Below are positions 1 through 64,000 of a stretch of DNA of 64,000 bases, one piece after another. Under the pieces are notes generated by a model. The model made no database searches. It saw only the letters and a list, made by a program, of their open reading frames with translations, and had not been told where the DNA came from. The translations under genes and the position numbers were made by a program. Where the stretch lies: positions 1 to 64,000 of the IMG/VR virus record IMGVR_UViG_3300027782_004053. The stretch is one strand, 5' to 3'. Source of the DNA: a virus. Every line of letters starts with the position of its first letter. Positions within the stretch are counted from its first letter, which is position 1.

Positions 1-275
1 TAGAAGTATTCAAACTTGCCATTGTTCTTAGAAATGGTCAAAGACTTTTCACCGAATTCAACATCTTGATTTTCCATCAATGTTAGCAAAGCCAACAAAG
101 AGTTTAAATCATAGACAGGAACCTCAACAGGAAAGTCTTCAGCAACAGTTGCTTTAGCAAAAATGTTTTTTGCTGTACTGATTGTAGAAAGAGTCTTTCC
201 TTTGCGGATCAAGATGTTACTGTTGATCGCGGCGAAATTCTTCAATAGTTGGATTGTTTCATTACTAATTTGCAT
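1..275 (-). CDS. gp45: Sliding clamp gp45, N-terminal part (cut by window edge)
   Basis: This is the start of the T4-type sliding clamp, which tethers the phage polymerase to DNA and, in T4, also activates late transcription together with gp55. I translated it by hand from ATG at 273-275. It reads MQISNETIQLLKNFAAINSN and continues with an ILIRKGKTLSTISTAKN segment and a VAEDFPVEVPVYDLN segment, the pattern seen at the N-terminus of T4-like gp45 proteins. About 91 codons are present with no stop, and the C-terminus lies beyond position 1. In T4-like genomes the clamp-loader genes 44 and 62 usually follow, which would be outside the window. It lies at the end of the long sugar-gene run, 19 nt after the DUF3310 gene. 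Confidence 0.88.
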   Translation of the reverse strand, partial: MQISNETIQLLKNFAAINSNILIRKGKTLSTISTAKNIFAKATVAEDFPVEVPVYDLNSLLALLTLMENQDVEFGEKSLTISKNNGKFEYF

Positions 276-294
276 AATATTTCCTTTTCAATTT

Positions 295-603
295 TCAAAC
301 AGGGTGGTGGTCAATAGTTTTATCTGCATCGTTGACCTCGATGTCATGTACATATAAAAGCATCAATGCGTAGTGTAACACCTTTAGAAGGTCTTGTCTA
401 TTCCTTCCTGCTTTTTTTCCATACCTTTGGACATATTTCATGACGTTCCCTGCGGTGAATCCAACGCCATGTCCATTATCAATAATAAATTCCGTTGCTT
501 GAAATTTATTCATTGAATAGTGTTGACCATATGTTTTATCAATATAGTCTTTAAATTCCTTAATAAGTTCGCCTTCGTTGTACTTATAATTTATTTCCGC
601 CAT
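295..603 (-). CDS. DUF3310-type small phage protein
   Basis: This 102-residue protein carries the pattern of the DUF3310 (SaV-like) family, which is frequent in phages and has no settled function. Visible features are an F-x-x-GN-x-x-KYV-x-RY segment followed by a K-rich turn, a DLLK segment and a tyrosine-containing helix. The start overlaps the end of the preceding glycosyltransferase gene by 13 nt, so it is probably translationally coupled. It sits directly before the sliding clamp, which places it with replication genes rather than with the sugar genes upstream. The family assignment rests on motif recall only. Confidence 0.65.
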   Translation of the reverse strand: MAEINYKYNEGELIKEFKDYIDKTYGQHYSMNKFQATEFIIDNGHGVGFTAGNVMKYVQRYGKKAGRNRQDLLKVLHYALMLLYVHDIEVNDADKTIDHHPV

Positions 604-1316
604 GGTAAATTTCCATTATATAATTTGTTCATATGTTCATTTCCTCTAAGGAAGAACTCCGCTTGCACTGAATCCGATCTGTTTCCTGCTCTATAATTAA
701 CAGTATACTTACCGGTTGCTGCAGCCTCAATTGTATTATCTTTTAGTGTATATGTCAATGCTCGATCGACTTCAGGTTGATCGTCAGGATGTCTTGCGCG
801 TCTATACCAAATAGGAGACAATTGTAATGCCAATGGTTTAGCAAAAAAGAAACAATTAACATCCACAAAGTAATCGTTTATAACTGATTTATAGTCTCCT
901 AGACTTTCACAGTCATCGTTGCAAATAAATTTGCCATCCGAATCCACAATCTTTCTTAATGAGTATGACCATTGTTTATCTCCAATTACATTCATTAGAT
1001 TTTCAATGTGATCTGGTTCTAACCAATTATCCTCATCCAAGTAGCAGATATAGTCGCCTTTAGCAAGATATGTACTTGCGCCATAAATTCTATGGCCATT
1101 ATATTGTTCAAGTCCCGTTGCATATGGCAATACCATATAATCAAGATTTGGATGGTTAAAATTTAATATTTGTTTTGTGGCATCAAATGATCTGTGTTCA
1201 CCATCTACAACAACTAGATGTTGTATGTTTTTATAGGTTTGTTTTGCAACTGATTCTATATTCTTTCTTAAATATTTAGAACCAGTTGTTGCCGTAACAA
1301 TAGTAACGTCTGTCAT
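591..1316 (-). CDS. Family 2 (GT-A) glycosyltransferase
   Basis: This 241-residue GT-A glycosyltransferase would transfer a sugar from a nucleotide donor. It opens with the GT2 nucleotide-binding strand VTIVTATTGSKYLRKNIESV and a QTYKNI-x-HLVVVDGE segment. The metal-binding D-x-D region is YICYLDEDNW near residue 95. There are no membrane segments, so it should be cytoplasmic. It starts 4 nt inside the FkbM methyltransferase gene and is the last sugar gene of the cluster. The acceptor cannot be inferred; candidates are host lipopolysaccharide, a virion protein, or a glycan built by the neighbouring enzymes. Confidence 0.8.
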   Translation of the reverse strand: MTDVTIVTATTGSKYLRKNIESVAKQTYKNIQHLVVVDGEHRSFDATKQILNFNHPNLDYMVLPYATGLEQYNGHRIYGASTYLAKGDYICYLDEDNWLEPDHIENLMNVIGDKQWSYSLRKIVDSDGKFICNDDCESLGDYKSVINDYFVDVNCFFFAKPLALQLSPIWYRRARHPDDQPEVDRALTYTLKDNTIEAAATGKYTVNYRAGNRSDSVQAEFFLRGNEHMNKLYNGNLPWRK

Positions 1317-1960
1317 ACGTCTCTCACATAGAATTCATTCTGCTCAATAACTTTATCTTTAGTCCAACCAAATTGAGATAAATATTCTTCAATTTCAGCA
1401 TTCTTCCAATTGTTTTCGATAACTAATAGTTTGGTTTTATATTTTGTAGTATCAAAAGATTTCAAAACATCTAGTTCGGTTCCTTCGGTATCAATAGTAA
1501 TAAAGTCAATAACAGGATGCTCAAAATAATTTTCAATAATCCAATCTAAACGTCTTGAAGGCACATTAATTTTAAGTTCCTGAGGATCAAGTCCCATTTC
1601 TTTATGCGCTTCTACTAATTTTTGATCTACCTGCAAACCACTCATACCGCCCCATGGTTGGTGCCCTTGGTTTTGATAGTTGCAGTATACTATTGTAAAT
1701 TCTGCATCATTTGTATTTTCAGTAGATACTGCACAATTTAATGCCTGCTTTCTTTTTTCTTCACAAGAATCAAAAAATCTAGGGCCTGGTTGTGGTTCTA
1801 TTACTAAACAATCCCATCCTAATGATTTCTCAAAATAATATGTGTTTGAATGAGTAATACCATCACTGCCGCCAACCTCAATACATTTACCAACGTATCC
1901 TTTTGGAAAATATTCCTCAATGAATTTATCTTCTTCGGAAGAACCATAATATTGTGCCAT
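1313..1960 (-). CDS. FkbM-family SAM-dependent methyltransferase
   Basis: This 215-residue protein has the FkbM methyltransferase layout. A motif-I-like strand CIEVGGSDGITHSNTYYFE occurs near residues 27-45, followed by an acidic-ended strand LVIEPQP and a downstream DFITIDTEGTELDVL segment near residue 155, which is the most characteristic FkbM signature. Family members usually O-methylate sugars or polyketides. Placement among nucleotide-sugar and glycosyltransferase genes supports methylation of a glycan. Its stop overlaps the start of the next gene in the ATGA style typical of this cluster. Confidence 0.8.
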   Translation of the reverse strand: MAQYYGSSEEDKFIEEYFPKGYVGKCIEVGGSDGITHSNTYYFEKSLGWDCLVIEPQPGPRFFDSCEEKRKQALNCAVSTENTNDAEFTIVYCNYQNQGHQPWGGMSGLQVDQKLVEAHKEMGLDPQELKINVPSRRLDWIIENYFEHPVIDFITIDTEGTELDVLKSFDTTKYKTKLLVIENNWKNAEIEEYLSQFGWTKDKVIEQNEFYVRDV

Positions 1961-1971
1961 ATAATTTGCCT

Positions 1972-2670
1972 TTAATTTATAAGAATGCCGTTACTGAATT
2001 TAAATTCTTTGGGAGTGTTTTCTGGATTATACCCATTACATTCTTTAAGTGTTGGCGGATATAATGGTACATCATCCTCATTATATCCGTTGCCACAAAA
2101 ATCATAAGGGTTTGCTAATTGTTTTCGTGTTTCGCCGAACCAACCTTCATTCATAGAATGTATCATTGCATTATCTCTAACCATTGGCCATATTACTTCT
2201 TTTAAAAATATTTGATCGCCTAAATAGTATGCAAGGTTTTTCATATAGTGGTGCATTAGATTATATATCGGATTATTAAATTTACCTTTATATCCAAACG
2301 CACACCCTATAATAGGAAATTCATAATGAGCTTCGTGGTCTTGAAATTTATGGAATTTCTTATCAGAATTTAACCATTCATTAACTGCTCTTTGTTCTCT
2401 AATAGTTATTCTACTATCGGAATCTCGGACGATAACAACATTATTATCGTCTTCGAATAATGCATTAAATCTCCAGAACATACCATAACTGCCGTCTGTT
2501 ACTTCTATAATATTAGCATCAGTTAAATCTTTAAACTTTTGTTTGTCGTCAGTATAAATTCTAAATTCCCAATCAGGATAAAATTCTTTTGCTAATTCAT
2601 ATTGTCGATTGGCACCAACAATGTAGCGGGGCGAGTCGCCCCACACAGACATAGATATGATCTTTTTCAT
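1972..2670 (-). CDS. Putative glycosyltransferase with D-x-D-like motif
   Basis: I start this gene at ATG 2668-2670 (MKKIISMSVWGDSPRY), one base after the stop of the upstream gene. The longer frame beginning at 2739 would add 23 residues lying wholly inside that upstream gene. The 232-residue product has a strand-turn start typical of GT-A enzymes, a WEFRIYTDD segment, and VVIVRDSDSRIT, whose D-x-D could bind a metal-nucleotide sugar. It resembles small glycosyltransferase-like proteins found in T4-like phages of aquatic bacteria. The donor and acceptor are unknown, and the enzymatic call is an inference from motif and neighbourhood. Confidence 0.6.
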   Translation of the reverse strand: MKKIISMSVWGDSPRYIVGANRQYELAKEFYPDWEFRIYTDDKQKFKDLTDANIIEVTDGSYGMFWRFNALFEDDNNVVIVRDSDSRITIREQRAVNEWLNSDKKFHKFQDHEAHYEFPIIGCAFGYKGKFNNPIYNLMHHYMKNLAYYLGDQIFLKEVIWPMVRDNAMIHSMNEGWFGETRKQLANPYDFCGNGYNEDDVPLYPPTLKECNGYNPENTPKEFKFSNGILIN

Positions 2671-2671
2671 A

Positions 2672-3874
2672 TTAGTATCTAGATTTTCTTTCAATAATAA
2701 TTGCTGGACGTCCACTATGTCTAGCTTTCTTAAATGCAAGTTCCAAGTCTGCCCCGGTTACAGGATCATATACGGGGAAACTTACTGCAGTTCTAAGCAT
2801 ATTGGTAAAGTCTTGCGAGTGAGTAATTCCTGAATAGAAAGGACCGCCATCTGCAGTAACTGCTCGAATAATTACAGGTACCTTATATTCTCCATGAGAA
2901 ATTCTTTCAATCTTGTCAATATGATTAACAATTGCATCCATCGCAACTAACATAAAGTCATGACGCTCAAAATATAGAACAGGAATAAATCCTTCAAATC
3001 CCATACCAATTGCCAAACCAGCCATTAGATTTTCCGCAACAGGAGTTTCTAATTTCTGAGAATCAGATACACCTTTTAATGTTCCCATAGCGTTTCCGCC
3101 AGGAGCATTATTAACATTGTATCCAATAAAGATTGCACCATCGTTACCCAACTCTGTCATTACTTTAAATGCAGCATCCTTATATTTCATTTCTTCAACT
3201 GCAAATTCCGGATATTCAACTTCCTTTAAAGGAGGGAAATATTCATCATCTGTTTTCTTAACAGCTTTTGATAAATCAATCATGCCGGGTTTTCTAGCGT
3301 GCGGGTATGTAATTTCATATTTGTATTTAATAACAGAAGGAGAATTCCAAACATAGTCTGCAGTTTTGCCCCAACGCTGATCGTTAGTTGCTTCTACTGA
3401 CCGGTTGTTATTCTCAATAACAAACTTACAAGGCAAATCCCATCCATCCACATAACGAATTGCTTCATAGGTGTGTCCGTTATCTTCTGTTCCATCTCCA
3501 ATAAAGCACCACACTTTTTGCGTAGATCCTTTACGTTTCAACGCCCACGCAAGACCTGCTGCAATTGCAGGCGTTCCGCCAATAATTGCAGAACAGAAAA
3601 AGTTTCTAGCTTTGTCGTAAATAAACATACTACGCCCATTGAGAATTCTATCCTCAACTACTTCTGCGGGAATACCATGCAACAACGCATGATAATGGCT
3701 TCTGTGATTAGAAATAACATAATCGCCTTCTTTAATGTCTTTAAAGATATCAATTAGTTGTGTTTCATTACCACCAGATAGATGGAATAAAAATGGTAAT
3801 TTATTATCTAAATATAGCTCGCCAATCCTGTCCTCAAAGGCAATTAGCTCTTCCGGTGTCCAATCTCTTTTCAT
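2672..3874 (-). CDS. Thiamine-diphosphate E1-like enzyme, fused alpha/beta, shortened
   Basis: This 400-residue protein joins two halves of a 2-oxoacid dehydrogenase/decarboxylase E1. The first half (about residues 45-200) has an alpha-subunit pattern (NHRSHYHALLHG) and the ThDP motif, GDGT at 126-129 with NNN at 155-157. The second half (about 230-400) has a beta-subunit pyrimidine-binding pattern (TPVAENLMAGLAIGMGFEG, then SGITHSQDFTNM). Ordinary E1 alpha and beta subunits together approach 650-700 residues, and the usual transketolase C-terminal domain is absent here. E1-like pairs are known in two-carbon branching of sugars (AviB1/AviB2 of avilamycin). Acyl transfer to a sugar is therefore plausible but inferred. 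It overlaps the dehydrogenase gene upstream by 4 nt. Confidence 0.72.
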   Translation of the reverse strand: MKRDWTPEELIAFEDRIGELYLDNKLPFLFHLSGGNETQLIDIFKDIKEGDYVISNHRSHYHALLHGIPAEVVEDRILNGRSMFIYDKARNFFCSAIIGGTPAIAAGLAWALKRKGSTQKVWCFIGDGTEDNGHTYEAIRYVDGWDLPCKFVIENNNRSVEATNDQRWGKTADYVWNSPSVIKYKYEITYPHARKPGMIDLSKAVKKTDDEYFPPLKEVEYPEFAVEEMKYKDAAFKVMTELGNDGAIFIGYNVNNAPGGNAMGTLKGVSDSQKLETPVAENLMAGLAIGMGFEGFIPVLYFERHDFMLVAMDAIVNHIDKIERISHGEYKVPVIIRAVTADGGPFYSGITHSQDFTNMLRTAVSFPVYDPVTGADLELAFKKARHSGRPAIIIERKSRY

Positions 3875-4908
3875 TTAATGCTCTCCTTAAAATTAATAAC
3901 AATTCTTCCAGCTTCGCCATTTCTCATTTTAGCAAAACCATCATTTATATCTTCTAAACCAATTACATCGGTTACTAGTTTGTTTGCAAGTTCAATATTA
4001 TTATCGATGTGCATAATAATATCGGCCAAATCATTCTCAGGAACAAAATTGCCACCATCTGAACTAAATATTTTTATACCATCAAATATTTTTAACGCAT
4101 TGTCCAATGTTAATTTTTCGCCCGTCTTTGGTTGACCAACTAATACTAATGAGCCTTGTTTACCAAGAAGAGAAAATGCTTTGGAAATTACATCTGTATT
4201 TCCTGAAGTGTCAATACAATAATCCATTAGAGAAGATTCTGCAAAGAATGATGGGGCAGTTTCATATGAAAAATACTTTGCACCAAATTGTTCTACAAAT
4301 GGACGCTTAACCTCATAACGATCAACTAATGTAACATTTACATTATATAACACTTTTAGCCAGAATGCAATAGTTAATCCCAATCCACCAGCACCAGTAA
4401 TTAAAATATTTGAATTATCTTTTATTTTCAAATCATATTTTACAATACCATATGCTGTAGAAAACGCACATCCCATTAATGGATATAGATTTGTTAATTC
4501 TGTTTTATAGTCTACAGGAGTAACTCTATTTTCGGAAACAATTGTTTTCTCTGCAAAAGTTGTTACTGGGCCCGAACCAACGAGTCCCAATTTGGAAAAA
4601 TATTTGCCACCAAAACAATCGCAACCGATACCTTTTCTCCAATGTAAAACAACATAATCACCGGGTTTTACTTTAGTAACATTGTCGCCAATTTGTTTTA
4701 CTTGACCAAATCCTTCGTGGCCCATAAAATGGGGCATATACTTGTCCCATCCTTTAACCGCATCTATTTCATTTATTTGTGCGCCGCAAAGACCAGATGA
4801 GATCATTTCAACTAATACTTGTCCTTCAGTAGGATCTTGATGTTCAAATTGCTCAATACTTAAAGGTTCAAAATGCTTGCGCATTACCGCTGCCGAAAAA
4901 GTTTTCAT
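3871..4908 (-). CDS. Zinc-type medium-chain alcohol/polyol dehydrogenase
   Basis: This 345-residue MDR-superfamily dehydrogenase has a catalytic zinc site suggested by GLCGAQINEID near residue 38 and MGHEGFG near residue 64. The Rossmann dinucleotide motif is ITGAGGLGLTIAFWL near residue 170, followed by an acidic strand end (VDRYE) that favours NAD(H). The structural-zinc cysteine lobe is reduced; only two closely spaced cysteines appear in GIGCDCFGG. Members oxidise alcohols or sugar alcohols, or reduce the matching ketones. It lies between a sugar kinase and the E1-like enzyme and overlaps both by 4 nt, so it probably acts on the same sugar or on the product of the thiamine enzyme. Confidence 0.78.
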   Translation of the reverse strand: MKTFSAAVMRKHFEPLSIEQFEHQDPTEGQVLVEMISSGLCGAQINEIDAVKGWDKYMPHFMGHEGFGQVKQIGDNVTKVKPGDYVVLHWRKGIGCDCFGGKYFSKLGLVGSGPVTTFAEKTIVSENRVTPVDYKTELTNLYPLMGCAFSTAYGIVKYDLKIKDNSNILITGAGGLGLTIAFWLKVLYNVNVTLVDRYEVKRPFVEQFGAKYFSYETAPSFFAESSLMDYCIDTSGNTDVISKAFSLLGKQGSLVLVGQPKTGEKLTLDNALKIFDGIKIFSSDGGNFVPENDLADIIMHIDNNIELANKLVTDVIGLEDINDGFAKMRNGEAGRIVINFKESIK

Positions 4909-5846
4909 ATAGTTTTATTTCCTTTCATTAAATCTTCCAATTTTGCTCTATATTGTATTCCCGAGGATACAAATTTTGCAGCCAATTTATTTGCATAACC
5001 AATACTTTCCTCAAAAGAATGCCCTTCTAAGAAACAAAAACTTAGAACAGCTAGTACAGAATCTCCCGCACCACTTAATTCTTTTACCTTCACTTCTTCC
5101 GCCTTTGAGTGTATTAAACCGAGCACGCTATCATAAGCGTATATTCCATCATTACCTGCAGTAATAACTATTTTTTGAATTCGTAATTTATTGCAAATTA
5201 TTCTACACGCTTCTTCCATTGAAAAATCGGATGCGTATCGCAATCTAATTTTTTCAAATTCATATTTGTTTGGTTTTATAACTGTTGCTGAGGTAAAGAT
5301 ACTTAGATCATCTCGTTTTGTATCAACTAATACTGGGATGTTGTACATATTTGCAATCTCTATAATAGATTCTGCAACTTTCTTTGTGATAACACCTTTT
5401 TTATAATCAATCAATAGTATATCATCAAATAAAGATATGTTATTCTTAACATATTCTATAATTTCATTCTCAGTATTTTCTAATAGTGGATGTGTGGATT
5501 CGTTGTCATATCTAAGTAAGTGTGCATTTTTATACTTAGATATCAATCTAGTTTTTACAGTAGTTTTTCTGCCTGCTTCTTTTGTAATAAAGCAGTTACT
5601 GTTAAGATGAAAGTTATCGTTAAAAGTAGAGACCACTGAATCATAATCATTACCAACAACCGAAATAAAATTTACATTATGTCCCAATGAACATATATGT
5701 GCAGCAACATTGTATGCGCCGCCGAGCATATCTACTTCATCTTCTGTATCTAATACTAATGTCGGTGCTTCTGCAGAGATTCTTGTAGCATTACCATAAA
5801 TAAACCTATCAAAAATTAAATCACCTATAATCAAATGTCTTTTCAT
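4905..5846 (-). CDS. PfkB-family sugar kinase, HldE kinase-domain-like
   Basis: This 313-residue ribokinase-family enzyme has an N-terminus (IIGDLIFDRFIYGNATRISA, then EAPTLVL and a GGAYNVAAHICSLG segment) that matches the kinase half of HldE/RfaE, which phosphorylates heptose 7-phosphate at C1. The PfkB C-terminal signature with catalytic aspartate is ELSGAGDSVLAVL near residue 260. The nucleotidyltransferase half of bifunctional HldE is absent. Together with the HldD-like gene at 6641-7438 it suggests heptose handling, with the adenylylation step left to the host. It abuts the next gene with a 1-nt gap. The exact substrate is not proven. Confidence 0.75.
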   Translation of the reverse strand: MKRHLIIGDLIFDRFIYGNATRISAEAPTLVLDTEDEVDMLGGAYNVAAHICSLGHNVNFISVVGNDYDSVVSTFNDNFHLNSNCFITKEAGRKTTVKTRLISKYKNAHLLRYDNESTHPLLENTENEIIEYVKNNISLFDDILLIDYKKGVITKKVAESIIEIANMYNIPVLVDTKRDDLSIFTSATVIKPNKYEFEKIRLRYASDFSMEEACRIICNKLRIQKIVITAGNDGIYAYDSVLGLIHSKAEEVKVKELSGAGDSVLAVLSFCFLEGHSFEESIGYANKLAAKFVSSGIQYRAKLEDLMKGNKTI

Positions 5847-5847
5847 A

Positions 5848-6636
5848 TCAATACATTACCTCATATCCTATAACTCCCCAGCGATTATTGTTCCATCTAC
5901 AATTAACCTGGGTCTCAACGCATGCTTTTATGTTGTGAAAGAACAATCTAGCAGAGGTTCTATCAACAACACTATCAACCAAACATCCAACGCTACTCGG
6001 AACTACATGAATTTCTTTAGCATTATAAATTAAATCCATGTAATCAAATATATTATCTGTAGCGCCTTCTTTAATTTCAATAATATCAAGATTATTTATA
6101 TTACCAGAAACAGCTACGTTTATAGGATATCCATCGGGTTTGTTGCTACTATATCTATGGACTAACATATAGTCCCTTCCTTTATATAAGGAATCAAATA
6201 GCTTTTTAGAATTTTTAGTATTTTGTGGAATCTGGCATTTAGTATATCTTGCAGAGAATGGAACTTCTACAATTTCATACATTTGCCTATCAGAACTTAT
6301 TGCAAGATTTGCGTAATCAAGTTGTCCATTAGGAAGTTTTCTTAATAATCTAGTATATTGTATTTCCGGATCTGCCGCACTCAACATACTGCAATTATTT
6401 TTATTTGCAAAATCTTCTAGCAAATGTTTATTGCGTGTAATATCAATATCAGGGAATTCTAATAATTCAATATTACTAAATCCCTCATATAATGTTTGCA
6501 TAGATTCCCTAAAGAATTTTCTATAAGGAACATAAACAACATCGCAGACTTCTGCAAATGCGTGAACCATTCCGTTGCAAATTATATGATCACCGAGACC
6601 AGTATGAGTATGTAGTAATAATCTATCACCTGCCAT
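5848..6636 (-). CDS. Possible heptosyltransferase-like (GT9-like) protein
   Basis: I do not recognise this 262-residue protein with certainty. It begins with LLLHTHTGLGDHIICNGMVH, which resembles the first nucleotide-binding loop of family 9 heptosyltransferases. It ends in a second Rossmann-like half containing a MDLIYNAKEIHVVPSSVGCLVD segment, reminiscent of the GT9 donor-site region where a serine-rich turn precedes a helix. The length is shorter than the usual 320-350 residues. It sits between a HldE-like kinase and a HldD-like epimerase, so a role in transferring or sensing heptose fits the context. No membrane segment is visible. Confidence 0.45.
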   Translation of the reverse strand: MAGDRLLLHTHTGLGDHIICNGMVHAFAEVCDVVYVPYRKFFRESMQTLYEGFSNIELLEFPDIDITRNKHLLEDFANKNNCSMLSAADPEIQYTRLLRKLPNGQLDYANLAISSDRQMYEIVEVPFSARYTKCQIPQNTKNSKKLFDSLYKGRDYMLVHRYSSNKPDGYPINVAVSGNINNLDIIEIKEGATDNIFDYMDLIYNAKEIHVVPSSVGCLVDSVVDRTSARLFFHNIKACVETQVNCRWNNNRWGVIGYEVMY

Positions 6637-6640
6637 TATT

Positions 6641-7438
6641 TTATCCTTGTTTCAAGTAATCTACGTAATTGGAAACGCCTTCCTTTATTGTAGTCATACT
6701 TGATAAATTATATCCAATTTTTTCCAATGTTGTCATATCGGAAGATGTATTCTTTTGATATTGATTAACTATATCTTCAGGAAACTTTATATATTCCTTT
6801 TCACCAAATCCAATTTTTTCTAAAAGACATTGTAGTACATATTCAAAATTATTTTGTGTACCTGATCCTAAATCATATGTTCCGGGAATATAGTTATTTA
6901 AAAAGTATTCTATTACTTTAATAAGATCCTGTACATATATAAAATCTCTATAGATTGAATCCGATCCTTCAAATATTTTTGCTTTACCTGTGTCATTAAT
7001 TTGATTATACCAATGATATATTGTACTAGCCATTCTACCTTTATGTTCCTCATGCGGGCCATATACATTAAAAAATCTTAGAACAACTGCTCTGTTATTA
7101 ATATGTTCTTCACTATCAAGTTTACTCTTAGCATAAAGATTTAATGGGCCGTTTCCATTTCCATAAATTGCTGCAGAACTTGCAAATATAAAAGGAATAT
7201 TATTTTCGTTACAATAATCAAACCATTTATTAGTGCTGTCAACATTTAATCTTGTCAATCTACCCCAATCTTTTTCCAATGTATTAGAAATTGCTCCCAA
7301 ATGAACAACTCCTGTTATGTCTTTTGAATATATTGGTTCATCCTCAATATCAAGACCAACGACATTATAATTTCTTTTTACAAAATAGTCTATTGCATTT
7401 TGTCCAATAAAACCATTTGCCCCGGTTATTACTACCAT
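6641..7438 (-). CDS. NAD-dependent epimerase, HldD-like
   Basis: This 265-residue extended short-chain dehydrogenase has a cofactor loop GANGFIGQN at 6-14, an active-site segment ASSAAIYG, a catalytic Y-x-x-x-K in LNLYAKSKLDSEE, and FFNVYGPHEEHKGRMAS. The last two resemble ADP-L-glycero-D-manno-heptose 6-epimerase (HldD), where the sequence between the tyrosine-lysine pair and the NVYGP block is diagnostic. HldD interconverts ADP-heptose epimers for the LPS core. This copy is about 45 residues shorter than the bacterial enzyme. The adjacent HldE-like kinase strengthens the heptose reading; UDP- or GDP-sugar epimerase activity is the main alternative. Confidence 0.7.
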   Translation of the reverse strand: MVVITGANGFIGQNAIDYFVKRNYNVVGLDIEDEPIYSKDITGVVHLGAISNTLEKDWGRLTRLNVDSTNKWFDYCNENNIPFIFASSAAIYGNGNGPLNLYAKSKLDSEEHINNRAVVLRFFNVYGPHEEHKGRMASTIYHWYNQINDTGKAKIFEGSDSIYRDFIYVQDLIKVIEYFLNNYIPGTYDLGSGTQNNFEYVLQCLLEKIGFGEKEYIKFPEDIVNQYQKNTSSDMTTLEKIGYNLSSMTTIKEGVSNYVDYLKQG

Positions 7439-8382
7439 ACAAAATTCTCTTTATAATAATCTACCATAATTTCTAATTCATTATCAAAATTTGCATTTGG
7501 GCGCCACCCAAGAGATTTTAATTTAGAATCATCTATTGCATATCTAACATCTTGGCCTTGTCGTTTTTCGGACAAATCCATAAAATTGCTATATGTTTCT
7601 TCGGTGCATAAGTGAAATCTATCTATAATTTTTTTGGCAATAACTATATTTTGTTCCTCATAGTTTCCAGATATGTTATAGATTTCATTTTTTGTTTCAG
7701 ATTTAATTATGGTTATAACTGCAGAAGCGGTATCAGATACATGGAGCCATGTTCTTCGCGGCATCCCGGCATCGTGCATAATAATTTTCCTACCCAAAGT
7801 CAAATGCTTAATTGCTTTTGGTATAAATTTTTCTACATATTGCCCTGTGCCATAATTATTAGTTGGTCTAAGAATGACATAAGGAACCTCATATGTTCTT
7901 GCCCATGCAAGTACTAACATATCTGCAGCTGCTTTTGTTGCAGAATATGGATTACTTGGTTTTAATAAATCTGTTTCAGAATGAGCGCCATCAACAATAT
8001 CACCATATACTTCATCCGTACTAAAATGCAATAGTGTAGGGCGTCTTGTTTTTGGGGTTGCTTTTATTAGTTCAAGTAATTTATGGACTCCATTAATATT
8101 GCTTCTAAGGAAAACATCTGAGCTAACAATACTATTGTCAACGTGTGTTTCGGCAGCCATATTAATGATGTAGTCGCAATCATAAATTTTTTCTAGATCA
8201 TTAATATCCGAATACAAAAATTTAAATTTTGGATATTCTAATAGTAAAGGAAGGAAGTTTTTATTGCTGGCATATGTTTTTTTATCAATACCAAAAACAT
8301 AATAACCTTCATCTAAACATTTTTTAGTAACATGGTATCCCATGAATCCTAAACAACCTGTCACATAAACAATTTTTGTCAT
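7432..8382 (-). CDS. NDP-hexose 4,6-dehydratase, RmlB-like
   Basis: This 316-residue SDR enzyme has the RmlB family pattern: GCLGFMGYH cofactor loop at 9-17, MAAETHVDNS, the catalytic HFSTDEVYGD block with its Thr-Asp-Glu triad, YSATKAAADML (Y-x-x-x-K), a RPTNNYG segment, and a late QDVRYAIDDSKL segment. Enzymes of this type convert dTDP-, CDP- or UDP-glucose to the 4-keto-6-deoxy sugar, the entry step for deoxysugars. The nucleotide cannot be read from the sequence. A downstream-acting C3-dehydrase lies at 12055-13377. No nucleotidyltransferase is visible, so the substrate would come from the host. Confidence 0.8.
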   Translation of the reverse strand: MTKIVYVTGCLGFMGYHVTKKCLDEGYYVFGIDKKTYASNKNFLPLLLEYPKFKFLYSDINDLEKIYDCDYIINMAAETHVDNSIVSSDVFLRSNINGVHKLLELIKATPKTRRPTLLHFSTDEVYGDIVDGAHSETDLLKPSNPYSATKAAADMLVLAWARTYEVPYVILRPTNNYGTGQYVEKFIPKAIKHLTLGRKIIMHDAGMPRRTWLHVSDTASAVITIIKSETKNEIYNISGNYEEQNIVIAKKIIDRFHLCTEETYSNFMDLSEKRQGQDVRYAIDDSKLKSLGWRPNANFDNELEIMVDYYKENFVW

Positions 8383-9158
8383 ACATATACTTTCAACCCA
8401 TGTGCTAAGCCATATAAACGAAGAGCATGGTGCTTTTTTAAATTATCTAAAGCAGTAGAATTCCCAGTATAATCTGTATTCCCTGTTGATTCTACAATAA
8501 AATTTTTCTCTAAATTATTTATATCACAAAAATAATCTAAAAATTCACTAAGCTTTATTTTTTCAGGATATACGCAATCTATTGTCTGATACAATGAGGT
8601 TACTGTTTGTAGATTTGACAATACAAATTTAATTATATTGTAGAAATCTTGTATTGAGATGTAATCAAATTTTCGGTCATCTATAAGTTTAAAAGGTTCT
8701 GTAGATGCAAGGAATCTTTTTAATAACCGAGTTTCATATTCTGTATTTCCAAAACATCCAAACAATCGCAAATTAATGTATTTTGCATCTTTTCTAATAA
8801 TATCATAAATTGTTCTCTTAGAGAAAGCATACGCATTGTTTGTATCTGTACCTTCTATTCCCGAACCAATATTAATATAATTTTTAAATAGATTAGAGTT
8901 AGAATGAAAATTATAAAACAAAGATAAATTTCTTGCTACGTCGTATGCGTCTTTGCTTTGTAGATTTTCTTTTCCGCCAAATGTTAGACAATTTATAACA
9001 ACATCTGCTTGAACCGCAGTTAATAAATTCTTTACAGTTTCATTGTCAAATAAATCTACCTGATCTTTATAGATAGGAAGTACTTGATGTGCCGATGTTA
9101 ACTCTTTAGTTAGGTAAGATCCAATAAATCCGCCTGCGCCAATAATTACAATTCTCAT
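8379..9158 (-). CDS. Short NAD-dependent sugar reductase/epimerase (SDR)
   Basis: This 259-residue SDR protein starts with the Rossmann loop IIGAGGFIGSYLTKEL and has a catalytic Y-x-x-x-K in NAYAFSKRTIYDII. The overall plan resembles 4-ketoreductases such as RmlD, Fcl or the yersiniose reductase, but no subgroup signature is clear. Its flanks are informative: a 4,6-dehydratase follows and a split thiamine enzyme precedes, all with 4-nt overlaps. It is therefore a good candidate for the final reduction of a 4-keto or branched keto-sugar. Reduction of the Gmd product to GDP-fucose or GDP-rhamnose is the other obvious option. Confidence 0.6.
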   Translation of the reverse strand: MRIVIIGAGGFIGSYLTKELTSAHQVLPIYKDQVDLFDNETVKNLLTAVQADVVINCLTFGGKENLQSKDAYDVARNLSLFYNFHSNSNLFKNYINIGSGIEGTDTNNAYAFSKRTIYDIIRKDAKYINLRLFGCFGNTEYETRLLKRFLASTEPFKLIDDRKFDYISIQDFYNIIKFVLSNLQTVTSLYQTIDCVYPEKIKLSEFLDYFCDINNLEKNFIVESTGNTDYTGNSTALDNLKKHHALRLYGLAHGLKVYV

Positions 9159-9895
9159 ATGTTTACAATCATTTCTTTTTTAAATTCTTCATCTGATAAA
9201 AATGGTAGCATGTCATGAAGGCCTGCCTGTTTACCATTTTTTAATGCTTGGGCTGGTAAAATTTCTTGGTCTTCTAAACACTTACAATCTATAATAGCGG
9301 GCCCGTCAACTAATAAAAAATCTTTAAAGGAATTCAATTGAGTTTCCAATCTAACATCTTGATAATCTAGACCAAATGTAGTTGCTATATTCTTAAAAGA
9401 TGGAAACCATAATCCAGTTTCAGAACTTGTTCCAAATACTCGTCCATTAAAATATTTGGATTGGGTATTTTTAATACTTAAATATCCATTATTATTCAAT
9501 ACAATAAATTTTATATTAAGGTTATGTTGTTTTACAACGGCAAGTTCTTGAATATTGCTCATAAAACTACCATCGCCTGTTATGGCAATAACTTGTTGAT
9601 TGCTTGACATAGCAACACCTATTGCTGCAGGAACCACCCAGCCCATATCTGCTTGTGCTGGGCTAAAAATAAAGCGTTGTCCTTCTTTTGCATTAAGGGC
9701 AGTTGGTCCAGCATAACTAATACTGCCAGCATCGCCCATAATAATATCAGATGCTATACTATATTTGTTTACTGCATCTAAAACTGCGTAAATATTTAAT
9801 GCGTAATCATTATTATTCGCGGCATATTCTGGCTGCATCACCGGCCATATGTTTTTCCAATGATTGCATTTATCAATCCATTCTTGCCGCGTCAT
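9155..9895 (-). CDS. ThDP enzyme, pyrophosphate-binding half (acetolactate-synthase-like)
   Basis: This 246-residue protein corresponds to the C-terminal third of acetolactate-synthase-type enzymes. It contains the ThDP signature GDGS at 107-110 with NNN at 134-136 and the spacing expected for the Mg-diphosphate site. Upstream lies QADMGWVVPAAIGVAM, the typical stretch before the motif. It follows the gene for the other two domains with an ATGA overlap at 9892-9895. The pair must combine to give a complete active site, because the catalytic glutamate is on the partner. Known family members of ordinary build are single chains of about 550-600 residues. Confidence 0.8.
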   Translation of the reverse strand: MTRQEWIDKCNHWKNIWPVMQPEYAANNNDYALNIYAVLDAVNKYSIASDIIMGDAGSISYAGPTALNAKEGQRFIFSPAQADMGWVVPAAIGVAMSSNQQVIAITGDGSFMSNIQELAVVKQHNLNIKFIVLNNNGYLSIKNTQSKYFNGRVFGTSSETGLWFPSFKNIATTFGLDYQDVRLETQLNSFKDFLLVDGPAIIDCKCLEDQEILPAQALKNGKQAGLHDMLPFLSDEEFKKEMIVNI

Positions 9896-10902
9896 ATCAT
9901 ACCTCTAAAAAATTCTTCTAGGTTAACATTATACTTGGAATCAATATGCACAATATCTTTTTTCAACTCATTTATATCTAAATCTATTGCAATCTTATAA
10001 CTAGCGGGACTAAATTGTTTTGGATCATATCCAATAACACTGCTATTTACGCTGCTTCCAAGTATCAATAATAAGTCAGCATTCTGCATTGCAAAATTAC
10101 CTGCTCGAGAACCTTTAATTCCTACGGTACCAATACTTAACGGGTGGCTATCTGCAGTATAGTCCCTTGCACCGTAAGTACTAACGTATGGGATCTGATA
10201 ATTTTCAATAAAATTAACAAATTGATCCACAGTATTACTTTGTCTAATACCGTATCCCGCAAGAATAACTGGGCGCCGAGACTCTGAAATTTTTTGTTTA
10301 ATCTCAGAAAAATTAGACATTAGGTTGTTTACAACCGACGGTATATACGTTGAATATTTTTCCGGCATTTCTGCCGTTTGGATATTGCTAGGAATGTCTA
10401 TCCAAACGGGACCGGGTCTACCACTTGTCGCAGTATAAACTGCTTCTTGAATTTTATAAGCAACATCTTCAACACTAGTAATGAATGTTGCGGTTTTTGT
10501 CATTGATTTAAATGTATCAATAACATTATGTTCTTGTATTCCATACTTTCGAATATTAATATTCTTTTGTTCATTTATCCAAGAACTACAAGTATCCAAA
10601 CGTACATTACCACTTATGAATAATACAGGAACAGAATCTTGCCAAGCATTTAAAACACTAGTTGCACAGTTTGTTCCTGCACACCCAGTAGTAGGATTTA
10701 CTACAGATAGTTTTCCTGTAAATTTACTTTCGCCTATTGCAGAATGTCCTGCACCTTGTTCGTGATGATAACAGATATAATTTATTTTTCCATGTTTAAT
10801 GAAACCATCATTAAGTCCGCTGGCGCCGCCGCCCATCAATCCATGTACTCTAGATACACCTATATTGTATAAGTATTCTGCTATCCAATCACAAACTCGC
10901 AT
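9892..10902 (-). CDS. ThDP enzyme, pyrimidine-binding and central half (acetolactate-synthase-like)
   Basis: This chain carries the pyrimidine-binding domain, with catalytic glutamate in YHHEQGAGHSA, and the central domain of an acetolactate-synthase-like enzyme. It stops just where the diphosphate-binding domain would begin. I prefer the start at 10902 (MRVCDWIAEYLYNIGV, 336 residues), which matches where family proteins begin and has a weak GGG upstream; the frame opens 6 codons earlier at 10920. Relatives such as YerE attach a pyruvate-derived two-carbon unit to a keto-sugar. The next gene supplies the missing domain. The gene overlaps the aminotransferase gene by 14 nt. Confidence 0.78.
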   Translation of the reverse strand: MRVCDWIAEYLYNIGVSRVHGLMGGGASGLNDGFIKHGKINYICYHHEQGAGHSAIGESKFTGKLSVVNPTTGCAGTNCATSVLNAWQDSVPVLFISGNVRLDTCSSWINEQKNINIRKYGIQEHNVIDTFKSMTKTATFITSVEDVAYKIQEAVYTATSGRPGPVWIDIPSNIQTAEMPEKYSTYIPSVVNNLMSNFSEIKQKISESRRPVILAGYGIRQSNTVDQFVNFIENYQIPYVSTYGARDYTADSHPLSIGTVGIKGSRAGNFAMQNADLLLILGSSVNSSVIGYDPKQFSPASYKIAIDLDINELKKDIVHIDSKYNVNLEEFFRGMI

Positions 10903-12058
10903 GATTTGTTGCCCAATCATTAATACGTTTTAATGCTTCAATTATATCTTTTTTACTGGTAGCATAACAAAGGCGTAGATATCCTTTGCCATATTCCCCA
11001 AAACAATCTCCAGGTAATGTAACAACCCCGGCATCAAGTAATGCGTTGCATACCTCTTCAGAAGTTAGACCCGTCTTTGTAATATTTGGAAATACATAGA
11101 ATGCGCCTCCTGGAGACAAACACTCAAATCCCGGAATCTTATTCAATCCATCAACCAGTAAATCTCTTCTAGACTTATATTCTTCCATCATATTATAAAC
11201 AGAATCTTGCGGGCCGTCAATAGCTTCTTTCCCGGCTGCTTGAATAAATGGGCTAACGCAACTACTCGTTGTTTGTAACAATGCAGCCATTCTTTCAATC
11301 ACAGTACTAGGGCCTATCATAGTTCCTAGTCTCCAACCAGTCATTGCAAATGCTTTACTAAAACCATTGCTTATAATAACGTGTTCTTTACATTCATCAT
11401 ATATTCCGGGACTACTAAATGTGCTATAATTCATCCTACTATAAATTTCGTCACTATACAGATATATGTCTTTTTCTTTTGCCAATTCATATATTGCTTT
11501 AATTTCTTCAGGAGTCATTACACTTCCCGTAGGATTGTGTGGACTGTTTATAATGATCAATCTAGTTTTATCGGTAATTGCATTTGCAACATCCTCGGGG
11601 TTCATTCTAAATTTGTTTTCTTCTTTTAACGGCACTCTAACAGGAATTGCGCCGCACATTTTAATTGTGCTGTAATAAGTTGCAAATCCAGGATCGGGAA
11701 CAATTACTTCATATCCAGGATCAACTAAACAGTATATTGCATAAAACATTCCAATATTGGCGCCAGGAGTAATTAACACTTGATCTAGATCGGGCGCAAA
11801 TCCTCTACTTCGTTTAGTAGCATCTATAATAGTTTGTCGAAAGTCTGGCAATCCAAAACTACTGCAATAATGCGTGCCGCCATTCTTCAAAGAATTTATA
11901 GCAGCATTAATTACATTTTCTGGAGTATCAAAATCTGGATCTCCTATTTCCATATGGATCATAGATCTACCAAGTGATTCTAATTTTTTTGCCCTGTCCA
12001 AATATTTGAACATGGGTTGCCCATCAATATTGGAAGCGACTTTACTTAAATTTTTCAT
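10889..12058 (-). CDS. Class I PLP aminotransferase (aspartate/alanine type)
   Basis: This 389-residue fold-type I aminotransferase has every landmark: MEIGDPDFDTP at 36-46, LITPGANIG for cofactor phosphate contact, NSPHNPTG at 171-178, YSDEIYSRM and the Schiff-base lysine K235 in SNGFSKAFAMTGWRLG. It belongs with amino-acid aminotransferases rather than with the sugar aminotransferase (DegT) family. Located between a C3-dehydrase and a 2-oxoacid-using thiamine enzyme, it may release pyruvate or another 2-oxoacid from an amino acid to feed the thiamine enzymes. That role is inference. It overlaps its neighbours at both ends. Confidence 0.88.
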   Translation of the reverse strand: MKNLSKVASNIDGQPMFKYLDRAKKLESLGRSMIHMEIGDPDFDTPENVINAAINSLKNGGTHYCSSFGLPDFRQTIIDATKRSRGFAPDLDQVLITPGANIGMFYAIYCLVDPGYEVIVPDPGFATYYSTIKMCGAIPVRVPLKEENKFRMNPEDVANAITDKTRLIIINSPHNPTGSVMTPEEIKAIYELAKEKDIYLYSDEIYSRMNYSTFSSPGIYDECKEHVIISNGFSKAFAMTGWRLGTMIGPSTVIERMAALLQTTSSCVSPFIQAAGKEAIDGPQDSVYNMMEEYKSRRDLLVDGLNKIPGFECLSPGGAFYVFPNITKTGLTSEEVCNALLDAGVVTLPGDCFGEYGKGYLRLCYATSKKDIIEALKRINDWATNHASL

Positions 12059-13377
12059 ACAAATAAACTCATAAAACCATCAACTACTTTACCTATATAT
12101 GCAATTTGTTCGGGAGTAATTACTGGACTTGTGCCATGGAAATAAGTATTGGTCATTGTCATTGTAGCAATCGGAAAATTATCTCTTGCATCTGCAGGAT
12201 TCATTAGATGACTATATGCTGGTTGTAGCATAATGTTACCTGCAAAATATGGGCGCGTCTGAATCAAATGTTCTTCAAGATAATCAACAATATCGCTACG
12301 TGTAAAAGGAACACCTTTGCGAATTGTTAACGGGAATGCAAACCAACTAGGATTACTCTTTGCCTGTGCTCTTGGTAAGTGGAAATATTCTTCATATTTA
12401 CTATAGATATCAAACAATAAGTTGTAATTGCGTTTGCGTAACTCGTGTATTGTTTCCAACTTATCTAATTGAACCAATCCCATCGCACCTTGCAATTCAA
12501 TTGGTTTTAAATTGTAACCTATTTCATCATACACATACTTGTGATCAAAAATTTCTCCCGGCATCTCAGGAATCCATTCTTTAAACCGTGTGCCACAAGA
12601 ACCGCATTTTAATTTATTTGCTTCAGGTCCAACACAATAACATCCGCGACCCCATTCTCTAAATGATCTAGCAATGACTTCTGTTTCATATGTCTTGCAG
12701 GCAACAAACCCACCTTCGCCCATTGTCATGTGGTGGGCAGGATAGAATGAACAAGATGCCATCTCACCATAAGATCCTAATGGATTTCCGTCATATGTAG
12801 ATCCTAAAGCATCGCAGCAATCTTCCAAAAGAATCATATCATATCGTTTAACTAATTCCATCACCCAATCCATATTAGGTGGATTACCTAATACATGAGC
12901 AAATGTAATTACTCTGATATTATGTTTTTTAATTAGTTCTTCTGCTCTTGTTAGATCAAGATTTAATGTATCTAATTCAATGTCTAAAAATACAGGCTCA
13001 AATCCAAGTTGTAAGGTGGGATTTAATGTTGTAGGAAATCCTGCAATAGGCATCAATACCTTTGTTCCCTTTGGCAAATTATATCCACGCTTAGATGTAA
13101 GAGTAGACATCATTAACAAGTTAGAACTAGATCCAGAATTTGTTAAAATTCCATGATTCTTTCCAAATTGTTTAGGAAACTCTTTTTCAAATTTTACGGA
13201 TTGGTCGCCCATAACAAGCCAACCATTTAATAACGTACTTACTGCTGCAAGTATTTCATGCTCGTCAAAATATGGACCTGCGTATTTAACGAAGTCTTTA
13301 CCAGGAATCCAAATTTCCTCATTGCGTTTATTTCTAACAAACTCCGCAATGCCAATTAAAATATCATCTTTGTTCAT
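12055..13377 (-). CDS. PMP/[2Fe-2S] sugar 3-dehydrase, RfbH/DdhC-like
   Basis: This 440-residue DegT-family protein has SFYPAHHMTMGEGG at residues 210-223. Histidine (H216) replaces the usual PLP lysine, the hallmark of the CDP-4-keto-6-deoxyglucose 3-dehydrase (E1, RfbH/DdhC) and of ColD. It also has C188, C246, C248 and then C258/C261. C188 and C246 are separated by exactly 57 residues and C246 and C248 by one, matching the C-x57-C-x-C start of the E1 [2Fe-2S] motif; the last spacing (9 or 12 rather than 7) differs. It would remove the C3 hydroxyl of a 4-keto-6-deoxyhexose. The partner reductase E3 is not in the window. Confidence 0.82.
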   Translation of the reverse strand: MNKDDILIGIAEFVRNKRNEEIWIPGKDFVKYAGPYFDEHEILAAVSTLLNGWLVMGDQSVKFEKEFPKQFGKNHGILTNSGSSSNLLMMSTLTSKRGYNLPKGTKVLMPIAGFPTTLNPTLQLGFEPVFLDIELDTLNLDLTRAEELIKKHNIRVITFAHVLGNPPNMDWVMELVKRYDMILLEDCCDALGSTYDGNPLGSYGEMASCSFYPAHHMTMGEGGFVACKTYETEVIARSFREWGRGCYCVGPEANKLKCGSCGTRFKEWIPEMPGEIFDHKYVYDEIGYNLKPIELQGAMGLVQLDKLETIHELRKRNYNLLFDIYSKYEEYFHLPRAQAKSNPSWFAFPLTIRKGVPFTRSDIVDYLEEHLIQTRPYFAGNIMLQPAYSHLMNPADARDNFPIATMTMTNTYFHGTSPVITPEQIAYIGKVVDGFMSLFV

Positions 13378-13380
13378 AAT

Positions 13381-14283
13381 TTACCAATATGCGTAATTAG
13401 TTTCTAAGTTGGGATGTACCACTCTTTGTGCTTTATCCTCATCCAATGGGTATATCCAATATTCATTAAACATAGGAAGCCATTCTTTATACGAAGGAGA
13501 TTGTAACCAACGGGAACCAACAATACCAAAAAATAATTGGATCGTTCCGCCTGTCTGTATTCCTACTTTTCCTTGTTGCTTAGCATGCTGAGCATAAAAA
13601 GGAGATTGTGTTGTCACTCCCGTTAACAAAACATCATAATCATAACTATCAATTAATTTCTTTGTATGCTCAACTATACTATCGAATGTATTGCATCCTG
13701 GAATCTGTCTATCATCTGCAAGCGGATGGTATGGCGTTTTAATACAATCCACTAATTCAAAAGGTACAATTTTTTCTTTGTCTTTGCCCCAAATCCTATC
13801 AAGGTGATCCCATTGATATTTTATAGATTCGGCGTGTGTAGATATTACAAGAACTTTTTTACCTTTTAAATGTTGTGTCCAAGGTACTGGCAGTTTATTA
13901 TACTCAGAATAATATCCCAACAATCCTCCAGGATCTAATGCCGCAGTATCCTTATGAAAGAATGTTGGTTTATCCTCAAATTGCTTTATAAAATTTGATC
14001 TTTTAATATCTCCAGATACATCAACAAATCCTAAAATATCACACTCTTTCATTACGTCTAAAGTCTCGGGCCACAACTTTTTAAACACGTAATCCATATT
14101 ATCGGGTACGCCGCCTTCAACTAATGTGTATTCATTGTAGTGTTGTCTATCGGGAATAATTCCTCGAGAGATACAATCAAGAACATACCCTGCAGTATTG
14201 TCTATTCTTAATAGTGAAAACGGGACATTACTATCCAATTTTTCTATTAACAGGTCATTTAGTTTGTAATAGTCAATTTGCAT
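13381..14283 (-). CDS. Unknown, possibly GT-D-fold glycosyltransferase
   Basis: I do not firmly recognise this 300-residue protein. It begins with a VPFSLLRID segment that resembles the start of GT-D (DUF1792-type) glycosyltransferases, although the usual DGE acidic motif that follows is not conserved. Near residue 240 it has GKVGIQTGGTIQLFFGIVG, a block I associate with uncharacterised proteins of polysaccharide clusters, followed by a Trp/Pro-rich C-terminus. It has no signal peptide or membrane segment. It is separated by only 3 nt from the C3-dehydrase gene and overlaps the next glycosyltransferase by 11 nt, so a role in glycan assembly is likely. Confidence 0.4.
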   Translation of the reverse strand: MQIDYYKLNDLLIEKLDSNVPFSLLRIDNTAGYVLDCISRGIIPDRQHYNEYTLVEGGVPDNMDYVFKKLWPETLDVMKECDILGFVDVSGDIKRSNFIKQFEDKPTFFHKDTAALDPGGLLGYYSEYNKLPVPWTQHLKGKKVLVISTHAESIKYQWDHLDRIWGKDKEKIVPFELVDCIKTPYHPLADDRQIPGCNTFDSIVEHTKKLIDSYDYDVLLTGVTTQSPFYAQHAKQQGKVGIQTGGTIQLFFGIVGSRWLQSPSYKEWLPMFNEYWIYPLDEDKAQRVVHPNLETNYAYW

Positions 14284-14986
14284 AGTATAGTGCTAATTTT
14301 TCTTTATCTGTTTTAATATATCGAAACACATCTTGTACATCAGGTGTAAGCGATTGATATAGTTGCATCATCTCTGTTTCCGCCTGATGCATATTATAAT
14401 TAGTTCCCCGCGGGTGGGCAATAGTAAATGCGTAATCTCGAATAACTGGTCGTTTTTTAATATAACTAAGTGCGGTAAAAATTATATCAAAACTCCAACC
14501 CATTTTATACGGAGCAAAATTTATATTTCTATTTTTTGCGTCATCAAGTATATCTTTATGAATAAACCAACAAGTGCAATCTGTATTTGCAACCATTTTT
14601 AAATTAGGCTCGTCCAGGTCAAAACTTGTTAAATCTGTTCTAAAAGGATTGTAGAATGTGTAATCTACATTGGGAGCATAGATTCCCCAATTATAGGTGT
14701 CAAAGCAATCTCTTGCACCTTGATAAATTTCTGCCCAATTATCATATGATGCGTCTGCTTGAATGTGAAACATTACATCGCCGGTAAACAATTCTAATGC
14801 TTTTAAGAATTGTGCAGTGAAATAACTTTCTTCTCCAATGTTGTGCCAATTGGGATCGTCCTCACGGTGATTGTCGTCACTATTAATGACAACAGGCACA
14901 ACCCCAATGGCACTCAGTTGCTTTTGCTTTTCTTTTGTTTTTTCATATTGACCGCGCCAATTGAAAATAAATGTCTGTATATTCAT
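14273..14986 (-). CDS. Small GT-A-like glycosyltransferase
   Basis: This 237-residue protein has the look of a phage GT-A glycosyltransferase. It has an N-terminal strand followed by QLSAIGVVPVVINSDD, a central VMFHIQADASYDNW with an acidic D-x-S in the position of the metal motif, and a CTCWFIHKDIL segment followed by MGWSFDI, resembling the second half of GT2-type catalytic domains. A C-terminal histidine is within AHPRGTNYN. Donor and acceptor are unknown. It overlaps the fucosyltransferase-like gene by 4 nt and is probably made with it. Confidence 0.55.
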   Translation of the reverse strand: MNIQTFIFNWRGQYEKTKEKQKQLSAIGVVPVVINSDDNHREDDPNWHNIGEESYFTAQFLKALELFTGDVMFHIQADASYDNWAEIYQGARDCFDTYNWGIYAPNVDYTFYNPFRTDLTSFDLDEPNLKMVANTDCTCWFIHKDILDDAKNRNINFAPYKMGWSFDIIFTALSYIKKRPVIRDYAFTIAHPRGTNYNMHQAETEMMQLYQSLTPDVQDVFRYIKTDKEKLALYYAN

Positions 14987-15852
14987 CGTTGTAAAATTTT
15001 ATTATACACTACGGCATCAAACCAATTCAAGAAATTATCAAGCATGATGTATGATGGAGGGATGCCATTTTTAAATTTTGGCGCATTAAGCATTATGTTA
15101 TATAATTCATCATTGCCGTCCAAATACATAATAAATTTAATTGCTTCTTCAACACTACCAAAATCATTTACATCAATAAATGCATTTGGATTAAAATCCG
15201 AACTAATTGTTTCACTGCCCCAATAAATTGGAATTGTTCCTGCATAAAATGCGTGGAGTATTTTTTCAGTAACATAACCAGGATGCGAATATGGCTCAAA
15301 GCAAATATTAAATTTCCTTGTTGATAAGAATTCAATTTTTGCAGCCTCGCCTTCCAAATTAACATCTATATTTTTATATAGTTTGCCCGCACTATCAACG
15401 TGTTTTTCTTTGTGCAACATTTTAAAGAAATTATTACGTTCCTGACAATTCGGGTTACTTACAACAAAAGAACAGAATCCGGTTTTCTCTTTAATTTCTG
15501 GATTAAAGATATAGTTAAAATCGTATTTAGTATTGTGTATGTGTTCCAATGCCCACATATAGACAACATACAATGGCAATCTATAATGCCAAGATTCAAA
15601 GTTATGATCAAAACTTATTGCGTAGTTGCAATCATAATCTTCTGGTCTTTGATTTTCGCCTGTATAGAAAATCTTAACGCAATCTTTAGAATATTTTAAA
15701 TTGTTTTCTCCAAAATTTCTATCACCAAATAACAAAAAATCAGGATTCTCATTATTAACTTCTACATCATATCGTGTAGATAACAAGTCCATAAAGAATG
15801 TTGCTAGATGCGGATGGGTATCTGTAAACCCTATACTTAATTTTTTAGTCAT
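14983..15852 (-). CDS. Family 10 (fucosyltransferase-type) glycosyltransferase
   Basis: This 289-residue protein carries the GT10 signature near residues 185-215: STRKFNICFEPYS, then GYVTEKILHAFYAGTIPIYWG. The E-x-x-x-x-x-x-YVTEK block is the donor-binding core of alpha-1,3-fucosyltransferases that use GDP-fucose. No membrane anchor is present, as in bacterial family members. Its immediate neighbour is GDP-mannose 4,6-dehydratase, the first enzyme of GDP-fucose synthesis, so a GDP-6-deoxyhexose donor is consistent. Whether it decorates host surface glycans or virion proteins is not visible. Confidence 0.8.
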   Translation of the reverse strand: MTKKLSIGFTDTHPHLATFFMDLLSTRYDVEVNNENPDFLLFGDRNFGENNLKYSKDCVKIFYTGENQRPEDYDCNYAISFDHNFESWHYRLPLYVVYMWALEHIHNTKYDFNYIFNPEIKEKTGFCSFVVSNPNCQERNNFFKMLHKEKHVDSAGKLYKNIDVNLEGEAAKIEFLSTRKFNICFEPYSHPGYVTEKILHAFYAGTIPIYWGSETISSDFNPNAFIDVNDFGSVEEAIKFIMYLDGNDELYNIMLNAPKFKNGIPPSYIMLDNFLNWFDAVVYNKILQR

Positions 15853-15861
15853 ATAACTTTC

Positions 15862-16872
15862 TTAATTATCAAAATTCATGCACATATCTTCAACCAAATC
15901 ATCGAATGATTGTGTGGGTTTCCATCCTAATTGGATTCTTGCCTTAGACGCATCTCCCAATAATGTCTCAACTTCCGCTGGTCGGAAATACTTTTTATCT
16001 ACTCGGACTATTACCTTTTTATCTGCTTTATTAATACCAACTTCATTAACACCGTCGCCTTGCCAACGAATTTGCAAACCAAAATATGGAGCACAATGTT
16101 CAACAAATTCTCTTACGGAAAACTGTTCTCCAGTTGCAATAACATAATCCTCGGGGGTATCTTGTTGTAGCATCATCCACATTGCGTTAACATAATCTTT
16201 AGCATGCCCCCAATCTCGCATGGCGTTTAGATTACCAAGATACAAACACTCTTGTTTGCCTTCACTAATTGCCTTTAAAGCATTTACAATTTTCTTAGTT
16301 ACAAAGTTGTGGCCACGGCGAGGAGATTCGTGATTAAATAGTATGCCTGAACAAGCAAACATATTATACGACTCTCTATAATTTTTTACAATCCAATAGG
16401 CGTACATTTTTGCAACACCGTAAGGAGATCTAGGATAAAATGGGGTTGTTTCTTTTTGTGGGATTTCCTGAACTAATCCAAATAGTTCAGAAGTAGATGC
16501 CTGATAAATTTTTGTTGTTTTATCCAGATTGAGCAATCTTACCGATTCTAATATTTTTAGCGTGCCCATTGCATCAACCATACCAGTATATTCGGGAGTC
16601 TCAAAAGAAACCTTAACATGGCTTTGTGCTGCTAAATTATAAATTTCATCTGGAGAATGTTTTTTTAGAACATTCATCAATGATAACGAATCAGTCACAT
16701 CTCCATAGTGCAATTCTAGATTTGGGTGGTTAAATATATGGTCAATTCTAGAAGTATTAATTGAGGAACTCCGTCTAATAATACCATGAACTTCATATCC
16801 TTTTTCTAATAGAAGTTCTGCTAGATAGGAACCATCCTGTCCGGTGATTCCTGTAATCAATGCTTTTTTCAT
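15862..16872 (-). CDS. gmd: GDP-mannose 4,6-dehydratase
   Basis: This 336-residue protein is a textbook GDP-mannose 4,6-dehydratase. It has [19 protein letters not shown] at the N-terminus, [36 protein letters not shown], the active-site [11 protein letters not shown] block, [15 protein letters not shown] with Y-x-x-x-K, and FNHESPRRG. It converts GDP-mannose to GDP-4-keto-6-deoxymannose, the precursor of GDP-fucose and GDP-rhamnose. The length equals that of bacterial enzymes, about 340-370 residues. It is the first gene after the late promoter at 16907-16914, 35 nt upstream, so it heads the sugar operon. Confidence 0.95.
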
Positions 16873-16906
16873 TTCAAGCCTTATAATAAATTAATAACGA
16901 CTTAAA

Positions 16907-16914
16907 TATTTATA
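16907..16914 (-). promoter_or_regulatory. T4-type late promoter for the sugar operon
   Basis: The minus strand reads CTTATAAATA here, containing the exact T4 late -10 element TATAAATA recognised by gp55-programmed polymerase with gp33 and gp45. It lies after the terminator of the preceding operon and 35 nt before the gmd start codon. Three other exact copies precede gp18, gp22 and the tail-tube paralogue. Confidence 0.8.
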
Positions 16915-16929
16915 AGTCTAAAATAGGTA

Positions 16930-16951
16930 AAAGGGCGCATAAGCGCCCTTT
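16930..16951 (-). terminator. Rho-independent terminator after cobS-like gene
   Basis: A perfect 9-bp stem (AAAGGGCGC / GCGCCCTTT) with a 4-nt loop lies just after the cobS-like stop. In the minus-strand transcript the stem ends in U's, and the DNA downstream remains AT-rich. It separates the cobT-cobS unit from the late promoter of the sugar operon. The arms are symmetrical, so it could also act on the other strand. Confidence 0.85.
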
Positions 16952-16968
16952 GGTTAAATTAAAAATTT

Positions 16969-18132
16969 TTAGAATGGAATCTCATCATCTTCTTGCGGAG
17001 CAGATACAATTACTTCTTCTTCCTTGGGTGTTTCCATTTTCTTGTAAAGATCCAAAAAGGCATTCTTTGTATCTGCATCAAAGCGATTAATACAAAGTTC
17101 AATTGCCTTTTGCCGATCTTTAAACATTGAGAATGCTTTTACAATATGAACAAGACGTCGAGTAGAAATTAATTCATCAATTGCATCTTCAAGATATGTC
17201 TTGCGAATAACCTCGGCCCAAGTAACCAATTTGTCTGCAAATTCTGAATCTTCACAATTCAATTCTTTCATATTGTTGATAATGATCTTATGCTCAATTT
17301 TAGCATTTGGATACTCTTGTTCAACAGTAATAGGAAAACGCTCAAGGAATGCCTCATCAAGAATTTGTGCTGCAATATATTTGCCGCTATCCGAACCTTG
17401 ACCTTTAGTATTTGCTGTAGCAACAACAGTAAACCCAGGGGCAGGATAAATTACATCACCATTCTTTTTATTAAAATATGGCTTGCCTTCAAGAATACCT
17501 TGAATACACATTAGTTTATTACTGCCACGATCAATCTCGTCAATCAACAAAACTGAACCACGGCGCATTGCTAGAATAACAGGACCTTCACGGAATGTTA
17601 CGTTACCATCAATTAATGTAGATCCACCAACAAGATCATCTTCATCCGTTTCAATAGAAATATTAACACGAACACATTCTCGCTTTAGTTTAGAACAAAC
17701 TTGTTCTACCATAGTAGTTTTACCATTACCAGTTAGACCAGTAATAAACACAGGATAAAACACTTTAGATTTAATGATGGATTCTAAATCTCGGAAGAAT
17801 CCAAAAGGAACATAGTTGTCATCTTTAATAGGTACTAGATTTTCAACTTCTGTTACCATGCGTTTTTGTCGCAACGGAATAACTTGTGCTTGTAGTGCAG
17901 GGACTTCTTCTTTCATAACTGTTTCTTTAAAGATTTCTTTTTCTACATTTTCCGAGACATCAAGATTTAATACACCGCGGCTTGCTCGATATTTTGCACC
18001 ATTTATTAGCCAAAAAGGTGTCTTAATTCCTTTTTGTTCTAGATAAGCAATTACATCTTTTCGTGCTGCGGTCTTACCAAATTTAATTACAAGGTCTGCT
18101 ACAAGCTGTTTTTTATCAATATTGGTTTTCAT
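16969..18132 (-). CDS. cobS: CobS-like AAA+ ATPase (MoxR type)
   Basis: This 387-residue AAA+ ATPase has Walker A GLTGNGKT at 132-139, Walker B VLLIDEID at 194-201, a sensor-type VVATANTKGQGSDSGKY segment and an arginine-rich C-terminal lid region (STRRLVH). The N-terminal 100 residues form a separate adaptor-like region. Homologues in T4-like cyanophages are annotated as CobS, the cobaltochelatase ATPase, but MoxR-type ATPases more generally remodel partners together with a VWA protein. Such a VWA protein is encoded next door. No other cobalamin gene is in the window, so a metal-chelatase role is not supported by context. It has its own sigma-70-like promoter. Confidence 0.85.
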   Translation of the reverse strand: MKTNIDKKQLVADLVIKFGKTAARKDVIAYLEQKGIKTPFWLINGAKYRASRGVLNLDVSENVEKEIFKETVMKEEVPALQAQVIPLRQKRMVTEVENLVPIKDDNYVPFGFFRDLESIIKSKVFYPVFITGLTGNGKTTMVEQVCSKLKRECVRVNISIETDEDDLVGGSTLIDGNVTFREGPVILAMRRGSVLLIDEIDRGSNKLMCIQGILEGKPYFNKKNGDVIYPAPGFTVVATANTKGQGSDSGKYIAAQILDEAFLERFPITVEQEYPNAKIEHKIIINNMKELNCEDSEFADKLVTWAEVIRKTYLEDAIDELISTRRLVHIVKAFSMFKDRQKAIELCINRFDADTKNAFLDLYKKMETPKEEEVIVSAPQEDDEIPF

Positions 18133-18172
18133 AATATAGTCCTAGGGATAAGGATGGGGATTTCACAAAATA

Positions 18173-18201
18173 ATTATAACATCTTTTGATGTTCGTGTCA
18201 A
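18173..18201 (-). promoter_or_regulatory. Sigma-70-type promoter for cobS-like gene
   Basis: On the minus strand TTGACA (18196-18201) and TATAAT (18173-18178) are both perfect and 17 nt apart. The -35 box overlaps the stop codon of the cobT-like gene. The spacer contains an inverted repeat AACATC-AAAA-GATGTT, and AAAAGATGTTATAAT is shared exactly with the cobT-like promoter. Confidence 0.8.
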
Positions 18202-20348
18202 GCGATTTCTTCAATAAATTTGTTCAAAAGTATCCGATTCATCAACTTAGATTTACGATTTTTAATGAAAGCTTTCATAAGATCTCTTTTTGAGGTATCA
18301 CTTGTAACTTCCATTTCTTCATCATGAATAATCAAATCCTCAGAAGAAACCAAAAAGTATTTATCATAAGCATACGTAGATAAAGAATAAAATTTATCTT
18401 TTCGAATTTTGCTCATAATATTATGAACATCCTCCACTCTAGACAATCCAGATATATCCAAAACTCGTTGTACAGTTCTACGTCCTGCACTTGGCATAAT
18501 GAAATATCCTACAAGATTTGTTCCTGTACTTTTGCGAAGCAAATCAAGAAGAGCTGCAGTAATTGGTTGGCCTGGATTGGATTGTCCAAATATTTTTGTT
18601 TTCGGGTTGGTTACAATAATATTCGATGGTGCTCTATATCCAATACCATAATAAGTATTTGCATTTTTCGGCATATTATCTGGCGTAATAATTGTGTCGG
18701 TAAAATTACCGTCACCGTCAGTAAGAAATATAGTATTAACAATATCGAGTTTATACATTTCCCTAAACATAGGAATAAAATGATTAGCAAACGTAACTGC
18801 CTCATTTAAAGGCGTTGAATTTAATTCCCATCCATCAGGAATGTCAGAATGCCGATGACGTTGCCTTTCAAATATTGCACCAAATTGCAACAATTTCTTT
18901 TGAGCAAAATTATATTGTGCGGTAGTCATGCTGTTGGACAATAATTCAAAACTTCTATATCCGTTATGGGCAATTGATAAGTCAATTGGTTTTGAGGAGA
19001 AGGTTGGATAATCTCTAGTAGAATAATCAGGGCCGTGTTTATATTTAAAATAATTACTAACAACCCCAAATGTTGAATCTGTAAAGGATAATACTCGGAA
19101 AGGAATACTTACTTTTTTACAAAAATCTGCGAGCACTAATGTCTGTTCAATAGTTTGCGAAATATTGTCAGACATTGATCCTGACCAATCTATAAACATT
19201 ACCATTCCATGATTCTTACCTCCAGGAATTTTAGTAACACGTTTAAAAAGATCATCATTAAATTTATAACTAAAAATTTTATCTAAATTCAATTCTCCAG
19301 TTTTTGCAATTTTTGCTCGAGCAAACTGTGCTGCATTCCGTTTTAGTTCAAATTCTTTAACAAGATACTGAATGAATTTACCATTAGTTTGTTTGTAATT
19401 TGCAAGCAATGCGCCCGTATCTTTAATATTTGCATTTGAGTCAAGACCAGACCAATCAGTATTTTTATATAGGAAATCGTGAGGGATAATTATTTCTTCA
19501 ATGTTAGCATCCGGCAGATTGAAATACTTATACGGACGAATATCATTTGATAACAGATCTGCTTCACGCAAACGATATTCTTGATCCGTAATAGAACTTG
19601 GATCGCTAGATTTATTTGCTCCTGCTCGGCGGGCGCGCGGTTCGCCAGTTTTGCCGTCTATTTCATCTTCGTCAAATTCATCAGAATCATCGTCAAATTC
19701 AATATCAAAATCATCGGAAAATTCTCCGTCAGAATCTTCGATGTCTCCGTTGATTCTAAGTTTTTTTCGTTTTTCAATTTTTTCTTCATCGTCAATTGAT
19801 TTTTGATTGTTATAAAGTTCTTTTGCAATAGCTAAAACTTCATCCCACGTTGTCAAAGAATCAATTCGTTTGATGTAAACTTTTTCTTCGTCTGAAAAAG
19901 GTACAGCCATAAAAGGGCCAACCTTAAAGTGCAGGTTGATACGATCAATAAAAGGCAAGGTGTTGACATCAAGATCTTTGATGCCAAAGAAATCTTTATC
20001 AACTAAATCTTTGTATGCTTTATAGAAAGATGAACGTAGACCGGGATATCGTACTTTAATGCATTTTTCAATACGGGCATCTTCGATCACATTAAGATAA
20101 GATTTGAATCCTTGGGTATGTCCTCTCACTGCATCATGCCATCCATCTGGAGGTGTTTCCCATGCATGACCAACTTCGTGTCCAACAAGAAGGTCATATA
20201 AGTCACCGCTCATTTCTTTCCAAATAGGAAGAACAAGAATTCGGTTCTTAGGGTCAAAGTATGCGGTAGATGTTTTCTTATGTTGCACAGAGATGTTTTC
20301 TTGTGCAAGAAGCTTTGCAAGAGTAGATTTTGAGTTTGCTAGTGCCAT
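18198..20348 (-). CDS. cobT: CobT-like VWA protein with N-terminal HExxH domain
   Basis: This 716-residue protein has three visible parts. Residues 40-180 contain HEVGH at 57-61 and EDARIE at 89-94, the spacing and content of a gluzincin-like zinc peptidase site. Residues 200-232 are an Asp/Glu-rich linker, typical of CobT proteins. Residues 380-610 form a von Willebrand A domain with the MIDAS motif DWSGSMS at 387-393. CobT pairs with the AAA+ protein CobS in cobaltochelatase, and related VWA/MoxR pairs remodel other complexes. The adjacent CobS-like gene supports a two-component machine. Whether the peptidase-like site is active is unknown. Confidence 0.8.
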   Translation of the reverse strand: MALANSKSTLAKLLAQENISVQHKKTSTAYFDPKNRILVLPIWKEMSGDLYDLLVGHEVGHAWETPPDGWHDAVRGHTQGFKSYLNVIEDARIEKCIKVRYPGLRSSFYKAYKDLVDKDFFGIKDLDVNTLPFIDRINLHFKVGPFMAVPFSDEEKVYIKRIDSLTTWDEVLAIAKELYNNQKSIDDEEKIEKRKKLRINGDIEDSDGEFSDDFDIEFDDDSDEFDEDEIDGKTGEPRARRAGANKSSDPSSITDQEYRLREADLLSNDIRPYKYFNLPDANIEEIIIPHDFLYKNTDWSGLDSNANIKDTGALLANYKQTNGKFIQYLVKEFELKRNAAQFARAKIAKTGELNLDKIFSYKFNDDLFKRVTKIPGGKNHGMVMFIDWSGSMSDNISQTIEQTLVLADFCKKVSIPFRVLSFTDSTFGVVSNYFKYKHGPDYSTRDYPTFSSKPIDLSIAHNGYRSFELLSNSMTTAQYNFAQKKLLQFGAIFERQRHRHSDIPDGWELNSTPLNEAVTFANHFIPMFREMYKLDIVNTIFLTDGDGNFTDTIITPDNMPKNANTYYGIGYRAPSNIIVTNPKTKIFGQSNPGQPITAALLDLLRKSTGTNLVGYFIMPSAGRRTVQRVLDISGLSRVEDVHNIMSKIRKDKFYSLSTYAYDKYFLVSSEDLIIHDEEMEVTSDTSKRDLMKAFIKNRKSKLMNRILLNKFIEEIA

Positions 20349-20371
20349 GGTTTTTTCCTTACTGATGCTAT

Positions 20372-20400
20372 ATTATAACATCTTTTAGATAAGAAGTCAA
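20372..20400 (-). promoter_or_regulatory. Sigma-70-type promoter for cobT-like gene
   Basis: On the minus strand TTGACT (20395-20400) and TATAAT (20372-20377) are 17 nt apart. The 15-nt sequence AAAAGATGTTATAAT is identical to that of the cobS-like promoter. It lies in the 59-nt gap after the 134-residue gene, about 25 nt before the start codon. Confidence 0.78.
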
Positions 20401-20407
20401 GCACTTT

Positions 20408-20812
20408 TTACGCCGTGGGCGGACGTGTGATAGCCAAAATTTTAGATATTTGAGCTTCTATAATGGGTTTTCTGTTTGGCCATTTAATAAAATCCTTGTC
20501 CGGATTCTTTAAAAGATTGGCCAATAAGGGCATAATTAGCGCCTCAACTTTGCTTAATTTTTCAGCAACATCTTTTTCAATTAGTTGTCGATATGCATCA
20601 GTATCAAAATTTGCACCAGAACCAGCTTTTACGAGTTCTTCCAAATTGTCAACCTTATTTAAAAGCGCAGCAATTTTGTTTTCAATACCCGAGGTATCTA
20701 TAACAGGGGCAGGGGAAGCAACTGGTTTCTCTACTATAGACTCTTCTGAATCTACAGCAGTAAAACCAAAGTCAAATATTTCAGTATATTCAGTTGGAAT
20801 CTTTGTGCTCAT
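20408..20812 (-). CDS. Conserved T4-like phage protein of unknown function
   Basis: I cannot assign a function to this 134-residue protein. It has an acidic, Pro/Ala-rich N-terminal third. A predicted helical middle (GIENKIAALLNKVDNLEELV) has heptad-like hydrophobics, and the C-terminus contains DFIKWPNRKPIIEAQISKIL. The WPNRKPIIEAQI block is the most distinctive part and resembles small proteins found near recombination genes in T4-like phages of aquatic bacteria. The start overlaps the deformylase gene by 23 nt. It is the last gene before the cobT promoter. Confidence 0.6.
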   Translation of the reverse strand: MSTKIPTEYTEIFDFGFTAVDSEESIVEKPVASPAPVIDTSGIENKIAALLNKVDNLEELVKAGSGANFDTDAYRQLIEKDVAEKLSKVEALIMPLLANLLKNPDKDFIKWPNRKPIIEAQISKILAITRPPTA

Positions 20813-21365
20813 TTAGTGCCTCTACCATTGTTTTAACTGCGTATTTTTTAATTATCTTTTTACGTTTATTTTCAAATTTCTTTTTTGCAAAATCTAATTT
20901 AAATTTAGAAACTCGGTGTGTAAAATCTGTTCCATTCATATGATCAAATTCATGTTGGAAAATTCTAGCTGTTAGGCCTTTGAATTCATTTTCAACAACT
21001 TCGCCTTTTTCATTTTGATATTTAACTTTAACAGTTGTTGGACGTTTAATACTAAGCATTATGCCTGGGTATGACAAACAACCTTCGTTATAATTTTCTT
21101 CTTTTGCATTATATTCTAAAATTTCAGGGTTGAATACTGCAATTTGTATGTCGCTAAGACCCATTACAAATACTCTCATATCAAGACCAACTTGGTTAGC
21201 ACTTAGACCAACCCCGCCCAATTGTTTCATTCTTTCAAATAAAACATTTGAAACATTAATAGCGCTTTTACCATCTTTTTTAAAATCAAAAAGAGTTGGA
21301 ATTTTTGTCATAACCTCCGCAGTAGGTTCAACTAAATTTAATTTGTCTTTTCTTAATATAATCAT
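20790..21365 (-). CDS. def: Peptide deformylase
   Basis: This 191-residue enzyme removes the N-formyl group from new polypeptides. All three family motifs are present: GVGLSANQVG at 51-60, EGCLSYPG with metal ligand C96, and QHEFDHMNG with H138, E139 and H142. The N-terminal 20 residues match the usual lead-in. A Lys-rich C-terminal helix follows the catalytic core. Deformylases are recurrent in marine phage genomes. It overlaps gp46 by 4 nt and the following gene by 23 nt, so it sits inside the recombination operon. Confidence 0.93.
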   Translation of the reverse strand: MIILRKDKLNLVEPTAEVMTKIPTLFDFKKDGKSAINVSNVLFERMKQLGGVGLSANQVGLDMRVFVMGLSDIQIAVFNPEILEYNAKEENYNEGCLSYPGIMLSIKRPTTVKVKYQNEKGEVVENEFKGLTARIFQHEFDHMNGTDFTHRVSKFKLDFAKKKFENKRKKIIKKYAVKTMVEALNEHKDSN

Positions 21366-23077
21366 ACTATTCTACTAAAATTTTGATACTTTTGAAATTT
21401 AATTACTGATTTAAATTTGTCAATCAATTGATCGCCTTTATGCGAAATTACAAACACATTTGTATCATCACTTATGGTATTCAACAAATTCATAACGTAA
21501 TCCGTACCGTTTGCATCTAATGAGGAGTCAAATACTTCATCCAATAGTAATAGATTGGTACTTGCACTATTCTTCATCTTTGCAATTGTTCGCCATGTAA
21601 ATAACAGCGCCAAATCAATTCTTTGCTTTTCACCTTCACTAAAAGATGCATAACTAAATTCATCTCTATGTCTAGATTTAATTGTCTCATTAAATGATTC
21701 ATCTAGTTCAAAGTGGACAAAGAAATCCATTGCTGTTAAATACTTATTTACTAACTTATTTATTACCGGCAAGTATTGTCTAATAATTTTAGTTTTAATG
21801 CCCGTATCTTTTAATAAAGAACCAGCTGCTTCGTGATAAAACTTATCCTCATTTATCTTTGATCTATCAGAAACTAAATCTACAATTTCTTTTGCCATTG
21901 ACTTTAAATTTATTTTCTCATTAGTCAATGATGTTAGCGTGTCATCTTTTTGTTCTAGATCAGCCATCAATTTTTTAATGTAGCTTTGAGACGCAATCAT
22001 AGAATTGTTTACTCTCAAAATTGATACTTGAACATTTGACATTGATTTTTTAATATCCTCAATCTCAGTAAGACGTGTCTCAACTTCTGTAATTTTTTCG
22101 TTAATTTGATCTAATGCAGATGTAACTTCTTCAATTTTATGTGTATGTTTTTCAACAGTTATTGTCTTTAGATCATTGGAAATATTCTGATTACAGGTTG
22201 GACAATTGTCGTGTTCCTCGTAAAAATTAATTTCGTTTTTAGCTTTTTTAATTCTATCAGTAAGATTCTTATACAGATTATTTAATTCTGTTTTCTTTTT
22301 TGTTTGTTCATCAGAATCGGATACACTCAATTCATGCACTGCATATGTATCTTGTAGATCTTCTAATTGTGTAGACAATGCTGCAATTTCTGCAGTTGAT
22401 TCATCAATCTTAGTTTGGACATCATTTTCACGTTTCTTTTTATCTTCTTCCAACTGTAGAATGTATCCTTGTTGTACTTTTACTTTGTGCTTTCCGATTT
22501 CAATCTTGCCATCTAAATCTTTAATTGCATCCTTTAAAGAATTTATCTTATCCTTAAGCACAGTATTCATTACAGAAAATATTTGAATATCTAAAATATC
22601 CTCAATAATTTCTCTTCGATACCCTAGGGATAATTGCATAAAGGGAGTAAAAGAAGCGGATCCTAAAATTACAATCTGAGTAAACGATTTATAATTTAAT
22701 TTTAGAATGCTTTCTTCTAAGTATTTCTGATAATCTCTTGATGCTGCATCTTGATTAAGAATAACACCGTCGCAATAGATTTCAAAAACATTCGGTTTCA
22801 TTCCCCGAACAATTCTATAATCTTTTTTACCAATAGAAAATTCTACCTCAACCGCAAGATTCTTGCCGTTGATAGTATTCATTAGTTGCGGTTTATTAAT
22901 ACTACGAAATGGTTTATTAAAAAGACCAAAGCAAATAGCATCAAGAATTGTACTTTTGCCGGCACCGTTTTCACCAACAATTAAAGTAGATGGCGATGCC
23001 TCAAATTCTATTTCTGTAAATTGGCCGCCGGTTGATAAGAAATTTTTCCATCGTATTTTTGTAAATCTTATACTCAT
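21362..23077 (-). CDS. gp46: Recombination endonuclease subunit gp46 (Rad50-like)
   Basis: This 571-residue SMC/Rad50-family ATPase has Walker A GENGAGKST at 35-43 and a long coiled coil interrupted near residue 295 by the zinc-hook DNCPTCNQN. An ABC signature is in SFSEGEKQRIDLAL, and Walker B is LLLLDEVFDSSLD near residue 520. With gp47 it forms the Mre11/Rad50-type complex that resects DNA ends for recombination-dependent replication and host DNA breakdown. The length is close to T4 gp46 (560 residues). It overlaps gp47 by 4 nt, in the usual T4 order. Confidence 0.95.
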   Translation of the reverse strand: MSIRFTKIRWKNFLSTGGQFTEIEFEASPSTLIVGENGAGKSTILDAICFGLFNKPFRSINKPQLMNTINGKNLAVEVEFSIGKKDYRIVRGMKPNVFEIYCDGVILNQDAASRDYQKYLEESILKLNYKSFTQIVILGSASFTPFMQLSLGYRREIIEDILDIQIFSVMNTVLKDKINSLKDAIKDLDGKIEIGKHKVKVQQGYILQLEEDKKKRENDVQTKIDESTAEIAALSTQLEDLQDTYAVHELSVSDSDEQTKKKTELNNLYKNLTDRIKKAKNEINFYEEHDNCPTCNQNISNDLKTITVEKHTHKIEEVTSALDQINEKITEVETRLTEIEDIKKSMSNVQVSILRVNNSMIASQSYIKKLMADLEQKDDTLTSLTNEKINLKSMAKEIVDLVSDRSKINEDKFYHEAAGSLLKDTGIKTKIIRQYLPVINKLVNKYLTAMDFFVHFELDESFNETIKSRHRDEFSYASFSEGEKQRIDLALLFTWRTIAKMKNSASTNLLLLDEVFDSSLDANGTDYVMNLLNTISDDTNVFVISHKGDQLIDKFKSVIKFQKYQNFSRIV

Positions 23078-24129
23078 GCTTCTTCGTAGTGTTGTGCTTC
23101 GACATACAATGTCTTAAGCAATGTCTTCAATCGTTCTTTGTCCGCATCTGTTTCAATACTATCAACATAACCAGTAAGCAATGTCATAGTATCTTCTAGA
23201 TCAATAGCATCATCCAATGCCTCAGATTCAAACTCGGAAAAATCCTCAATAATTTTAACTTCAAGTGGATCTTGTTTATAGATACGTTCTATAAACTTAT
23301 CAAACTTGTGAAAGTCTCTCTTCTTAACTACAACAATTTTTATATGTTGTGCCTCAAAAGTTTTAACATCAATAGTATCAGGATCCGTTGTTTCATCATT
23401 ATAATAATACTTTGTAAAAATAGTATATGGATTTTGTACAAACTCTAAAGAATGATCTTCAGTATCAAAGATAAAGAATCCTTTTGGATCGCTTTCATCA
23501 TTCCATGTTAATTCGTAAGGAGTACCTAGATATGAGATATTTCCCTCACTAGATTTAGTATGAAAATGTCCGCTTAATACGTGTTTGTACTGTTTAAAAT
23601 AACTACGATCAAATCCTTCATGGTTATCAATACCCCGCATCATTTGAAATCCGGAAATTTCAAAATGTCCGATACAATAATCAGAAGAACTTGCATCCAT
23701 AAATGCAGCAATTTCTGTTTCGTTATCTTTGCAAATCCAGGGAATTATATCAAACTGAACACCATCAAATTTCATTATACCTGGCTCTTGGAAAATAGTA
23801 ATGTTACCATAGTCCTTTAACAATAAATCTGGAGAATTTACGCTAAGACTTTCTTTCCAGAATATATCATGATTGCCAACCAATGTAATTAGTTTAATAC
23901 CATTGGCTTCCATGGGATCAAAGAAATACCGTCGGGATTCTGCAAGCGAATGAAAATTAATATACTTCCTGCGATCAAATAGATCTCCTAATTGAACAAC
24001 AGTATCAATATTGTTGACTTTTAGATACGGGAACAATACATTAGTATAGAATTTTTCATAGTACGCATGAAATGCTTTAGAGTCATTTCTAACTCCAAAA
24101 TGGGTATCTCCTAACAAACAAATCTTCAT
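23074..24129 (-). CDS. gp47: Recombination endonuclease subunit gp47 (Mre11-like)
   Basis: This 351-residue calcineurin-type phosphoesterase has the full set of metal-binding motifs: LGDTHFGVR at the N-terminus, QLGDLFDRRKYIN, LVGNHDIFW, GHFEISG and SGHFHTKS. It is the nuclease partner of gp46. Its length matches T4 gp47 (339 residues). The start codon is one base after the stop of queD. It therefore shares a transcript with the 7-deazaguanine gene, and the queD promoter at 24680-24708 probably drives gp47, gp46 and def too. Confidence 0.95.
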   Translation of the reverse strand: MKICLLGDTHFGVRNDSKAFHAYYEKFYTNVLFPYLKVNNIDTVVQLGDLFDRRKYINFHSLAESRRYFFDPMEANGIKLITLVGNHDIFWKESLSVNSPDLLLKDYGNITIFQEPGIMKFDGVQFDIIPWICKDNETEIAAFMDASSSDYCIGHFEISGFQMMRGIDNHEGFDRSYFKQYKHVLSGHFHTKSSEGNISYLGTPYELTWNDESDPKGFFIFDTEDHSLEFVQNPYTIFTKYYYNDETTDPDTIDVKTFEAQHIKIVVVKKRDFHKFDKFIERIYKQDPLEVKIIEDFSEFESEALDDAIDLEDTMTLLTGYVDSIETDADKERLKTLLKTLYVEAQHYEEA

Positions 24130-24130
24130 A

Positions 24131-24604
24131 TCAATCTTTAAATTCGTTATCTTCTCTATGGCCTACGCGCATTGCCATGTTAGCATCAGTTTCTCTTACT
24201 TGCACTTTGCAACACCATACACGATCCTTTTCACCATAGTTAGGTAAGAAAATTGTGTTTATGTATTCATAAAGAAAATCAGCAATACCTTCACAACCAG
24301 TCTTTTCAACTTCTGTAATCTTTGCTAATTTTAATGTGCCTAGATGCAATAGATGTTCTCGCATTGGATCATCTTGAGCAACCAATAATGTGTGGTCAAA
24401 CCAATCTTCAAGTAGACCTTTAAGTGGTTTTAGTCCACCGAAGTCCATACACCAATTGCGGGCATCTAATGTATCACACTCAAATTCTAAATGGAATGAA
24501 AGTGCATATCCATGAATTAAATTGCAATGACTATCTGCACGCCATTGTCTATATGCTACGGGACCGATCTGATTATAAGTTTTTGTAGAAATGTATTTTG
24601 CCAT
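24131..24604 (-). CDS. queD: 6-carboxytetrahydropterin synthase QueD
   Basis: QueD converts dihydroneopterin triphosphate to 6-carboxytetrahydropterin, the second step toward 7-deazaguanines. The 157-residue protein has ADSHCNLIHGYALSFHLEF near residues 23-41, containing the catalytic cysteine and zinc-site histidines, MDFGGLK for the DF-x-x-L motif, WFDHTLL for the Asp-His pair, and VRETDANMA for the late glutamate. The usual HGH is HGY here, as I recall for a subgroup of QueD proteins. FolE (29348-30022) makes the substrate and QueE (30088-30945) uses the product. It has its own promoter and a structured leader. Confidence 0.88.
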   Translation of the reverse strand: MAKYISTKTYNQIGPVAYRQWRADSHCNLIHGYALSFHLEFECDTLDARNWCMDFGGLKPLKGLLEDWFDHTLLVAQDDPMREHLLHLGTLKLAKITEVEKTGCEGIADFLYEYINTIFLPNYGEKDRVWCCKVQVRETDANMAMRVGHREDNEFKD

Positions 24605-24679
24605 GTTTATTCTCCTATGTTAATCATAGGCGGCGGAATTTATAAAGCGGGACGATGCCGGTAGACCGCTATGTGATAT
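24605..24679 (-). promoter_or_regulatory. Structured 5' leader of queD
   Basis: The leader between the queD promoter and start codon is about 70 nt and unusually GC-rich for this genome. It can form a stem AGCGG/CCGCT with a 15-nt loop. The loop CGGC can pair with GCCG in the tail, which would make an H-type pseudoknot. Next to the start a second stem CCTATG/CATAGG with a 5-nt loop holds part of the Shine-Dalgarno AGGAG. A ligand- or translation-controlled switch is possible, but no known riboswitch consensus is met exactly. Confidence 0.45.
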
Positions 24680-24708
24680 ATTATATATTACTTAAACATT
24701 GCAGTCAA
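24680..24708 (-). promoter_or_regulatory. Sigma-70-type promoter for queD-gp47-gp46
   Basis: On the minus strand TTGACT (24703-24708) and TATAAT (24680-24685) are 17 nt apart. The -35 box lies inside the end of the upstream glycosyltransferase gene. It has the same architecture as the cobT and cobS promoters but lacks their AAAAGATGT spacer end. Confidence 0.7.
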
Positions 24709-25761
24709 TACACTAGCAGAAAAGAATTTTTCCGTTAAGTCTGATGCTTGTTTGCGAACGTGATACTTATATTGATCGTGATTATTCATGTATTGAACAA
24801 TTTTATAACATAAATCTTGTCGATATAATTCGTATGCTTCAAATGATTCTGTCCATTCACTAGGATACTTGAACATATCATCGTACATTTCCGTATAGGA
24901 TAAACGATCTGGCACCATAGGAATAGCATCTACAATAGCACCTTCGTAACAACTAATGCCAAGTGTTTCTTGTAAGTTTGCACTAAATACAACCTTTGCT
25001 TGCCCCAATAACTTATGGTATTCGTGTTTAGTTAATTTTACATCTTGGCAAACAATAAATTCATATTGCGGCAATTGCTTTTTAAGATCACGAAATATCT
25101 CAACTTGTTTCTCAGGAGCAATTCTATGTGGGAATAAAATAAGATCCCGTTTCTGCATATCTTTATATACGTTTAGAATATTTTCCATATACTCCATAGG
25201 CCAACCTGTGCGTATAATCTTGCCTTGTTCAATCATTGTTAGCTTCCACTCATCATCTACTGTTTCGCCAAATGTTTTAGCAAACAGATCAATATGAAAG
25301 TCTGTGGCAAAATAATTGTGATTTGCGGCATGGAAAAAACTCTGTTCAGCGTGTCTAACCCATGGAGCATCTCCAATGAGACGACCTAAAAAGTCTTGAG
25401 GGTCATAACTACCAGCATGCCATAATACGTGAATTGTTACAGGAATCTGCAACAACTCACTCATATATTTTAAGTTAATGATGCCAGGATGCCAAGCGTC
25501 AGTAAATAAAAAATGATCATTAGCATTAACGGATCCATTGCTAAATAAACGACCCATTTGCTCAACTTGCGCAGACTTATAGATATTAGTTCCGCTAAAA
25601 TTAAGGAAAGCACCACGGGTAGTATCACTAGGAATATTAGTAGGTCCACATATAACTTCAATATTCGCCGTCTTTTTAAGTAATTGGGGTACATGATATT
25701 TCCATTGTTCCGTGTATCGTGTGTCTACTGATTCTAAATCTACAATAAAAATTTTAGACAT
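24688..25761 (-). CDS. GT-B glycosyltransferase within the 7-deazaguanine module
   Basis: This 357-residue protein has the two-domain GT-B plan. The N-terminal half carries FIVDLESVDTRYTEQWKYH and a HVLWHAGSYDPQDF segment. The C-terminal donor half has LILFPHRIAPEKQVEIFRDL and an E-x7-E type motif, NLQETLGISCYEGAIV, in the position used by GT4 enzymes. The product overlaps the QueD-like gene upstream by 8 nt and has no membrane segment. Because it lies between QueD-type genes, modification of the 7-deazaguanine base or nucleotide is a possible role. A surface-glycan role cannot be excluded. Confidence 0.7.
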   Translation of the reverse strand: MSKIFIVDLESVDTRYTEQWKYHVPQLLKKTANIEVICGPTNIPSDTTRGAFLNFSGTNIYKSAQVEQMGRLFSNGSVNANDHFLFTDAWHPGIINLKYMSELLQIPVTIHVLWHAGSYDPQDFLGRLIGDAPWVRHAEQSFFHAANHNYFATDFHIDLFAKTFGETVDDEWKLTMIEQGKIIRTGWPMEYMENILNVYKDMQKRDLILFPHRIAPEKQVEIFRDLKKQLPQYEFIVCQDVKLTKHEYHKLLGQAKVVFSANLQETLGISCYEGAIVDAIPMVPDRLSYTEMYDDMFKYPSEWTESFEAYELYRQDLCYKIVQYMNNHDQYKYHVRKQASDLTEKFFSASVLTAMFK

Positions 25762-26179
25762 CTATATCTCTAATATGTTCAAAGTTAATTCTACATCCGT
25801 TTTCACCATCTTCGGATACCTCAATTGCATAACTTCTACCAGGCCATTTTGCAATCAATTTATCGTATAAATCATTTGCCATCATTTCACATGATTTATA
25901 ATCTAGATATAGGGTACCATCATTGTACCAACGCTCCATTATTCTTTTTGCCTGGATAAATTCTACATCTCGGTCATCATGAAATACTTCCATTTCAACG
26001 CGAAAGTGGAACATATGTCGATGCGGGTCTGCAAGAAAACTAACATCCAGCCAATGTTCTTCCGGTAGACCAAATCTGCGTGTTGATAACTTAACATCAG
26101 TTGCTGCTGCAGGGTACCGATGGATACCTTCTTTCTGAAAGGTAACCCAAATAAAACTACTCTTTTTAAGTATAGACAT
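25754..26179 (-). CDS. QueD/PTPS-like paralogue
   Basis: I start this gene at ATG 26179, because AAGGA lies 8-9 nt upstream; the frame opens 6 codons earlier, inside the dpdA gene. The 141-residue product looks like a second T-fold pterin synthase homologue. It has GIHRYPAAATD early, DPHRHMFHFRVEMEV resembling the HGH strand of QueD, DRDVEF-x-x-AK matching the DF-x-x-L helix, and EVSEDGENGCRI in the place of the late glutamate. The catalytic cysteine before HRH is absent, so its chemistry may differ from QueD. It lies between DpdA and a glycosyltransferase. The family call is moderate. Confidence 0.55.
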   Translation of the reverse strand: MSILKKSSFIWVTFQKEGIHRYPAAATDVKLSTRRFGLPEEHWLDVSFLADPHRHMFHFRVEMEVFHDDRDVEFIQAKRIMERWYNDGTLYLDYKSCEMMANDLYDKLIAKWPGRSYAIEVSEDGENGCRINFEHIRDIDV

Positions 26180-26189
26180 AATATAATCC

Positions 26190-27476
26190 TTATGCAAATA
26201 AGTTTTCTAAAGACATCCGAGGCTGATGGCCTACAGATTCCGATTCCATATATTTACCAACGTGCTTTTCCCAATGAGAAAAGTCTCCAATATCTTTAAC
26301 TTCAAACAATGTTGCATACTCATTTTCGCAACCTTTATCTCTACAAAATCTAAGCAATTCATCTTTAGATTCTAATAGGGTTGTGACATCTAATGTAAAA
26401 TTATGCACATTCGTCAATATGAAACAAAGACGTGCTTTCATAATGTCAATAAATTGACCGCCATTCTCAAGATACTTGCCTACAGCAATATTCATTAATT
26501 TATGATATTCTTCTGGAGTATATTCGGTACCACAAACACTATTGATTTCATCTACAACTGTTCTATAGATGTTAGAATATTCTCTGCCCATTTTTACAGA
26601 TGAGCCGCCATAACCATGTCGTGTTTTTTTACTATACGAGAAATAAAACAATCCATTATCTAATGACATTGAATGTGTTGTAGAATCATAAGAGATTTCA
26701 ATGTTCTCATACATTCCAGTCTGACTAAAAACCATATAGGGAAGCATACGACGCAGTGCGCCTACCCCTAGAATGTGAAGATGAAATGGTTTCTTAAAGG
26801 GCATTACCTTAACATAGAATGCTCGTTTAACATCTTCAAGTTGACCAGTGCCTAGTGCAGCCGATGCCATTGACACACCGCCAATACGATCATGATAAGG
26901 TGCAGTAATTTCTTCAAGTAAAATGTTTGCCCATTCAGCATAAGTCTCATGACAAGCACCTTGAATGATTGCAAAAGGTCGACAATCACTTTTCATTTCA
27001 ATAAATTTTTCAATCTGCGATTTAATATTTTGCCCAGTTTGTTTAGCATAACTAGCAAAATTATCTCGATCAAAATATCTACCTTTAGTGTCAAGCTTTG
27101 CAGACTTGCCACTTGCATTAGTAATTATTACCGGAATCTCATCAAAAGACATTCCAATATCTGCATGGGATGCTTGATTTTCATATACGTTATTACGAAC
27201 CTCAGGCGAATTTGGAATGCCTCGTGTAATAATTTGCAGACCACCGGAGTCTGCATGGATATTTTTAATTGCTGGTCTAAATTTTTGTAGACGTTTGCCA
27301 AATTGTTTTTCAGTAAACCCATTATACAATAATGAGAACTGATGATTATTCATGTTATGAACAGTCTTACCAATAAGGTCGTTGATCATCTGTAATACTT
27401 CAGGATCATTACATTGTTCTGCACCAAGACGTAAGTACGCCGGCCCAGAAATTACATATTCCATTTGTCTGCTCAT
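26190..27476 (-). CDS. dpdA: DpdA-like DNA guanine transglycosylase (TGT homologue)
   Basis: This 428-residue protein resembles tRNA-guanine transglycosylases and their DNA-acting phage relatives (DpdA). Landmarks are HADSGGLQIIT with D76 in the place of the TGT general-base aspartate, DIGMSFDEIP, AIIQGACHETYAEWA, an IGGVSMASAALG block and HILGVGALRRMLPY. A nucleophile candidate, D264, is in EISYDSTTHS. The CxCxxC zinc motif of bacterial TGT is not evident. DpdA proteins exchange guanine for a 7-deazaguanine in DNA, and the neighbouring FolE, QueD and QueE genes supply that base. Action on tRNA is the alternative but is less likely in this setting. Confidence 0.8.
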   Translation of the reverse strand: MSRQMEYVISGPAYLRLGAEQCNDPEVLQMINDLIGKTVHNMNNHQFSLLYNGFTEKQFGKRLQKFRPAIKNIHADSGGLQIITRGIPNSPEVRNNVYENQASHADIGMSFDEIPVIITNASGKSAKLDTKGRYFDRDNFASYAKQTGQNIKSQIEKFIEMKSDCRPFAIIQGACHETYAEWANILLEEITAPYHDRIGGVSMASAALGTGQLEDVKRAFYVKVMPFKKPFHLHILGVGALRRMLPYMVFSQTGMYENIEISYDSTTHSMSLDNGLFYFSYSKKTRHGYGGSSVKMGREYSNIYRTVVDEINSVCGTEYTPEEYHKLMNIAVGKYLENGGQFIDIMKARLCFILTNVHNFTLDVTTLLESKDELLRFCRDKGCENEYATLFEVKDIGDFSHWEKHVGKYMESESVGHQPRMSLENLFA

Positions 27477-28840
27477 TCGAATAAACTTTCTAAAGTGCTT
27501 GAGGTATTTTGTTCATCGGGAACAAAATTTATATCTTTTGATAGATAAGTGTGATTGTCTGTGTAAATTATATTATATTTGTGCTTGTTTGTCAATACAG
27601 AACGGATATCATCAATAGATAAATCTTTCCTATTTAGATCAGTTATATACTTTTTGTACTGAACCGTTTCGTATTCGTTAATTTTTGCTTTGCTAGAATT
27701 AGACTTTGTTGGTTTGAACAAATCAAATACATTAAACCATTCTCCAACACCATTTAAGTCCATGGTCACTACACGTTCTAATGCGCCAGTATTGTACCAA
27801 TCAAACGGGCTTTTGTATTGTTCATACAATTTAAGTATTGTACTACTAACATCTTTTTTATCTACGCTAAAAAAATCTGTACCATTAAAGTTTTCTAGCC
27901 AAGACATTCCTTTAAGTGCAACTGTTGGCATATGTCCAATACATTCATAGAATGCTAAGCCAAAACTTTCTCGTATTGCGGGATTATAAGCAACTCTAGC
28001 AGATGTTATAAAATCAACTTTTTCCTGTCCATATATCTCTGAGCGAATTTCAAATTTAGCATTAATTTCCTTTAACGCTGCTTCAAATTTTTTCGCACCA
28101 GTATCATTTGTAATAATTTTTGCAGGCAACTTTGTTTCTGCAATCATACGAACAAATTCTTCAGGATTCTTCCTTGGCTCCCAGCGACCAATCCATAATA
28201 CACCTTCTCTAGATTTAGTATGAGGAGACAGCAATTCTTTTTCCGTCATTTGTATAGGTGTATAGTATGCGTCTTTACCTGACAATTTAATCTCATCAAC
28301 ATTTCTACGTGTTTGTGTGCCAATATAAATGCCGTTTACGTCCATCAACTTAATAAAAAATTCATTGAACGAATCTGAGAATTTGCTTTTTTGAGGACTG
28401 TCTTCCATAAAAACCAAATTCTCGTGATGTGTATAATATATGACTTGGACTGAATCTTGAATAGATAAGGAATAGATTGCGGGAAATGATTCCACGGTGT
28501 TACAAATAACTACATCGTATAGATTGTCATTTAGAGCAGTCATAAAACATTCTCTAAAATTAATCATTTTTTCAAAGTTATATGAATCCTCAAACATAAA
28601 AGTTTTGGCGTGTTTACTATAACTAAGTGGTTCTTTAGGTGCAATAACATTAGCACCTTTAGATTGAAGATATGCACTAAAGTCTTTATTGGATGCCGGT
28701 TTATCCAATATAATATCAATTTTTATTCCAATAACAGAACAAGTCTCTACAAAGGATTTTGCAAATTGTCCGATGCCACCATATGGAATTAAATGCTGAT
28801 CGCTAATACAAAAAGCAATTCTCCTGTTGTAAATATTCAT
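27473..28840 (-). CDS. GT4-like glycosyltransferase within the 7-deazaguanine module
   Basis: This 455-residue GT-B enzyme begins with a glycine-rich acceptor-side loop, HLIPYGGIGQFAKSF. It has VLWIGRWEPRKNPEEFVRMI, the typical opening of a GT4 donor domain, at about residue 215. The catalytic E-x7-E motif appears as NPAIRESFGLAFYECIGHMP. A C-terminal 90-residue tail beyond the usual fold is unassigned. It lies 1 nt from the exonuclease gene upstream and overlaps dpdA by 4 nt, so it is probably co-expressed with base-exchange functions. GT4-type enzymes glycosylate queuosine in vertebrate tRNA, a precedent for sugar on a 7-deazaguanine. Confidence 0.78.
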   Translation of the reverse strand: MNIYNRRIAFCISDQHLIPYGGIGQFAKSFVETCSVIGIKIDIILDKPASNKDFSAYLQSKGANVIAPKEPLSYSKHAKTFMFEDSYNFEKMINFRECFMTALNDNLYDVVICNTVESFPAIYSLSIQDSVQVIYYTHHENLVFMEDSPQKSKFSDSFNEFFIKLMDVNGIYIGTQTRRNVDEIKLSGKDAYYTPIQMTEKELLSPHTKSREGVLWIGRWEPRKNPEEFVRMIAETKLPAKIITNDTGAKKFEAALKEINAKFEIRSEIYGQEKVDFITSARVAYNPAIRESFGLAFYECIGHMPTVALKGMSWLENFNGTDFFSVDKKDVSSTILKLYEQYKSPFDWYNTGALERVVTMDLNGVGEWFNVFDLFKPTKSNSSKAKINEYETVQYKKYITDLNRKDLSIDDIRSVLTNKHKYNIIYTDNHTYLSKDINFVPDEQNTSSTLESLFE

Positions 28841-28841
28841 A

Positions 28842-29351
28842 TCAATTACCCAAGATTTTAATTAAGTGTTTTGTTTGATGCATTGCGTCATCCAATGCAT
28901 TGTGATATGTTCCTTGCCGTTCATCAGCAGGAATCCATTTGAATAATGCCTTTACAGTTCTGTAGCAACGATCGTCCCATGGATGCCATGGTGGTTTTCT
29001 ACCTGTATTGAAATAAGCATTTCCAAGAATAGTATTATCAAATACTGCACCATTGCCCCACAAAGGAAGACTTTTTGTACCAAACCAAATTTCAAATTTG
29101 TCTAGTGCTTCTTGTAGTGAGATGTTGTTTTTTGTTAACTCTCGGAATGCTTCTTTGTTTTGCTTTGACCACCATTCAACAGTATCCTTGGCAATATGCA
29201 GGCCTGCTTCTTTACATGACTTTATATCAACAGTACAGTAAAACGTATCCAGTATTTTATCCCCTTCAAATTTTACTGCACCAATGGAACAAATTGCCGC
29301 ATTTGATCTTGTTGACATTGTCTCCAAGTCAACCATTACGTTTATAGTCAT
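28842..29351 (-). CDS. DnaQ-fold 3'-5' exonuclease (DUF5051/Rv2179c type)
   Basis: This 169-residue DEDD-family nuclease has the motifs MVDLETMS (D8, E10), GNGAVFDNTILG and YHNALDDAMHQ, the last with the DEDDh histidine and aspartate. It matches the Rv2179c-like exonuclease group more closely than T4 DexA (227 residues). Family members degrade RNA or single-stranded DNA 3'-5'. It overlaps folE by 4 nt. A role in nucleotide salvage or end trimming is possible; nothing shows a direct link to base modification beyond its position. Confidence 0.8.
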   Translation of the reverse strand: MTINVMVDLETMSTRSNAAICSIGAVKFEGDKILDTFYCTVDIKSCKEAGLHIAKDTVEWWSKQNKEAFRELTKNNISLQEALDKFEIWFGTKSLPLWGNGAVFDNTILGNAYFNTGRKPPWHPWDDRCYRTVKALFKWIPADERQGTYHNALDDAMHQTKHLIKILGN

Positions 29352-30022
29352 TTTGAACGAGCGATGCTTAAGAATTCATTTCGTAATGCGGGATCTGTTT
29401 TAAATCCGCCGCCTAATTTACTTGTAACGGTTGAGCTACCTGCATCTTCTACGCCTCGGCTTTTAACACAGTAATGCTGAGCATCAATCATAACTGCAAC
29501 ATTGTCTGTTTCCAAAATAAACTGCAAGGCATGATAGATTTGTTCTGTTAAGCGTTCTTGAATCTGAGGACGCTTGCTAAAATATTCTACAATACGATTA
29601 ATTTTACTTAATCCAAGAACTTTATCCTTTGGGACATAAGCAACAGTTGCCAATCCATCAATAACTACAAAATGATGTTCACAATTGCTTTGGACATTGA
29701 CGTTACGTTCAACAACCATTTCATTATATTTCATCTTGTTATCAACTGTTGTGCATTTTGGAAATGCCTCATAATCAAGCCCCCAAAAGATTTCGTTGAC
29801 GTACATCTTAGCAACACGCTTTGGTGTATCAATTAAACTGTCATCATCTAGATCAAGACCTAACACTCGCATAATTTGCGAAAAGTGAGTCTCAATGACT
29901 TCAATTTTAGTTTTACGATCAATATCTAATGGAACAGTAGGAGTCTCGACTCCCATTGCAACTAAATGCTGATGAACTTTTTGTCCCAATTCTGGGTCTG
30001 TTTTTGTCTTGTTATATGACAT
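29348..30022 (-). CDS. folE: GTP cyclohydrolase I
   Basis: FolE opens GTP to dihydroneopterin triphosphate, the first step of both folate and 7-deazaguanine synthesis. The 224-residue protein contains QSNCEHHFVVIDG, with zinc ligand C114 and histidines 116-117, and HYCVKSRGVEDAGSSTVT with C185. It also has the substrate-binding KVLGLSKINRIVEYFSKRPQ and QERLTEQI blocks. Length and spacing are those of the bacterial enzyme. Its neighbours QueE and QueD show that the product is channelled to 7-deazaguanine rather than folate. A 65-nt gap with a small hairpin separates it from queE. Confidence 0.95.
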   Translation of the reverse strand: MSYNKTKTDPELGQKVHQHLVAMGVETPTVPLDIDRKTKIEVIETHFSQIMRVLGLDLDDDSLIDTPKRVAKMYVNEIFWGLDYEAFPKCTTVDNKMKYNEMVVERNVNVQSNCEHHFVVIDGLATVAYVPKDKVLGLSKINRIVEYFSKRPQIQERLTEQIYHALQFILETDNVAVMIDAQHYCVKSRGVEDAGSSTVTSKLGGGFKTDPALRNEFLSIARSK

Positions 30023-30062
30023 TTTGAATCCTTCCTTACACGGATATGATAGTTGAAAATTT

Positions 30063-30080
30063 TGTTACCTTTGTGTAACA
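30063..30080 (-). terminator. Small hairpin between queE and folE
   Basis: The minus strand can form TGTTAC/GTAACA with a 6-nt loop, followed by an AAATTTT run. The stem has only six pairs, so it may attenuate rather than stop transcription from queE into folE. A one-mismatch late element, CATAAATA (30085-30092), overlaps the queE stop, but I do not call it a promoter. Confidence 0.35.
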
Positions 30081-30087
30081 GTATTAT

Positions 30088-30945
30088 TTATGTTCCCCAC
30101 TCATTCTTAAAAAGTGGTACTTGTAAACGATCGCTATATCGAAGACCATTCTTCATTGCCATTTCTGCAACCTTTCGATTGTTCATAGCATAAACGCTTT
30201 CGACGCCGCCTACCGGCATCAAATAAACAGGACCTTTAAACCCTGCAGATTTATATAGTTCAATTGCTTCCATTGCTTCTTCAGCATCTTCTTCAGTTGC
30301 AACTACAAACTTAAGATAAGTGTATCCAACGTCTTGATATGCTGATACAATGTCGGGGCAAATTGCTTCTTCCCATTTTTCGCCGCTGACACTTAATTTT
30401 GGACTAACAGAAAATGTTAGTGCATTATATCCTCTGTCTTTACGACCAAGAGACCAATTAAGAAGAAATTGTCTGAATTCAGATGACAATGCCTGTGTGC
30501 CATTTGTTTCAAACGTAATCTCTTTTAAAGATTTCATTTTTTCATTATCTAGAAGATCTGGATACGATCGTTGCCAACCAAGTAATGGTTCGCCGCCCGT
30601 TATTACAAGATGTTCGTCTTCCCATTTCTTGTACGGAAGTATATCCATAATTGTATCGGCAATGTTATCAGTATCAAGTACAGGGCTAAGATGCTTAAAA
30701 CGAGGATCCCAGCTAGCGTAAGAATCGCACCCTGTACTAACAAGAGGTAAATCTTTATAGGAAAGAAACTTACGTACGTCAGCCGCGATATAATCAACTT
30801 CATTGCTAAATTCCCCTTTTGGCATTCCAAATCCACTACAAGTGAAGTTACAACCAAATGTACGAAGAAAAACACTAGGTACGCCCATGTAGCGGCCTTC
30901 ACCTTGTATACTATAAAACAATTCTGCAACTTTAAGCTTTGCCAT
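30088..30945 (-). CDS. queE: 7-carboxy-7-deazaguanine synthase QueE (radical SAM)
   Basis: QueE rearranges 6-carboxytetrahydropterin to 7-carboxy-7-deazaguanine (CDG). I start at ATG 30945 with GGAG just upstream; an earlier TTG would add one residue. The 285-residue protein has ELFYSIQGEGRYMGVPS, LRTFGCNFTCSGFGMP, and VITGGEPLLGW for SAM binding. Only C32 and C36 of the radical-SAM cluster are close together; the third cysteine is missing at the standard position, and the nearest candidate is C73 in STGCDSYASWDP. It has its own strong sigma-70 promoter overlapping the gp55 stop. Confidence 0.88.
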   Translation of the reverse strand: MAKLKVAELFYSIQGEGRYMGVPSVFLRTFGCNFTCSGFGMPKGEFSNEVDYIAADVRKFLSYKDLPLVSTGCDSYASWDPRFKHLSPVLDTDNIADTIMDILPYKKWEDEHLVITGGEPLLGWQRSYPDLLDNEKMKSLKEITFETNGTQALSSEFRQFLLNWSLGRKDRGYNALTFSVSPKLSVSGEKWEEAICPDIVSAYQDVGYTYLKFVVATEEDAEEAMEAIELYKSAGFKGPVYLMPVGGVESVYAMNNRKVAEMAMKNGLRYSDRLQVPLFKNEWGT

Positions 30946-30973
30946 CAAGACTCCAATAATTTAATTAACACTT

Positions 30974-31003
30974 ATTATATAGTAAATTAGTCATCCATGT
31001 CAA
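30974..31003 (-). promoter_or_regulatory. Sigma-70-type promoter for queE-folE module
   Basis: On the minus strand TTGACA (30998-31003) and TATAAT (30974-30979) are both perfect and 18 nt apart. The element overlaps the last codons of gp55 and ends about 29 nt before the queE start codon. It would let host polymerase express the modification module early, independently of the late genes upstream. Confidence 0.75.
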
Positions 31004-31601
31004 GAGGATTGTCTGAATCTATTTCAACTTTTTTAACCTTTTTAGGGATATTTATGTTGCGTTTTTCAATATCAATATTGTCCATTTGCCGTTTTAAGTA
31101 ATCCAAAAATTGGTGACTAAATTCACCGTTATCATGATCTTGCAAGATCAAGGAATCAATATCCATATTCTCAATCATCTTATACTTAGTGGCCTGTTGT
31201 TTCTTTTCCTTTTGAATTCTGCGAATAAAGGCAAAGTAAATAATCTGAGTATAATATGCAAATGGATTTGAAGATTTACTTGGGTCAAATTTTTGTACTG
31301 CAGTTAAACAATTTTCAATCCCGTCCGAAATCATATCATCTTTAAAAGTATAATTAATAAAATTAGATTTGTATGAAAGGTGTGTAGCAATCTTTATAAA
31401 ACATTCGCCAATATATCTAGTAACAACAGGGGTTTCTTCGCCTCGTTCTTTAGCAGCATCAACTTGTTCTTTATATGCTATTAAGGCTTCTAAAAACTCT
31501 TTATTATTTACATAATGTGCAGTAACCGAAGGTTTCTTTTCCTTAATGGAAAGTTTTCCTTCGTCTGATTCTATTATTTCCATAGTCGTGTCTTTCATCA
31601 T
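30987..31601 (-). CDS. gp55: Late-transcription sigma factor gp55
   Basis: This 204-residue protein resembles T4 gp55, the small sigma factor that directs polymerase to TATAAATA promoters. Near residue 30 it has HYVNNKEFLEALIAYKE, matching the T4 YVNNKEL start. A sigma-2-like stretch runs through FKDDMISDGIENCLTAVQKF and NPFAYYTQIIYFAFIRRIQKEKKQ. The frame starts at 31601 with a GAAG upstream and overlaps the preceding gene by 59 nt; starting at 31583 would shorten the overlap to 41 nt. Four exact late promoters in the window are its expected targets. Confidence 0.9.
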   Translation of the reverse strand: MMKDTTMEIIESDEGKLSIKEKKPSVTAHYVNNKEFLEALIAYKEQVDAAKERGEETPVVTRYIGECFIKIATHLSYKSNFINYTFKDDMISDGIENCLTAVQKFDPSKSSNPFAYYTQIIYFAFIRRIQKEKKQQATKYKMIENMDIDSLILQDHDNGEFSHQFLDYLKRQMDNIDIEKRNINIPKKVKKVEIDSDNPLDMDD

Positions 31602-31959
31602 TTTCTTCTTCTAAAATTGAGTCTCTTATTTCATCTGTTACATCAATTGCGTTTTCTTCTGCTTCTTTACGGGCATCAAGATATTTAATATAATTTTCTG
31701 TAAGTTCTTCGTTGGCTTTTGCGTATGATATAATATTTCGAACAGGAACCTCATAAAATTCTTCTTTGGTTAATGCAAACCAAGGAGCAAGTGTATACGA
31801 TTCAATTACAGCTCTTCCAACATTTGATCTAATTTGATTTAATACCAAAGGATCTTTTATAAAAAGACTAAAGGTATTTTTTAAATCTATTACTTCATCC
31901 GTTTTACATACTATATCTTCACCACTATTTAACTTCAATATTTTATAACTTAGGATCAT
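31543..31959 (-). CDS. Conserved small protein between UvsW and gp55
   Basis: This 138-residue protein opens with MILSYKILKLNSGEDIVCKT, the strand-turn pattern of a family of T4-like phage proteins that I recall as Sm-like in fold. A middle segment (APWFALTKEEFYEVPVRNII) and a helical acidic C-terminus follow, ending in a basic tail (RIRRRKTFH). The location between the UvsW helicase (4-nt overlap) and gp55 (59-nt overlap) is typical for marine T4-like genomes. The function is unknown; an accessory role in recombination or late transcription fits the neighbours only. Confidence 0.6.
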   Translation of the reverse strand: MILSYKILKLNSGEDIVCKTDEVIDLKNTFSLFIKDPLVLNQIRSNVGRAVIESYTLAPWFALTKEEFYEVPVRNIISYAKANEELTENYIKYLDARKEAEENAIDVTDEIRDSILEEENDERHDYGNNRIRRRKTFH

Positions 31960-33440
31960 TGTAATTGAACTTTTATAAGTTTGTAGTCAAAATGTTCATC
32001 ATTGTAAATTTTTATCCGTTCAATCATATGAAGTAACGTAAAGTTCTTTTTAGATTTCCAGGTTAAATCATCGCCTATATCATATAGATTGCAACTGTCT
32101 TTGTCTTTGGTTGTTCTCAAACCACGTCCAATAGATTGCAAATTCCTTATCCGAGATTTGGAAGGAGATGCAAAAATAATATTGTGCAAATTCTTAATGT
32201 TAATCCCGGTAGAGAATGTTCCATATGAAGCCACTATTATAGCATTGTTTTCAAGTTCTGTCAATGCTCGAATTTTTTCTCTTTGTTCCGTATCTGTGCC
32301 ACCATAAACAAAAAATACTTTTCTATTTTCTGCTTTGGCATTAATCATCTGATATAAATTTTTACCATGCTTTTCAACATATTGAAATAGTACAAGACTG
32401 TTACCTTCTTGTTTAAGAGTTAAATTTCTAATAAATTTATTTCTTGGTTCGTAATGAACTAGGAAATCCATTTCTTCCTGATACGTCCTGCCCTTCATGG
32501 CTTTTTTAATTTCATCGGGATAGTCCAATATCAAATTATAGATTTTTAAATCGGCAAGGGTTTTACTTGTAATGAGTTTCTTAGTTGTAGTAACTTTATA
32601 AACGGGACCAAAGATTCCTTCAAGAACTAATTTATGTGTTTGAGTTCCATCCAATGTCCCAGTAGTTCCTACTCTATAAGGAGCATCCGGACATTTATTT
32701 AAAATTCCAGTTAAAGACTTTGCTTTAAATAGATGGGCCTCATCACCATAAACAGCTTGGAAGGTTTCAAAGAATTGTTTAGGTAATTTATAGATAGATT
32801 GCCATGTACTAATTACAACATTACAATCGGTAGATTTTTCATGACCGCCATAAATGCGATGGCAATGCGATGCCGCATCCCATCCATTTAAACAAGAATA
32901 GTCTCGGAAGTCAGAAAACATCTGTTCTACCAAAGATGTTGTAGGTACGATAATTAGTTGGCGTCTGTTAAATTCATAGTGCCAACGAATTATACAATAG
33001 ATTATTAAAGATTTTCCAGATCCGGTAGGAGAAAGTAATAACCTTCTACCGTCGCTAATTGCTTTATGTACTGCCTCTATTTGATATTCCCTAATTGGAA
33101 TAGGTTCGCCCTTTGAACCAATGTTTAACTTCTCACAAAATTCTTTTACAGATTCAAACGTGCATTCATCTGATGTTTTTTCATACTCAGATAAGTCTAC
33201 AGTGTATTCTCTTTCTTTTGCAAAATGTTCAACATAGTCCTTTAAACCAACATAAAGCTCTTTAGTAAACATTGAAAAAAGCCTGACACGGCCATCCCAC
33301 ATCTTTGATCTATACAAAGGGTGAAATTTTGCACCAGGTACTTCGAAGGAAAAATGATTATTTAATTCTTGAGCAATTGAAGGCTCCGAATCAATATTCA
33401 AATATATTTCGTTCTTTTTTCTTATTTTTATATCGGCCAT
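31956..33440 (-). CDS. uvsW: Recombination helicase UvsW
   Basis: This 494-residue superfamily 2 helicase unwinds branched DNA and R-loops and pushes the switch from origin- to recombination-dependent replication in T4. It has the N-terminal GRVRLFSMFTKELYVGL region, a Q-type IPIREYQIEAV, Walker A SPTGSGKS at 137-144, DEAH at 233-236, a motif III-like TGTLDG, and C-terminal TGINIKNLHNIIFASPSKS with QSIGRGLR. The length equals T4 UvsW (about 500 residues). It shares one base with the uvsY stop and overlaps the next gene by 4 nt. Confidence 0.95.
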   Translation of the reverse strand: MADIKIRKKNEIYLNIDSEPSIAQELNNHFSFEVPGAKFHPLYRSKMWDGRVRLFSMFTKELYVGLKDYVEHFAKEREYTVDLSEYEKTSDECTFESVKEFCEKLNIGSKGEPIPIREYQIEAVHKAISDGRRLLLSPTGSGKSLIIYCIIRWHYEFNRRQLIIVPTTSLVEQMFSDFRDYSCLNGWDAASHCHRIYGGHEKSTDCNVVISTWQSIYKLPKQFFETFQAVYGDEAHLFKAKSLTGILNKCPDAPYRVGTTGTLDGTQTHKLVLEGIFGPVYKVTTTKKLITSKTLADLKIYNLILDYPDEIKKAMKGRTYQEEMDFLVHYEPRNKFIRNLTLKQEGNSLVLFQYVEKHGKNLYQMINAKAENRKVFFVYGGTDTEQREKIRALTELENNAIIVASYGTFSTGINIKNLHNIIFASPSKSRIRNLQSIGRGLRTTKDKDSCNLYDIGDDLTWKSKKNFTLLHMIERIKIYNDEHFDYKLIKVQLQ

Positions 33441-33880
33441 TACATCATACCGTTAGTGAATTTTGTCCATTCTAAACAGTTCTTAATATCCCATGTTCTA
33501 CTATTCAATGATCGAATAATTTGTTCCAATTGGTACTGAACAATTTTAAAATACTCAACCTTATCTTCTAATAAAATAAGATCGTTATCTACCTGTAGGA
33601 ACTCATCCATTTCATTTTTTAATGGTTTGTTTCCCTGCCATTGTTCCCATTCTTCTGCAGCTAATTCGGCTTGTGTCATTTCTCCTCTGTAATACTTATA
33701 TTTCTTACGTCGGAGGTTTAAATAGTCAGACTCGGCTTTTCGTAAATTAAGACGAGTAGATGATAAAAAATTCAAATACTTTGAATGCAATATAGGAGTG
33801 CGAGCAGACTCTTGCCCTAGATTAGTTTCATTAATCTTGCAATCGTCTGCCCACGATGACTGTAGGTCAGACAATTTCAT
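33440..33880 (-). CDS. uvsY: Recombination mediator UvsY
   Basis: UvsY loads the UvsX recombinase onto single-stranded DNA covered by gp32. This 146-residue protein is close to T4 UvsY (137 residues) and has the family's helical plan: an N-terminal LSDLQSSWADDCKIN, a basic ARTPILHSKYLNFL with LRRKKYKYYRGEM for DNA contact, and a C-terminal helix with LEDKVEYFKIVQYQLEQII and the NSRTWDIKNC-x-EW ending. It lies directly before uvsW, as in T4. Confidence 0.9.
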   Translation of the reverse strand: MKLSDLQSSWADDCKINETNLGQESARTPILHSKYLNFLSSTRLNLRKAESDYLNLRRKKYKYYRGEMTQAELAAEEWEQWQGNKPLKNEMDEFLQVDNDLILLEDKVEYFKIVQYQLEQIIRSLNSRTWDIKNCLEWTKFTNGMM

Positions 33881-33883
33881 GGA

Positions 33884-34768
33884 TTAACCAATTTTGATAA
33901 TTTGATTAGGATTACCTTGGAAGTTGAAAGAACCAAAGTGGTTTAGCGAGATTGACGGATCAAGCCAAATATCGCCACCGATGTCTTGCCAACGACGACT
34001 GAAGGTATAATCTTCAGACAAGTAACGACGATCTTTAGGATCAATCATTGTGTCGAAAAATGCATAGAAAAAGTCTTGCAAATCTGGAGGAGTATTCAAA
34101 TCGTTGTTATATTTGAGTTCCGGATATGCTGCAATCATCTTGTCAATTGCTTCGCGCTTAATCATCATAAATCCTGTAGCGCCGTCATGCAATTTGATAA
34201 CGCCACTTTCAATAGCAATTTGCTTCATATCTGCATTAACAAATTTAAAGTTAATAGCATAATCACTTCCTGAAGCTGCGATCATTCTATCGTCCATAGG
34301 GGCCTGTCCATTAGACAAAACCGCATCACGGATACGTTGCCAGTTAACACCCTTCTTAGGATATGCACCAACGCATACTTCTTTATTGTGTGCAATAAGT
34401 TTCAAGACATCTTCAACTTGAAATTCAATGTCAGCATCAATAAACAATAGACGAGTATAGTTGCTTTGCAAAAAATATGCAACTAAAACATTTCGAGCAC
34501 GAGTAACAAGAGACTCATTTGCAATTGTTCCAAATGCAACTGGAATTTGATGTTGGTTGAAAAATGTCAATGTGCGAACCATTGAACGGAAATACGCTTC
34601 TGTTAGCATACCACCATAACAAGGGGTTGCAATAAAAAGTCGTTCTTTGCGAAGATCTTCAATGTTTATTTGAAGTTGACTTTGTTGGTTTTCTGCTGGT
34701 GCGGCAGGTTTATTAAATTTTGGCACCGGTACTTTCGGAATGTTTTTCAAAGGGTTGTTTTTAGCCAT
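33884..34768 (-). CDS. Phage GT-A glycosyltransferase
   Basis: This 294-residue protein has a Pro/Ala-rich 40-residue N-terminus followed by a GT-A domain. It has ERLFIATPCYGGMLTEAYF, SLVTRARNVLVAYFL, and the metal motif in RLLFIDADIEFQ near residue 125. A later HDGATGFMMIKREA block resembles the acceptor region of GT2-like enzymes. Related proteins lie between capsid and recombination genes in T4-like marine phages. It is 3 nt from uvsY and 19 nt from the tail-tube paralogue, so it is expressed from the late promoter at 35399. Glycosylation of a virion protein is a fair guess. Confidence 0.7.
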   Translation of the reverse strand: MAKNNPLKNIPKVPVPKFNKPAAPAENQQSQLQINIEDLRKERLFIATPCYGGMLTEAYFRSMVRTLTFFNQHQIPVAFGTIANESLVTRARNVLVAYFLQSNYTRLLFIDADIEFQVEDVLKLIAHNKEVCVGAYPKKGVNWQRIRDAVLSNGQAPMDDRMIAASGSDYAINFKFVNADMKQIAIESGVIKLHDGATGFMMIKREAIDKMIAAYPELKYNNDLNTPPDLQDFFYAFFDTMIDPKDRRYLSEDYTFSRRWQDIGGDIWLDPSISLNHFGSFNFQGNPNQIIKIG

Positions 34769-34787
34769 ACTATCTCCATATTATTAA

Positions 34788-35372
34788 TTAAAGTTTCTCC
34801 ACCTCAAACAAGGTATATTTAAATGAGGCAATTGCGGTAAAATATTCAACGCTTGCAGATGCAATATCAAAGTCTAAAGCTTCCAAGGACACAGGGAATA
34901 TGTCTTTAAACATTATATTTACTTTAGGCGTATTTGTCGAGTCTAAAATGCACAAAGTTGCATCCGAGTATGCCAAAACTTCAGTAATTCCTTTAGAAGT
35001 TACTTTAAATGGAAATGCACTTGGTTTATTCGCAGTAAATGCGCCGAATTGGGTATAATCTTTTGGAAACCCCAATGCAACTAACCATTTATATATTTCC
35101 ATATAGTTTGACATATCTTCTGCGATTAAAAATCTAATACTAAGATCTCCAAATTGCAGCTTGTCTCCAATGCGAGGAATATCGGTAAAGGGCGAGGGTT
35201 GAGATGCAAACCCTAAAGCCAATTGAGGTAAATTTGCAGATTGACAAGTAAACGATACATTTGGTATATCCTTTACAGAAAATCTGAAAGCGTTTGGCCT
35301 TAGATAGTCGTGAGTTGTTGGCAAATTATTTGCATAATTTTGCTGAAGCACACTTATATTTGAAGTAAACAT
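34788..35372 (-). CDS. Tail-tube-fold protein (gp19/gp54-like paralogue)
   Basis: This 194-residue protein resembles the tail tube protein gp19 in overall pattern. It has RPNAFRFSVKDIPNVSFTCQ near the start (compare RPNQFRIDIHFP in gp19 at 41841-42401), SANLPQLALGF, and IRFLIAEDMSNYMEIYKWL, which matches the gp19 region before its conserved MN helix. T4 gp48 and gp54, which initiate the tube on the baseplate, share this fold, so a tube-initiator or tail-completion role is likely. It is alone after the gp23 terminator with its own late promoter. Confidence 0.65.
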   Translation of the reverse strand: MFTSNISVLQQNYANNLPTTHDYLRPNAFRFSVKDIPNVSFTCQSANLPQLALGFASQPSPFTDIPRIGDKLQFGDLSIRFLIAEDMSNYMEIYKWLVALGFPKDYTQFGAFTANKPSAFPFKVTSKGITEVLAYSDATLCILDSTNTPKVNIMFKDIFPVSLEALDFDIASASVEYFTAIASFKYTLFEVEKL

Positions 35373-35398
35373 TTTAAAACACCTTCTACTGATACTTA

Positions 35399-35406
35399 TA
35401 TTTATA
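35399..35406 (-). promoter_or_regulatory. T4-type late promoter before tail-tube paralogue
   Basis: The minus strand reads CTTATAAATA, an exact late -10 element. It is 27 nt upstream of the 194-residue gene and just after the gp23 terminator, so it restarts late transcription for this gene, the glycosyltransferase and uvsY/uvsW. Confidence 0.8.
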
Positions 35407-35412
35407 AGGCAG

Positions 35413-35438
35413 AAAAGGGGGGAAAAATCCCCCCTTTT
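35413..35438 (-). terminator. Strong terminator after gp23
   Basis: A perfect 10-bp stem AAAAGGGGGG/CCCCCCTTTT with a 6-nt loop can form on either strand. The minus-strand transcript ends the stem in U's. Two more hairpins lie between it and the gp23 stop: GCCGG/CCGGC (35468-35485) and AATGTAAT/ATTACATT (35492-35512), the second covering the stop codon. Confidence 0.8.
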
Positions 35439-35505
35439 AAAGAACAGCCTGTAGACTGTAGATATACGCCGGTCTTAATGCCGGCTTTATCAATGTAATT
35501 TTTGA

Positions 35506-36801
35506 TTACATTAAGTTCAATACTTGCGTACGACGATAGTATTGATTACGGTTAGCTGTAAAGCTATCTGCGTCATTTGCGCCTGCTGAGTTAACAACAT
35601 ATGGGTTAGCAATTAGACCGTAACGTGTCTTAAAGCCAATCTTTGGCTGGAAGCTGTTAGGATCAACTGCGCGAACCATTTGTAGAGGAACATATGGGCA
35701 ATAGAACATACCTGCATCATAAGGAGAAGAACCCTTATAACCAACCATGTAGAATTGGCTTGCTGCGCCTAGATTTGATGAATACGGATCAATGTAAACT
35801 CTGTAACGTCCATTTAGAACACCAGCGAATGTATTGCCTGTATCGTCAACATTTAGACCTGTGCTCAATGCTGGAGCGTAGTCTAGAACACCGGACATAG
35901 CTAATGCGCTTGCAACGTCTGCAGAGCAAACGATGAAGTTACCTTTGCCACGACGTGTGTCTTGTGCAATGTGATTAGCATCACGTTCAATGTTGAACAA
36001 TAGACCTTTGAAACGCTCTACAGACCAACGTCCGTTAGAATCAACGTCTAAGTCAAATGTACCTGCGGTTGCTGTTGCAGGAGAACCTGGCTTAGCTACA
36101 CCATAGATTGTACGAACAACTTCGCGGTTAATTTCAAACATGAATTCTTGGGATAGAATGTTTGACAATTCTGCTTCAGCGTCAAGACCATGAATTGCTT
36201 TCAAATCTTGTGCTAATTCAACGGTGTATTCTGCTTTTAACGCACGTGACTTAGCAGTAACTGTAGTCTTGTCAATGCTGAAAGACATTTCGTTAAATGC
36301 TTGGCCGCCGGATGTACCTTGAGCTTCAGCCGCTGCTGTCGTTGTACCTGCACCAGTTGTATAAGCACCAGAAACTGGGTTATTACCTGTTGTGCTAACT
36401 GCGTTACCAGAGAACGATGTATTTGCTTCGTTATACAATGCTTCTACACGTGTTGTAGTATTAGCACGCTCGCCGCTATACATAGATCTCATTGCAAAGA
36501 TTAAGCCTGTTGGACCAGTCATTGGCTGAACACCGCAAATGTCATATGCCATTAGGTTAGGCATTGCACGGCGAACTAAACCAATCATGATTGGGTCATA
36601 CTTGTCAATACCGCCGGTTGCGCTGATATTGTTGCCTGGAGCTGCCTCGAACAATGCATTACGCTCTTCACGCAATGAACGCTCTTGGTTCTCTAAAAGA
36701 ACAGAAGTAACAGCCTTCTTGTAGCTATCCTTGATCTCTGGAAGATCTGGGTGCTCAAGAATGGCTTGCCATTTTTGTTGTAGGTTTTCCGATAAAAACA
36801 T
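35506..36801 (-). CDS. gp23: Major capsid protein gp23
   Basis: This 431-residue protein is the major head protein. It has a charged helical N-terminal propeptide ending in NALFEAAPGN, where the T4 prohead protease consensus (L/I-x-E) predicts cleavage after E52. The remainder has T4-like segments such as GIDKYDPIMIGLVRRAMPNL, a GPTGLIFAMRS block and MSFSIDKTTVTAKSRALKAE. The C-terminus KTRYGLIANPY is also typical. It follows the scaffold gp22 after 29 nt with a strong AAGGAG, and a terminator follows. The length is below T4 gp23 (521 residues), as in marine relatives. Confidence 0.96.
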   Translation of the reverse strand: MFLSENLQQKWQAILEHPDLPEIKDSYKKAVTSVLLENQERSLREERNALFEAAPGNNISATGGIDKYDPIMIGLVRRAMPNLMAYDICGVQPMTGPTGLIFAMRSMYSGERANTTTRVEALYNEANTSFSGNAVSTTGNNPVSGAYTTGAGTTTAAAEAQGTSGGQAFNEMSFSIDKTTVTAKSRALKAEYTVELAQDLKAIHGLDAEAELSNILSQEFMFEINREVVRTIYGVAKPGSPATATAGTFDLDVDSNGRWSVERFKGLLFNIERDANHIAQDTRRGKGNFIVCSADVASALAMSGVLDYAPALSTGLNVDDTGNTFAGVLNGRYRVYIDPYSSNLGAASQFYMVGYKGSSPYDAGMFYCPYVPLQMVRAVDPNSFQPKIGFKTRYGLIANPYVVNSAGANDADSFTANRNQYYRRTQVLNLM

Positions 36802-36830
36802 TTTTTTCTCCTTGATGAGTAGCGTGAAAT

Positions 36831-37958
36831 TTACGCTCTTTTAATTGATCTTGAAAGCGCTTGCGCATATACATTAACAGTAGAAGATCCTTCTGAAATT
36901 TCAGTAGGAAGATCATTGTCTTCTGTTAGAGTTTGCTGAGATTGAACAGATACTTTACCTTCTGTTACAACGTTCTTTGGAAAATAATTCTCTTTGATTA
37001 CAGAAACTTTTTCTCTGTAAAGATCTTCATTTTCAAAATCAACACCTTCTAATAACTTACCCAATTTTGCAGCTTCTGTATTAGCCAAATCTTTGGATAG
37101 TTCTTCTATAATTGCAGCACGCTTTAAAGAAGTGACTTCTTTATTAAGTTCTACACTGTTGCCAATAGCTTCATCTAATTTTGTAGATAGTTCTTCAGCC
37201 TTAGCTTGTAGTTCACCGATTACATCGTATTTTTCTTCAGGCACTTCAATGTAGTGTTCTTTGAATAGTACCTTTAGTCCAGACATGAAATCTTCTGCAA
37301 TCTCTGTGCGAAGACCATTTTCTAGAGCTAGTTCATTCTCTTTCATCCAGTTCTCAACTACATAGTTAAGATATGAATCAATTTTTTCAACAATGCCATC
37401 TTTGTATTCTGCAACATCTGCCGCATATTTTTCTTCTAACGATGCAGCAACTTTGTCCATTTCCGAATTTACGCGAGCAATAACGGCTGCTTCAAAAATA
37501 GATGTTGCTTTAGCTTTGAAATCTTCGGATAGATCATCGCCAAAAATTGGGGATAGATCAATAACTCCGTTTGTTTCTTCTTCAGCAATTGTCTCACCTT
37601 CTTCTTCAGATTCTTCACCAACTGGTGTGTTACCTGCAGAATTTGGCTGATTAACTGCAGAAGCTAAATCGCCAACTGTTTGGAAGTTAGGAGTAGCGCC
37701 AGGGCCTTTTGCTGTTAAAGTATTTTGTTTAATACTTTTAGCGGAAATTGCGCCTTGGTTTTCTTCTTTCTCATCGCGATCTTCTTCAGGTCCAGCGTCT
37801 TGAGATCCGCCTTGTTTTGGCATAGAAGCGTCTCCGCCATTTGCTGCTTTGATTGAAGAATCTTTTGGGGAGCTAGGGCTCATTGCATCTGCTTCTTCTA
37901 AGCTAGCTTTAGCATTTACTTGCTCTAGCAATTGTTTGATTTTGCTTTCTACTGACAT
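36831..37958 (-). CDS. gp22: Prohead scaffolding core protein gp22
   Basis: This 375-residue protein is strongly acidic and mostly helical, as expected for the major core scaffold that shapes the prohead and is degraded by the gp21 protease. The first 130 residues are disordered-looking and rich in Gly, Asn, Glu and Ser. Residues 150-320 are long Glu/Lys/Ala helices including ADVAEYKDGIVEKIDSYLNY and VENWMKENELALENGLRTEI, a stretch typical of gp22 homologues. It is bounded by the late promoter at 37988 and gp23, and is longer than T4 gp22 (269 residues). A small hairpin (36821-36837) lies over its stop. Confidence 0.88.
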   Translation of the reverse strand: MSVESKIKQLLEQVNAKASLEEADAMSPSSPKDSSIKAANGGDASMPKQGGSQDAGPEEDRDEKEENQGAISAKSIKQNTLTAKGPGATPNFQTVGDLASAVNQPNSAGNTPVGEESEEEGETIAEEETNGVIDLSPIFGDDLSEDFKAKATSIFEAAVIARVNSEMDKVAASLEEKYAADVAEYKDGIVEKIDSYLNYVVENWMKENELALENGLRTEIAEDFMSGLKVLFKEHYIEVPEEKYDVIGELQAKAEELSTKLDEAIGNSVELNKEVTSLKRAAIIEELSKDLANTEAAKLGKLLEGVDFENEDLYREKVSVIKENYFPKNVVTEGKVSVQSQQTLTEDNDLPTEISEGSSTVNVYAQALSRSIKRA

Positions 37959-37987
37959 TAGTGTCTCCTAAATGGATTGTTTCAAAT

Positions 37988-37995
37988 TATTTATA
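37988..37995 (-). promoter_or_regulatory. T4-type late promoter for gp22-gp23
   Basis: An exact CTTATAAATA is present on the minus strand between the gp21 stop and the gp22 start, 30 nt before the latter. With the terminator at 35413 it defines a compact scaffold-capsid transcription unit, as needed for the most abundant proteins. Confidence 0.82.
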
Positions 37996-38002
37996 AGTTT
38001 AC

Positions 38003-38653
38003 TTACCTAGACATTCTAGACATAAACTCTTCAAACATCTTTAGTTTAACAGATTCTAACTGTCCCTTAGATGCGCCCTTTAATGTTCGTTGTGCTTTTT
38101 CGACATCAACTGATCTCCAAAGACCGTTTTCGCATATCCATTCAGCAGATTCATAAATGCCTTGAACAAAAGCATCATGGGCCGATGGATCAGCAACAAT
38201 GTCTACGGTTGCAAGATGAAAATCATCTTGTACTTCATTTACACCTTCTTTATTAAGTTTTAATGAACCTAATCCTCTAGAAGAAACACCAAGTCTTACG
38301 CCGTTCTCAATTAAATTGCGAGCAATGTTGCCCATTGGTGTTTCTAAAATTTTTGCCTTGCCCATAACATTATTACCTTCAAATTTTAATTGAGTAATAA
38401 GGTGAGAACATTTATCCAAATTTAATGTTGGGTTTGCAGGGTGTCCCAATTCGCCTAGTGATCTTTTTTCGTCAATAAGCTTTTGGTATCTACCTAATTC
38501 TTTTTCCATAATGTCGCGCTTATATAAACGTCCATTACGATTTGGTTGTTCTGTTTGCATAAAGATGCCTTCAATAAAGACATTTTTTCCGCCGCCTACT
38601 TTATCCTCAACCAAATATTGTAGGTCTTGTGCTACTTCTGTAATTAGTCTCAT
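38003..38653 (-). CDS. gp21: Prohead core protease gp21
   Basis: This 216-residue herpesvirus-type serine protease cleaves the core and gp23 during head maturation. The family blocks are present: QTEQPNRNGRLYKRDIMEKE, RSLGELGHPANPTLNLDKCS containing the catalytic histidine, and GVRLGVSSRGLGSL containing the catalytic serine, followed by HLATVDIVADPSAHDA with a second conserved histidine. The length matches T4 gp21 (212 residues). It is followed by the gp22 late promoter and preceded by the 137-residue gene. Confidence 0.94.
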   Translation of the reverse strand: MRLITEVAQDLQYLVEDKVGGGKNVFIEGIFMQTEQPNRNGRLYKRDIMEKELGRYQKLIDEKRSLGELGHPANPTLNLDKCSHLITQLKFEGNNVMGKAKILETPMGNIARNLIENGVRLGVSSRGLGSLKLNKEGVNEVQDDFHLATVDIVADPSAHDAFVQGIYESAEWICENGLWRSVDVEKAQRTLKGASKGQLESVKLKMFEEFMSRMSR

Positions 38654-38666
38654 TTAAATTCCTATA

Positions 38667-39080
38667 TTAATTTGGAGCAGTTTGGAAATTAGGGCCTTCA
38701 TACCCTGTTCGTTTGCCTAATACCAAATACAACATTCCACCCGTTGCCGGTAATTGCACTGTTATATTTGCATTTGCACTTATATCATCAACAAATCCTG
38801 CGCCTTGATCTAATTCCCAATCTTGACCGCCGTATAATATCATTACATTTGACGCAGATGCAGAAGAAACGCCTCTTTGAACTAAGACAGGTACACCCGA
38901 GGCATCTGTAGAACTCCACATTGCTGTTTTAATTGTAACATTTGTATTTGCAAAACCTAGAAAAGTTTCTTCCGGTTGTGTAAGATCTGCTCTCAAATCC
39001 AAGTTAGCCATTCCGCTACCAATGAACTTAACAACTGCTTGTTGTCTTACATTTTTAAGTATTGTGGTTGTTACCGGCAT
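38667..39080 (-). CDS. Putative head/virion protein, unknown
   Basis: I do not recognise this 137-residue protein. It is rich in Thr, Val, Ala and Gly with alternating hydrophobics, suggesting a beta-sandwich; segments include AVVKFIGSGMANLDLR, an AMWSSTDASGVPVLVQRG and SNVMILYGGQDWELDQGA. No signal peptide or catalytic motif is seen. Its position between an internal-protein candidate and the head protease suggests a head or decoration protein. It is 9 nt from the upstream gene and 13 nt from gp21. Confidence 0.6.
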   Translation of the reverse strand: MPVTTTILKNVRQQAVVKFIGSGMANLDLRADLTQPEETFLGFANTNVTIKTAMWSSTDASGVPVLVQRGVSSASASNVMILYGGQDWELDQGAGFVDDISANANITVQLPATGGMLYLVLGKRTGYEGPNFQTAPN

Positions 39081-39089
39081 TTTGTCCTC

Positions 39090-40124
39090 TTATTTTTTCT
39101 CTTCGGGTTTCGGAATACTACTTGGCGTACGAGCTAGACTAGCATCGCTCTTAGCACGCTGTTTATTTTCTGCATTCCATAATCTTTGAGCAGCACTCAT
39201 ACGGGCTTCTGCAACTTCAGTATCTTCTTTATTCAATCTTTTTTCTGCCCTAGTAATACCAAGGCTTCTTTGTGTAAATTTATGACCTGCCTCATTGCCG
39301 GTCTTAGGATCATTATCTTTTAACGCTTTACCTATTTTAGTAAATTGTTTATCTTGATCTGCTTCTGCTTTTTTATTATAAGAATACACAGTATCTTTAT
39401 TTAATTCTTCAATTGGTTCAACTTCTTCTTTTGCTAAACGGTCAATTGCCTTATTAACATTATTTTGTCTTTTCCAAGATTTTTCTTTATAATCTTGCGA
39501 TAGTTTAGCACTTGCCTGTTTCATGCCTGGGCTTTTTGCTCTTATGCCTTTATTCTCAAAATCTGCTGCAATTTTACGTTGAATTCCAGCACTGCGAGAC
39601 GCGCCTTTAGCATAAGCCGCAAGAGTAGATTTTGATAATTCATCTAACTCCTCAACTTCTTCGCCCAACTCTTCAGAAGATTTCATATAATCCAATGATG
39701 TTGTAATATAATCTTCTGCTTTTGTTATTTTTGCCTGCACCCACTCTGGAAGATTTTCATCTTCTTCAAGCATATCTTTTAATTCTGCAGCATTTCTACA
39801 AATTGTTTGTAATTGTGTCTTGGCCATGGCGCCTTCATAATCATACTCGCCTTCATCTTTGGCTTCTGCCATATCTTCTTTTTTCTTTTTCTTGGCAATA
39901 GCAATTGCGGCTTGTTGTGCAGCATTTGCAGCTTCATCCACATTTTCATTTCTTTTAGATGCATACGAGGCACCAAGGGCCATACGAATACGTTCTTTTT
40001 TGCTTTTGCCAGCAAATTTTGGGTTGTCTGAATGAACAAAATCGTCTATCCATTTACCCGTAGGATCAGAAGCCTTTAAGACTTCTAATAAAGAATCTTC
40101 TCTAAATTGATTAAATTTCTTCAT
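39090..40124 (-). CDS. Putative internal head/core protein
   Basis: This 344-residue protein is highly charged and helical and may be an internal head or core protein. It contains EWVQAKITKAEDYITTSLDYM near residue 125, a block repeated in many T4-like marine phages. It also has two copies of a short motif, LDELSKSTLAAYAKGA near residue 160 and IEELNKDTVYSYNKKA near residue 240. Clusters of L/I-x-E sites (for example VEELDEL) could be cut by the gp21 protease. The gene lies between the 56-residue core protein (14-nt overlap) and gp21, where T4 keeps its internal core proteins gp67 and gp68. Confidence 0.6.
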   Translation of the reverse strand: MKKFNQFREDSLLEVLKASDPTGKWIDDFVHSDNPKFAGKSKKERIRMALGASYASKRNENVDEAANAAQQAAIAIAKKKKKEDMAEAKDEGEYDYEGAMAKTQLQTICRNAAELKDMLEEDENLPEWVQAKITKAEDYITTSLDYMKSSEELGEEVEELDELSKSTLAAYAKGASRSAGIQRKIAADFENKGIRAKSPGMKQASAKLSQDYKEKSWKRQNNVNKAIDRLAKEEVEPIEELNKDTVYSYNKKAEADQDKQFTKIGKALKDNDPKTGNEAGHKFTQRSLGITRAEKRLNKEDTEVAEARMSAAQRLWNAENKQRAKSDASLARTPSSIPKPEEKK

Positions 40125-40281
40125 TTTCCTTGCCTATGCTGGCTGCAATTTCTTGTTTTTTATCGTCTAATGCTGCGGATAATTTAAATCCTAAAGCATC
40201 GTTAAATCTATTAACTGCGTCATTTGAGCGATCTGCTAAAATGTCGTCTACCATGTGTCTAATAACTTCTGATGTATCCAT
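40111..40281 (-). CDS. Small prohead core protein (56 residues, gp68-like)
   Basis: I found this gene by reading the minus strand in the apparent gap after the portal gene. It begins at ATG 40279-40281, three bases past the gp20 stop, and ends at TAA 40111-40113. The product runs MDTSEVIRHMVDDILADRSN, then a FNDALGFKLSAALDDKK segment and a QEIAASIGKENEEI end. The pattern D-x-x-x-F-x-x-AL-x-x-K-x-x-x-ALDDKK-x-EIA resembles the small prohead core proteins found next to gp20 in T4-like phages. It overlaps the next gene by 14 nt. Confidence 0.72.
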   Translation of the reverse strand: MDTSEVIRHMVDDILADRSNDAVNRFNDALGFKLSAALDDKKQEIAASIGKENEEI

Positions 40282-40284
40282 AAT

Positions 40285-41820
40285 TTACCCCTGCGGTTGT
40301 TCTATAGGTTGACCATCCATACCTAATGTAGGTGGAGGTTCTGCTGCCATTTGTTTTTCCATTGTCTCAATCTCGTCAATGGTCATTCTTAACACATTTC
40401 TCATTATATATTCTTTACTAAAATACGTTCCAACGTATGGTTGCATCTGATTCAATACTTCAATTCTATTACGAAGATTTTCCGCATCTTTCATTTCTGC
40501 AAAATATTGATCTTGTGCAAATTTAAATTGAATTACCTCTTTAAATTGTACCCAGTCTTGTTCAGTAATAACGCCAGTTAAAATTAACTGAGTTTTTAAT
40601 ATATCATGAAATAATTGACTAAACTTCTTGCGAAGTCGGCCAACAAATTTTGCAAATTTTAATTCATCTCTAGTTATCTCTGTTGCTCTACCAAAAGAAA
40701 TACCCTGTTGTGCTTGCATTCTTGATAAAGGAACATTCAATGCCTGATATAATTTATTCTGAAAATAATGAATATCGTCAATCTGACCTAAATTTTCTCC
40801 ACCTGGTAATGTAGTAATCTCAGTACCACGTCCACCTTCTCTTCTAGGTAGCCAAAAATCCTCAAGCATCGACATAAATTTGCGATCGTCTCTTATTTCG
40901 CCTGTTGCAGAATCATAGACAATCTTATTACGATAGCGAGCCATAATATCCTTAAGATATTGCTCGGCTTTCAACTTAGGCAAATTGCCCACATCAATAT
41001 AAAATATTCTTCTTTCTGGTGCTCTTGATAACCTATAGATTACCAACGCATCTTCCATCATCTTTAACTGATTCACCGGTTTAATTGCTTTATGCAAATA
41101 ACTTAAAACAACATTCTTCTCGGAATCATTTAAACCGGAAGGAACATAACTAACAGAATCCAAAGATATACGTAGACCTTGATTCGCACCCGTCGCCGCA
41201 GTCTGATAATTTGGCTGATAATTTATGCCTTTTTCATTATAGATGAAAAATTCTTCAATTGATTTAATAAGATCAATGCCGGTCTTTTGATCTTTATCTT
41301 TTTTAATCTCTCTGACCTTACGAATTTTTCGTGGGTCAATTTGTCTTAACTCAATGATGCCCCTTTTAGGATTTTTCTCATCAATAATCTTTTGATAATA
41401 AATTCTACCATCCACATACCATCTACGGAATATATCAAATCCTTTTATATTGAATCCAAGAAGTCTAACAATTACGCTAAACTGATCTTCAATTGCCTTC
41501 TTAATGTTATCAGGAACATCAAGCCCATCTAAATTAATTTGTACAACCGCCTCATCTTCAACCGCAGCAATTGCCTCAGTTACGATTTCATCAATCGCAG
41601 TCGAACAATCAGCATACATAGATGCTTCGCGATATCGTGTAATTAACTCTGCCTCCGATTTCGCGGTTGCATCCATTTCCAAGTATGTTCCAAAGTAACC
41701 GCCACCTTGTACAGTTGCGGTTCCATCTTCAGTAGTGGGTGGCACAAACGACTGTGTTCGTGCCAATTTACTCACATCATTATCACGGCTAATTGTATAG
41801 CCTAATATATTAATTGCCAT
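40285..41820 (-). CDS. gp20: Portal protein gp20
   Basis: This 511-residue protein forms the portal ring at the head vertex through which DNA is packaged. Characteristic T4-like blocks are YREASMYADCSTAIDEIVTE near residue 55, QIDPRKIRKVREI, LKAEQYLKDIMARYRNKIVY, SMLEDFWLPRREGGRGTEI and TLPGGENLGQIDDIHYFQ near residue 345. The length is close to T4 gp20 (524 residues). It is followed at once by a small core protein, as in T4 where genes 67, 68 and 21 follow 20. Confidence 0.96.
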   Translation of the reverse strand: MAINILGYTISRDNDVSKLARTQSFVPPTTEDGTATVQGGGYFGTYLEMDATAKSEAELITRYREASMYADCSTAIDEIVTEAIAAVEDEAVVQINLDGLDVPDNIKKAIEDQFSVIVRLLGFNIKGFDIFRRWYVDGRIYYQKIIDEKNPKRGIIELRQIDPRKIRKVREIKKDKDQKTGIDLIKSIEEFFIYNEKGINYQPNYQTAATGANQGLRISLDSVSYVPSGLNDSEKNVVLSYLHKAIKPVNQLKMMEDALVIYRLSRAPERRIFYIDVGNLPKLKAEQYLKDIMARYRNKIVYDSATGEIRDDRKFMSMLEDFWLPRREGGRGTEITTLPGGENLGQIDDIHYFQNKLYQALNVPLSRMQAQQGISFGRATEITRDELKFAKFVGRLRKKFSQLFHDILKTQLILTGVITEQDWVQFKEVIQFKFAQDQYFAEMKDAENLRNRIEVLNQMQPYVGTYFSKEYIMRNVLRMTIDEIETMEKQMAAEPPPTLGMDGQPIEQPQG

Positions 41821-41840
41821 TATTTAAATCCAAAAATAAA

Positions 41841-42401
41841 TTATACAATGCTGTTAGTCAAAGATTGTACGGTAAACGATTGATATTGGAATGTCACAGA
41901 GAATGTAGATAATTGATCGTTAGCCGCAAAATCTAATCCAATTGGAGAAATATCTGTTGGGAATGCATCTCTTAAATTGTATTGACGAATTGCAACGCCT
42001 TTTCTATTCAATTGTACAACATCAATAGTTTGTTGATATAACAAAGGTAACATTTCGCCAGTCTTTGCAGTATTGCTTTCCATAAGATTCATCCATCTTT
42101 CTAAAGCATTTCTTAAAGTAAAATCACTGTCATTAATAATAGTACAAGTAAACGGCGCAAATACTTTATCTCCGGCCAATTTAATTTCGCGGCCCCTGTA
42201 ATAAACAGGAGTAACTCCAATTGTCTGGCCAGGCAATTCTGCAATATTAACCAAATAACTTGATATATCAGATTGAATACCTGCAGGTTGAGCAACCGAA
42301 GGAAAGTGTATGTCAATTCTAAATTGATTTGGACGGGCGCCGCCGTCGCCCAATCTTGCTTTAAATTGATCTATATTAAAAGGAATCGTTTCTAATGCCA
42401 T
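41841..42401 (-). CDS. gp19: Tail tube protein gp19
   Basis: This 186-residue protein is the tail tube subunit. It has FNIDQFKARLGDGGARPNQF at the N-terminus, LPGQTIGVTPVYYRGREIKL, a TCTIINDSDFTLRNALERWM block that is diagnostic of T4-like gp19, and a FSVTFQYQSF C-terminus. The length is near T4 gp19 (163 residues). It follows the sheath gene by 15 nt in the canonical 18-19-20 order. A paralogue lies at 34788-35372. Confidence 0.93.
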   Translation of the reverse strand: MALETIPFNIDQFKARLGDGGARPNQFRIDIHFPSVAQPAGIQSDISSYLVNIAELPGQTIGVTPVYYRGREIKLAGDKVFAPFTCTIINDSDFTLRNALERWMNLMESNTAKTGEMLPLLYQQTIDVVQLNRKGVAIRQYNLRDAFPTDISPIGLDFAANDQLSTFSVTFQYQSFTVQSLTNSIV

Positions 42402-42416
42402 TTGGTTTCTCCGTTA

Positions 42417-44144
42417 TTATGCGCCAACTTCTTCAAACGAAATGCCCGATCTTGTAGCAATAAATGTCAATGATATGAAATTAATAGAACGTGCTGGCTT
42501 GACAAATATGTCTGCTCTAAATTCATTTCTATCAATTACATCACCGGTGTTGTTTGTGTCATCGCAAACAACTTTGAAATCCGTAATGCCACGTCGACCT
42601 TGAACATCTCTTAAGAAAGGCTCTATTAGATTTCTAAATTGTGATCTTGTAAACGGATCGTTAAATTCAAATAATTGGAATTTTGCAGCAGTTGCAATTG
42701 CTTTTTCCAATACAATAAACAATCTACGAACATTAATTCTATCAAATGCGCTAGGTTTTGACAACATAGTTTTGTCGCCGTATAGAATTGTTCCTTGACC
42801 GGGGAAGGATACTACAGGATTAACACCTGCTTTGTATAATGTATCCCTATCCGTCTTAGAAGGATTAAATGATAGTTTAACAACATTTCTAATTTGACCT
42901 CTAGAGAATCCGCCTGGGCTAAACCAAGGATCTGTTAGAGAATCAGTTCTCACGCATAGACCAGCAATGTCGCCATTTAATGGAACCCAACGATATTTGT
43001 CGTTATATCTATCATACTGATATTTCCATCCGGAATCCATAACAGCATAACTAGAATTAATATTTAATGTATTATTTCTCCAAGAAACAACACTGCTTGC
43101 TTGAGTGGAAGGAGAAACATTTACAACAGATTCTAAGCTAGGAGATACAAATACTACGCAATCTTTTCTATCTTCTGCAATTGCAACTAAGTTAGAAACA
43201 ACTGCTGCGGTATTTGACCAAGGTCCTGCAGGAATTAAATTAATATCATACAACTCATCGTTTGAGAAGTTGTTAAATCCTGCAATTACGTTACCTGCAG
43301 AAATATTTGCTTCGTCAGAAACGCCTTTGCTGAACGATACTGATACGTTTGTGCTAAGATTTCCAAATGCTCTGCCAACAACTGTGGTTCCCCATGTTGC
43401 AGTATTTGCAACTGAAGTTAATGGATGGTCCATAGACCAAACATATGCAGATTGATTATTAATTACATCTTTGTAATAGTTTGTAGATCCATCTGATTTC
43501 TTAGCATCGGATCCTTTGGATACATATGCAAATTTTTCTAATACTGTGTTTCTAACACCAGTTAAAACACCTTCTTCGTCAATAATAACAACGTGTAACT
43601 CGTCATTCGCTCCACCAAGAGATGCAGTAACGGTTGATGTTCCGGGAGCACTATTGAATTCTGATTGATATGGCCATGCGTTTCCAGAAAAACCATTATA
43701 AGCATTCCAAGTGTTTCCGTCAACCATTGAAACTTTTAAGGTATTTCCTATATCTCCGGGGTATTTAGCTGCAAATTCGCCCAAACCATTTCCGCCGTTT
43801 GATCTAGTAGAAATATAATCATCAATATTTTTAATTAATATTGCACTTGCACTTGCATTAGCAATTGCATTTTTAGCTGTTCCCTCGTTTACAACACGAA
43901 CAAGTTTTAGATTATTACCATAAGATAAGAAATTTGCTGCAGTATAGAAAGATGTATACGTCGCATCATTAGGTCCGCCGAAATATTTTACTAAATTATT
44001 CTCAGAATCGACAGTGGTAACTAGGCCAACAGGTCCCCATTGGAAGGCGCCAGCAAAACCGCCAGCTGAAGTAGCAACAGAAGGGACTATTGCGGTTAAA
44101 TCCTTTTCTTGTACTAATACGCCCGGTGAAAGCTGAAATGCCAT
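42417..44144 (-). CDS. gp18: Tail sheath protein gp18
   Basis: This 575-residue protein is the contractile sheath subunit. It has FQLSPGVLVQEKDLTAIVPS at the start, FAGAFQWGPVG, FGGPNDATYTSFYTAANFLS, and a C-terminal domain with NVRRLFIVLEKAIATAAKFQ and FEFNDPFTRSQFRNLIEPFL, all hallmarks of T4-type sheaths. T4 gp18 has 659 residues, so part of the outer domain is reduced. It begins a transcription unit: a late promoter lies 51 nt upstream, with an intervening hairpin and a strong AAGGAG site. Confidence 0.95.
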   Translation of the reverse strand: MAFQLSPGVLVQEKDLTAIVPSVATSAGGFAGAFQWGPVGLVTTVDSENNLVKYFGGPNDATYTSFYTAANFLSYGNNLKLVRVVNEGTAKNAIANASASAILIKNIDDYISTRSNGGNGLGEFAAKYPGDIGNTLKVSMVDGNTWNAYNGFSGNAWPYQSEFNSAPGTSTVTASLGGANDELHVVIIDEEGVLTGVRNTVLEKFAYVSKGSDAKKSDGSTNYYKDVINNQSAYVWSMDHPLTSVANTATWGTTVVGRAFGNLSTNVSVSFSKGVSDEANISAGNVIAGFNNFSNDELYDINLIPAGPWSNTAAVVSNLVAIAEDRKDCVVFVSPSLESVVNVSPSTQASSVVSWRNNTLNINSSYAVMDSGWKYQYDRYNDKYRWVPLNGDIAGLCVRTDSLTDPWFSPGGFSRGQIRNVVKLSFNPSKTDRDTLYKAGVNPVVSFPGQGTILYGDKTMLSKPSAFDRINVRRLFIVLEKAIATAAKFQLFEFNDPFTRSQFRNLIEPFLRDVQGRRGITDFKVVCDDTNNTGDVIDRNEFRADIFVKPARSINFISLTFIATRSGISFEEVGA

Positions 44145-44168
44145 CTTATTCTCCTTAAAGATTTTTAT

Positions 44169-44184
44169 ATAGTTTTATAACTAT
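44169..44184 (-). promoter_or_regulatory. Hairpin in gp18 leader
   Basis: A perfect inverted repeat ATAGTT-TTAT-AACTAT lies between the late promoter and the gp18 start codon. In the mRNA it would sit 25-40 nt before the AUG. It may stabilise the 5' end of the abundant sheath message; this role is a guess. Confidence 0.4.
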
Positions 44185-44194
44185 GATTACTATT

Positions 44195-44202
44195 TATTTA
44201 TA
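44195..44202 (-). promoter_or_regulatory. T4-type late promoter for gp18
   Basis: An exact CTTATAAATA is present on the minus strand in the 69-nt gap between the gp17 stop and gp18. A second TATAAATA-like stretch, AATAAATA, overlaps it immediately downstream. Confidence 0.8.
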
Positions 44203-44213
44203 AGTATAGCGTT

Positions 44214-45917
44214 CTAGACATTTTCCATCCATTTTGTTTTAAGTTTTTCAAGTTCTTTTGCAGGATCTTGCGAAAACCAAACATCGTCACCAATAATTTC
44301 AGGGGCTTCTTTTTCGGGGATCCCTGTATTTATAATTCCAAACGGGGTTAAATTCTCTTCAATTTGTTTAAACTGATCTTCATATAGTACTTTCCTCAAA
44401 TTTGTATCAGTTAAATCTTTGAAGAAAGGTTCGTTTGTTGCCCAGGAAAACAGAACCAAACACATAACCAAATCGTCATGATATCCTTCGTCCGCTTTGT
44501 GGGTTCCACGAACCTCAATAAATGTGGAAATTTCTTCAATTATTTCGGGATCGTGTATTAGTAACTTCTTACCCTCAACCAAACTCTTAAATGTCGTACA
44601 TCCTAGACGTTTTACTTGTTTAGTGGTTCTAATCCCTAGGCCTGCGCCTTGAGTAAAACCGCCAGACAAATATTGTCCAGATTTGCTATTATGACCAACA
44701 AAGAATACGTTTTCGTATTCTAAATCCATATACAATGAATCCGCTACCTGCTGCCCGTTATCGTTAATTTCAACTAAACAGTAAGCATTATTATAATCTT
44801 TTGCCATTTTATATATAATGTTCGGAAACATCAAAGGACTTACCTTATTACTTCTGTATTTAGCCACTACGGAATAAGGATATTCTGTAATGTCTAAAAC
44901 TGTAAATGCCGAGTAATCTCCCCCTACTCCGCGAGAAGTATCTGCAACTAGCATATAGATATGATTTATTCCTTCAAACGTTCCATCATCTTTTTTCTTT
45001 GCCCTGATTGGTTCAACCAATACGTCCAATCCCTCTTTTGTGAACACAAATTGTTTTGTGGACATTTGGGAAATTGTATCTGGAGAAATAAGGGTATTTG
45101 AAGAACCTAAGAAACGACATAAAACTTCTTGATTAAATTTTAATTCACCAAGCATTGCCTTTTGTTCTCCGGCCCACTTTTCGTCTCTGCCAGGGATTCT
45201 ACTGTAAGGGATAAACAGAGTAGTAAATCCGTTTAATCCTTGTTCCGCTTCGTTCCAGAATTTCCAGAAATGATTATATCCTAAGGGTGTAGATGTTAAC
45301 AGAATTTTTGTAGTGTTACCTGCAGAGATTGTAGGATAAACTGAAGTGAAAAAATCTTCTGCAACATTATTTGGAATAATTGCCGCTTCGTCGATATACA
45401 ACCAGTTTACAGACTTGCCTCGAATACCAGATCCGCTGGTTGCTGCAGTAAATACTTTAGAACCATTCTCAAGTTCAATATCGCCCTTGTTGAATGTCTT
45501 TACTCCCTGTTGCATCCACATAGGAAGCATTTCATACATTAATTCGTATCTTGAAAGAACTTCTCGGGCAGCCGAAGACTTGTTTGCCAAAATTGCAACT
45601 GTTTTATTTTCTTGGAATAACGTATACCAAAGAATACACGCCGCAGAAGTAATTGTTTTACCTTGTTGACGACCTTCCATTAAAATAACCTTACGATTAT
45701 TTAATATAACATCAACTTTTTCTTTTTGGCAATCGTATAACTTAAAAGGAATAAGACCCTTATCAAGTGATACAATTTTGCAATATGCTTCTATAAAGTA
45801 AACAGGATCCTGCATACAACGCATAAGCTCTCTTACTTGCTCTTGGGTGTATGATTCTACAATTCCAATTGGTTTAAGATTGGGATTGCCGTTATATGAT
45901 ACTGCTTTACTGCTCAA
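44214..45917 (-). CDS. gp17: Terminase large subunit gp17
   Basis: This 567-residue protein packages DNA into proheads. The ATPase half has Walker A EGRQQGKT at 81-88, Walker B WLYIDEAA at 172-179 and a coupling motif LLTSTPLGYNHFWKFW. The nuclease half has VADTSRGVGGDYSAF with D326 as first metal ligand, LVEINDNGQQVADSL and GYHDDLVMCLVLF for the later acidic ligands. The length is near T4 gp17 (610 residues). The start overlaps gp16 by 11 nt. It has no intein or intron, as judged from an uninterrupted frame. Confidence 0.97.
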   Translation of the reverse strand: MSSKAVSYNGNPNLKPIGIVESYTQEQVRELMRCMQDPVYFIEAYCKIVSLDKGLIPFKLYDCQKEKVDVILNNRKVILMEGRQQGKTITSAACILWYTLFQENKTVAILANKSSAAREVLSRYELMYEMLPMWMQQGVKTFNKGDIELENGSKVFTAATSGSGIRGKSVNWLYIDEAAIIPNNVAEDFFTSVYPTISAGNTTKILLTSTPLGYNHFWKFWNEAEQGLNGFTTLFIPYSRIPGRDEKWAGEQKAMLGELKFNQEVLCRFLGSSNTLISPDTISQMSTKQFVFTKEGLDVLVEPIRAKKKDDGTFEGINHIYMLVADTSRGVGGDYSAFTVLDITEYPYSVVAKYRSNKVSPLMFPNIIYKMAKDYNNAYCLVEINDNGQQVADSLYMDLEYENVFFVGHNSKSGQYLSGGFTQGAGLGIRTTKQVKRLGCTTFKSLVEGKKLLIHDPEIIEEISTFIEVRGTHKADEGYHDDLVMCLVLFSWATNEPFFKDLTDTNLRKVLYEDQFKQIEENLTPFGIINTGIPEKEAPEIIGDDVWFSQDPAKELEKLKTKWMENV

Positions 45918-46338
45918 TTGTATTACCGTCGTTATTATTTTTTAGCATCTTCATTAGTTCTGCGGTAGATCCAGCAAAAACTACATTGTTATTAGTAACA
46001 CTTCTAGGCCCTTCGGTTTTTCCGGGTTGCAAATCTTTGGCCTTTTTCTGTAACTCTAGTAAATCTTTTGCAACATCAGATACCGTTTTAATTAACTGGC
46101 CGGCAACTTCATATGTTCTTGGATGCTCAGAACTCTTTGCAAGCTCTATCATCTGGTCCAATGTATCCCCGCTTTTATGAATTAGCCCGCGCAAAGTATT
46201 TCGTGCAAGCTGATAATCTTCATCTTGATCTAAATCTCTTTGTGTGGAATCATTTACAATTGCCGGCAAGTCTTGTGTTTTTTCCGCTTCCGTTAACGGC
46301 AAATCAAATAATTTATCAAGTTCAGGAATATTTTTCAT
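45907..46338 (-). CDS. gp16: Terminase small subunit gp16
   Basis: This 143-residue protein precedes the large terminase with an overlap, as in T4 (gp16, 164 residues). It is helical with an acidic N-terminus (PELDKLFDLPLTEAEKTQ), a DYQLARNTLRGLIHKSGDTL helix, and a coiled-coil-like segment DVAKDLLELQKKAKDLQPG near residue 90, all as expected for the ring-forming small subunit that regulates gp17. The call rests on position and helical plan rather than on a sharp motif. Confidence 0.85.
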   Translation of the reverse strand: MKNIPELDKLFDLPLTEAEKTQDLPAIVNDSTQRDLDQDEDYQLARNTLRGLIHKSGDTLDQMIELAKSSEHPRTYEVAGQLIKTVSDVAKDLLELQKKAKDLQPGKTEGPRSVTNNNVVFAGSTAELMKMLKNNNDGNTIEQ

Positions 46339-47090
46339 TAAAAGTTTTCAAAGGTATCAGTAAACCCAATATCGTCACCAGGTTTTGCAGATAATGGCGA
46401 CGGCTCAACTGTAACTTTAGTTAGTTGTTGAGTTAATTCAGTATTATTAAAAGTTGTTGCAACTACTTTTCTAATAATTCCTTGTTTGTTAACAGGGCCA
46501 TAAAAATTAAGTTTCATTGTAAAATTTAAAGTCCAAACAATTGTTCTTTGTTGGTCGAATCCGCCTTCATATGTATCTTCAAAACTAACATTATCTAATA
46601 GTATAGGTAGATCGTTTTTAATTCCTAACTGAGGAATTGATTTAACCGTTAAGTTATAATCCGGATTAAAATATGGTAAAATTTGTTCAACTATCTGTAA
46701 CCCGTCATCTTGATTTTTTACATAAACAAAAAGAGATATATCAATGTTATATGGAGTAGGCGCATACTGCGCATCCAAGGTTGACGTCGAAGTATTTACC
46801 GATCTATTTTGTTGTATTGGGCTAATTTTTCTGGCAAAATCATAACTTAAAGTTGTCATCTCAAACGACATTCTAGGTACAATGACCTGGACATTCATGT
46901 CATCAACATTTGGTCTTTGTTGAATTCTTGCCAATGCCTTTTGTTTTGATGCATAAGAAATAGGCACCTTTAATACCTGTATTATATTTCCATCGGCATC
47001 TCTACGTTCAATAGTAATACTATTAAACATATTACCAAAGGCAATAATAGCTTTTCGTATGGTTCCCCAATAAAATCTTTGATCTAACAT
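46338..47090 (-). CDS. gp15: Tail sheath terminator/stabiliser gp15
   Basis: This 250-residue protein sits between the neck gene 14 and terminase gene 16, the T4 position of gp15 (272 residues), which caps the sheath and joins tail to head. It has FYWGTIRKAIIAFGNMFNSI at the start, VPISYASKQKALARIQQRPN and IVPRMSFEMTTLSYDFARKI, all familiar in T4-like gp15 proteins. A RTIVWTLNFTMKLNFYGPV segment lies near the C-terminus. Single-base overlaps with both neighbours suggest coupling. Confidence 0.9.
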   Translation of the reverse strand: MLDQRFYWGTIRKAIIAFGNMFNSITIERRDADGNIIQVLKVPISYASKQKALARIQQRPNVDDMNVQVIVPRMSFEMTTLSYDFARKISPIQQNRSVNTSTSTLDAQYAPTPYNIDISLFVYVKNQDDGLQIVEQILPYFNPDYNLTVKSIPQLGIKNDLPILLDNVSFEDTYEGGFDQQRTIVWTLNFTMKLNFYGPVNKQGIIRKVVATTFNNTELTQQLTKVTVEPSPLSAKPGDDIGFTDTFENF

Positions 47091-47839
47091 TATCTAAATA
47101 CCTCTCCAAAAGGATTCTTTTCGCTAAAATCTAATATGTCGGTAATATTAGTATCAAAATCCTCATTTCTAGCAGCTCCATCATCTGAGTGCAATGTAGA
47201 ATACGATTCTTGAATTATTGGACTTTCCGTGTTGTATTCAAATAATAACTCACTACCATCTTCTTGAGTTATCTCAAAATTCTGTACGTCTTCATTAATG
47301 ATATCTGGATAAGAATCAATTTCAGTAATTCCAGTTCGAATAACTTCGCTGGAGAATTGCATTAATTCGCAGAACAATTTATATATGTATAACTTACCAA
47401 CTTGATAGAAAGGCTGGCTTCCTTCAACCTTACGAATTTCAAAATATGAGTGTGTTAATGGAAAATATAATAAATCTCCCTCTGCTGGTCTAGGCAGAAT
47501 AGTATTACCTGTATTTCCCGCAACTTGTGTCCAACGTTTTCTAGAAACTATGAATGTTGCATCTTGTACTGTCTGAACACCAAATTTAGATAAGAAATCT
47601 CCAGGACCTTCAAACCCATTGCTGTTTTCCAAATACATCTCAATTGGGTATGCGTGTTCGTAATTGTTCAAAGGATCTTCGCCCAAAATACGGTCTTCGT
47701 TAAATGTTTTTCTAGGCAAATAATATAATTCAAATCCGTAAATCTTCAAGCATTCGATAACCAAATCCTCATAGAGATTTTGTTCCGATTGCCTGCCCAT
47801 TGGTACGCCAGAATGAAAGTATGGATTAACGGTTGCCAT
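47090..47839 (-). CDS. gp14: Neck protein gp14
   Basis: This 249-residue protein matches T4 gp14 (256 residues), part of the neck that completes the head for tail joining. It opens with NPYFHSGVPMGRQSEQNLYE, followed by LVIECLKIYGFELYYLPRKT and NEDRILGEDPLNNYEHAYPI, and has a FEGPGDFLSKFGV segment. These are the strongest gp14 signatures. It is separated from gp13 by a 70-nt gap that holds an unexpected plus-strand promoter-like sequence. Confidence 0.92.
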   Translation of the reverse strand: MATVNPYFHSGVPMGRQSEQNLYEDLVIECLKIYGFELYYLPRKTFNEDRILGEDPLNNYEHAYPIEMYLENSNGFEGPGDFLSKFGVQTVQDATFIVSRKRWTQVAGNTGNTILPRPAEGDLLYFPLTHSYFEIRKVEGSQPFYQVGKLYIYKLFCELMQFSSEVIRTGITEIDSYPDIINEDVQNFEITQEDGSELLFEYNTESPIIQESYSTLHSDDGAARNEDFDTNITDILDFSEKNPFGEVFR

Positions 47840-47853
47840 TTTCTAAATTTCTA

Positions 47854-47882
47854 TTGACAATCTATTGACACGATGTTATTAT
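47854..47882 (+). promoter_or_regulatory. Candidate antisense sigma-70-type promoter
   Basis: In the gap between gp13 and gp14 the plus strand reads TTGACA (47854-47859), 17 nt, then TATTAT (47877-47882). A second TTGACA lies at 47865-47870. It points against all genes and would produce an RNA antisense to gp13. No plus-strand reading frame follows it closely. Confidence 0.35.
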
Positions 47883-47909
47883 CTTCTATGAGCCTAGGTG
47901 ATAAGAATA

Positions 47910-48653
47910 TTATCCAACAAACATATCTACAGGCAATTCAAATCTAGATTGTATTTCTGTTTCAATTTGTCTTATTTCTTCTACTGCTTCTTGATACACT
48001 ATCTCACCATTAAGTGTTACACCTCCGGGAAGTTGTACGCCTGAGAACTTTTTCATGTTATCTCCCCATTGTCTTTTGATTAGGGCAGTTGCATACCTTT
48101 TAAGGAACATATCATTATATACATCCGTAAACACATCCGGATCTAATATTCTCCAGCATTCCACAATTACATATGTACCTGGAACCACGTCAGCTGCCCA
48201 ATCCATATCAATGAATAATCTATTCATGTGACGGTTAAACCGTATTGGTTTTTGACCAACGAGCAATTGGTTAATTAATTCTAATTCCTGTCTTACTTCT
48301 GTATAATAGATCAAATCTGTAGACATTAATGAATACAAATCGTTAATTAAAATCTGATACTTAATATCAAAGATATTTGTACCCGTAGATTTATTCATAA
48401 ACGGGAATACTCTTTCAACACCAACAACTGCATCCGATACTTCAATATATTGATCTGAAATATTGTTTGCCGTTATTTGGTGCTTAAGGTAAACTTTTTC
48501 TACAGCATCATAGTGATATTCTCTGTAGAATTGAAACGCATCATCTAAACGATCTTCAACTTGATCGTCATCTACATTTATTTCAATTACCGGAGAGCCA
48601 AGTCTACGTAGGCAATAATCTTTAAGACCTTGTCTGGATGTTACTGATGCCAT
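47910..48653 (-). CDS. gp13: Neck protein gp13
   Basis: This 247-residue protein resembles T4 gp13 (309 residues), which with gp14 seals the packaged head. It begins VTSRQGLKDYCLRRLGSPVI, then VEDRLDDAFQFYREYHYDAV, a block that is very characteristic of gp13 in marine T4-like phages. Later segments are NRLFIDMDWAADVVPGTYVI and a FLKRYATALIKRQWGDN block. It abuts the 109-residue gene with a one-base overlap and shows no anomaly. Confidence 0.92.
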   Translation of the reverse strand: MASVTSRQGLKDYCLRRLGSPVIEINVDDDQVEDRLDDAFQFYREYHYDAVEKVYLKHQITANNISDQYIEVSDAVVGVERVFPFMNKSTGTNIFDIKYQILINDLYSLMSTDLIYYTEVRQELELINQLLVGQKPIRFNRHMNRLFIDMDWAADVVPGTYVIVECWRILDPDVFTDVYNDMFLKRYATALIKRQWGDNMKKFSGVQLPGGVTLNGEIVYQEAVEEIRQIETEIQSRFELPVDMFVG

Positions 48654-48982
48654 TACCGTGTTACTCCTGGATTTACTGTGATTATGCCTTCAACTATTCT
48701 CAATACTGTAGATCCTATATTTGCCTCAACATCATACACATATCTTACTGGAACAAGATTTGATGTCTGTGTAGCAGTTAATGATAAATTAATATTACCG
48801 GTAGTTGCGTTTGTGATATTTGCAGTTAATGAAACTGCATTTGCACTATAGTATGATCTACGCATTTGACTATTTATGTCATACCCAGCAAGGGATATCG
48901 GATTTTTGCTATTATCCAAATATTGAATATTAGCAGAAAAAGTTGCGCCTTGATCTATTACTAAATTTTTTGTTGCTGCCAT
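48653..48982 (-). CDS. Small virion/tail-fibre-associated protein
   Basis: This 109-residue protein is probably a small structural protein with an immunoglobulin-like or BppU-N-like beta fold. It starts with LVIDQGATFSANIQYLDNSK, then PISLAGYDINSQMRRSYYSA, and ends with VLRIVEGIITVNPGVTR, a pattern shared with small proteins encoded beside tail fibres in T4-like marine phages. It has no motif of enzymatic interest. It lies between the tail-chaperone-like gene and gp13. Confidence 0.6.
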   Translation of the reverse strand: MAATKNLVIDQGATFSANIQYLDNSKNPISLAGYDINSQMRRSYYSANAVSLTANITNATTGNINLSLTATQTSNLVPVRYVYDVEANIGSTVLRIVEGIITVNPGVTR

Positions 48983-48983
48983 T

Positions 48984-49487
48984 TTATTCAGGCTTTGTTG
49001 GCCAAGTTATATTAAACGGATCTGTCTGTATAGTAATGTCTCTCAATGCTTGACGGTATGTTGCCCAAGCTTCTTTCGTTGTGAGCGGAACATCTGGTAA
49101 TTGAGTCCAATCTGTATTTTTTATTAATAATATTCGTTGCGCTCTTATATTTTGCCATTTTGCAGCAACTGATGCAACTAATTCTATTTCGGTTAATTCA
49201 ACAGGAGTTTCTTGTACCCATTGTTTTGTAGTATAATCAAATTTTGTTAATACCGATGGATTTGTATTTTCTGGTTTTAACACTGGGGTATTAGTGTCAA
49301 AATTATGATAGTATAAATCTATTGAAGACGTTGCTGGATTTGCATTTAGATCTCCGTAGGGTTCGTGAAAAATATCTCCTACGTAAATTTTTGAGGGATC
49401 TTCAAAATTAATATTTTCTTCAGGGGCATTTAAAGTTTCAGTGTATCGCCCATGTTCATCAAATCTGTGATAAGTAATATTTGCCAT
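48984..49487 (-). CDS. Phage tail assembly chaperone-like protein (Phage_tail_APC type)
   Basis: This 167-residue protein has the C-terminal pattern of the Phage_tail_APC family: NIRAQRILLIKNTDWTQLPD, then a KEAWATYRQALRDI segment and a NITWPTKPE end. The N-terminal 100 residues are variable and beta-rich (ITYHRFDEHGRY, YVGDIFHEPYG). Such proteins commonly lie directly after the tail fibre gene, as here (1 nt gap). They are thought to assist fibre folding or attach to it. Assignment is by motif. Confidence 0.75.
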   Translation of the reverse strand: MANITYHRFDEHGRYTETLNAPEENINFEDPSKIYVGDIFHEPYGDLNANPATSSIDLYYHNFDTNTPVLKPENTNPSVLTKFDYTTKQWVQETPVELTEIELVASVAAKWQNIRAQRILLIKNTDWTQLPDVPLTTKEAWATYRQALRDITIQTDPFNITWPTKPE

Positions 49488-49488
49488 T

Positions 49489-52400
49489 TTATTTTTTATT
49501 TAGTAACATTGTTAGTGAACCACTATAAATTGTATGATACATTAAAGGATATGCATACGCATTGGTTTGTCCTGATCTTCCAACTAATGTAATAGCATAA
49601 TTCCAAACCTGAGATGGTACGGAATAATCTACAAGGCCAATAATTGGATCATTGAATTTTCCATTAGCAGCAGGATTTGGCAAGGCAATCATATCTAAAA
49701 CAAATCTATACCAGCCAGGCCCGCCCGGAGTATTAATTGCTTGTGCTCCTAAACTTGTTTGTGCAACAATTAGTTTATCTCGTCTATATGAGTAAGCCGG
49801 CGTGTTTCCTAAAGCAGAAGATCCTCTACCTGATGCGTTTCCAACATCTAATACTTCTGTAGATATAGCTTGGAATGGTTGGTCAATAATAGTTATTTCA
49901 TTTGCACCCCATGCTTGGCCTGCCTGCCCTGGCGCGCCACCAGGCACAGTTTCCCAATAAGTTTGCGGATTGCCTGATTGATTTGAGCCTCCAAATGCTG
50001 CTCTTATTCTAAAATATTGTAATTCTGTGCGAAGTGGATTATACCTAACTGCCTGCGGATCACTTAACCAACCTATATAATTATCGTAACCTTGAAACTG
50101 ATCAAGTACATCTGTATATAAAGAAAGTATGCCAGTTATTGCCGTTTGATTTGGTATATATGTCCAACCAGTTGTTAACACATCAATTGAATATAAATTA
50201 TAGGTACTTTGACCAAGAATTCCGCGGGCGCCACCGCCTGCCAGTATTACTGGCGCAGATGTAGAAAGTTTTGTTGCAGCAACTACACCACTAATAGCAT
50301 TATTTTTAATATTGACAGTATCAACTGCATTAATTGCATTTGCGGTTAATGACCCACTAAATGTACCATTTGCGCCGTAAATATTTCCGCTGAAAACTAC
50401 ATCCCCTTGTATCTTACCTGTAGTAATAACACCAATATTTGCGGACAATGCAGATAATGATCCAACATTAATTTTATCTGCAGTAATTGCTCCTGCTAAA
50501 ATCTTGTTTGCAGTTACTGCATTCGTTGCAATTGCATCTGCGCCTATAGTGCCGTTAACTAACAACCCGCCATTAATATATGCAGCTATTGCAGACCACG
50601 CGGATCCTGTCCAAAATCTTGATTGAGAGAACGAACTAGGAGAACTTGAATTATATAAAGTGACTCTATCAAGTAATACTTTTGTTAATCCTACATTCGT
50701 TATTGCGGTTTCTGCATAAGTATCATTCCAAGAAGATAATCCTGCGACCCCATATATAAATTCTTTGTATCCTCTTTCTCCAGGCGCACCACTTGCCCCT
50801 GCTGCACCCGCTGGTCCAGTGGCACCTGTGGCGCCCGTTGATCCTGTGCCACCTGTAACAAATGTCGTCCATGTTCCGCTTTTATAAACATAAGTATTGC
50901 CATCTGTTGAATTTTTATATACGTTATTTTCTTTTATTCCGCTGCTTGGCGCTGTTGCATATGTACCAATGAATACAACTGGATTTTGAGATAATGCAGA
51001 AACAACTGATACATCACTTGTGCCGTCAAAAAATGTTACTGCACTTGAAAGTTTTCCAGACCCAAACAATACTGTTCCGTCGTCGGCCTTTATTGTTAAT
51101 CCTCTAGTATCAATTCTATCCGCAGTTATTGAACTTGCTGCTATTTGTGCTGCGGTAATAGTATTTGCTTTAATTTGTGCAGCTGTAATACTATTAGTTA
51201 ATATTGCATTTGCAAATAATGTATTTGCAGTAATTACCATACCGGAAACAGAATTCGCTCTAATTTGATCGCCAGTAATAGAATTGCCAACAATTGCATT
51301 ACCAAATATTGTGTTACCAATTAATACCATACCGGAAACAGAATTTGCCATAATCCTGTCACCGGTCAATGTATATGCCATAATAGCATTGCCGTAAATA
51401 GTATTACCTACAATGCTCATACCGGTAATTGTATTTGCCCTAATCCTATCGCCGGTTAAGGTATACGCCATAATAGAATTGCCATAGATTGCGTTTGCTG
51501 CAACCGATACTGCGGTAATTGCATTTGCTGCAATTTTATCTGCGGTAATTGCATACGCTTGTATAGCAGCAGCATACACTGCATTTGCCGCAATTTCTGA
51601 TGCCGTTACTGCTTGTGCAGCAATCTGATCTGCGGTAATAGTATTTGCTGCAATTTGCGTTGCGGTAATTGTTCCTGTAGCAATTTCTGTGGCAGAAATA
51701 ACTCCTGCTGCAATCTTACCTGCTATAATTGAGCTTGCTGCAAGCATTCCAGAAGTAATAGTTCCTGCCGCAATTTCTGAAGCACTAATTGCACCGGCTG
51801 CAATCTTGCCGGCTATAATTGCTCCAGATGCAATTTTATCTGCGGTAATAATTCCTGCTTGCAACGCCGCGGCATTAATTGTGTTTGCTCCAACTGTAGG
51901 AGTACCTGAGCCTTGAATATAACTATTATAACTATTCCAAGCGCCGCCCACATAAATGTATAAATTACTATCTGCAGTATAAAGAATTGTTCTACCGTTA
52001 ATTAAGTTTGTTGTTGGTTTTGGAGTAGTATTCCATATTTCAACTGTTGCAATTGAGGCCGCAGTTGGTGTAAATGCCGCTGCAGGTTTTACCCATGCGT
52101 TACCTTGCCAAATATATAAACCACCATCTGCCGCATTATATACTGCCTGGCCGTTTGCAGTTCCGTTTGCTGTTAATCCAGATACAATACCTACCTTAGA
52201 AACATTTGCTGCATTTGCTGCAATGGTATTAAATACGTTTGTAAAATTTGCAAGGGTATTTACATTAACTTGAGCTAACGCATTATTTAATGCATTTAAA
52301 TTTACTGGTTGTACATTTGCTAAAGCATTTCCTAATCTTGATAAATCAGTATATGTTAGATTTGCAAGTGCATTCCCTAAACCACTTAAATTTGTTGGTT

Positions 52401-52818
52401 GTACATTTGCAAGAGCATTATTTAACGCAGTTAAATCAACATAATTTAAATTCGCAAGAGCACTATTTAATGCGCCCAAATCAACGTTGGCATAAATATT
52501 GCTATAGTAAATTATATTGGCGCCACCGCCCCCATTGCCGCCATTAATTGTAATTGTAATAACGCTACCATTTGCATTTGCAGTAACTCCGGCTCCAACA
52601 AAATTTAAAATAGATACAGCATTTGTTAAATAAGTCCCATTTGCTTGTATTGAAATATTTGCAGATCCTGCAGTATTGCTACCTCCAAGCAAGGCCAATT
52701 GATATACATTTGCAAAATTTTTATTAACCCGTGTAAAAGCACTTCGCAAAGATTCTCCCTGCCCGTCATTTGGGTAGGTACCTACATTTACATTACTTAC
52801 GGTATACGTTGTTGCCAT
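49489..52818 (-). CDS. Large repeat-rich tail fibre with collagen-like segment
   Basis: This 1109-residue fibre has clear modules. Residues 1-111 form an attachment domain. Residues 112-186 contain five tandem 15-residue repeats (NALAN core). Two similar LYIWQGNAWVK-type motifs lie at 230-300. Residues 321-570 are 25 uninterrupted decapeptide repeats of the ITADKIA type, likely a beta-helical or trimeric stalk. Residues 656-682 are nine Gly-x-y triplets, a short collagen-like joint. The final 400 residues lack repeats and probably hold the host-recognition tip. It is followed by a chaperone-like gene. The decapeptides resemble DUF1983-type fibre repeats. Confidence 0.85.
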   Translation of the reverse strand: MATTYTVSNVNVGTYPNDGQGESLRSAFTRVNKNFANVYQLALLGGSNTAGSANISIQANGTYLTNAVSILNFVGAGVTANANGSVITITINGGNGGGGANIIYYSNIYANVDLGALNSALANLNYVDLTALNNALANVQPTNLSGLGNALANLTYTDLSRLGNALANVQPVNLNALNNALAQVNVNTLANFTNVFNTIAANAANVSKVGIVSGLTANGTANGQAVYNAADGGLYIWQGNAWVKPAAAFTPTAASIATVEIWNTTPKPTTNLINGRTILYTADSNLYIYVGGAWNSYNSYIQGSGTPTVGANTINAAALQAGIITADKIASGAIIAGKIAAGAISASEIAAGTITSGMLAASSIIAGKIAAGVISATEIATGTITATQIAANTITADQIAAQAVTASEIAANAVYAAAIQAYAITADKIAANAITAVSVAANAIYGNSIMAYTLTGDRIRANTITGMSIVGNTIYGNAIMAYTLTGDRIMANSVSGMVLIGNTIFGNAIVGNSITGDQIRANSVSGMVITANTLFANAILTNSITAAQIKANTITAAQIAASSITADRIDTRGLTIKADDGTVLFGSGKLSSAVTFFDGTSDVSVVSALSQNPVVFIGTYATAPSSGIKENNVYKNSTDGNTYVYKSGTWTTFVTGGTGSTGATGATGPAGAAGASGAPGERGYKEFIYGVAGLSSWNDTYAETAITNVGLTKVLLDRVTLYNSSSPSSFSQSRFWTGSAWSAIAAYINGGLLVNGTIGADAIATNAVTANKILAGAITADKINVGSLSALSANIGVITTGKIQGDVVFSGNIYGANGTFSGSLTANAINAVDTVNIKNNAISGVVAATKLSTSAPVILAGGGARGILGQSTYNLYSIDVLTTGWTYIPNQTAITGILSLYTDVLDQFQGYDNYIGWLSDPQAVRYNPLRTELQYFRIRAAFGGSNQSGNPQTYWETVPGGAPGQAGQAWGANEITIIDQPFQAISTEVLDVGNASGRGSSALGNTPAYSYRRDKLIVAQTSLGAQAINTPGGPGWYRFVLDMIALPNPAANGKFNDPIIGLVDYSVPSQVWNYAITLVGRSGQTNAYAYPLMYHTIYSGSLTMLLNKK
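51109..51858 (-). repeat. 25 x 30-bp tandem repeats inside the tail fibre gene
   Basis: The DNA encodes 25 decapeptides in unbroken register (residues 321-570 of the fibre). Within it, residues 451-540 are three copies of a 30-residue super-repeat (AYTLTGDRIRANTITGMSIV plus a GNTIYGNAIM end), with a diverged fourth copy at 421-450. Duplication therefore acted at 30-bp and 90-bp scales. Confidence 0.9.
52261..52485 (-). repeat. 5 x 45-bp tandem repeats near the fibre N-terminus
   Basis: Five consecutive 15-residue units such as VDLTALNNALANVQP and TNLSGLGNALANLTY are encoded without a gap. The alternate NxY and VQP endings suggest an older 30-residue doublet. The plus strand of this tract yields a low-complexity open frame that I discard. 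Confidence 0.88.
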
Positions 52819-52829
52819 TTATTACTCTC

Positions 52830-53048
52830 TTATTTCAAAGAATTTTGATTTACCAATTGTTGTAAAAGATTCTTTATCTCCGACATTTCTGTTTTCATAG
52901 TATTTATCTCTTCAGAAATAGCCTGTATTTTGGCAGAACTGTCTTTTTTCTGCTTGTATTCTTTTATGCCTTGAATGTCGTTATTAATTAACGCGCCATT
53001 TCTTATGTTTTTAACAAACCTATTTTCGTTTTCTAATTGTACAAACAT
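52830..53048 (-). CDS. Small coiled-coil tail protein
   Basis: I start this gene at ATG 53046-53048, one base after the stop of the upstream structural gene; a TTG start 7 codons earlier would overlap it. The 72-residue product begins MFVQLENENRFVKNIRNGAL, then INNDIQGIKEYKQKKD, and ends in a heptad helix (IQAISEEINTMKTEMSEIKN, followed by LLQQLVNQ). This plan of a short globular head with a ND-x-x-x-x-x-EYK motif and a coiled coil recurs among small proteins near T4-like tail genes. The function is unknown. Confidence 0.7.
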   Translation of the reverse strand: MFVQLENENRFVKNIRNGALINNDIQGIKEYKQKKDSSAKIQAISEEINTMKTEMSEIKNLLQQLVNQNSLK

Positions 53049-53049
53049 T

Positions 53050-54909
53050 TTAAAGTACCGCCGTTGCAATTAAATTTTTAATTTTCGGAATATATGTATC
53101 TGTACTAGAAGCATACATAACTATTTTTATTTGAAACTTATTAAAATTATTAAATACGGTAGCCGAAGTATCTGTTCTATCTGTTCCGTTTGAAACGGTG
53201 CCAGTATATGATAAATTATCTACACCAGTAGTTGTTACACTATCGCCTTCTAATATCTTATAAGTCTCTACAGTATATGAATTTTCACTTGCGCCTGCAT
53301 ATGATTTGGCAGAAGTTATACTATAAGATGAATCTACGTTTGCATTTTGATTGAACAACGGCATTTTGCGCCAACTTCTATTTTCAATCTTAGAATTTGT
53401 TCCGTTATCATATGAACTTAACACCCTGCAAAATACTTCAATATCTGTACCAATTTGCCGATTGACTGCAACCTTAACTTCTAAACCAGTAGAATCAAAT
53501 CCGGGTTGTAATGTAACTGGTTTACTTATATATTTTGATCTAGCAACCCCGTCATTAGAATTGGTTTCGCTGTTAGATGTGTCAGCATCATATGGATCTA
53601 TATTATTTTTAAACGTATATAATATAGCACTTTGCATATCAAATATTGGCGTGATATCTTTTGATGTATTTGTAAATGATACTTGAAATTTAATATCTCC
53701 AGCATTATGCACTATAAGAGGGACCGATGTTCTTACGGGAGTTTGTTCTTTGATTCTACTGTAACCAACAAAATTTCCTGCATTATCATACCGACCATTA
53801 AAATCATATGTTATAGACGTTAAATCTCCAAAATTATATTGTCTACAATCAAGATAAAAATTGTGATAGACTTCGTTAGGGCATGCTAATGTCTGTATCT
53901 CAAATTGTTTTGTACCTGTCTCAAATACTGCTTTATTTACTCTAAAACAAATATCAGTATTATTTTCTTCTAACCAAAGATTTGTATTTTGTGATTTAAA
54001 CAATTTACCAGAATACGATTCTTTATCTAATATTTTATTTGTTCCTAAAACATATTCTCCAAGTTTTGCATAATATAAACTATATTGATCAGAATTACTA
54101 TGAATACAAACTGCGTATTCTCCTGGACTTAGATGTATAGGGTGTGTCATACTAAATTTAGTAGGCAATATGGGGCCGTTAATTACGTCTGTTGGTATAT
54201 TAACTGCTGAAGATTCGACTGAAGATACTGTGCCCGATATGTATTGACTTGAATCTGGTAGCCCGTTAACTACTTTTCTTAATTCTATAGAAACCGGTGC
54301 CGCAGAATCTTTCTGTGCAAAAAATAAATCTATAGAAGATATAAAAAGTCCTTGAGTATATCTTGTGGCATCTACATAAAATGTTTGCGCTAAAGGAATA
54401 AGAGAAATAGATCCACCGATTGTTCCTCGAGTTCCTATGGATGGGATTGCTGCAGTTCCAAGAGTATCCGAAATTATATTATCATCTCTCGTTGTTGCCA
54501 ACGATGTTGTTGTTTGTGCATCCTCCACTGACGAATATTTTACAATAATTGTTGCACTAACTCTGCTGTATTCTTTTGTTTCTGTAAGAGATGCTCCGCC
54601 TCGGCCACGCGAAGTAGTTTCAGTTGAATAAAATTTAATTGGTAAATCGCCTTCACTATAACCAGCAACAACTGATCTTGGTAAAATAATTTTACCATTA
54701 ACAGATCCTGAACTATTCGTAATTAAAAGATCTCCAGGCAAGCCTGCTCGTTGAGAACTAGTGTCACTACGAGAAACCGCTCGAACAATTGTATATTCTG
54801 GAATTACTAGACCAGAATAATCTACTCCAAAAATGTATGGGGTAAGTTTTGTATATGCAGCGACGCCGGAAATGTTAAAATCTAAAACAATTGATTGTGA
54901 AAGTGACAT
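53050..54909 (-). CDS. Large virion (tail/baseplate) structural protein
   Basis: This 619-residue beta-rich protein is probably part of the baseplate or fibre base. Near residue 165 it has SLIPLAQTFYVDATRYTQGL, then FISSIDLFFAQKDSAAPVSI and ELRKVVNGLP, a block widespread in large structural proteins of marine T4-like phages. The later half contains HLSPGEYAVCIHSNSDQYSL and a VNKAVFETGTKQFE segment. It lies 12 nt after the 228-residue gene in a dense structural run. No T4 counterpart is obvious by sequence; a gp10-like role is one possibility. Confidence 0.7.
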   Translation of the reverse strand: MSLSQSIVLDFNISGVAAYTKLTPYIFGVDYSGLVIPEYTIVRAVSRSDTSSQRAGLPGDLLITNSSGSVNGKIILPRSVVAGYSEGDLPIKFYSTETTSRGRGGASLTETKEYSRVSATIIVKYSSVEDAQTTTSLATTRDDNIISDTLGTAAIPSIGTRGTIGGSISLIPLAQTFYVDATRYTQGLFISSIDLFFAQKDSAAPVSIELRKVVNGLPDSSQYISGTVSSVESSAVNIPTDVINGPILPTKFSMTHPIHLSPGEYAVCIHSNSDQYSLYYAKLGEYVLGTNKILDKESYSGKLFKSQNTNLWLEENNTDICFRVNKAVFETGTKQFEIQTLACPNEVYHNFYLDCRQYNFGDLTSITYDFNGRYDNAGNFVGYSRIKEQTPVRTSVPLIVHNAGDIKFQVSFTNTSKDITPIFDMQSAILYTFKNNIDPYDADTSNSETNSNDGVARSKYISKPVTLQPGFDSTGLEVKVAVNRQIGTDIEVFCRVLSSYDNGTNSKIENRSWRKMPLFNQNANVDSSYSITSAKSYAGASENSYTVETYKILEGDSVTTTGVDNLSYTGTVSNGTDRTDTSATVFNNFNKFQIKIVMYASSTDTYIPKIKNLIATAVL

Positions 54910-54921
54910 TATATTTGCCCG

Positions 54922-55608
54922 TTATGCTAAGAAATTATTTTCTAAAAATTTTGATTTTGCAATTGAATCTTGTATTTCAGCAGAATCTTGTATTTCTTGC
55001 GAAATTGCAGATGTATCAAAACTTGCAGAATTTAACGTAGACCAACTAGAAGTATATCCATTGTTTATTGCATATTGTAATGCAGTAGTTACTCCGGCAT
55101 TGGCATATGTATTATTTGTATTTAAAGTACTATTAATATAATTTGTAACTAAAATAGAATTTGAGGTATAATTATTAGCTAAGAAAGTTTTCTCATAAAT
55201 TAATGGTTCATATGATTTTATAAAAATTCCATTTGCAGAATTTATATTATTTGGAACAACGCCTGTTGCTGTTTGTACGTCCATTAAATTTACATAAACT
55301 CCTTGTTTTTTCTGCAATGTATCTGAACTTTGATATTTGGTTGTATCAATGCCGTCCATTCCTAAAGTTCTTAGATTATCTGCATGGACAATGTCGTTAA
55401 ATTGATTTATAACATTTAAGAATGTACTGCTATTTGCATTACCGTTTAAATTCTTATATAAATCATAAAGAACATTTCCAAAGAAATCTACCGCGCCTTG
55501 CCGAACACCGTCTATTTTTAGATTATCTAATTGTACGGGATCCGAAGCATATAAACTTGATGCCACATTTGATATGTTAATGTAATCTGATATTTGCGTA
55601 GTCGCCAT
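54922..55608 (-). CDS. Virion structural protein of unknown role
   Basis: I do not recognise this 228-residue protein. It opens with TTQISDYINISNVASSLYAS, has a QGAVDFFGNVLYDLYKNLNG helix, and ends with an acidic coiled segment (SQEIQDSAEIQDSIAKSKFL). Two near-identical half-turns, EIQDSAEIQDS, form a small tandem repeat. It lacks cysteine and known catalytic motifs. Its place between two large tail proteins argues for a baseplate or fibre-connector part. Confidence 0.65.
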   Translation of the reverse strand: MATTQISDYINISNVASSLYASDPVQLDNLKIDGVRQGAVDFFGNVLYDLYKNLNGNANSSTFLNVINQFNDIVHADNLRTLGMDGIDTTKYQSSDTLQKKQGVYVNLMDVQTATGVVPNNINSANGIFIKSYEPLIYEKTFLANNYTSNSILVTNYINSTLNTNNTYANAGVTTALQYAINNGYTSSWSTLNSASFDTSAISQEIQDSAEIQDSIAKSKFLENNFLA

Positions 55609-55624
55609 TTTTAGCCTTTAATTA

Positions 55625-58600
55625 TTAACCCGAACCATTGCCACCATTACCTGGACCGTGGTCTGCAGATTTCTTACCTACAAATGATATAGATGCAGGA
55701 GATGCAACTGATATATTATTAAAAGTTGTTACCCTTCCGGAATCGGTAACTATTGATGTAGGATTTACTTTAAAATATGTATTTGCAGAAGTAGTTGTGG
55801 ATGAAACATCAACATACGCTTCTTCAGTATAATTCATAGTAACAAAATTATCCTTCATGCTCACATCTGGGTCAGCCACAAAGAATAAGTTATGTAAATC
55901 TGCAGAGAATGATGGTCTTCCTTCATTTCTTGCAATATCTATAGCAACTGTGTGATGCGGATTTGTAATATCGGCAACATTTAAACTAGAAAAATCTTCT
56001 ACTAAAATGCCTGTTTTAAATAATACGTTACCCGATGTTCCGCCTCTATCAAATACTGCATTATTTAATGCGTATATCTCAAGCCCTTGTTTTTTGACTC
56101 TTTTTTCTAATTCTTGTAATTTATTATCTATTAAAGATATATCTTTCATTGTATATCTAGGAGAACTATTATAGATAATTTTTACGTCACTTGCACTTGC
56201 AGTATATGGTGGGCTAACTAAAGTTGCAATTAACTGCAAATTTTTATCAGTTTTATCTTTATTTGGTCTAGGACTTACTGCTGATAATCCCTTATCAAGA
56301 TAAAACTTACTATTTACAGATGTGTTTGCATCTCTGTTCTGTACATATAATCTATCAATTCTACTTGTATAGAAATCAATGTCTATTTGAGTGCCGGTTG
56401 CAGTATCTAATACTGGTTTGTACCAATCGTCAAATAAGAAAATATCAGATAATTGCTGACTTTCAAATACACCGGGATTAAAATATCCAGTATCATCTTG
56501 TCTACGAGATCTATAATCTAAACAATCGCGTAAATTATATTCTGTAGTATCTTTAGGAGATCTAAATTTAGGAATTCTATCATACATATTTACTGGATAC
56601 GATACTGCATCAAAATATCCAGAACCAGAATGTGTAAAGTAATCAAATACTACAACAGTTTTTCCCGGTACTTTAGATTGATTCCCTATAAATTTTATTG
56701 ACCCGTGATTATAAAATAAATCAGATTGTCCGTTATCTAAAGTATATAATAATAAAGATTCGCCTGAAATTTTAGTCCATTTTGTAGAATCTGTTAATGC
56801 TGCTCCAGTACTTGTAGCTTTTGCTTGATAAATTAAACCAGAATCTTGCACCATAGAGTTTATAGAATACGTAGTTCCTGAACTATAATCTCCCGCAAAA
56901 GTATTACTACCAATTTTATATACGCCCTTAAGAGAATATACATCAGATTTGAACAAAGAATATGATTGGTCTGAGGTCCAAATATTTGATTGTCTTGTAT
57001 AATTTGATACTAATGTCTTTGTTTTTCTTGGTAGTATATCATTGTAAATAGTAGCACTTACATCCATACTAGAATTAATATTTGTATTTCCAAAATTAAT
57101 TGTTATTCCTGTACCCGTACTATCTAAAGTCATTACTATAGATTCTAAAGGAACAAATACATTTGCCGCAATTTTCCATGGATCGGTATTTCCATATCCA
57201 TATACATATTGTCCATCAATTCCTGTAGGTTGTTTAATTATAGAAATATAATACTGTCTTTTAATTGAAGAAGATAATTCACCAACAGTACCAACAAATC
57301 TATTTGGAGAAGTAGTTGTTATAGTTGCAACCCCTGAACTAATAGTTACGTTACTATATGTTTTGGTATAAGTAGTATTATTTCTTCGTACATCTTTTAT
57401 ATAAGATGATTCTATTGGAAACACTAATCTATTAACACGTGTAGAATCAAATATTTTTAATTGTTGTCCGCCGGCACCATTTGCCTCGAGTCCTTTAGTT
57501 ACGCTAACATTTGCAAAGAAAGTAGGATTTGTATTGCTGCCTTTATTGCCTGCAGGATCACTAAACCAATTCCTATTGCCTATTATTGACCTTATATCCC
57601 CGGGTTGTTTTGATTGAGACCAATGTGTATAAAAATCCCAATGAAACTTAAAGGTCGCAGAATCTCTATATCCGCTATCATATTGCATACCCGAAAAGGC
57701 AATATATCCTACAAGTGTAGAATTTGCACCATAGTTGCCGCCCAACATTACACCTCTGTCAGAAGTTGAATGGCATTCAAACCAATTATATTGCGAAAGA
57801 GTTTGTTCTGCAGGTATACCAAAATTAGGAGCATCAATTAAGATATATGGACCAGATGGAGTGTCTACTGTAACGCTTTCAGTAGTAATGTAATCTTTTG
57901 CTTTTGGAACTAGCAATTCTGTTCTATCTATAGTTGTTATATCATACCCACCTACAAAAGCTCTTCCTTTTGATATATAAAATTTATTTCTTGTAGCATC
58001 TGGAGTTGAACCCGACGGCGATATTGAGAAAGGATCTACAATATAATTTCCAGACTCAGCATATGTTCTTTCCGCAAGTATTGATCCTAATGTAGAATAA
58101 GTGCTATCAACAGATGACTCAATTAGATCAACTTTACCTTTTACAAATCTAGCAATTTCAATATAATTGCCAACATAATTTGGTTTATCATTACTATCTA
58201 AATCAATACTATCAATTACCAATTCTATTTTTAATCTGTCTGCCCCTGGCCCTAAGTAATTTGAACTACCAAAAGCAGGATCTAATAGTGAGGTATCATC
58301 GTTATAGTTTACAATAGATTCTTGATATTTTAAAATTACAGATTTATTTGGAAATGCTGTATATTTTTGTACTACAATAGATTGATATGGCACTTGTATA
58401 AAGAACCCATTTTTGTAGTATGCCCCGCTACTAATACCTAAAATTAATGACGGCGAAGTATTTTTTCGTATGAATGTTAAATTTGCAGTATTGTCAGTAA
58501 CTCCAAAATTCTTATTCAATAATATTCTAGTATCAGAAACTATTTTTACTACATATAAATCTGGAGGAATTCCGGTAACTCCTGTAACATAATCTCCTAC

Positions 58601-59185
58601 CGCAATTGTTCCAGTCTTTGAAACAATGACAATTTCGTCCGATAAAGACTCTGTGGTTGCAACTGCGGTGATAGTAACATCTGCAGCGGTTGTTGCACTT
58701 ATTGTAGTGGATCCCTTTGTAAATGCATTGGCATGTGAATCATAAAAATATAAAGTATCATTCGGAAGAAATTCATTTATAGTATCGTTTGGAGTAACAA
58801 TATTAATAATTAGTGTTTGTGGATCGCCTAAATTTGGATTATCCGCATCGTATACAAAATTGACTTTTCCTATTAAAGTACTAGATCCACTTGTAACATA
58901 CTTATTCAAATATGTTGCAGAATCTACAATAGTTGCACTTGGTTGCAATCTAACAGATTTTACATTTTGATTAATTGTAACAGATACTGGATTATCTTTT
59001 AATGCTCGGCTGCCATCAACAAATACGTGATTTGCGAATTTTTTTATCTGATCTTGTAGTATAGATTGTAACTGAGTAAGCTCTCTTGCTTGCACAGGCA
59101 CGCCTGGTTTAAACAGTATTCTGTAAAAATTCTTTGTACTATCAAAATCATCATAGTACGGTGCGGCTGCTAAATTTATATCCAT
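55625..59185 (-). CDS. DUF4815-type giant tail/baseplate protein
   Basis: This 1186-residue protein starts with INLAAAPYYDDFDSTKNFYR, then a ILFKPGVPVQARELTQLQSI segment and LQDQIKKFANHVF, the diagnostic opening of DUF4815 proteins of T4-like cyanophages and relatives. The middle is beta-rich. A region near residue 890 (YPVNMYDRIPKFRSPKDTTE) and DCLDYRSRRQDDTGYF are also familiar. The C-terminus is glycine-rich (GPGNGGNGSG). It is believed to be a baseplate or tail fibre base component. It sits 14 nt after the gp8-like gene. Confidence 0.85.
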   Translation of the reverse strand: MDINLAAAPYYDDFDSTKNFYRILFKPGVPVQARELTQLQSILQDQIKKFANHVFVDGSRALKDNPVSVTINQNVKSVRLQPSATIVDSATYLNKYVTSGSSTLIGKVNFVYDADNPNLGDPQTLIINIVTPNDTINEFLPNDTLYFYDSHANAFTKGSTTISATTAADVTITAVATTESLSDEIVIVSKTGTIAVGDYVTGVTGIPPDLYVVKIVSDTRILLNKNFGVTDNTANLTFIRKNTSPSLILGISSGAYYKNGFFIQVPYQSIVVQKYTAFPNKSVILKYQESIVNYNDDTSLLDPAFGSSNYLGPGADRLKIELVIDSIDLDSNDKPNYVGNYIEIARFVKGKVDLIESSVDSTYSTLGSILAERTYAESGNYIVDPFSISPSGSTPDATRNKFYISKGRAFVGGYDITTIDRTELLVPKAKDYITTESVTVDTPSGPYILIDAPNFGIPAEQTLSQYNWFECHSTSDRGVMLGGNYGANSTLVGYIAFSGMQYDSGYRDSATFKFHWDFYTHWSQSKQPGDIRSIIGNRNWFSDPAGNKGSNTNPTFFANVSVTKGLEANGAGGQQLKIFDSTRVNRLVFPIESSYIKDVRRNNTTYTKTYSNVTISSGVATITTTSPNRFVGTVGELSSSIKRQYYISIIKQPTGIDGQYVYGYGNTDPWKIAANVFVPLESIVMTLDSTGTGITINFGNTNINSSMDVSATIYNDILPRKTKTLVSNYTRQSNIWTSDQSYSLFKSDVYSLKGVYKIGSNTFAGDYSSGTTYSINSMVQDSGLIYQAKATSTGAALTDSTKWTKISGESLLLYTLDNGQSDLFYNHGSIKFIGNQSKVPGKTVVVFDYFTHSGSGYFDAVSYPVNMYDRIPKFRSPKDTTEYNLRDCLDYRSRRQDDTGYFNPGVFESQQLSDIFLFDDWYKPVLDTATGTQIDIDFYTSRIDRLYVQNRDANTSVNSKFYLDKGLSAVSPRPNKDKTDKNLQLIATLVSPPYTASASDVKIIYNSSPRYTMKDISLIDNKLQELEKRVKKQGLEIYALNNAVFDRGGTSGNVLFKTGILVEDFSSLNVADITNPHHTVAIDIARNEGRPSFSADLHNLFFVADPDVSMKDNFVTMNYTEEAYVDVSSTTTSANTYFKVNPTSIVTDSGRVTTFNNISVASPASISFVGKKSADHGPGNGGNGSG

Positions 59186-59199
59186 TTTTTATCCTACAA

Positions 59200-60531
59200 T
59201 TAGAACTCTATAACTATGTGAATATTTTCTGCTTGGTCAGAACTTCTTGTTATTTTTTTACGGTTTTCAACATATAACACTTTGCCAGTATTTTCTTTTA
59301 CTTCTGGTCTCACTATCGAAGAAACAATTCCTGTTGCTAAAGATGTATTTCCTGTTATTGTTTCTCCGCCAATAAATCCCGCATTTTGATTTAATTTGTA
59401 TTCAAGCGGAACAATATATTTTATTGATGCGTTTCCTGTTATTACATTTGCATTTGCGGATATAACAATTCCTTTAGTATTAGTTATTGTTGAAACGGAA
59501 CCAGTTATAATCTCATCCAATAAAAATGTACCAGATACACTTGTTAAATTTAACGTAAATGTTGCATCCATAGTTAATTCAGTTGCAACCGAAGATGTTG
59601 CATTTGAAACTGGATTCTGTACTACAGCAATTCTTCTATAATCATTAACTATAGGGAAATCTCCACCGCCCTCTGCATAATCTAACCTTGTATTTATCAT
59701 AATATAATAACCGCCCAATTCCTCAATATTATTATATCCATGTCCACGTAATGGACTTATAATTGGTCTAGCAATTGCATTCGGCGCATATGTACTATCA
59801 ATAATAACATTTGCATATGTATATCCACTGCCAGAATCTAATAATTTAACTGATGTTACGCCGCCGCCTGAATAATTTATATTTCCCAAGGCTGCCCCTG
59901 TTCCATTCCCTTTTAACGATCCCGATATACTCGATGTATTTAATGAAACATTTGAATATACTGTTCCTGGATTGTCGACCACAATACTATCAATTGTTCC
60001 CGGAACGGCGGTGGCAGTAACATCACTATTTAGATTTACTGCCATAAAATCATTTGTCAAAAATTTTAATAAATCTGTGTCAGTTAAGGAATACAAATAT
60101 TTCCAACGATATCCATCTGCAGTTGTAACTATTGAAGTTGACATGCCGCTTGGTTTATCTGTTGATGTTACTCCGTTATTATTTGAAATACATTTATATA
60201 CGTTATATTCGGGCAATGTTAATACATAAAAATTAGAATTAAACAAATTATTATTTGAATTATCATATTGGGAATAAACTTCACCCGGAAACCAATCATG
60301 TCTTTTTACAACTTGTTTTATATCTGCAGATACTATTCTTTTTAATGCAATATTTTCTGAAGAATATACAACATCTTGATATTGCGTATTTGTGGGGGTC
60401 GGGGGAGAATTTTCGTTAGACCATCTTTGAGGTCTACCCACAGAAAGATATAATGTATCGCTACCCGATGTGCTTTCTATAAACTTTGTAGCGTTATATA
60501 GTTTAAAATTGTTTGTTATAATTTGAGACAT
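59200..60531 (-). CDS. gp8: Baseplate wedge protein gp8
   Basis: This 443-residue protein fits T4-like gp8 (334 residues in T4). It has IITNNFKLYNATKFIESTSG, a DTLYLSVGRPQRW segment, ENIALKRIVSADIKQVVKRH with DWFPGEVYSQYD, YVLTLPEYNVYKCISNN and DKPSGMS followed by DGYRWKYLYSL. The DGY-x-WKYLY block is the strongest signature. A repeat-rich C-terminal extension of about 100 residues is not in T4 gp8. Its location two genes after gp6 agrees with T4 order 6-7-8. Confidence 0.8.
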   Translation of the reverse strand: MSQIITNNFKLYNATKFIESTSGSDTLYLSVGRPQRWSNENSPPTPTNTQYQDVVYSSENIALKRIVSADIKQVVKRHDWFPGEVYSQYDNSNNNLFNSNFYVLTLPEYNVYKCISNNNGVTSTDKPSGMSTSIVTTADGYRWKYLYSLTDTDLLKFLTNDFMAVNLNSDVTATAVPGTIDSIVVDNPGTVYSNVSLNTSSISGSLKGNGTGAALGNINYSGGGVTSVKLLDSGSGYTYANVIIDSTYAPNAIARPIISPLRGHGYNNIEELGGYYIMINTRLDYAEGGGDFPIVNDYRRIAVVQNPVSNATSSVATELTMDATFTLNLTSVSGTFLLDEIITGSVSTITNTKGIVISANANVITGNASIKYIVPLEYKLNQNAGFIGGETITGNTSLATGIVSSIVRPEVKENTGKVLYVENRKKITRSSDQAENIHIVIEF

Positions 60532-60561
60532 TGGTTTTTATTCCATCTAATTTATTATTTA

Positions 60562-62337
60562 TTACAGATATCCAAGTATAGAATATATTGCATCTGTAGT
60601 TACTGATAAATTAGTAACTCTACTATTTGTATATGCTGTCATATCAGCGTAAAATGGGTATAGATTACTATCAGTAGTCAAACTAAAATAATCCCAAATT
60701 TCCGCATTTCCAGAAGTTTCTAGATTACCTGATATATTATTATTAATTAATATCTCGCCAAAAACTTCTGTTCCTGCAGGATGAACTGTGGCGGATGCAA
60801 TATTTTTCCAATTATCAACAGTAACGTCGCTTTGGACAACATAAGAATATGGTTGATAATATATTTTATTTTTATCTGGACTATTTAAAGCTGGACCTTG
60901 AATATAATTTAATTCTGAAAGTTTGCCTCTATTTGTAGACCAATATCCAGCTGATTCTCTAACAATTCCTAACTTTGCAGAAATTACTGCTTTTTCTGTA
61001 TATTTTAATATTGCAGATAAACTTGTATTATTTGATCCAGGTGATATTGCAAATCTAAATCTTTTATCATCAAGAACTGTTGAAATTGAAATTGTGTTTT
61101 CACAATTATTTAAATAACTAGAAGTATTCCCATATCCAATTATATTTGCAAATTTTCCTTTTATTAACCCGTGCGATTTATCTGAAATAAACGTGCCAAT
61201 ATTTTGAGATATTGTAATATTGCCAGAAATAGATGCGGAAGGATAGTCTATATCTGAACTTATAACACTGCCAACATTGTATAAACTCAAAGGGGCATCA
61301 ATATAACTCGAAGGTTCTATAATTTTTATATTTTTAATTTTGCCAGTGCTTGTTACATCATTAATTTTTGCATATACCCCCGATATAGTTATATTACTAT
61401 TTACATTATATCCCACAACGCCATCTACAACATCTATTTTCGTTAATATAGGAACAGACGTAACTTGTATTGTAGAATATACGTTAGGTGCAGTAATTAA
61501 TTTTCTAGAAACAATATTTTCTTTAACAAAAGTACCTTTAATTTTAGACAAGTATAATTCGTAAATATCAGTATTTTGTATTCTTAATTTTAATACATTT
61601 TCAACAACTGCAGTTGCGCCAGATGTTTGTCCTATAATTTTTGAATTAATTAAATTAAAAGGATTTCCTGTAGAACTAGCAATTACTCTAATAGTATAAT
61701 CTTTAACCCAGAGACCATCAGATGCTCTCAATATTACATCTTTAGGATATTTAAATGTTGCTTCGGTATTAAATAATACCCTAAATAGTAATTTATATGC
61801 TTCTTCTGTGCCTTTTGTTTTGTAAATATCTTTAAAATGTTTGACAAAAGTTCTCTTATCTGCAACAATATTTCTTGGTAAATCATCGCCATAATTTACA
61901 AAAAAGTTTTCAATTAATGAATCAATAGTATAATCAATGTCCGCATATAATCTTGAATTTTGTAATAGTTCTTGAGGATGTTGATCTTTTTCTAAAAATT
62001 TATAATATGCCTCTAAAAATTTTACAAAATTTGAAGTAGTATCCGTTCTTACAAATTTTGCATATACATTACTTATTGTGACATTTATATTATCACTAAC
62101 TTCTACCGATGAAGAAGATAATACTTTAGTTACAAAAACTGTATTTGTAATTGCGGGATATACTAATTTATCGCCAGCAACAATATCTGCAGTAGATCCA
62201 ACTTTTACAATTCTTGGGTAACTACTAGAATTTGCAGATATTATTTGTCTATTTTCAGCAACTGATTCACCTACCCGAATAAACTCGGGTATTTGTGCAG
62301 CAAATATTGAAGATAATTTTTCTTTTATTCTACTCAT
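60562..62337 (-). CDS. Baseplate wedge/tail structural protein (gp7 position)
   Basis: This 591-residue protein overlaps gp6 by 4 nt and lies where T4 has gp7. Near residue 105 it has SNFVKFLEAYYKFLEKDQHP, then a SLIENFFVNYGDDLP segment and KHFKDIYKTKGTEEAYKLLF with RVLFNTEATFKYPKDVILRA. This block occurs in structural proteins of T4-like cyanophages. The rest is beta-rich. T4 gp7 has 1032 residues, so homology to gp7 is not evident, and I base the baseplate role on position. Confidence 0.72.
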   Translation of the reverse strand: MSRIKEKLSSIFAAQIPEFIRVGESVAENRQIISANSSSYPRIVKVGSTADIVAGDKLVYPAITNTVFVTKVLSSSSVEVSDNINVTISNVYAKFVRTDTTSNFVKFLEAYYKFLEKDQHPQELLQNSRLYADIDYTIDSLIENFFVNYGDDLPRNIVADKRTFVKHFKDIYKTKGTEEAYKLLFRVLFNTEATFKYPKDVILRASDGLWVKDYTIRVIASSTGNPFNLINSKIIGQTSGATAVVENVLKLRIQNTDIYELYLSKIKGTFVKENIVSRKLITAPNVYSTIQVTSVPILTKIDVVDGVVGYNVNSNITISGVYAKINDVTSTGKIKNIKIIEPSSYIDAPLSLYNVGSVISSDIDYPSASISGNITISQNIGTFISDKSHGLIKGKFANIIGYGNTSSYLNNCENTISISTVLDDKRFRFAISPGSNNTSLSAILKYTEKAVISAKLGIVRESAGYWSTNRGKLSELNYIQGPALNSPDKNKIYYQPYSYVVQSDVTVDNWKNIASATVHPAGTEVFGEILINNNISGNLETSGNAEIWDYFSLTTDSNLYPFYADMTAYTNSRVTNLSVTTDAIYSILGYL

Positions 62338-64000
62338 GCTGCAATTACATTAACTGTAAGTCCCGGTACTCTATTTCCAGTACTATTAAGTGTACTATCA
62401 TCCAATAATAAAATTTGATTTCTATTAACAGTAATATCAAGATACGCATCCTGTACTTCAGCATTTATTCGTATATCAATAATATCAGAAACATATCCAG
62501 TATAATATAAATTGTAAATTTCTACCACACCTGTACCATAATCAATAACACCATACATATCATTTAAAACTACCCCAGTATCAGCATCTATTAATTTAAT
62601 AGTACCTGTTCCTAAATTATTTGGAAAAGAATCATTTGGATAATCTTTTAATGTTGCATTCTTAGAATTACCTTGATATGAAACTATAAAATTGGTGCTG
62701 GTTACTGTTCCGGGTTTTAGTCCGTTTTTAAAATTTATAGTATTTGCGCTTATATAATTGTTTATAGAATTTGCAACTGGTTCAATTCTTCTTTGCAATT
62801 TAACCGTCATTAAATTTCCAATAATATAATCATCTATACTGTCAATATTCTTTGATAATTTGGAGAATACAAAGTCTTTATCAAATTGCTGTAAATTATT
62901 GTAGAAATAATTATTAACTTCCGTTATAACAAAATTATTAATTTCTGTGGCAGATAAAGTACTCTTTGCAGAATCATACCTAACTTTAATTGATAAATTC
63001 ACATAAAAATATTCAGGATCAATAAATTCTGGAGCAATTCCTAATACTTGTTTGCTTTGTAATATTACTTTTGAAATATTATTTTTTGTATCTTGATTTA
63101 CCTCGTACCCATCGTATGGTTTTAATGAAATAATAACCTTGCCATATTTTGGTGGATCATTATTTTCGCCACCCCATACAGCAATTGATTCTACCAAAGG
63201 AAAATCTTTTTCTATTAATGCCTTATAATCTGCATCTGTAACTGCTCTATTTTGCGATGCTGAAAATTTTGGAGCTCTGAATTTTATGCTCTCAATACTT
63301 TCTTTTGCCTTGCCGCCTCTAGAATTTGTTGTTGCAGTAACTGCACCTAATACTGAACCACCTCCAATAGTTGTAGCGCACGTGAACGATTGTGAAATTG
63401 TTCCAGCAACATTGCCAACGGTGCCGCTAGTAATTAAATAATTAATAATAACTAAATTATTTCTAGTTAATTTTTTACCTACTACTCCGTCGCCAAAATA
63501 AATTTGAAATCTTCCAATTGCAGTTTCCTCAAGAAAGAAAACTTCCGAGGTATCTGTTACACCCAGGGTATCTTCCGCAAGCGTGTAAATTGTTTGCGCA
63601 GTATCTGTAAATGAATTCTGAACAATTACTTGCATGGTTGATGTATCAATATCATCATTTGGTATAACATATTTTTCCGACGGGCCCGCAACATCTACGG
63701 TATAAGTATATTGAATTGGTATACCTTCAACTAATTCTATATTATTAAAAGTGTATATTCCGGCACTTGGTTGAATTGTTACAGAGTTGAGATTTACAAA
63801 TGTAAATGTTGCATTGTCAATTGTTGTGGTGAACGGAGTATATTTTTCCAAAGTTAAAAAATTTGGAGAATTTGTTGGATCAGTTACAGTAAATGTTAAT
63901 GTTGCCCTTGCGCCCCTTGCAGAAACAGGAGTATATCCTAGGTGTTTCGCAATAGATACTGCCGATGATCTTTTCACTGCAGAATCCAAGAACATATCAT
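62334..64000 (-). CDS. gp6: Baseplate wedge protein gp6, 5' end beyond window
   Basis: The frame is open to the window edge, so the true start lies outside. The first methionine (63995) is internal: the visible start MFLDSAVKRSSAVSIAKHLG matches a region about 70 residues into T4-like gp6 proteins, where the pattern is N-E-x-FLDSA-x-x-R-x-x-V-x-x-A-x-x-x-GY. Later blocks are GRFQIYFGDGVVGKKLTRNN, a GGKAKESIESIKFRAPKFSA segment and AVTDADYKALIEKDFPLVES, all typical of gp6 (J-like fold). The wedge dimer of gp6 holds the baseplate ring together in T4. Confidence 0.9.
   Translation of the reverse strand, partial: DMFLDSAVKRSSAVSIAKHLGYTPVSARGARATLTFTVTDPTNSPNFLTLEKYTPFTTTIDNATFTFVNLNSVTIQPSAGIYTFNNIELVEGIPIQYTYTVDVAGPSEKYVIPNDDIDTSTMQVIVQNSFTDTAQTIYTLAEDTLGVTDTSEVFFLEETAIGRFQIYFGDGVVGKKLTRNNLVIINYLITSGTVGNVAGTISQSFTCATTIGGGSVLGAVTATTNSRGGKAKESIESIKFRAPKFSASQNRAVTDADYKALIEKDFPLVESIAVWGGENNDPPKYGKVIISLKPYDGYEVNQDTKNNISKVILQSKQVLGIAPEFIDPEYFYVNLSIKVRYDSAKSTLSATEINNFVITEVNNYFYNNLQQFDKDFVFSKLSKNIDSIDDYIIGNLMTVKLQRRIEPVANSINNYISANTINFKNGLKPGTVTSTNFIVSYQGNSKNATLKDYPNDSFPNNLGTGTIKLIDADTGVVLNDMYGVIDYGTGVVEIYNLYYTGYVSDIIDIRINAEVQDAYLDITVNRNQILLLDDSTLNSTGNRVPGLTVNVIAA

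Follow-up and report, generated by a model that had tools for sequence, protein, structure and literature searches.

A run of six phage genes probably encodes a pathway to a C-branched 3,6-dideoxysugar, the product and branch donor of which we infer. We consider this the best reading of the gene set because its thiamine enzyme is a YerE-like carboligase, its C3-dehydrase keeps the RfbH residues, and the carboligase genes are linked to RfbH and RmlB genes. The analysis directly established which families the proteins belong to, their catalytic motifs, the conserved linkage of the genes, the division of the carboligase into two genes, and the position of that division in the tree. The preliminary description of this DNA had proposed yersiniose-type synthesis; a C-branched 3,6-dideoxysugar in a phage holds up, whereas yersiniose itself is disfavored because the dehydratase appears to be a dTDP-type enzyme, none of the 12 phage records searched has a CDP-glucose dehydratase above cut-off, and a donor gene lies beside the carboligase. 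What is new is that a phage carries the genes, that its carboligase is split, that the route runs through an RmlB-type enzyme, and that the donor genes can be exchanged. A literature search, with most subscription journals outside its coverage, found no phage branched-sugar pathway.

A six-gene run and its conservation among phages

The window (the whole stretch analyzed, 64,000 bases) is part of a virus record of 91,554 bases and contains T4-like phage genes for the major head protein, portal, tail sheath, terminase, and head protease. A DNA similarity search against a phage collection gave no match. Between positions 7432 and 13377, six genes with overlapping or abutting open reading frames lie on the minus strand in the order RfbH-like C3-dehydrase, class I aminotransferase, N-terminal and C-terminal halves of a thiamine enzyme, SDR, and RmlB-like dehydratase. 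The four activities previously named for this run (4,6-dehydratase, C3-dehydrase, thiamine enzyme, and SDR reductase) are all encoded in it, and the earlier gene list was incomplete, as it missed the aminotransferase (10889 to 12058; PF00155, 240 bits; PLP lysine motif SNGFSK).

The wider sugar cluster spans approximately 591 to 16872. Adjoining RfbH on the same minus strand is a gene of unknown family (13381 to 14283) that, judging from gene order, has the same neighbor in some related phages too; it is followed by a conserved cluster gene that recurs in related phages (14273 to 14986), and neither has a Pfam or PHROGs match. Next, again on the minus strand, are a glycosyltransferase of the GT10 (fucosyltransferase) family (14983 to 15852; PF18025 and PF00852) and a GDP-mannose 4,6-dehydratase, or Gmd (15862 to 16872; TIGR01472, 551 bits against a cut-off of 415), which belongs to a separate GDP-sugar branch. 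At the other end of the run, positions 3871 to 7438 hold genes for a zinc alcohol dehydrogenase, a heptose-kinase-like PfkB protein, a protein of unknown family, and a heptose-epimerase-like SDR, perhaps a second sugar pathway. A second thiamine enzyme (2672 to 3874), weakly like pyruvate dehydrogenase E1, combines an E1-alpha-like part and a transketolase pyrimidine domain in one fused protein. At positions 16969 to 20348, an ATPase that PHROGs labels “porphyrin biosynthesis” (phrog_249) adjoins a 716-aa open reading frame that lacks a Pfam match.

The gene set is shared by dozens of related phages known from metagenomes. Of 80 viral loci, 77 have RfbH beside the thiamine genes and 63 have RmlB there; once near-copies are removed, the counts are 45 and 35 of 46, respectively. 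The co-occurrence of the thiamine genes with RfbH exceeds chance. SDR relatives are present in 41 of the 80. Gene order varies among these loci, and RmlB or the SDR is found elsewhere in some, as might be expected if the genes were a nonfunctional passenger or served two unrelated sugars. That explanation seems very improbable to us, given that catalytic residues are intact across dozens of divergent copies and that the ATGA overlap between the carboligase halves is conserved (68 of the 70 split viral loci examined).

A two-gene carboligase of the YerE-like group

The thiamine enzyme, previously described as a single gene, is encoded by two genes on the minus strand (9892 to 10920 and 9155 to 9895) joined by this four-base stop/start overlap. 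The assignment as a thiamine enzyme itself stands: the PYR and middle domains (PF02776 and PF00205) lie in the N-terminal half, which likely starts at an internal ATG at approximately 10902, and the ThDP-binding PP domain (PF02775) lies in the C-terminal half, so that all three domains are present across the pair. The catalytic Glu is conserved in an HHEQ motif in the first half, and the GDG...NN motif is intact in the second. The carboligase is a single chain in 10 viral loci and in 78 of 80 bacterial relatives, and a single origin of the split fits a careful tree (support 86/70). Carboligase relatives from Phycisphaerae (L110, L130, L138, and L141) are 862 to 1034 aa long, with several hundred extra fused residues. 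In some phages the carboligase has an FkbM-type methyltransferase gene as its neighbor (L025:11752-12423 and L037:9338-9994), and in some bacteria such a gene is close by, a hint that the product may be O-methylated.

In profile searches, the best match of the N-terminal half was JanthE (248 bits), followed by PpYerE (230 bits), and that of the C-terminal half was again JanthE (197 bits; runner-up, 112). JanthE (PDB 8rph, from Janthinobacterium) is described in PMC12188165 as a YerE-like, ketone-accepting enzyme; enzymes of this kind add decarboxylated 2-oxo acids to ketones, according to PMC12247030. In line with the profile scores, Foldseek searches with structures predicted for each half separately (mean pLDDT 86 for the N-terminal and 77 for the C-terminal half) placed JanthE at the top for the first half, with acetolactate synthases close behind, and returned JanthE for all of the top seven matches to the second. 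JanthE is thus the closest solved relative of both halves, at an identity of only about 26 to 28%. It shares with the phage pair an NNxGYx(S/M)IKxTQ stretch and a C-terminal extension, the NNxGYxSI motif being common to JanthE and the phage enzymes and missing from PpYerE; it differs in being one chain and in having a CDG motif where the split phage pair has GDG (GEG in some relatives).

Could the pair instead be an ordinary acetolactate synthase, supplying host amino acids or cofactors and merely placed among sugar genes? The NCBIfam models that match it best are named for acetolactate synthases, but their scores are far below cut-off, and acetolactate synthesis is related chemistry. A protein search of the phage collection with the thiamine gene gave only matches below 36% identity, several of them to annotated bacterial acetolactate synthases. 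In the tree, some branches are long, and the named YerE-like enzymes are JanthE and PpYerE, both assembled from aligned search-output segments. The phage enzyme shares a clade with JanthE and bacterial proteins (100/99), and PpYerE joins at the base (98/91); Escherichia coli IlvB, IlvI, Gcl, PoxB, and Oxc fall outside this supported group. Forcing the split phage enzymes together with IlvB/IlvI was rejected (AU test, p 4.6e-5), JanthE outscored any acetolactate synthase in the profile searches, and the linkage to RfbH is nearly constant. On the tree and the profile scores, we reject an ordinary acetolactate synthase and assign only a slight chance to a host-supply role of this kind. The phylogeny proposed as a check in the preliminary description therefore groups the pair with YerE-like carboligases, and the pair is predicted from its sequence to couple decarboxylated 2-oxo acids to ketones.

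The C3-dehydrase, the 4,6-dehydratase, and the nucleotide carrier

The C3-dehydrase gene (12055 to 13377, minus strand) encodes an RfbH/E1-type, PMP-dependent enzyme that scores 425.1 bits against NF011936, above the cut-off of 423. Its best solved structure is 3bcx, a CDP-6-deoxy-L-threo-D-glycero-4-hexulose-3-dehydrase (E 3e-90; next E1 match, 5e-89). As in E1, His replaces the PLP-binding Lys (SFYPAHHMTMGEGG), and four Cys are arranged as CxC-x10-CxxC, with a spacing unlike that of canonical RfbH and common to most phage relatives; these Cys are candidate [2Fe-2S] ligands. The retained His and Cys bear out the C3-dehydrase identity as judged from sequence. Canonical RfbH adjoins the same carboligase clade in one phage subgroup (L062-L064 and L066-L068), so two RfbH lineages appear to serve one carboligase lineage. 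A search of 12 phage records, which are possibly incomplete, found no Fer2 domain of an E3-type reductase partner; electrons for RfbH would therefore come from the host, which may provide the reductase.

The presence of a true Gmd upstream raises the question of whether RfbH might act on its product, yielding a colitose-like 3,6-dideoxysugar on a GDP carrier, to which the carboligase would add the branch. ColD, a related C3-dehydrase, acts on a GDP sugar. However, the window RfbH matches E1 far better than ColD (E 3e-90 versus approximately 1e-47) and has E1-type cysteines, close Gmd relatives occur in a minority of viral loci compared with 63 of 80 for RmlB, and in L031 Gmd pairs with a GDP-L-fucose synthase-like gene. 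We regard the GDP route as quite unlikely.

The dehydratase (7432 to 8382, minus strand) is RmlB-like. It scores 295 bits against TIGR01181, below the cut-off of 365, and 71 bits against the CDP-glucose 4,6-dehydratase model, for which the cut-off is 278. Its top ten PDB matches are all annotated as (d)TDP-glucose 4,6-dehydratases (2hun, E 5e-66), and it carries the TDE and YxxxK motifs as STDEVY and PYSATK, STDEVY being present in 63 of 63 viral RmlB relatives. Among the 12 phage records searched, no CDP-glucose dehydratase scored over its cut-off. Because the dehydratase is RmlB-like rather than of the CDP-glucose type, the likely carrier is dTDP, and the CDP-glucose route originally proposed is not favored. 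No dedicated RmlA or RfbF was identified, the virus record of the window showed no clear nucleotidyltransferase, and a non-exhaustive PF00483 scan of the genomes gave almost nothing; we do not rely on this negative result, since a direct scan of L031 revealed a divergent nucleotidyltransferase that the PF00483 scan had missed. The nucleotidyltransferase may come from the host. The remaining enzyme of the run (8379 to 9158, minus strand) has an SDR/epimerase fold (PF01370, 50 bits; YAFSK motif), is weakly related to named reductases, and is a putative reductase.

The bacterial relatives examined adjoin genes for glucose-1-phosphate cytidylyltransferase, CDP-glucose 4,6-dehydratase, and RfbH, which together make CDP-4-keto-3,6-dideoxyglucose. 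In the two bacterial clusters scanned (L088 and L093), the first two of these were well above cut-off, and RfbH of L088 reached 716 bits. Bacterial rfbF-rfbG-rfbH-aminotransferase-carboligase clusters (such as L088, L093, and L100) resemble the window in having RfbH nearby and an aminotransferase 58 to 60% identical to that of the window, usually directly upstream of the carboligase; they differ in that the carboligase is fused, CDP-sugar genes are present, and RmlB is absent. Synechococcus phage S-H68 has an annotated sugar cluster with a dTDP-glucose 4,6-dehydratase and an RfbH-like gene; it is absent among the carboligase matches listed, and no carboligase is annotated in the stretch shown.

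Candidate donor genes and the proposed pathway

In the window, the aminotransferase gene has RfbH on one side and the thiamine genes on the other; among solved structures, its product comes closest to general aspartate and aromatic aminotransferases. An aminotransferase is present in 33 of the 80 viral loci; 47 show none, some of these loci ending at contig edges. It is also found in 15 bacterial loci, where it mostly lies directly upstream of the carboligase and usually no more than 20 bases away, and the bacterial aminotransferases beside fused carboligases are 52 to 60% identical to that of the window. Other loci carry different genes beside the carboligase. One pair, acetaldehyde dehydrogenase and 4-hydroxy-2-oxovalerate aldolase, occurs in two viral (L056 and L057) and three bacterial loci (L089, L091, and L143); in the phage contig L056 (8097-10000), the dehydrogenase, which is acetylating, and the aldolase directly follow the split carboligase. 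Ketopantoate hydroxymethyltransferase (KPHMT) is found in viral loci L076-L078 and bacterial loci L098 and L136. No two of the aminotransferase, aldolase pair, and KPHMT were found in the same locus, an exclusivity that rests on modest numbers, as many loci lack all three and some are cut at contig ends. In L046-L048, two E1-like open reading frames lie between RfbH and the carboligase, the slot held by the aminotransferase in the window.

The aldolase pair makes 4-hydroxy-2-oxovalerate, and both it and KPHMT yield 4-hydroxy-2-oxo acids. In PMC12247030, ErwE is reported to take 4-hydroxy-2-oxo acids, its preferred class of donor, but not pyruvate, a donor usage in erwiniose-type synthesis that parallels the aldolase-pair loci in function. 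The presence of a donor gene beside the carboligase points to a branch that is longer and hydroxylated, like that of erwiniose. By analogy, we hypothesize that the window aminotransferase makes a donor resembling a 4-hydroxy-2-oxo acid, perhaps from homoserine.

These donor genes also bear on strict yersiniose synthesis, in which CDP-4-keto-3,6-dideoxyglucose and pyruvate would give a two-carbon branch and the aminotransferase would serve something else. An RfbH above its curated cut-off, a carboligase in the YerE-like clade, bacterial relatives in CDP-sugar clusters, and an SDR that follows, as expected for branch reduction, all agree with it. Nevertheless, the dehydratase resembles RmlB and has a TDE motif, none of the 12 phage records has a CDP-glucose dehydratase over cut-off, and pyruvate could be used without a donor gene of its own, whereas such a gene is linked here and differs by exchange between lineages; the pyruvate-derived two-carbon branch proposed earlier is thus argued against, and we consider strict yersiniose synthesis unlikely. 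The Yersinia pathway has the same order of activities as the phage set (4,6-dehydratase, PMP-dependent C3-dehydrase, thiamine carboligase, and reductase). The phage-borne set differs in its RmlB-like rather than CDP-type dehydratase, its split carboligase, its added donor gene, and the lack of a detected reductase partner for RfbH.

For the C-branched 3,6-dideoxysugar that we favor, we infer all substrates, the nucleotide, the branch length, the order of steps, and the destination of the product. The RmlB-like enzyme would convert host-made dTDP-glucose to dTDP-4-keto-6-deoxyglucose, from which the RfbH-like enzyme, using PMP and an iron-sulfur cluster reduced by a host protein, would remove the C3 oxygen to leave a 4-keto-3,6-dideoxy sugar. 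From an amino acid, the aminotransferase would make a 2-oxo acid, which may be of the 4-hydroxy type; the two-gene YerE-like carboligase would decarboxylate this acid on thiamine diphosphate, transferring the acyl unit to the C4 ketone of the sugar to give a tertiary alcohol. The SDR would then reduce the branch ketone. The resulting nucleotide-linked, C-4-branched 3,6-dideoxyhexose would be attached to a glycan on the surface of either the infected cell or the virion. More tentatively, it is possible that this represents a widespread phage pathway to a novel dTDP-linked 3,6-dideoxysugar whose C-4 branch is longer and hydroxylated, built by a two-subunit carboligase and an exchangeable donor module.

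If the proposed pathway is correct, an acetolactate synthase or ilvB label on a phage gene may hide a sugar enzyme. The auxiliary metabolic genes reported in one survey of viral contigs include ilvB along with rfbG and gmd (PMC8226683), and this ilvB possibly belongs to the same family. The carboligase would then be a natural two-subunit, ketone-accepting enzyme of interest for biocatalysis, and the identity of the donor could be read from neighboring genes. Phages of dozens of lineages would encode everything needed to branch a rare class of sugars, with a probable role in remodeling the host surface or the virion.
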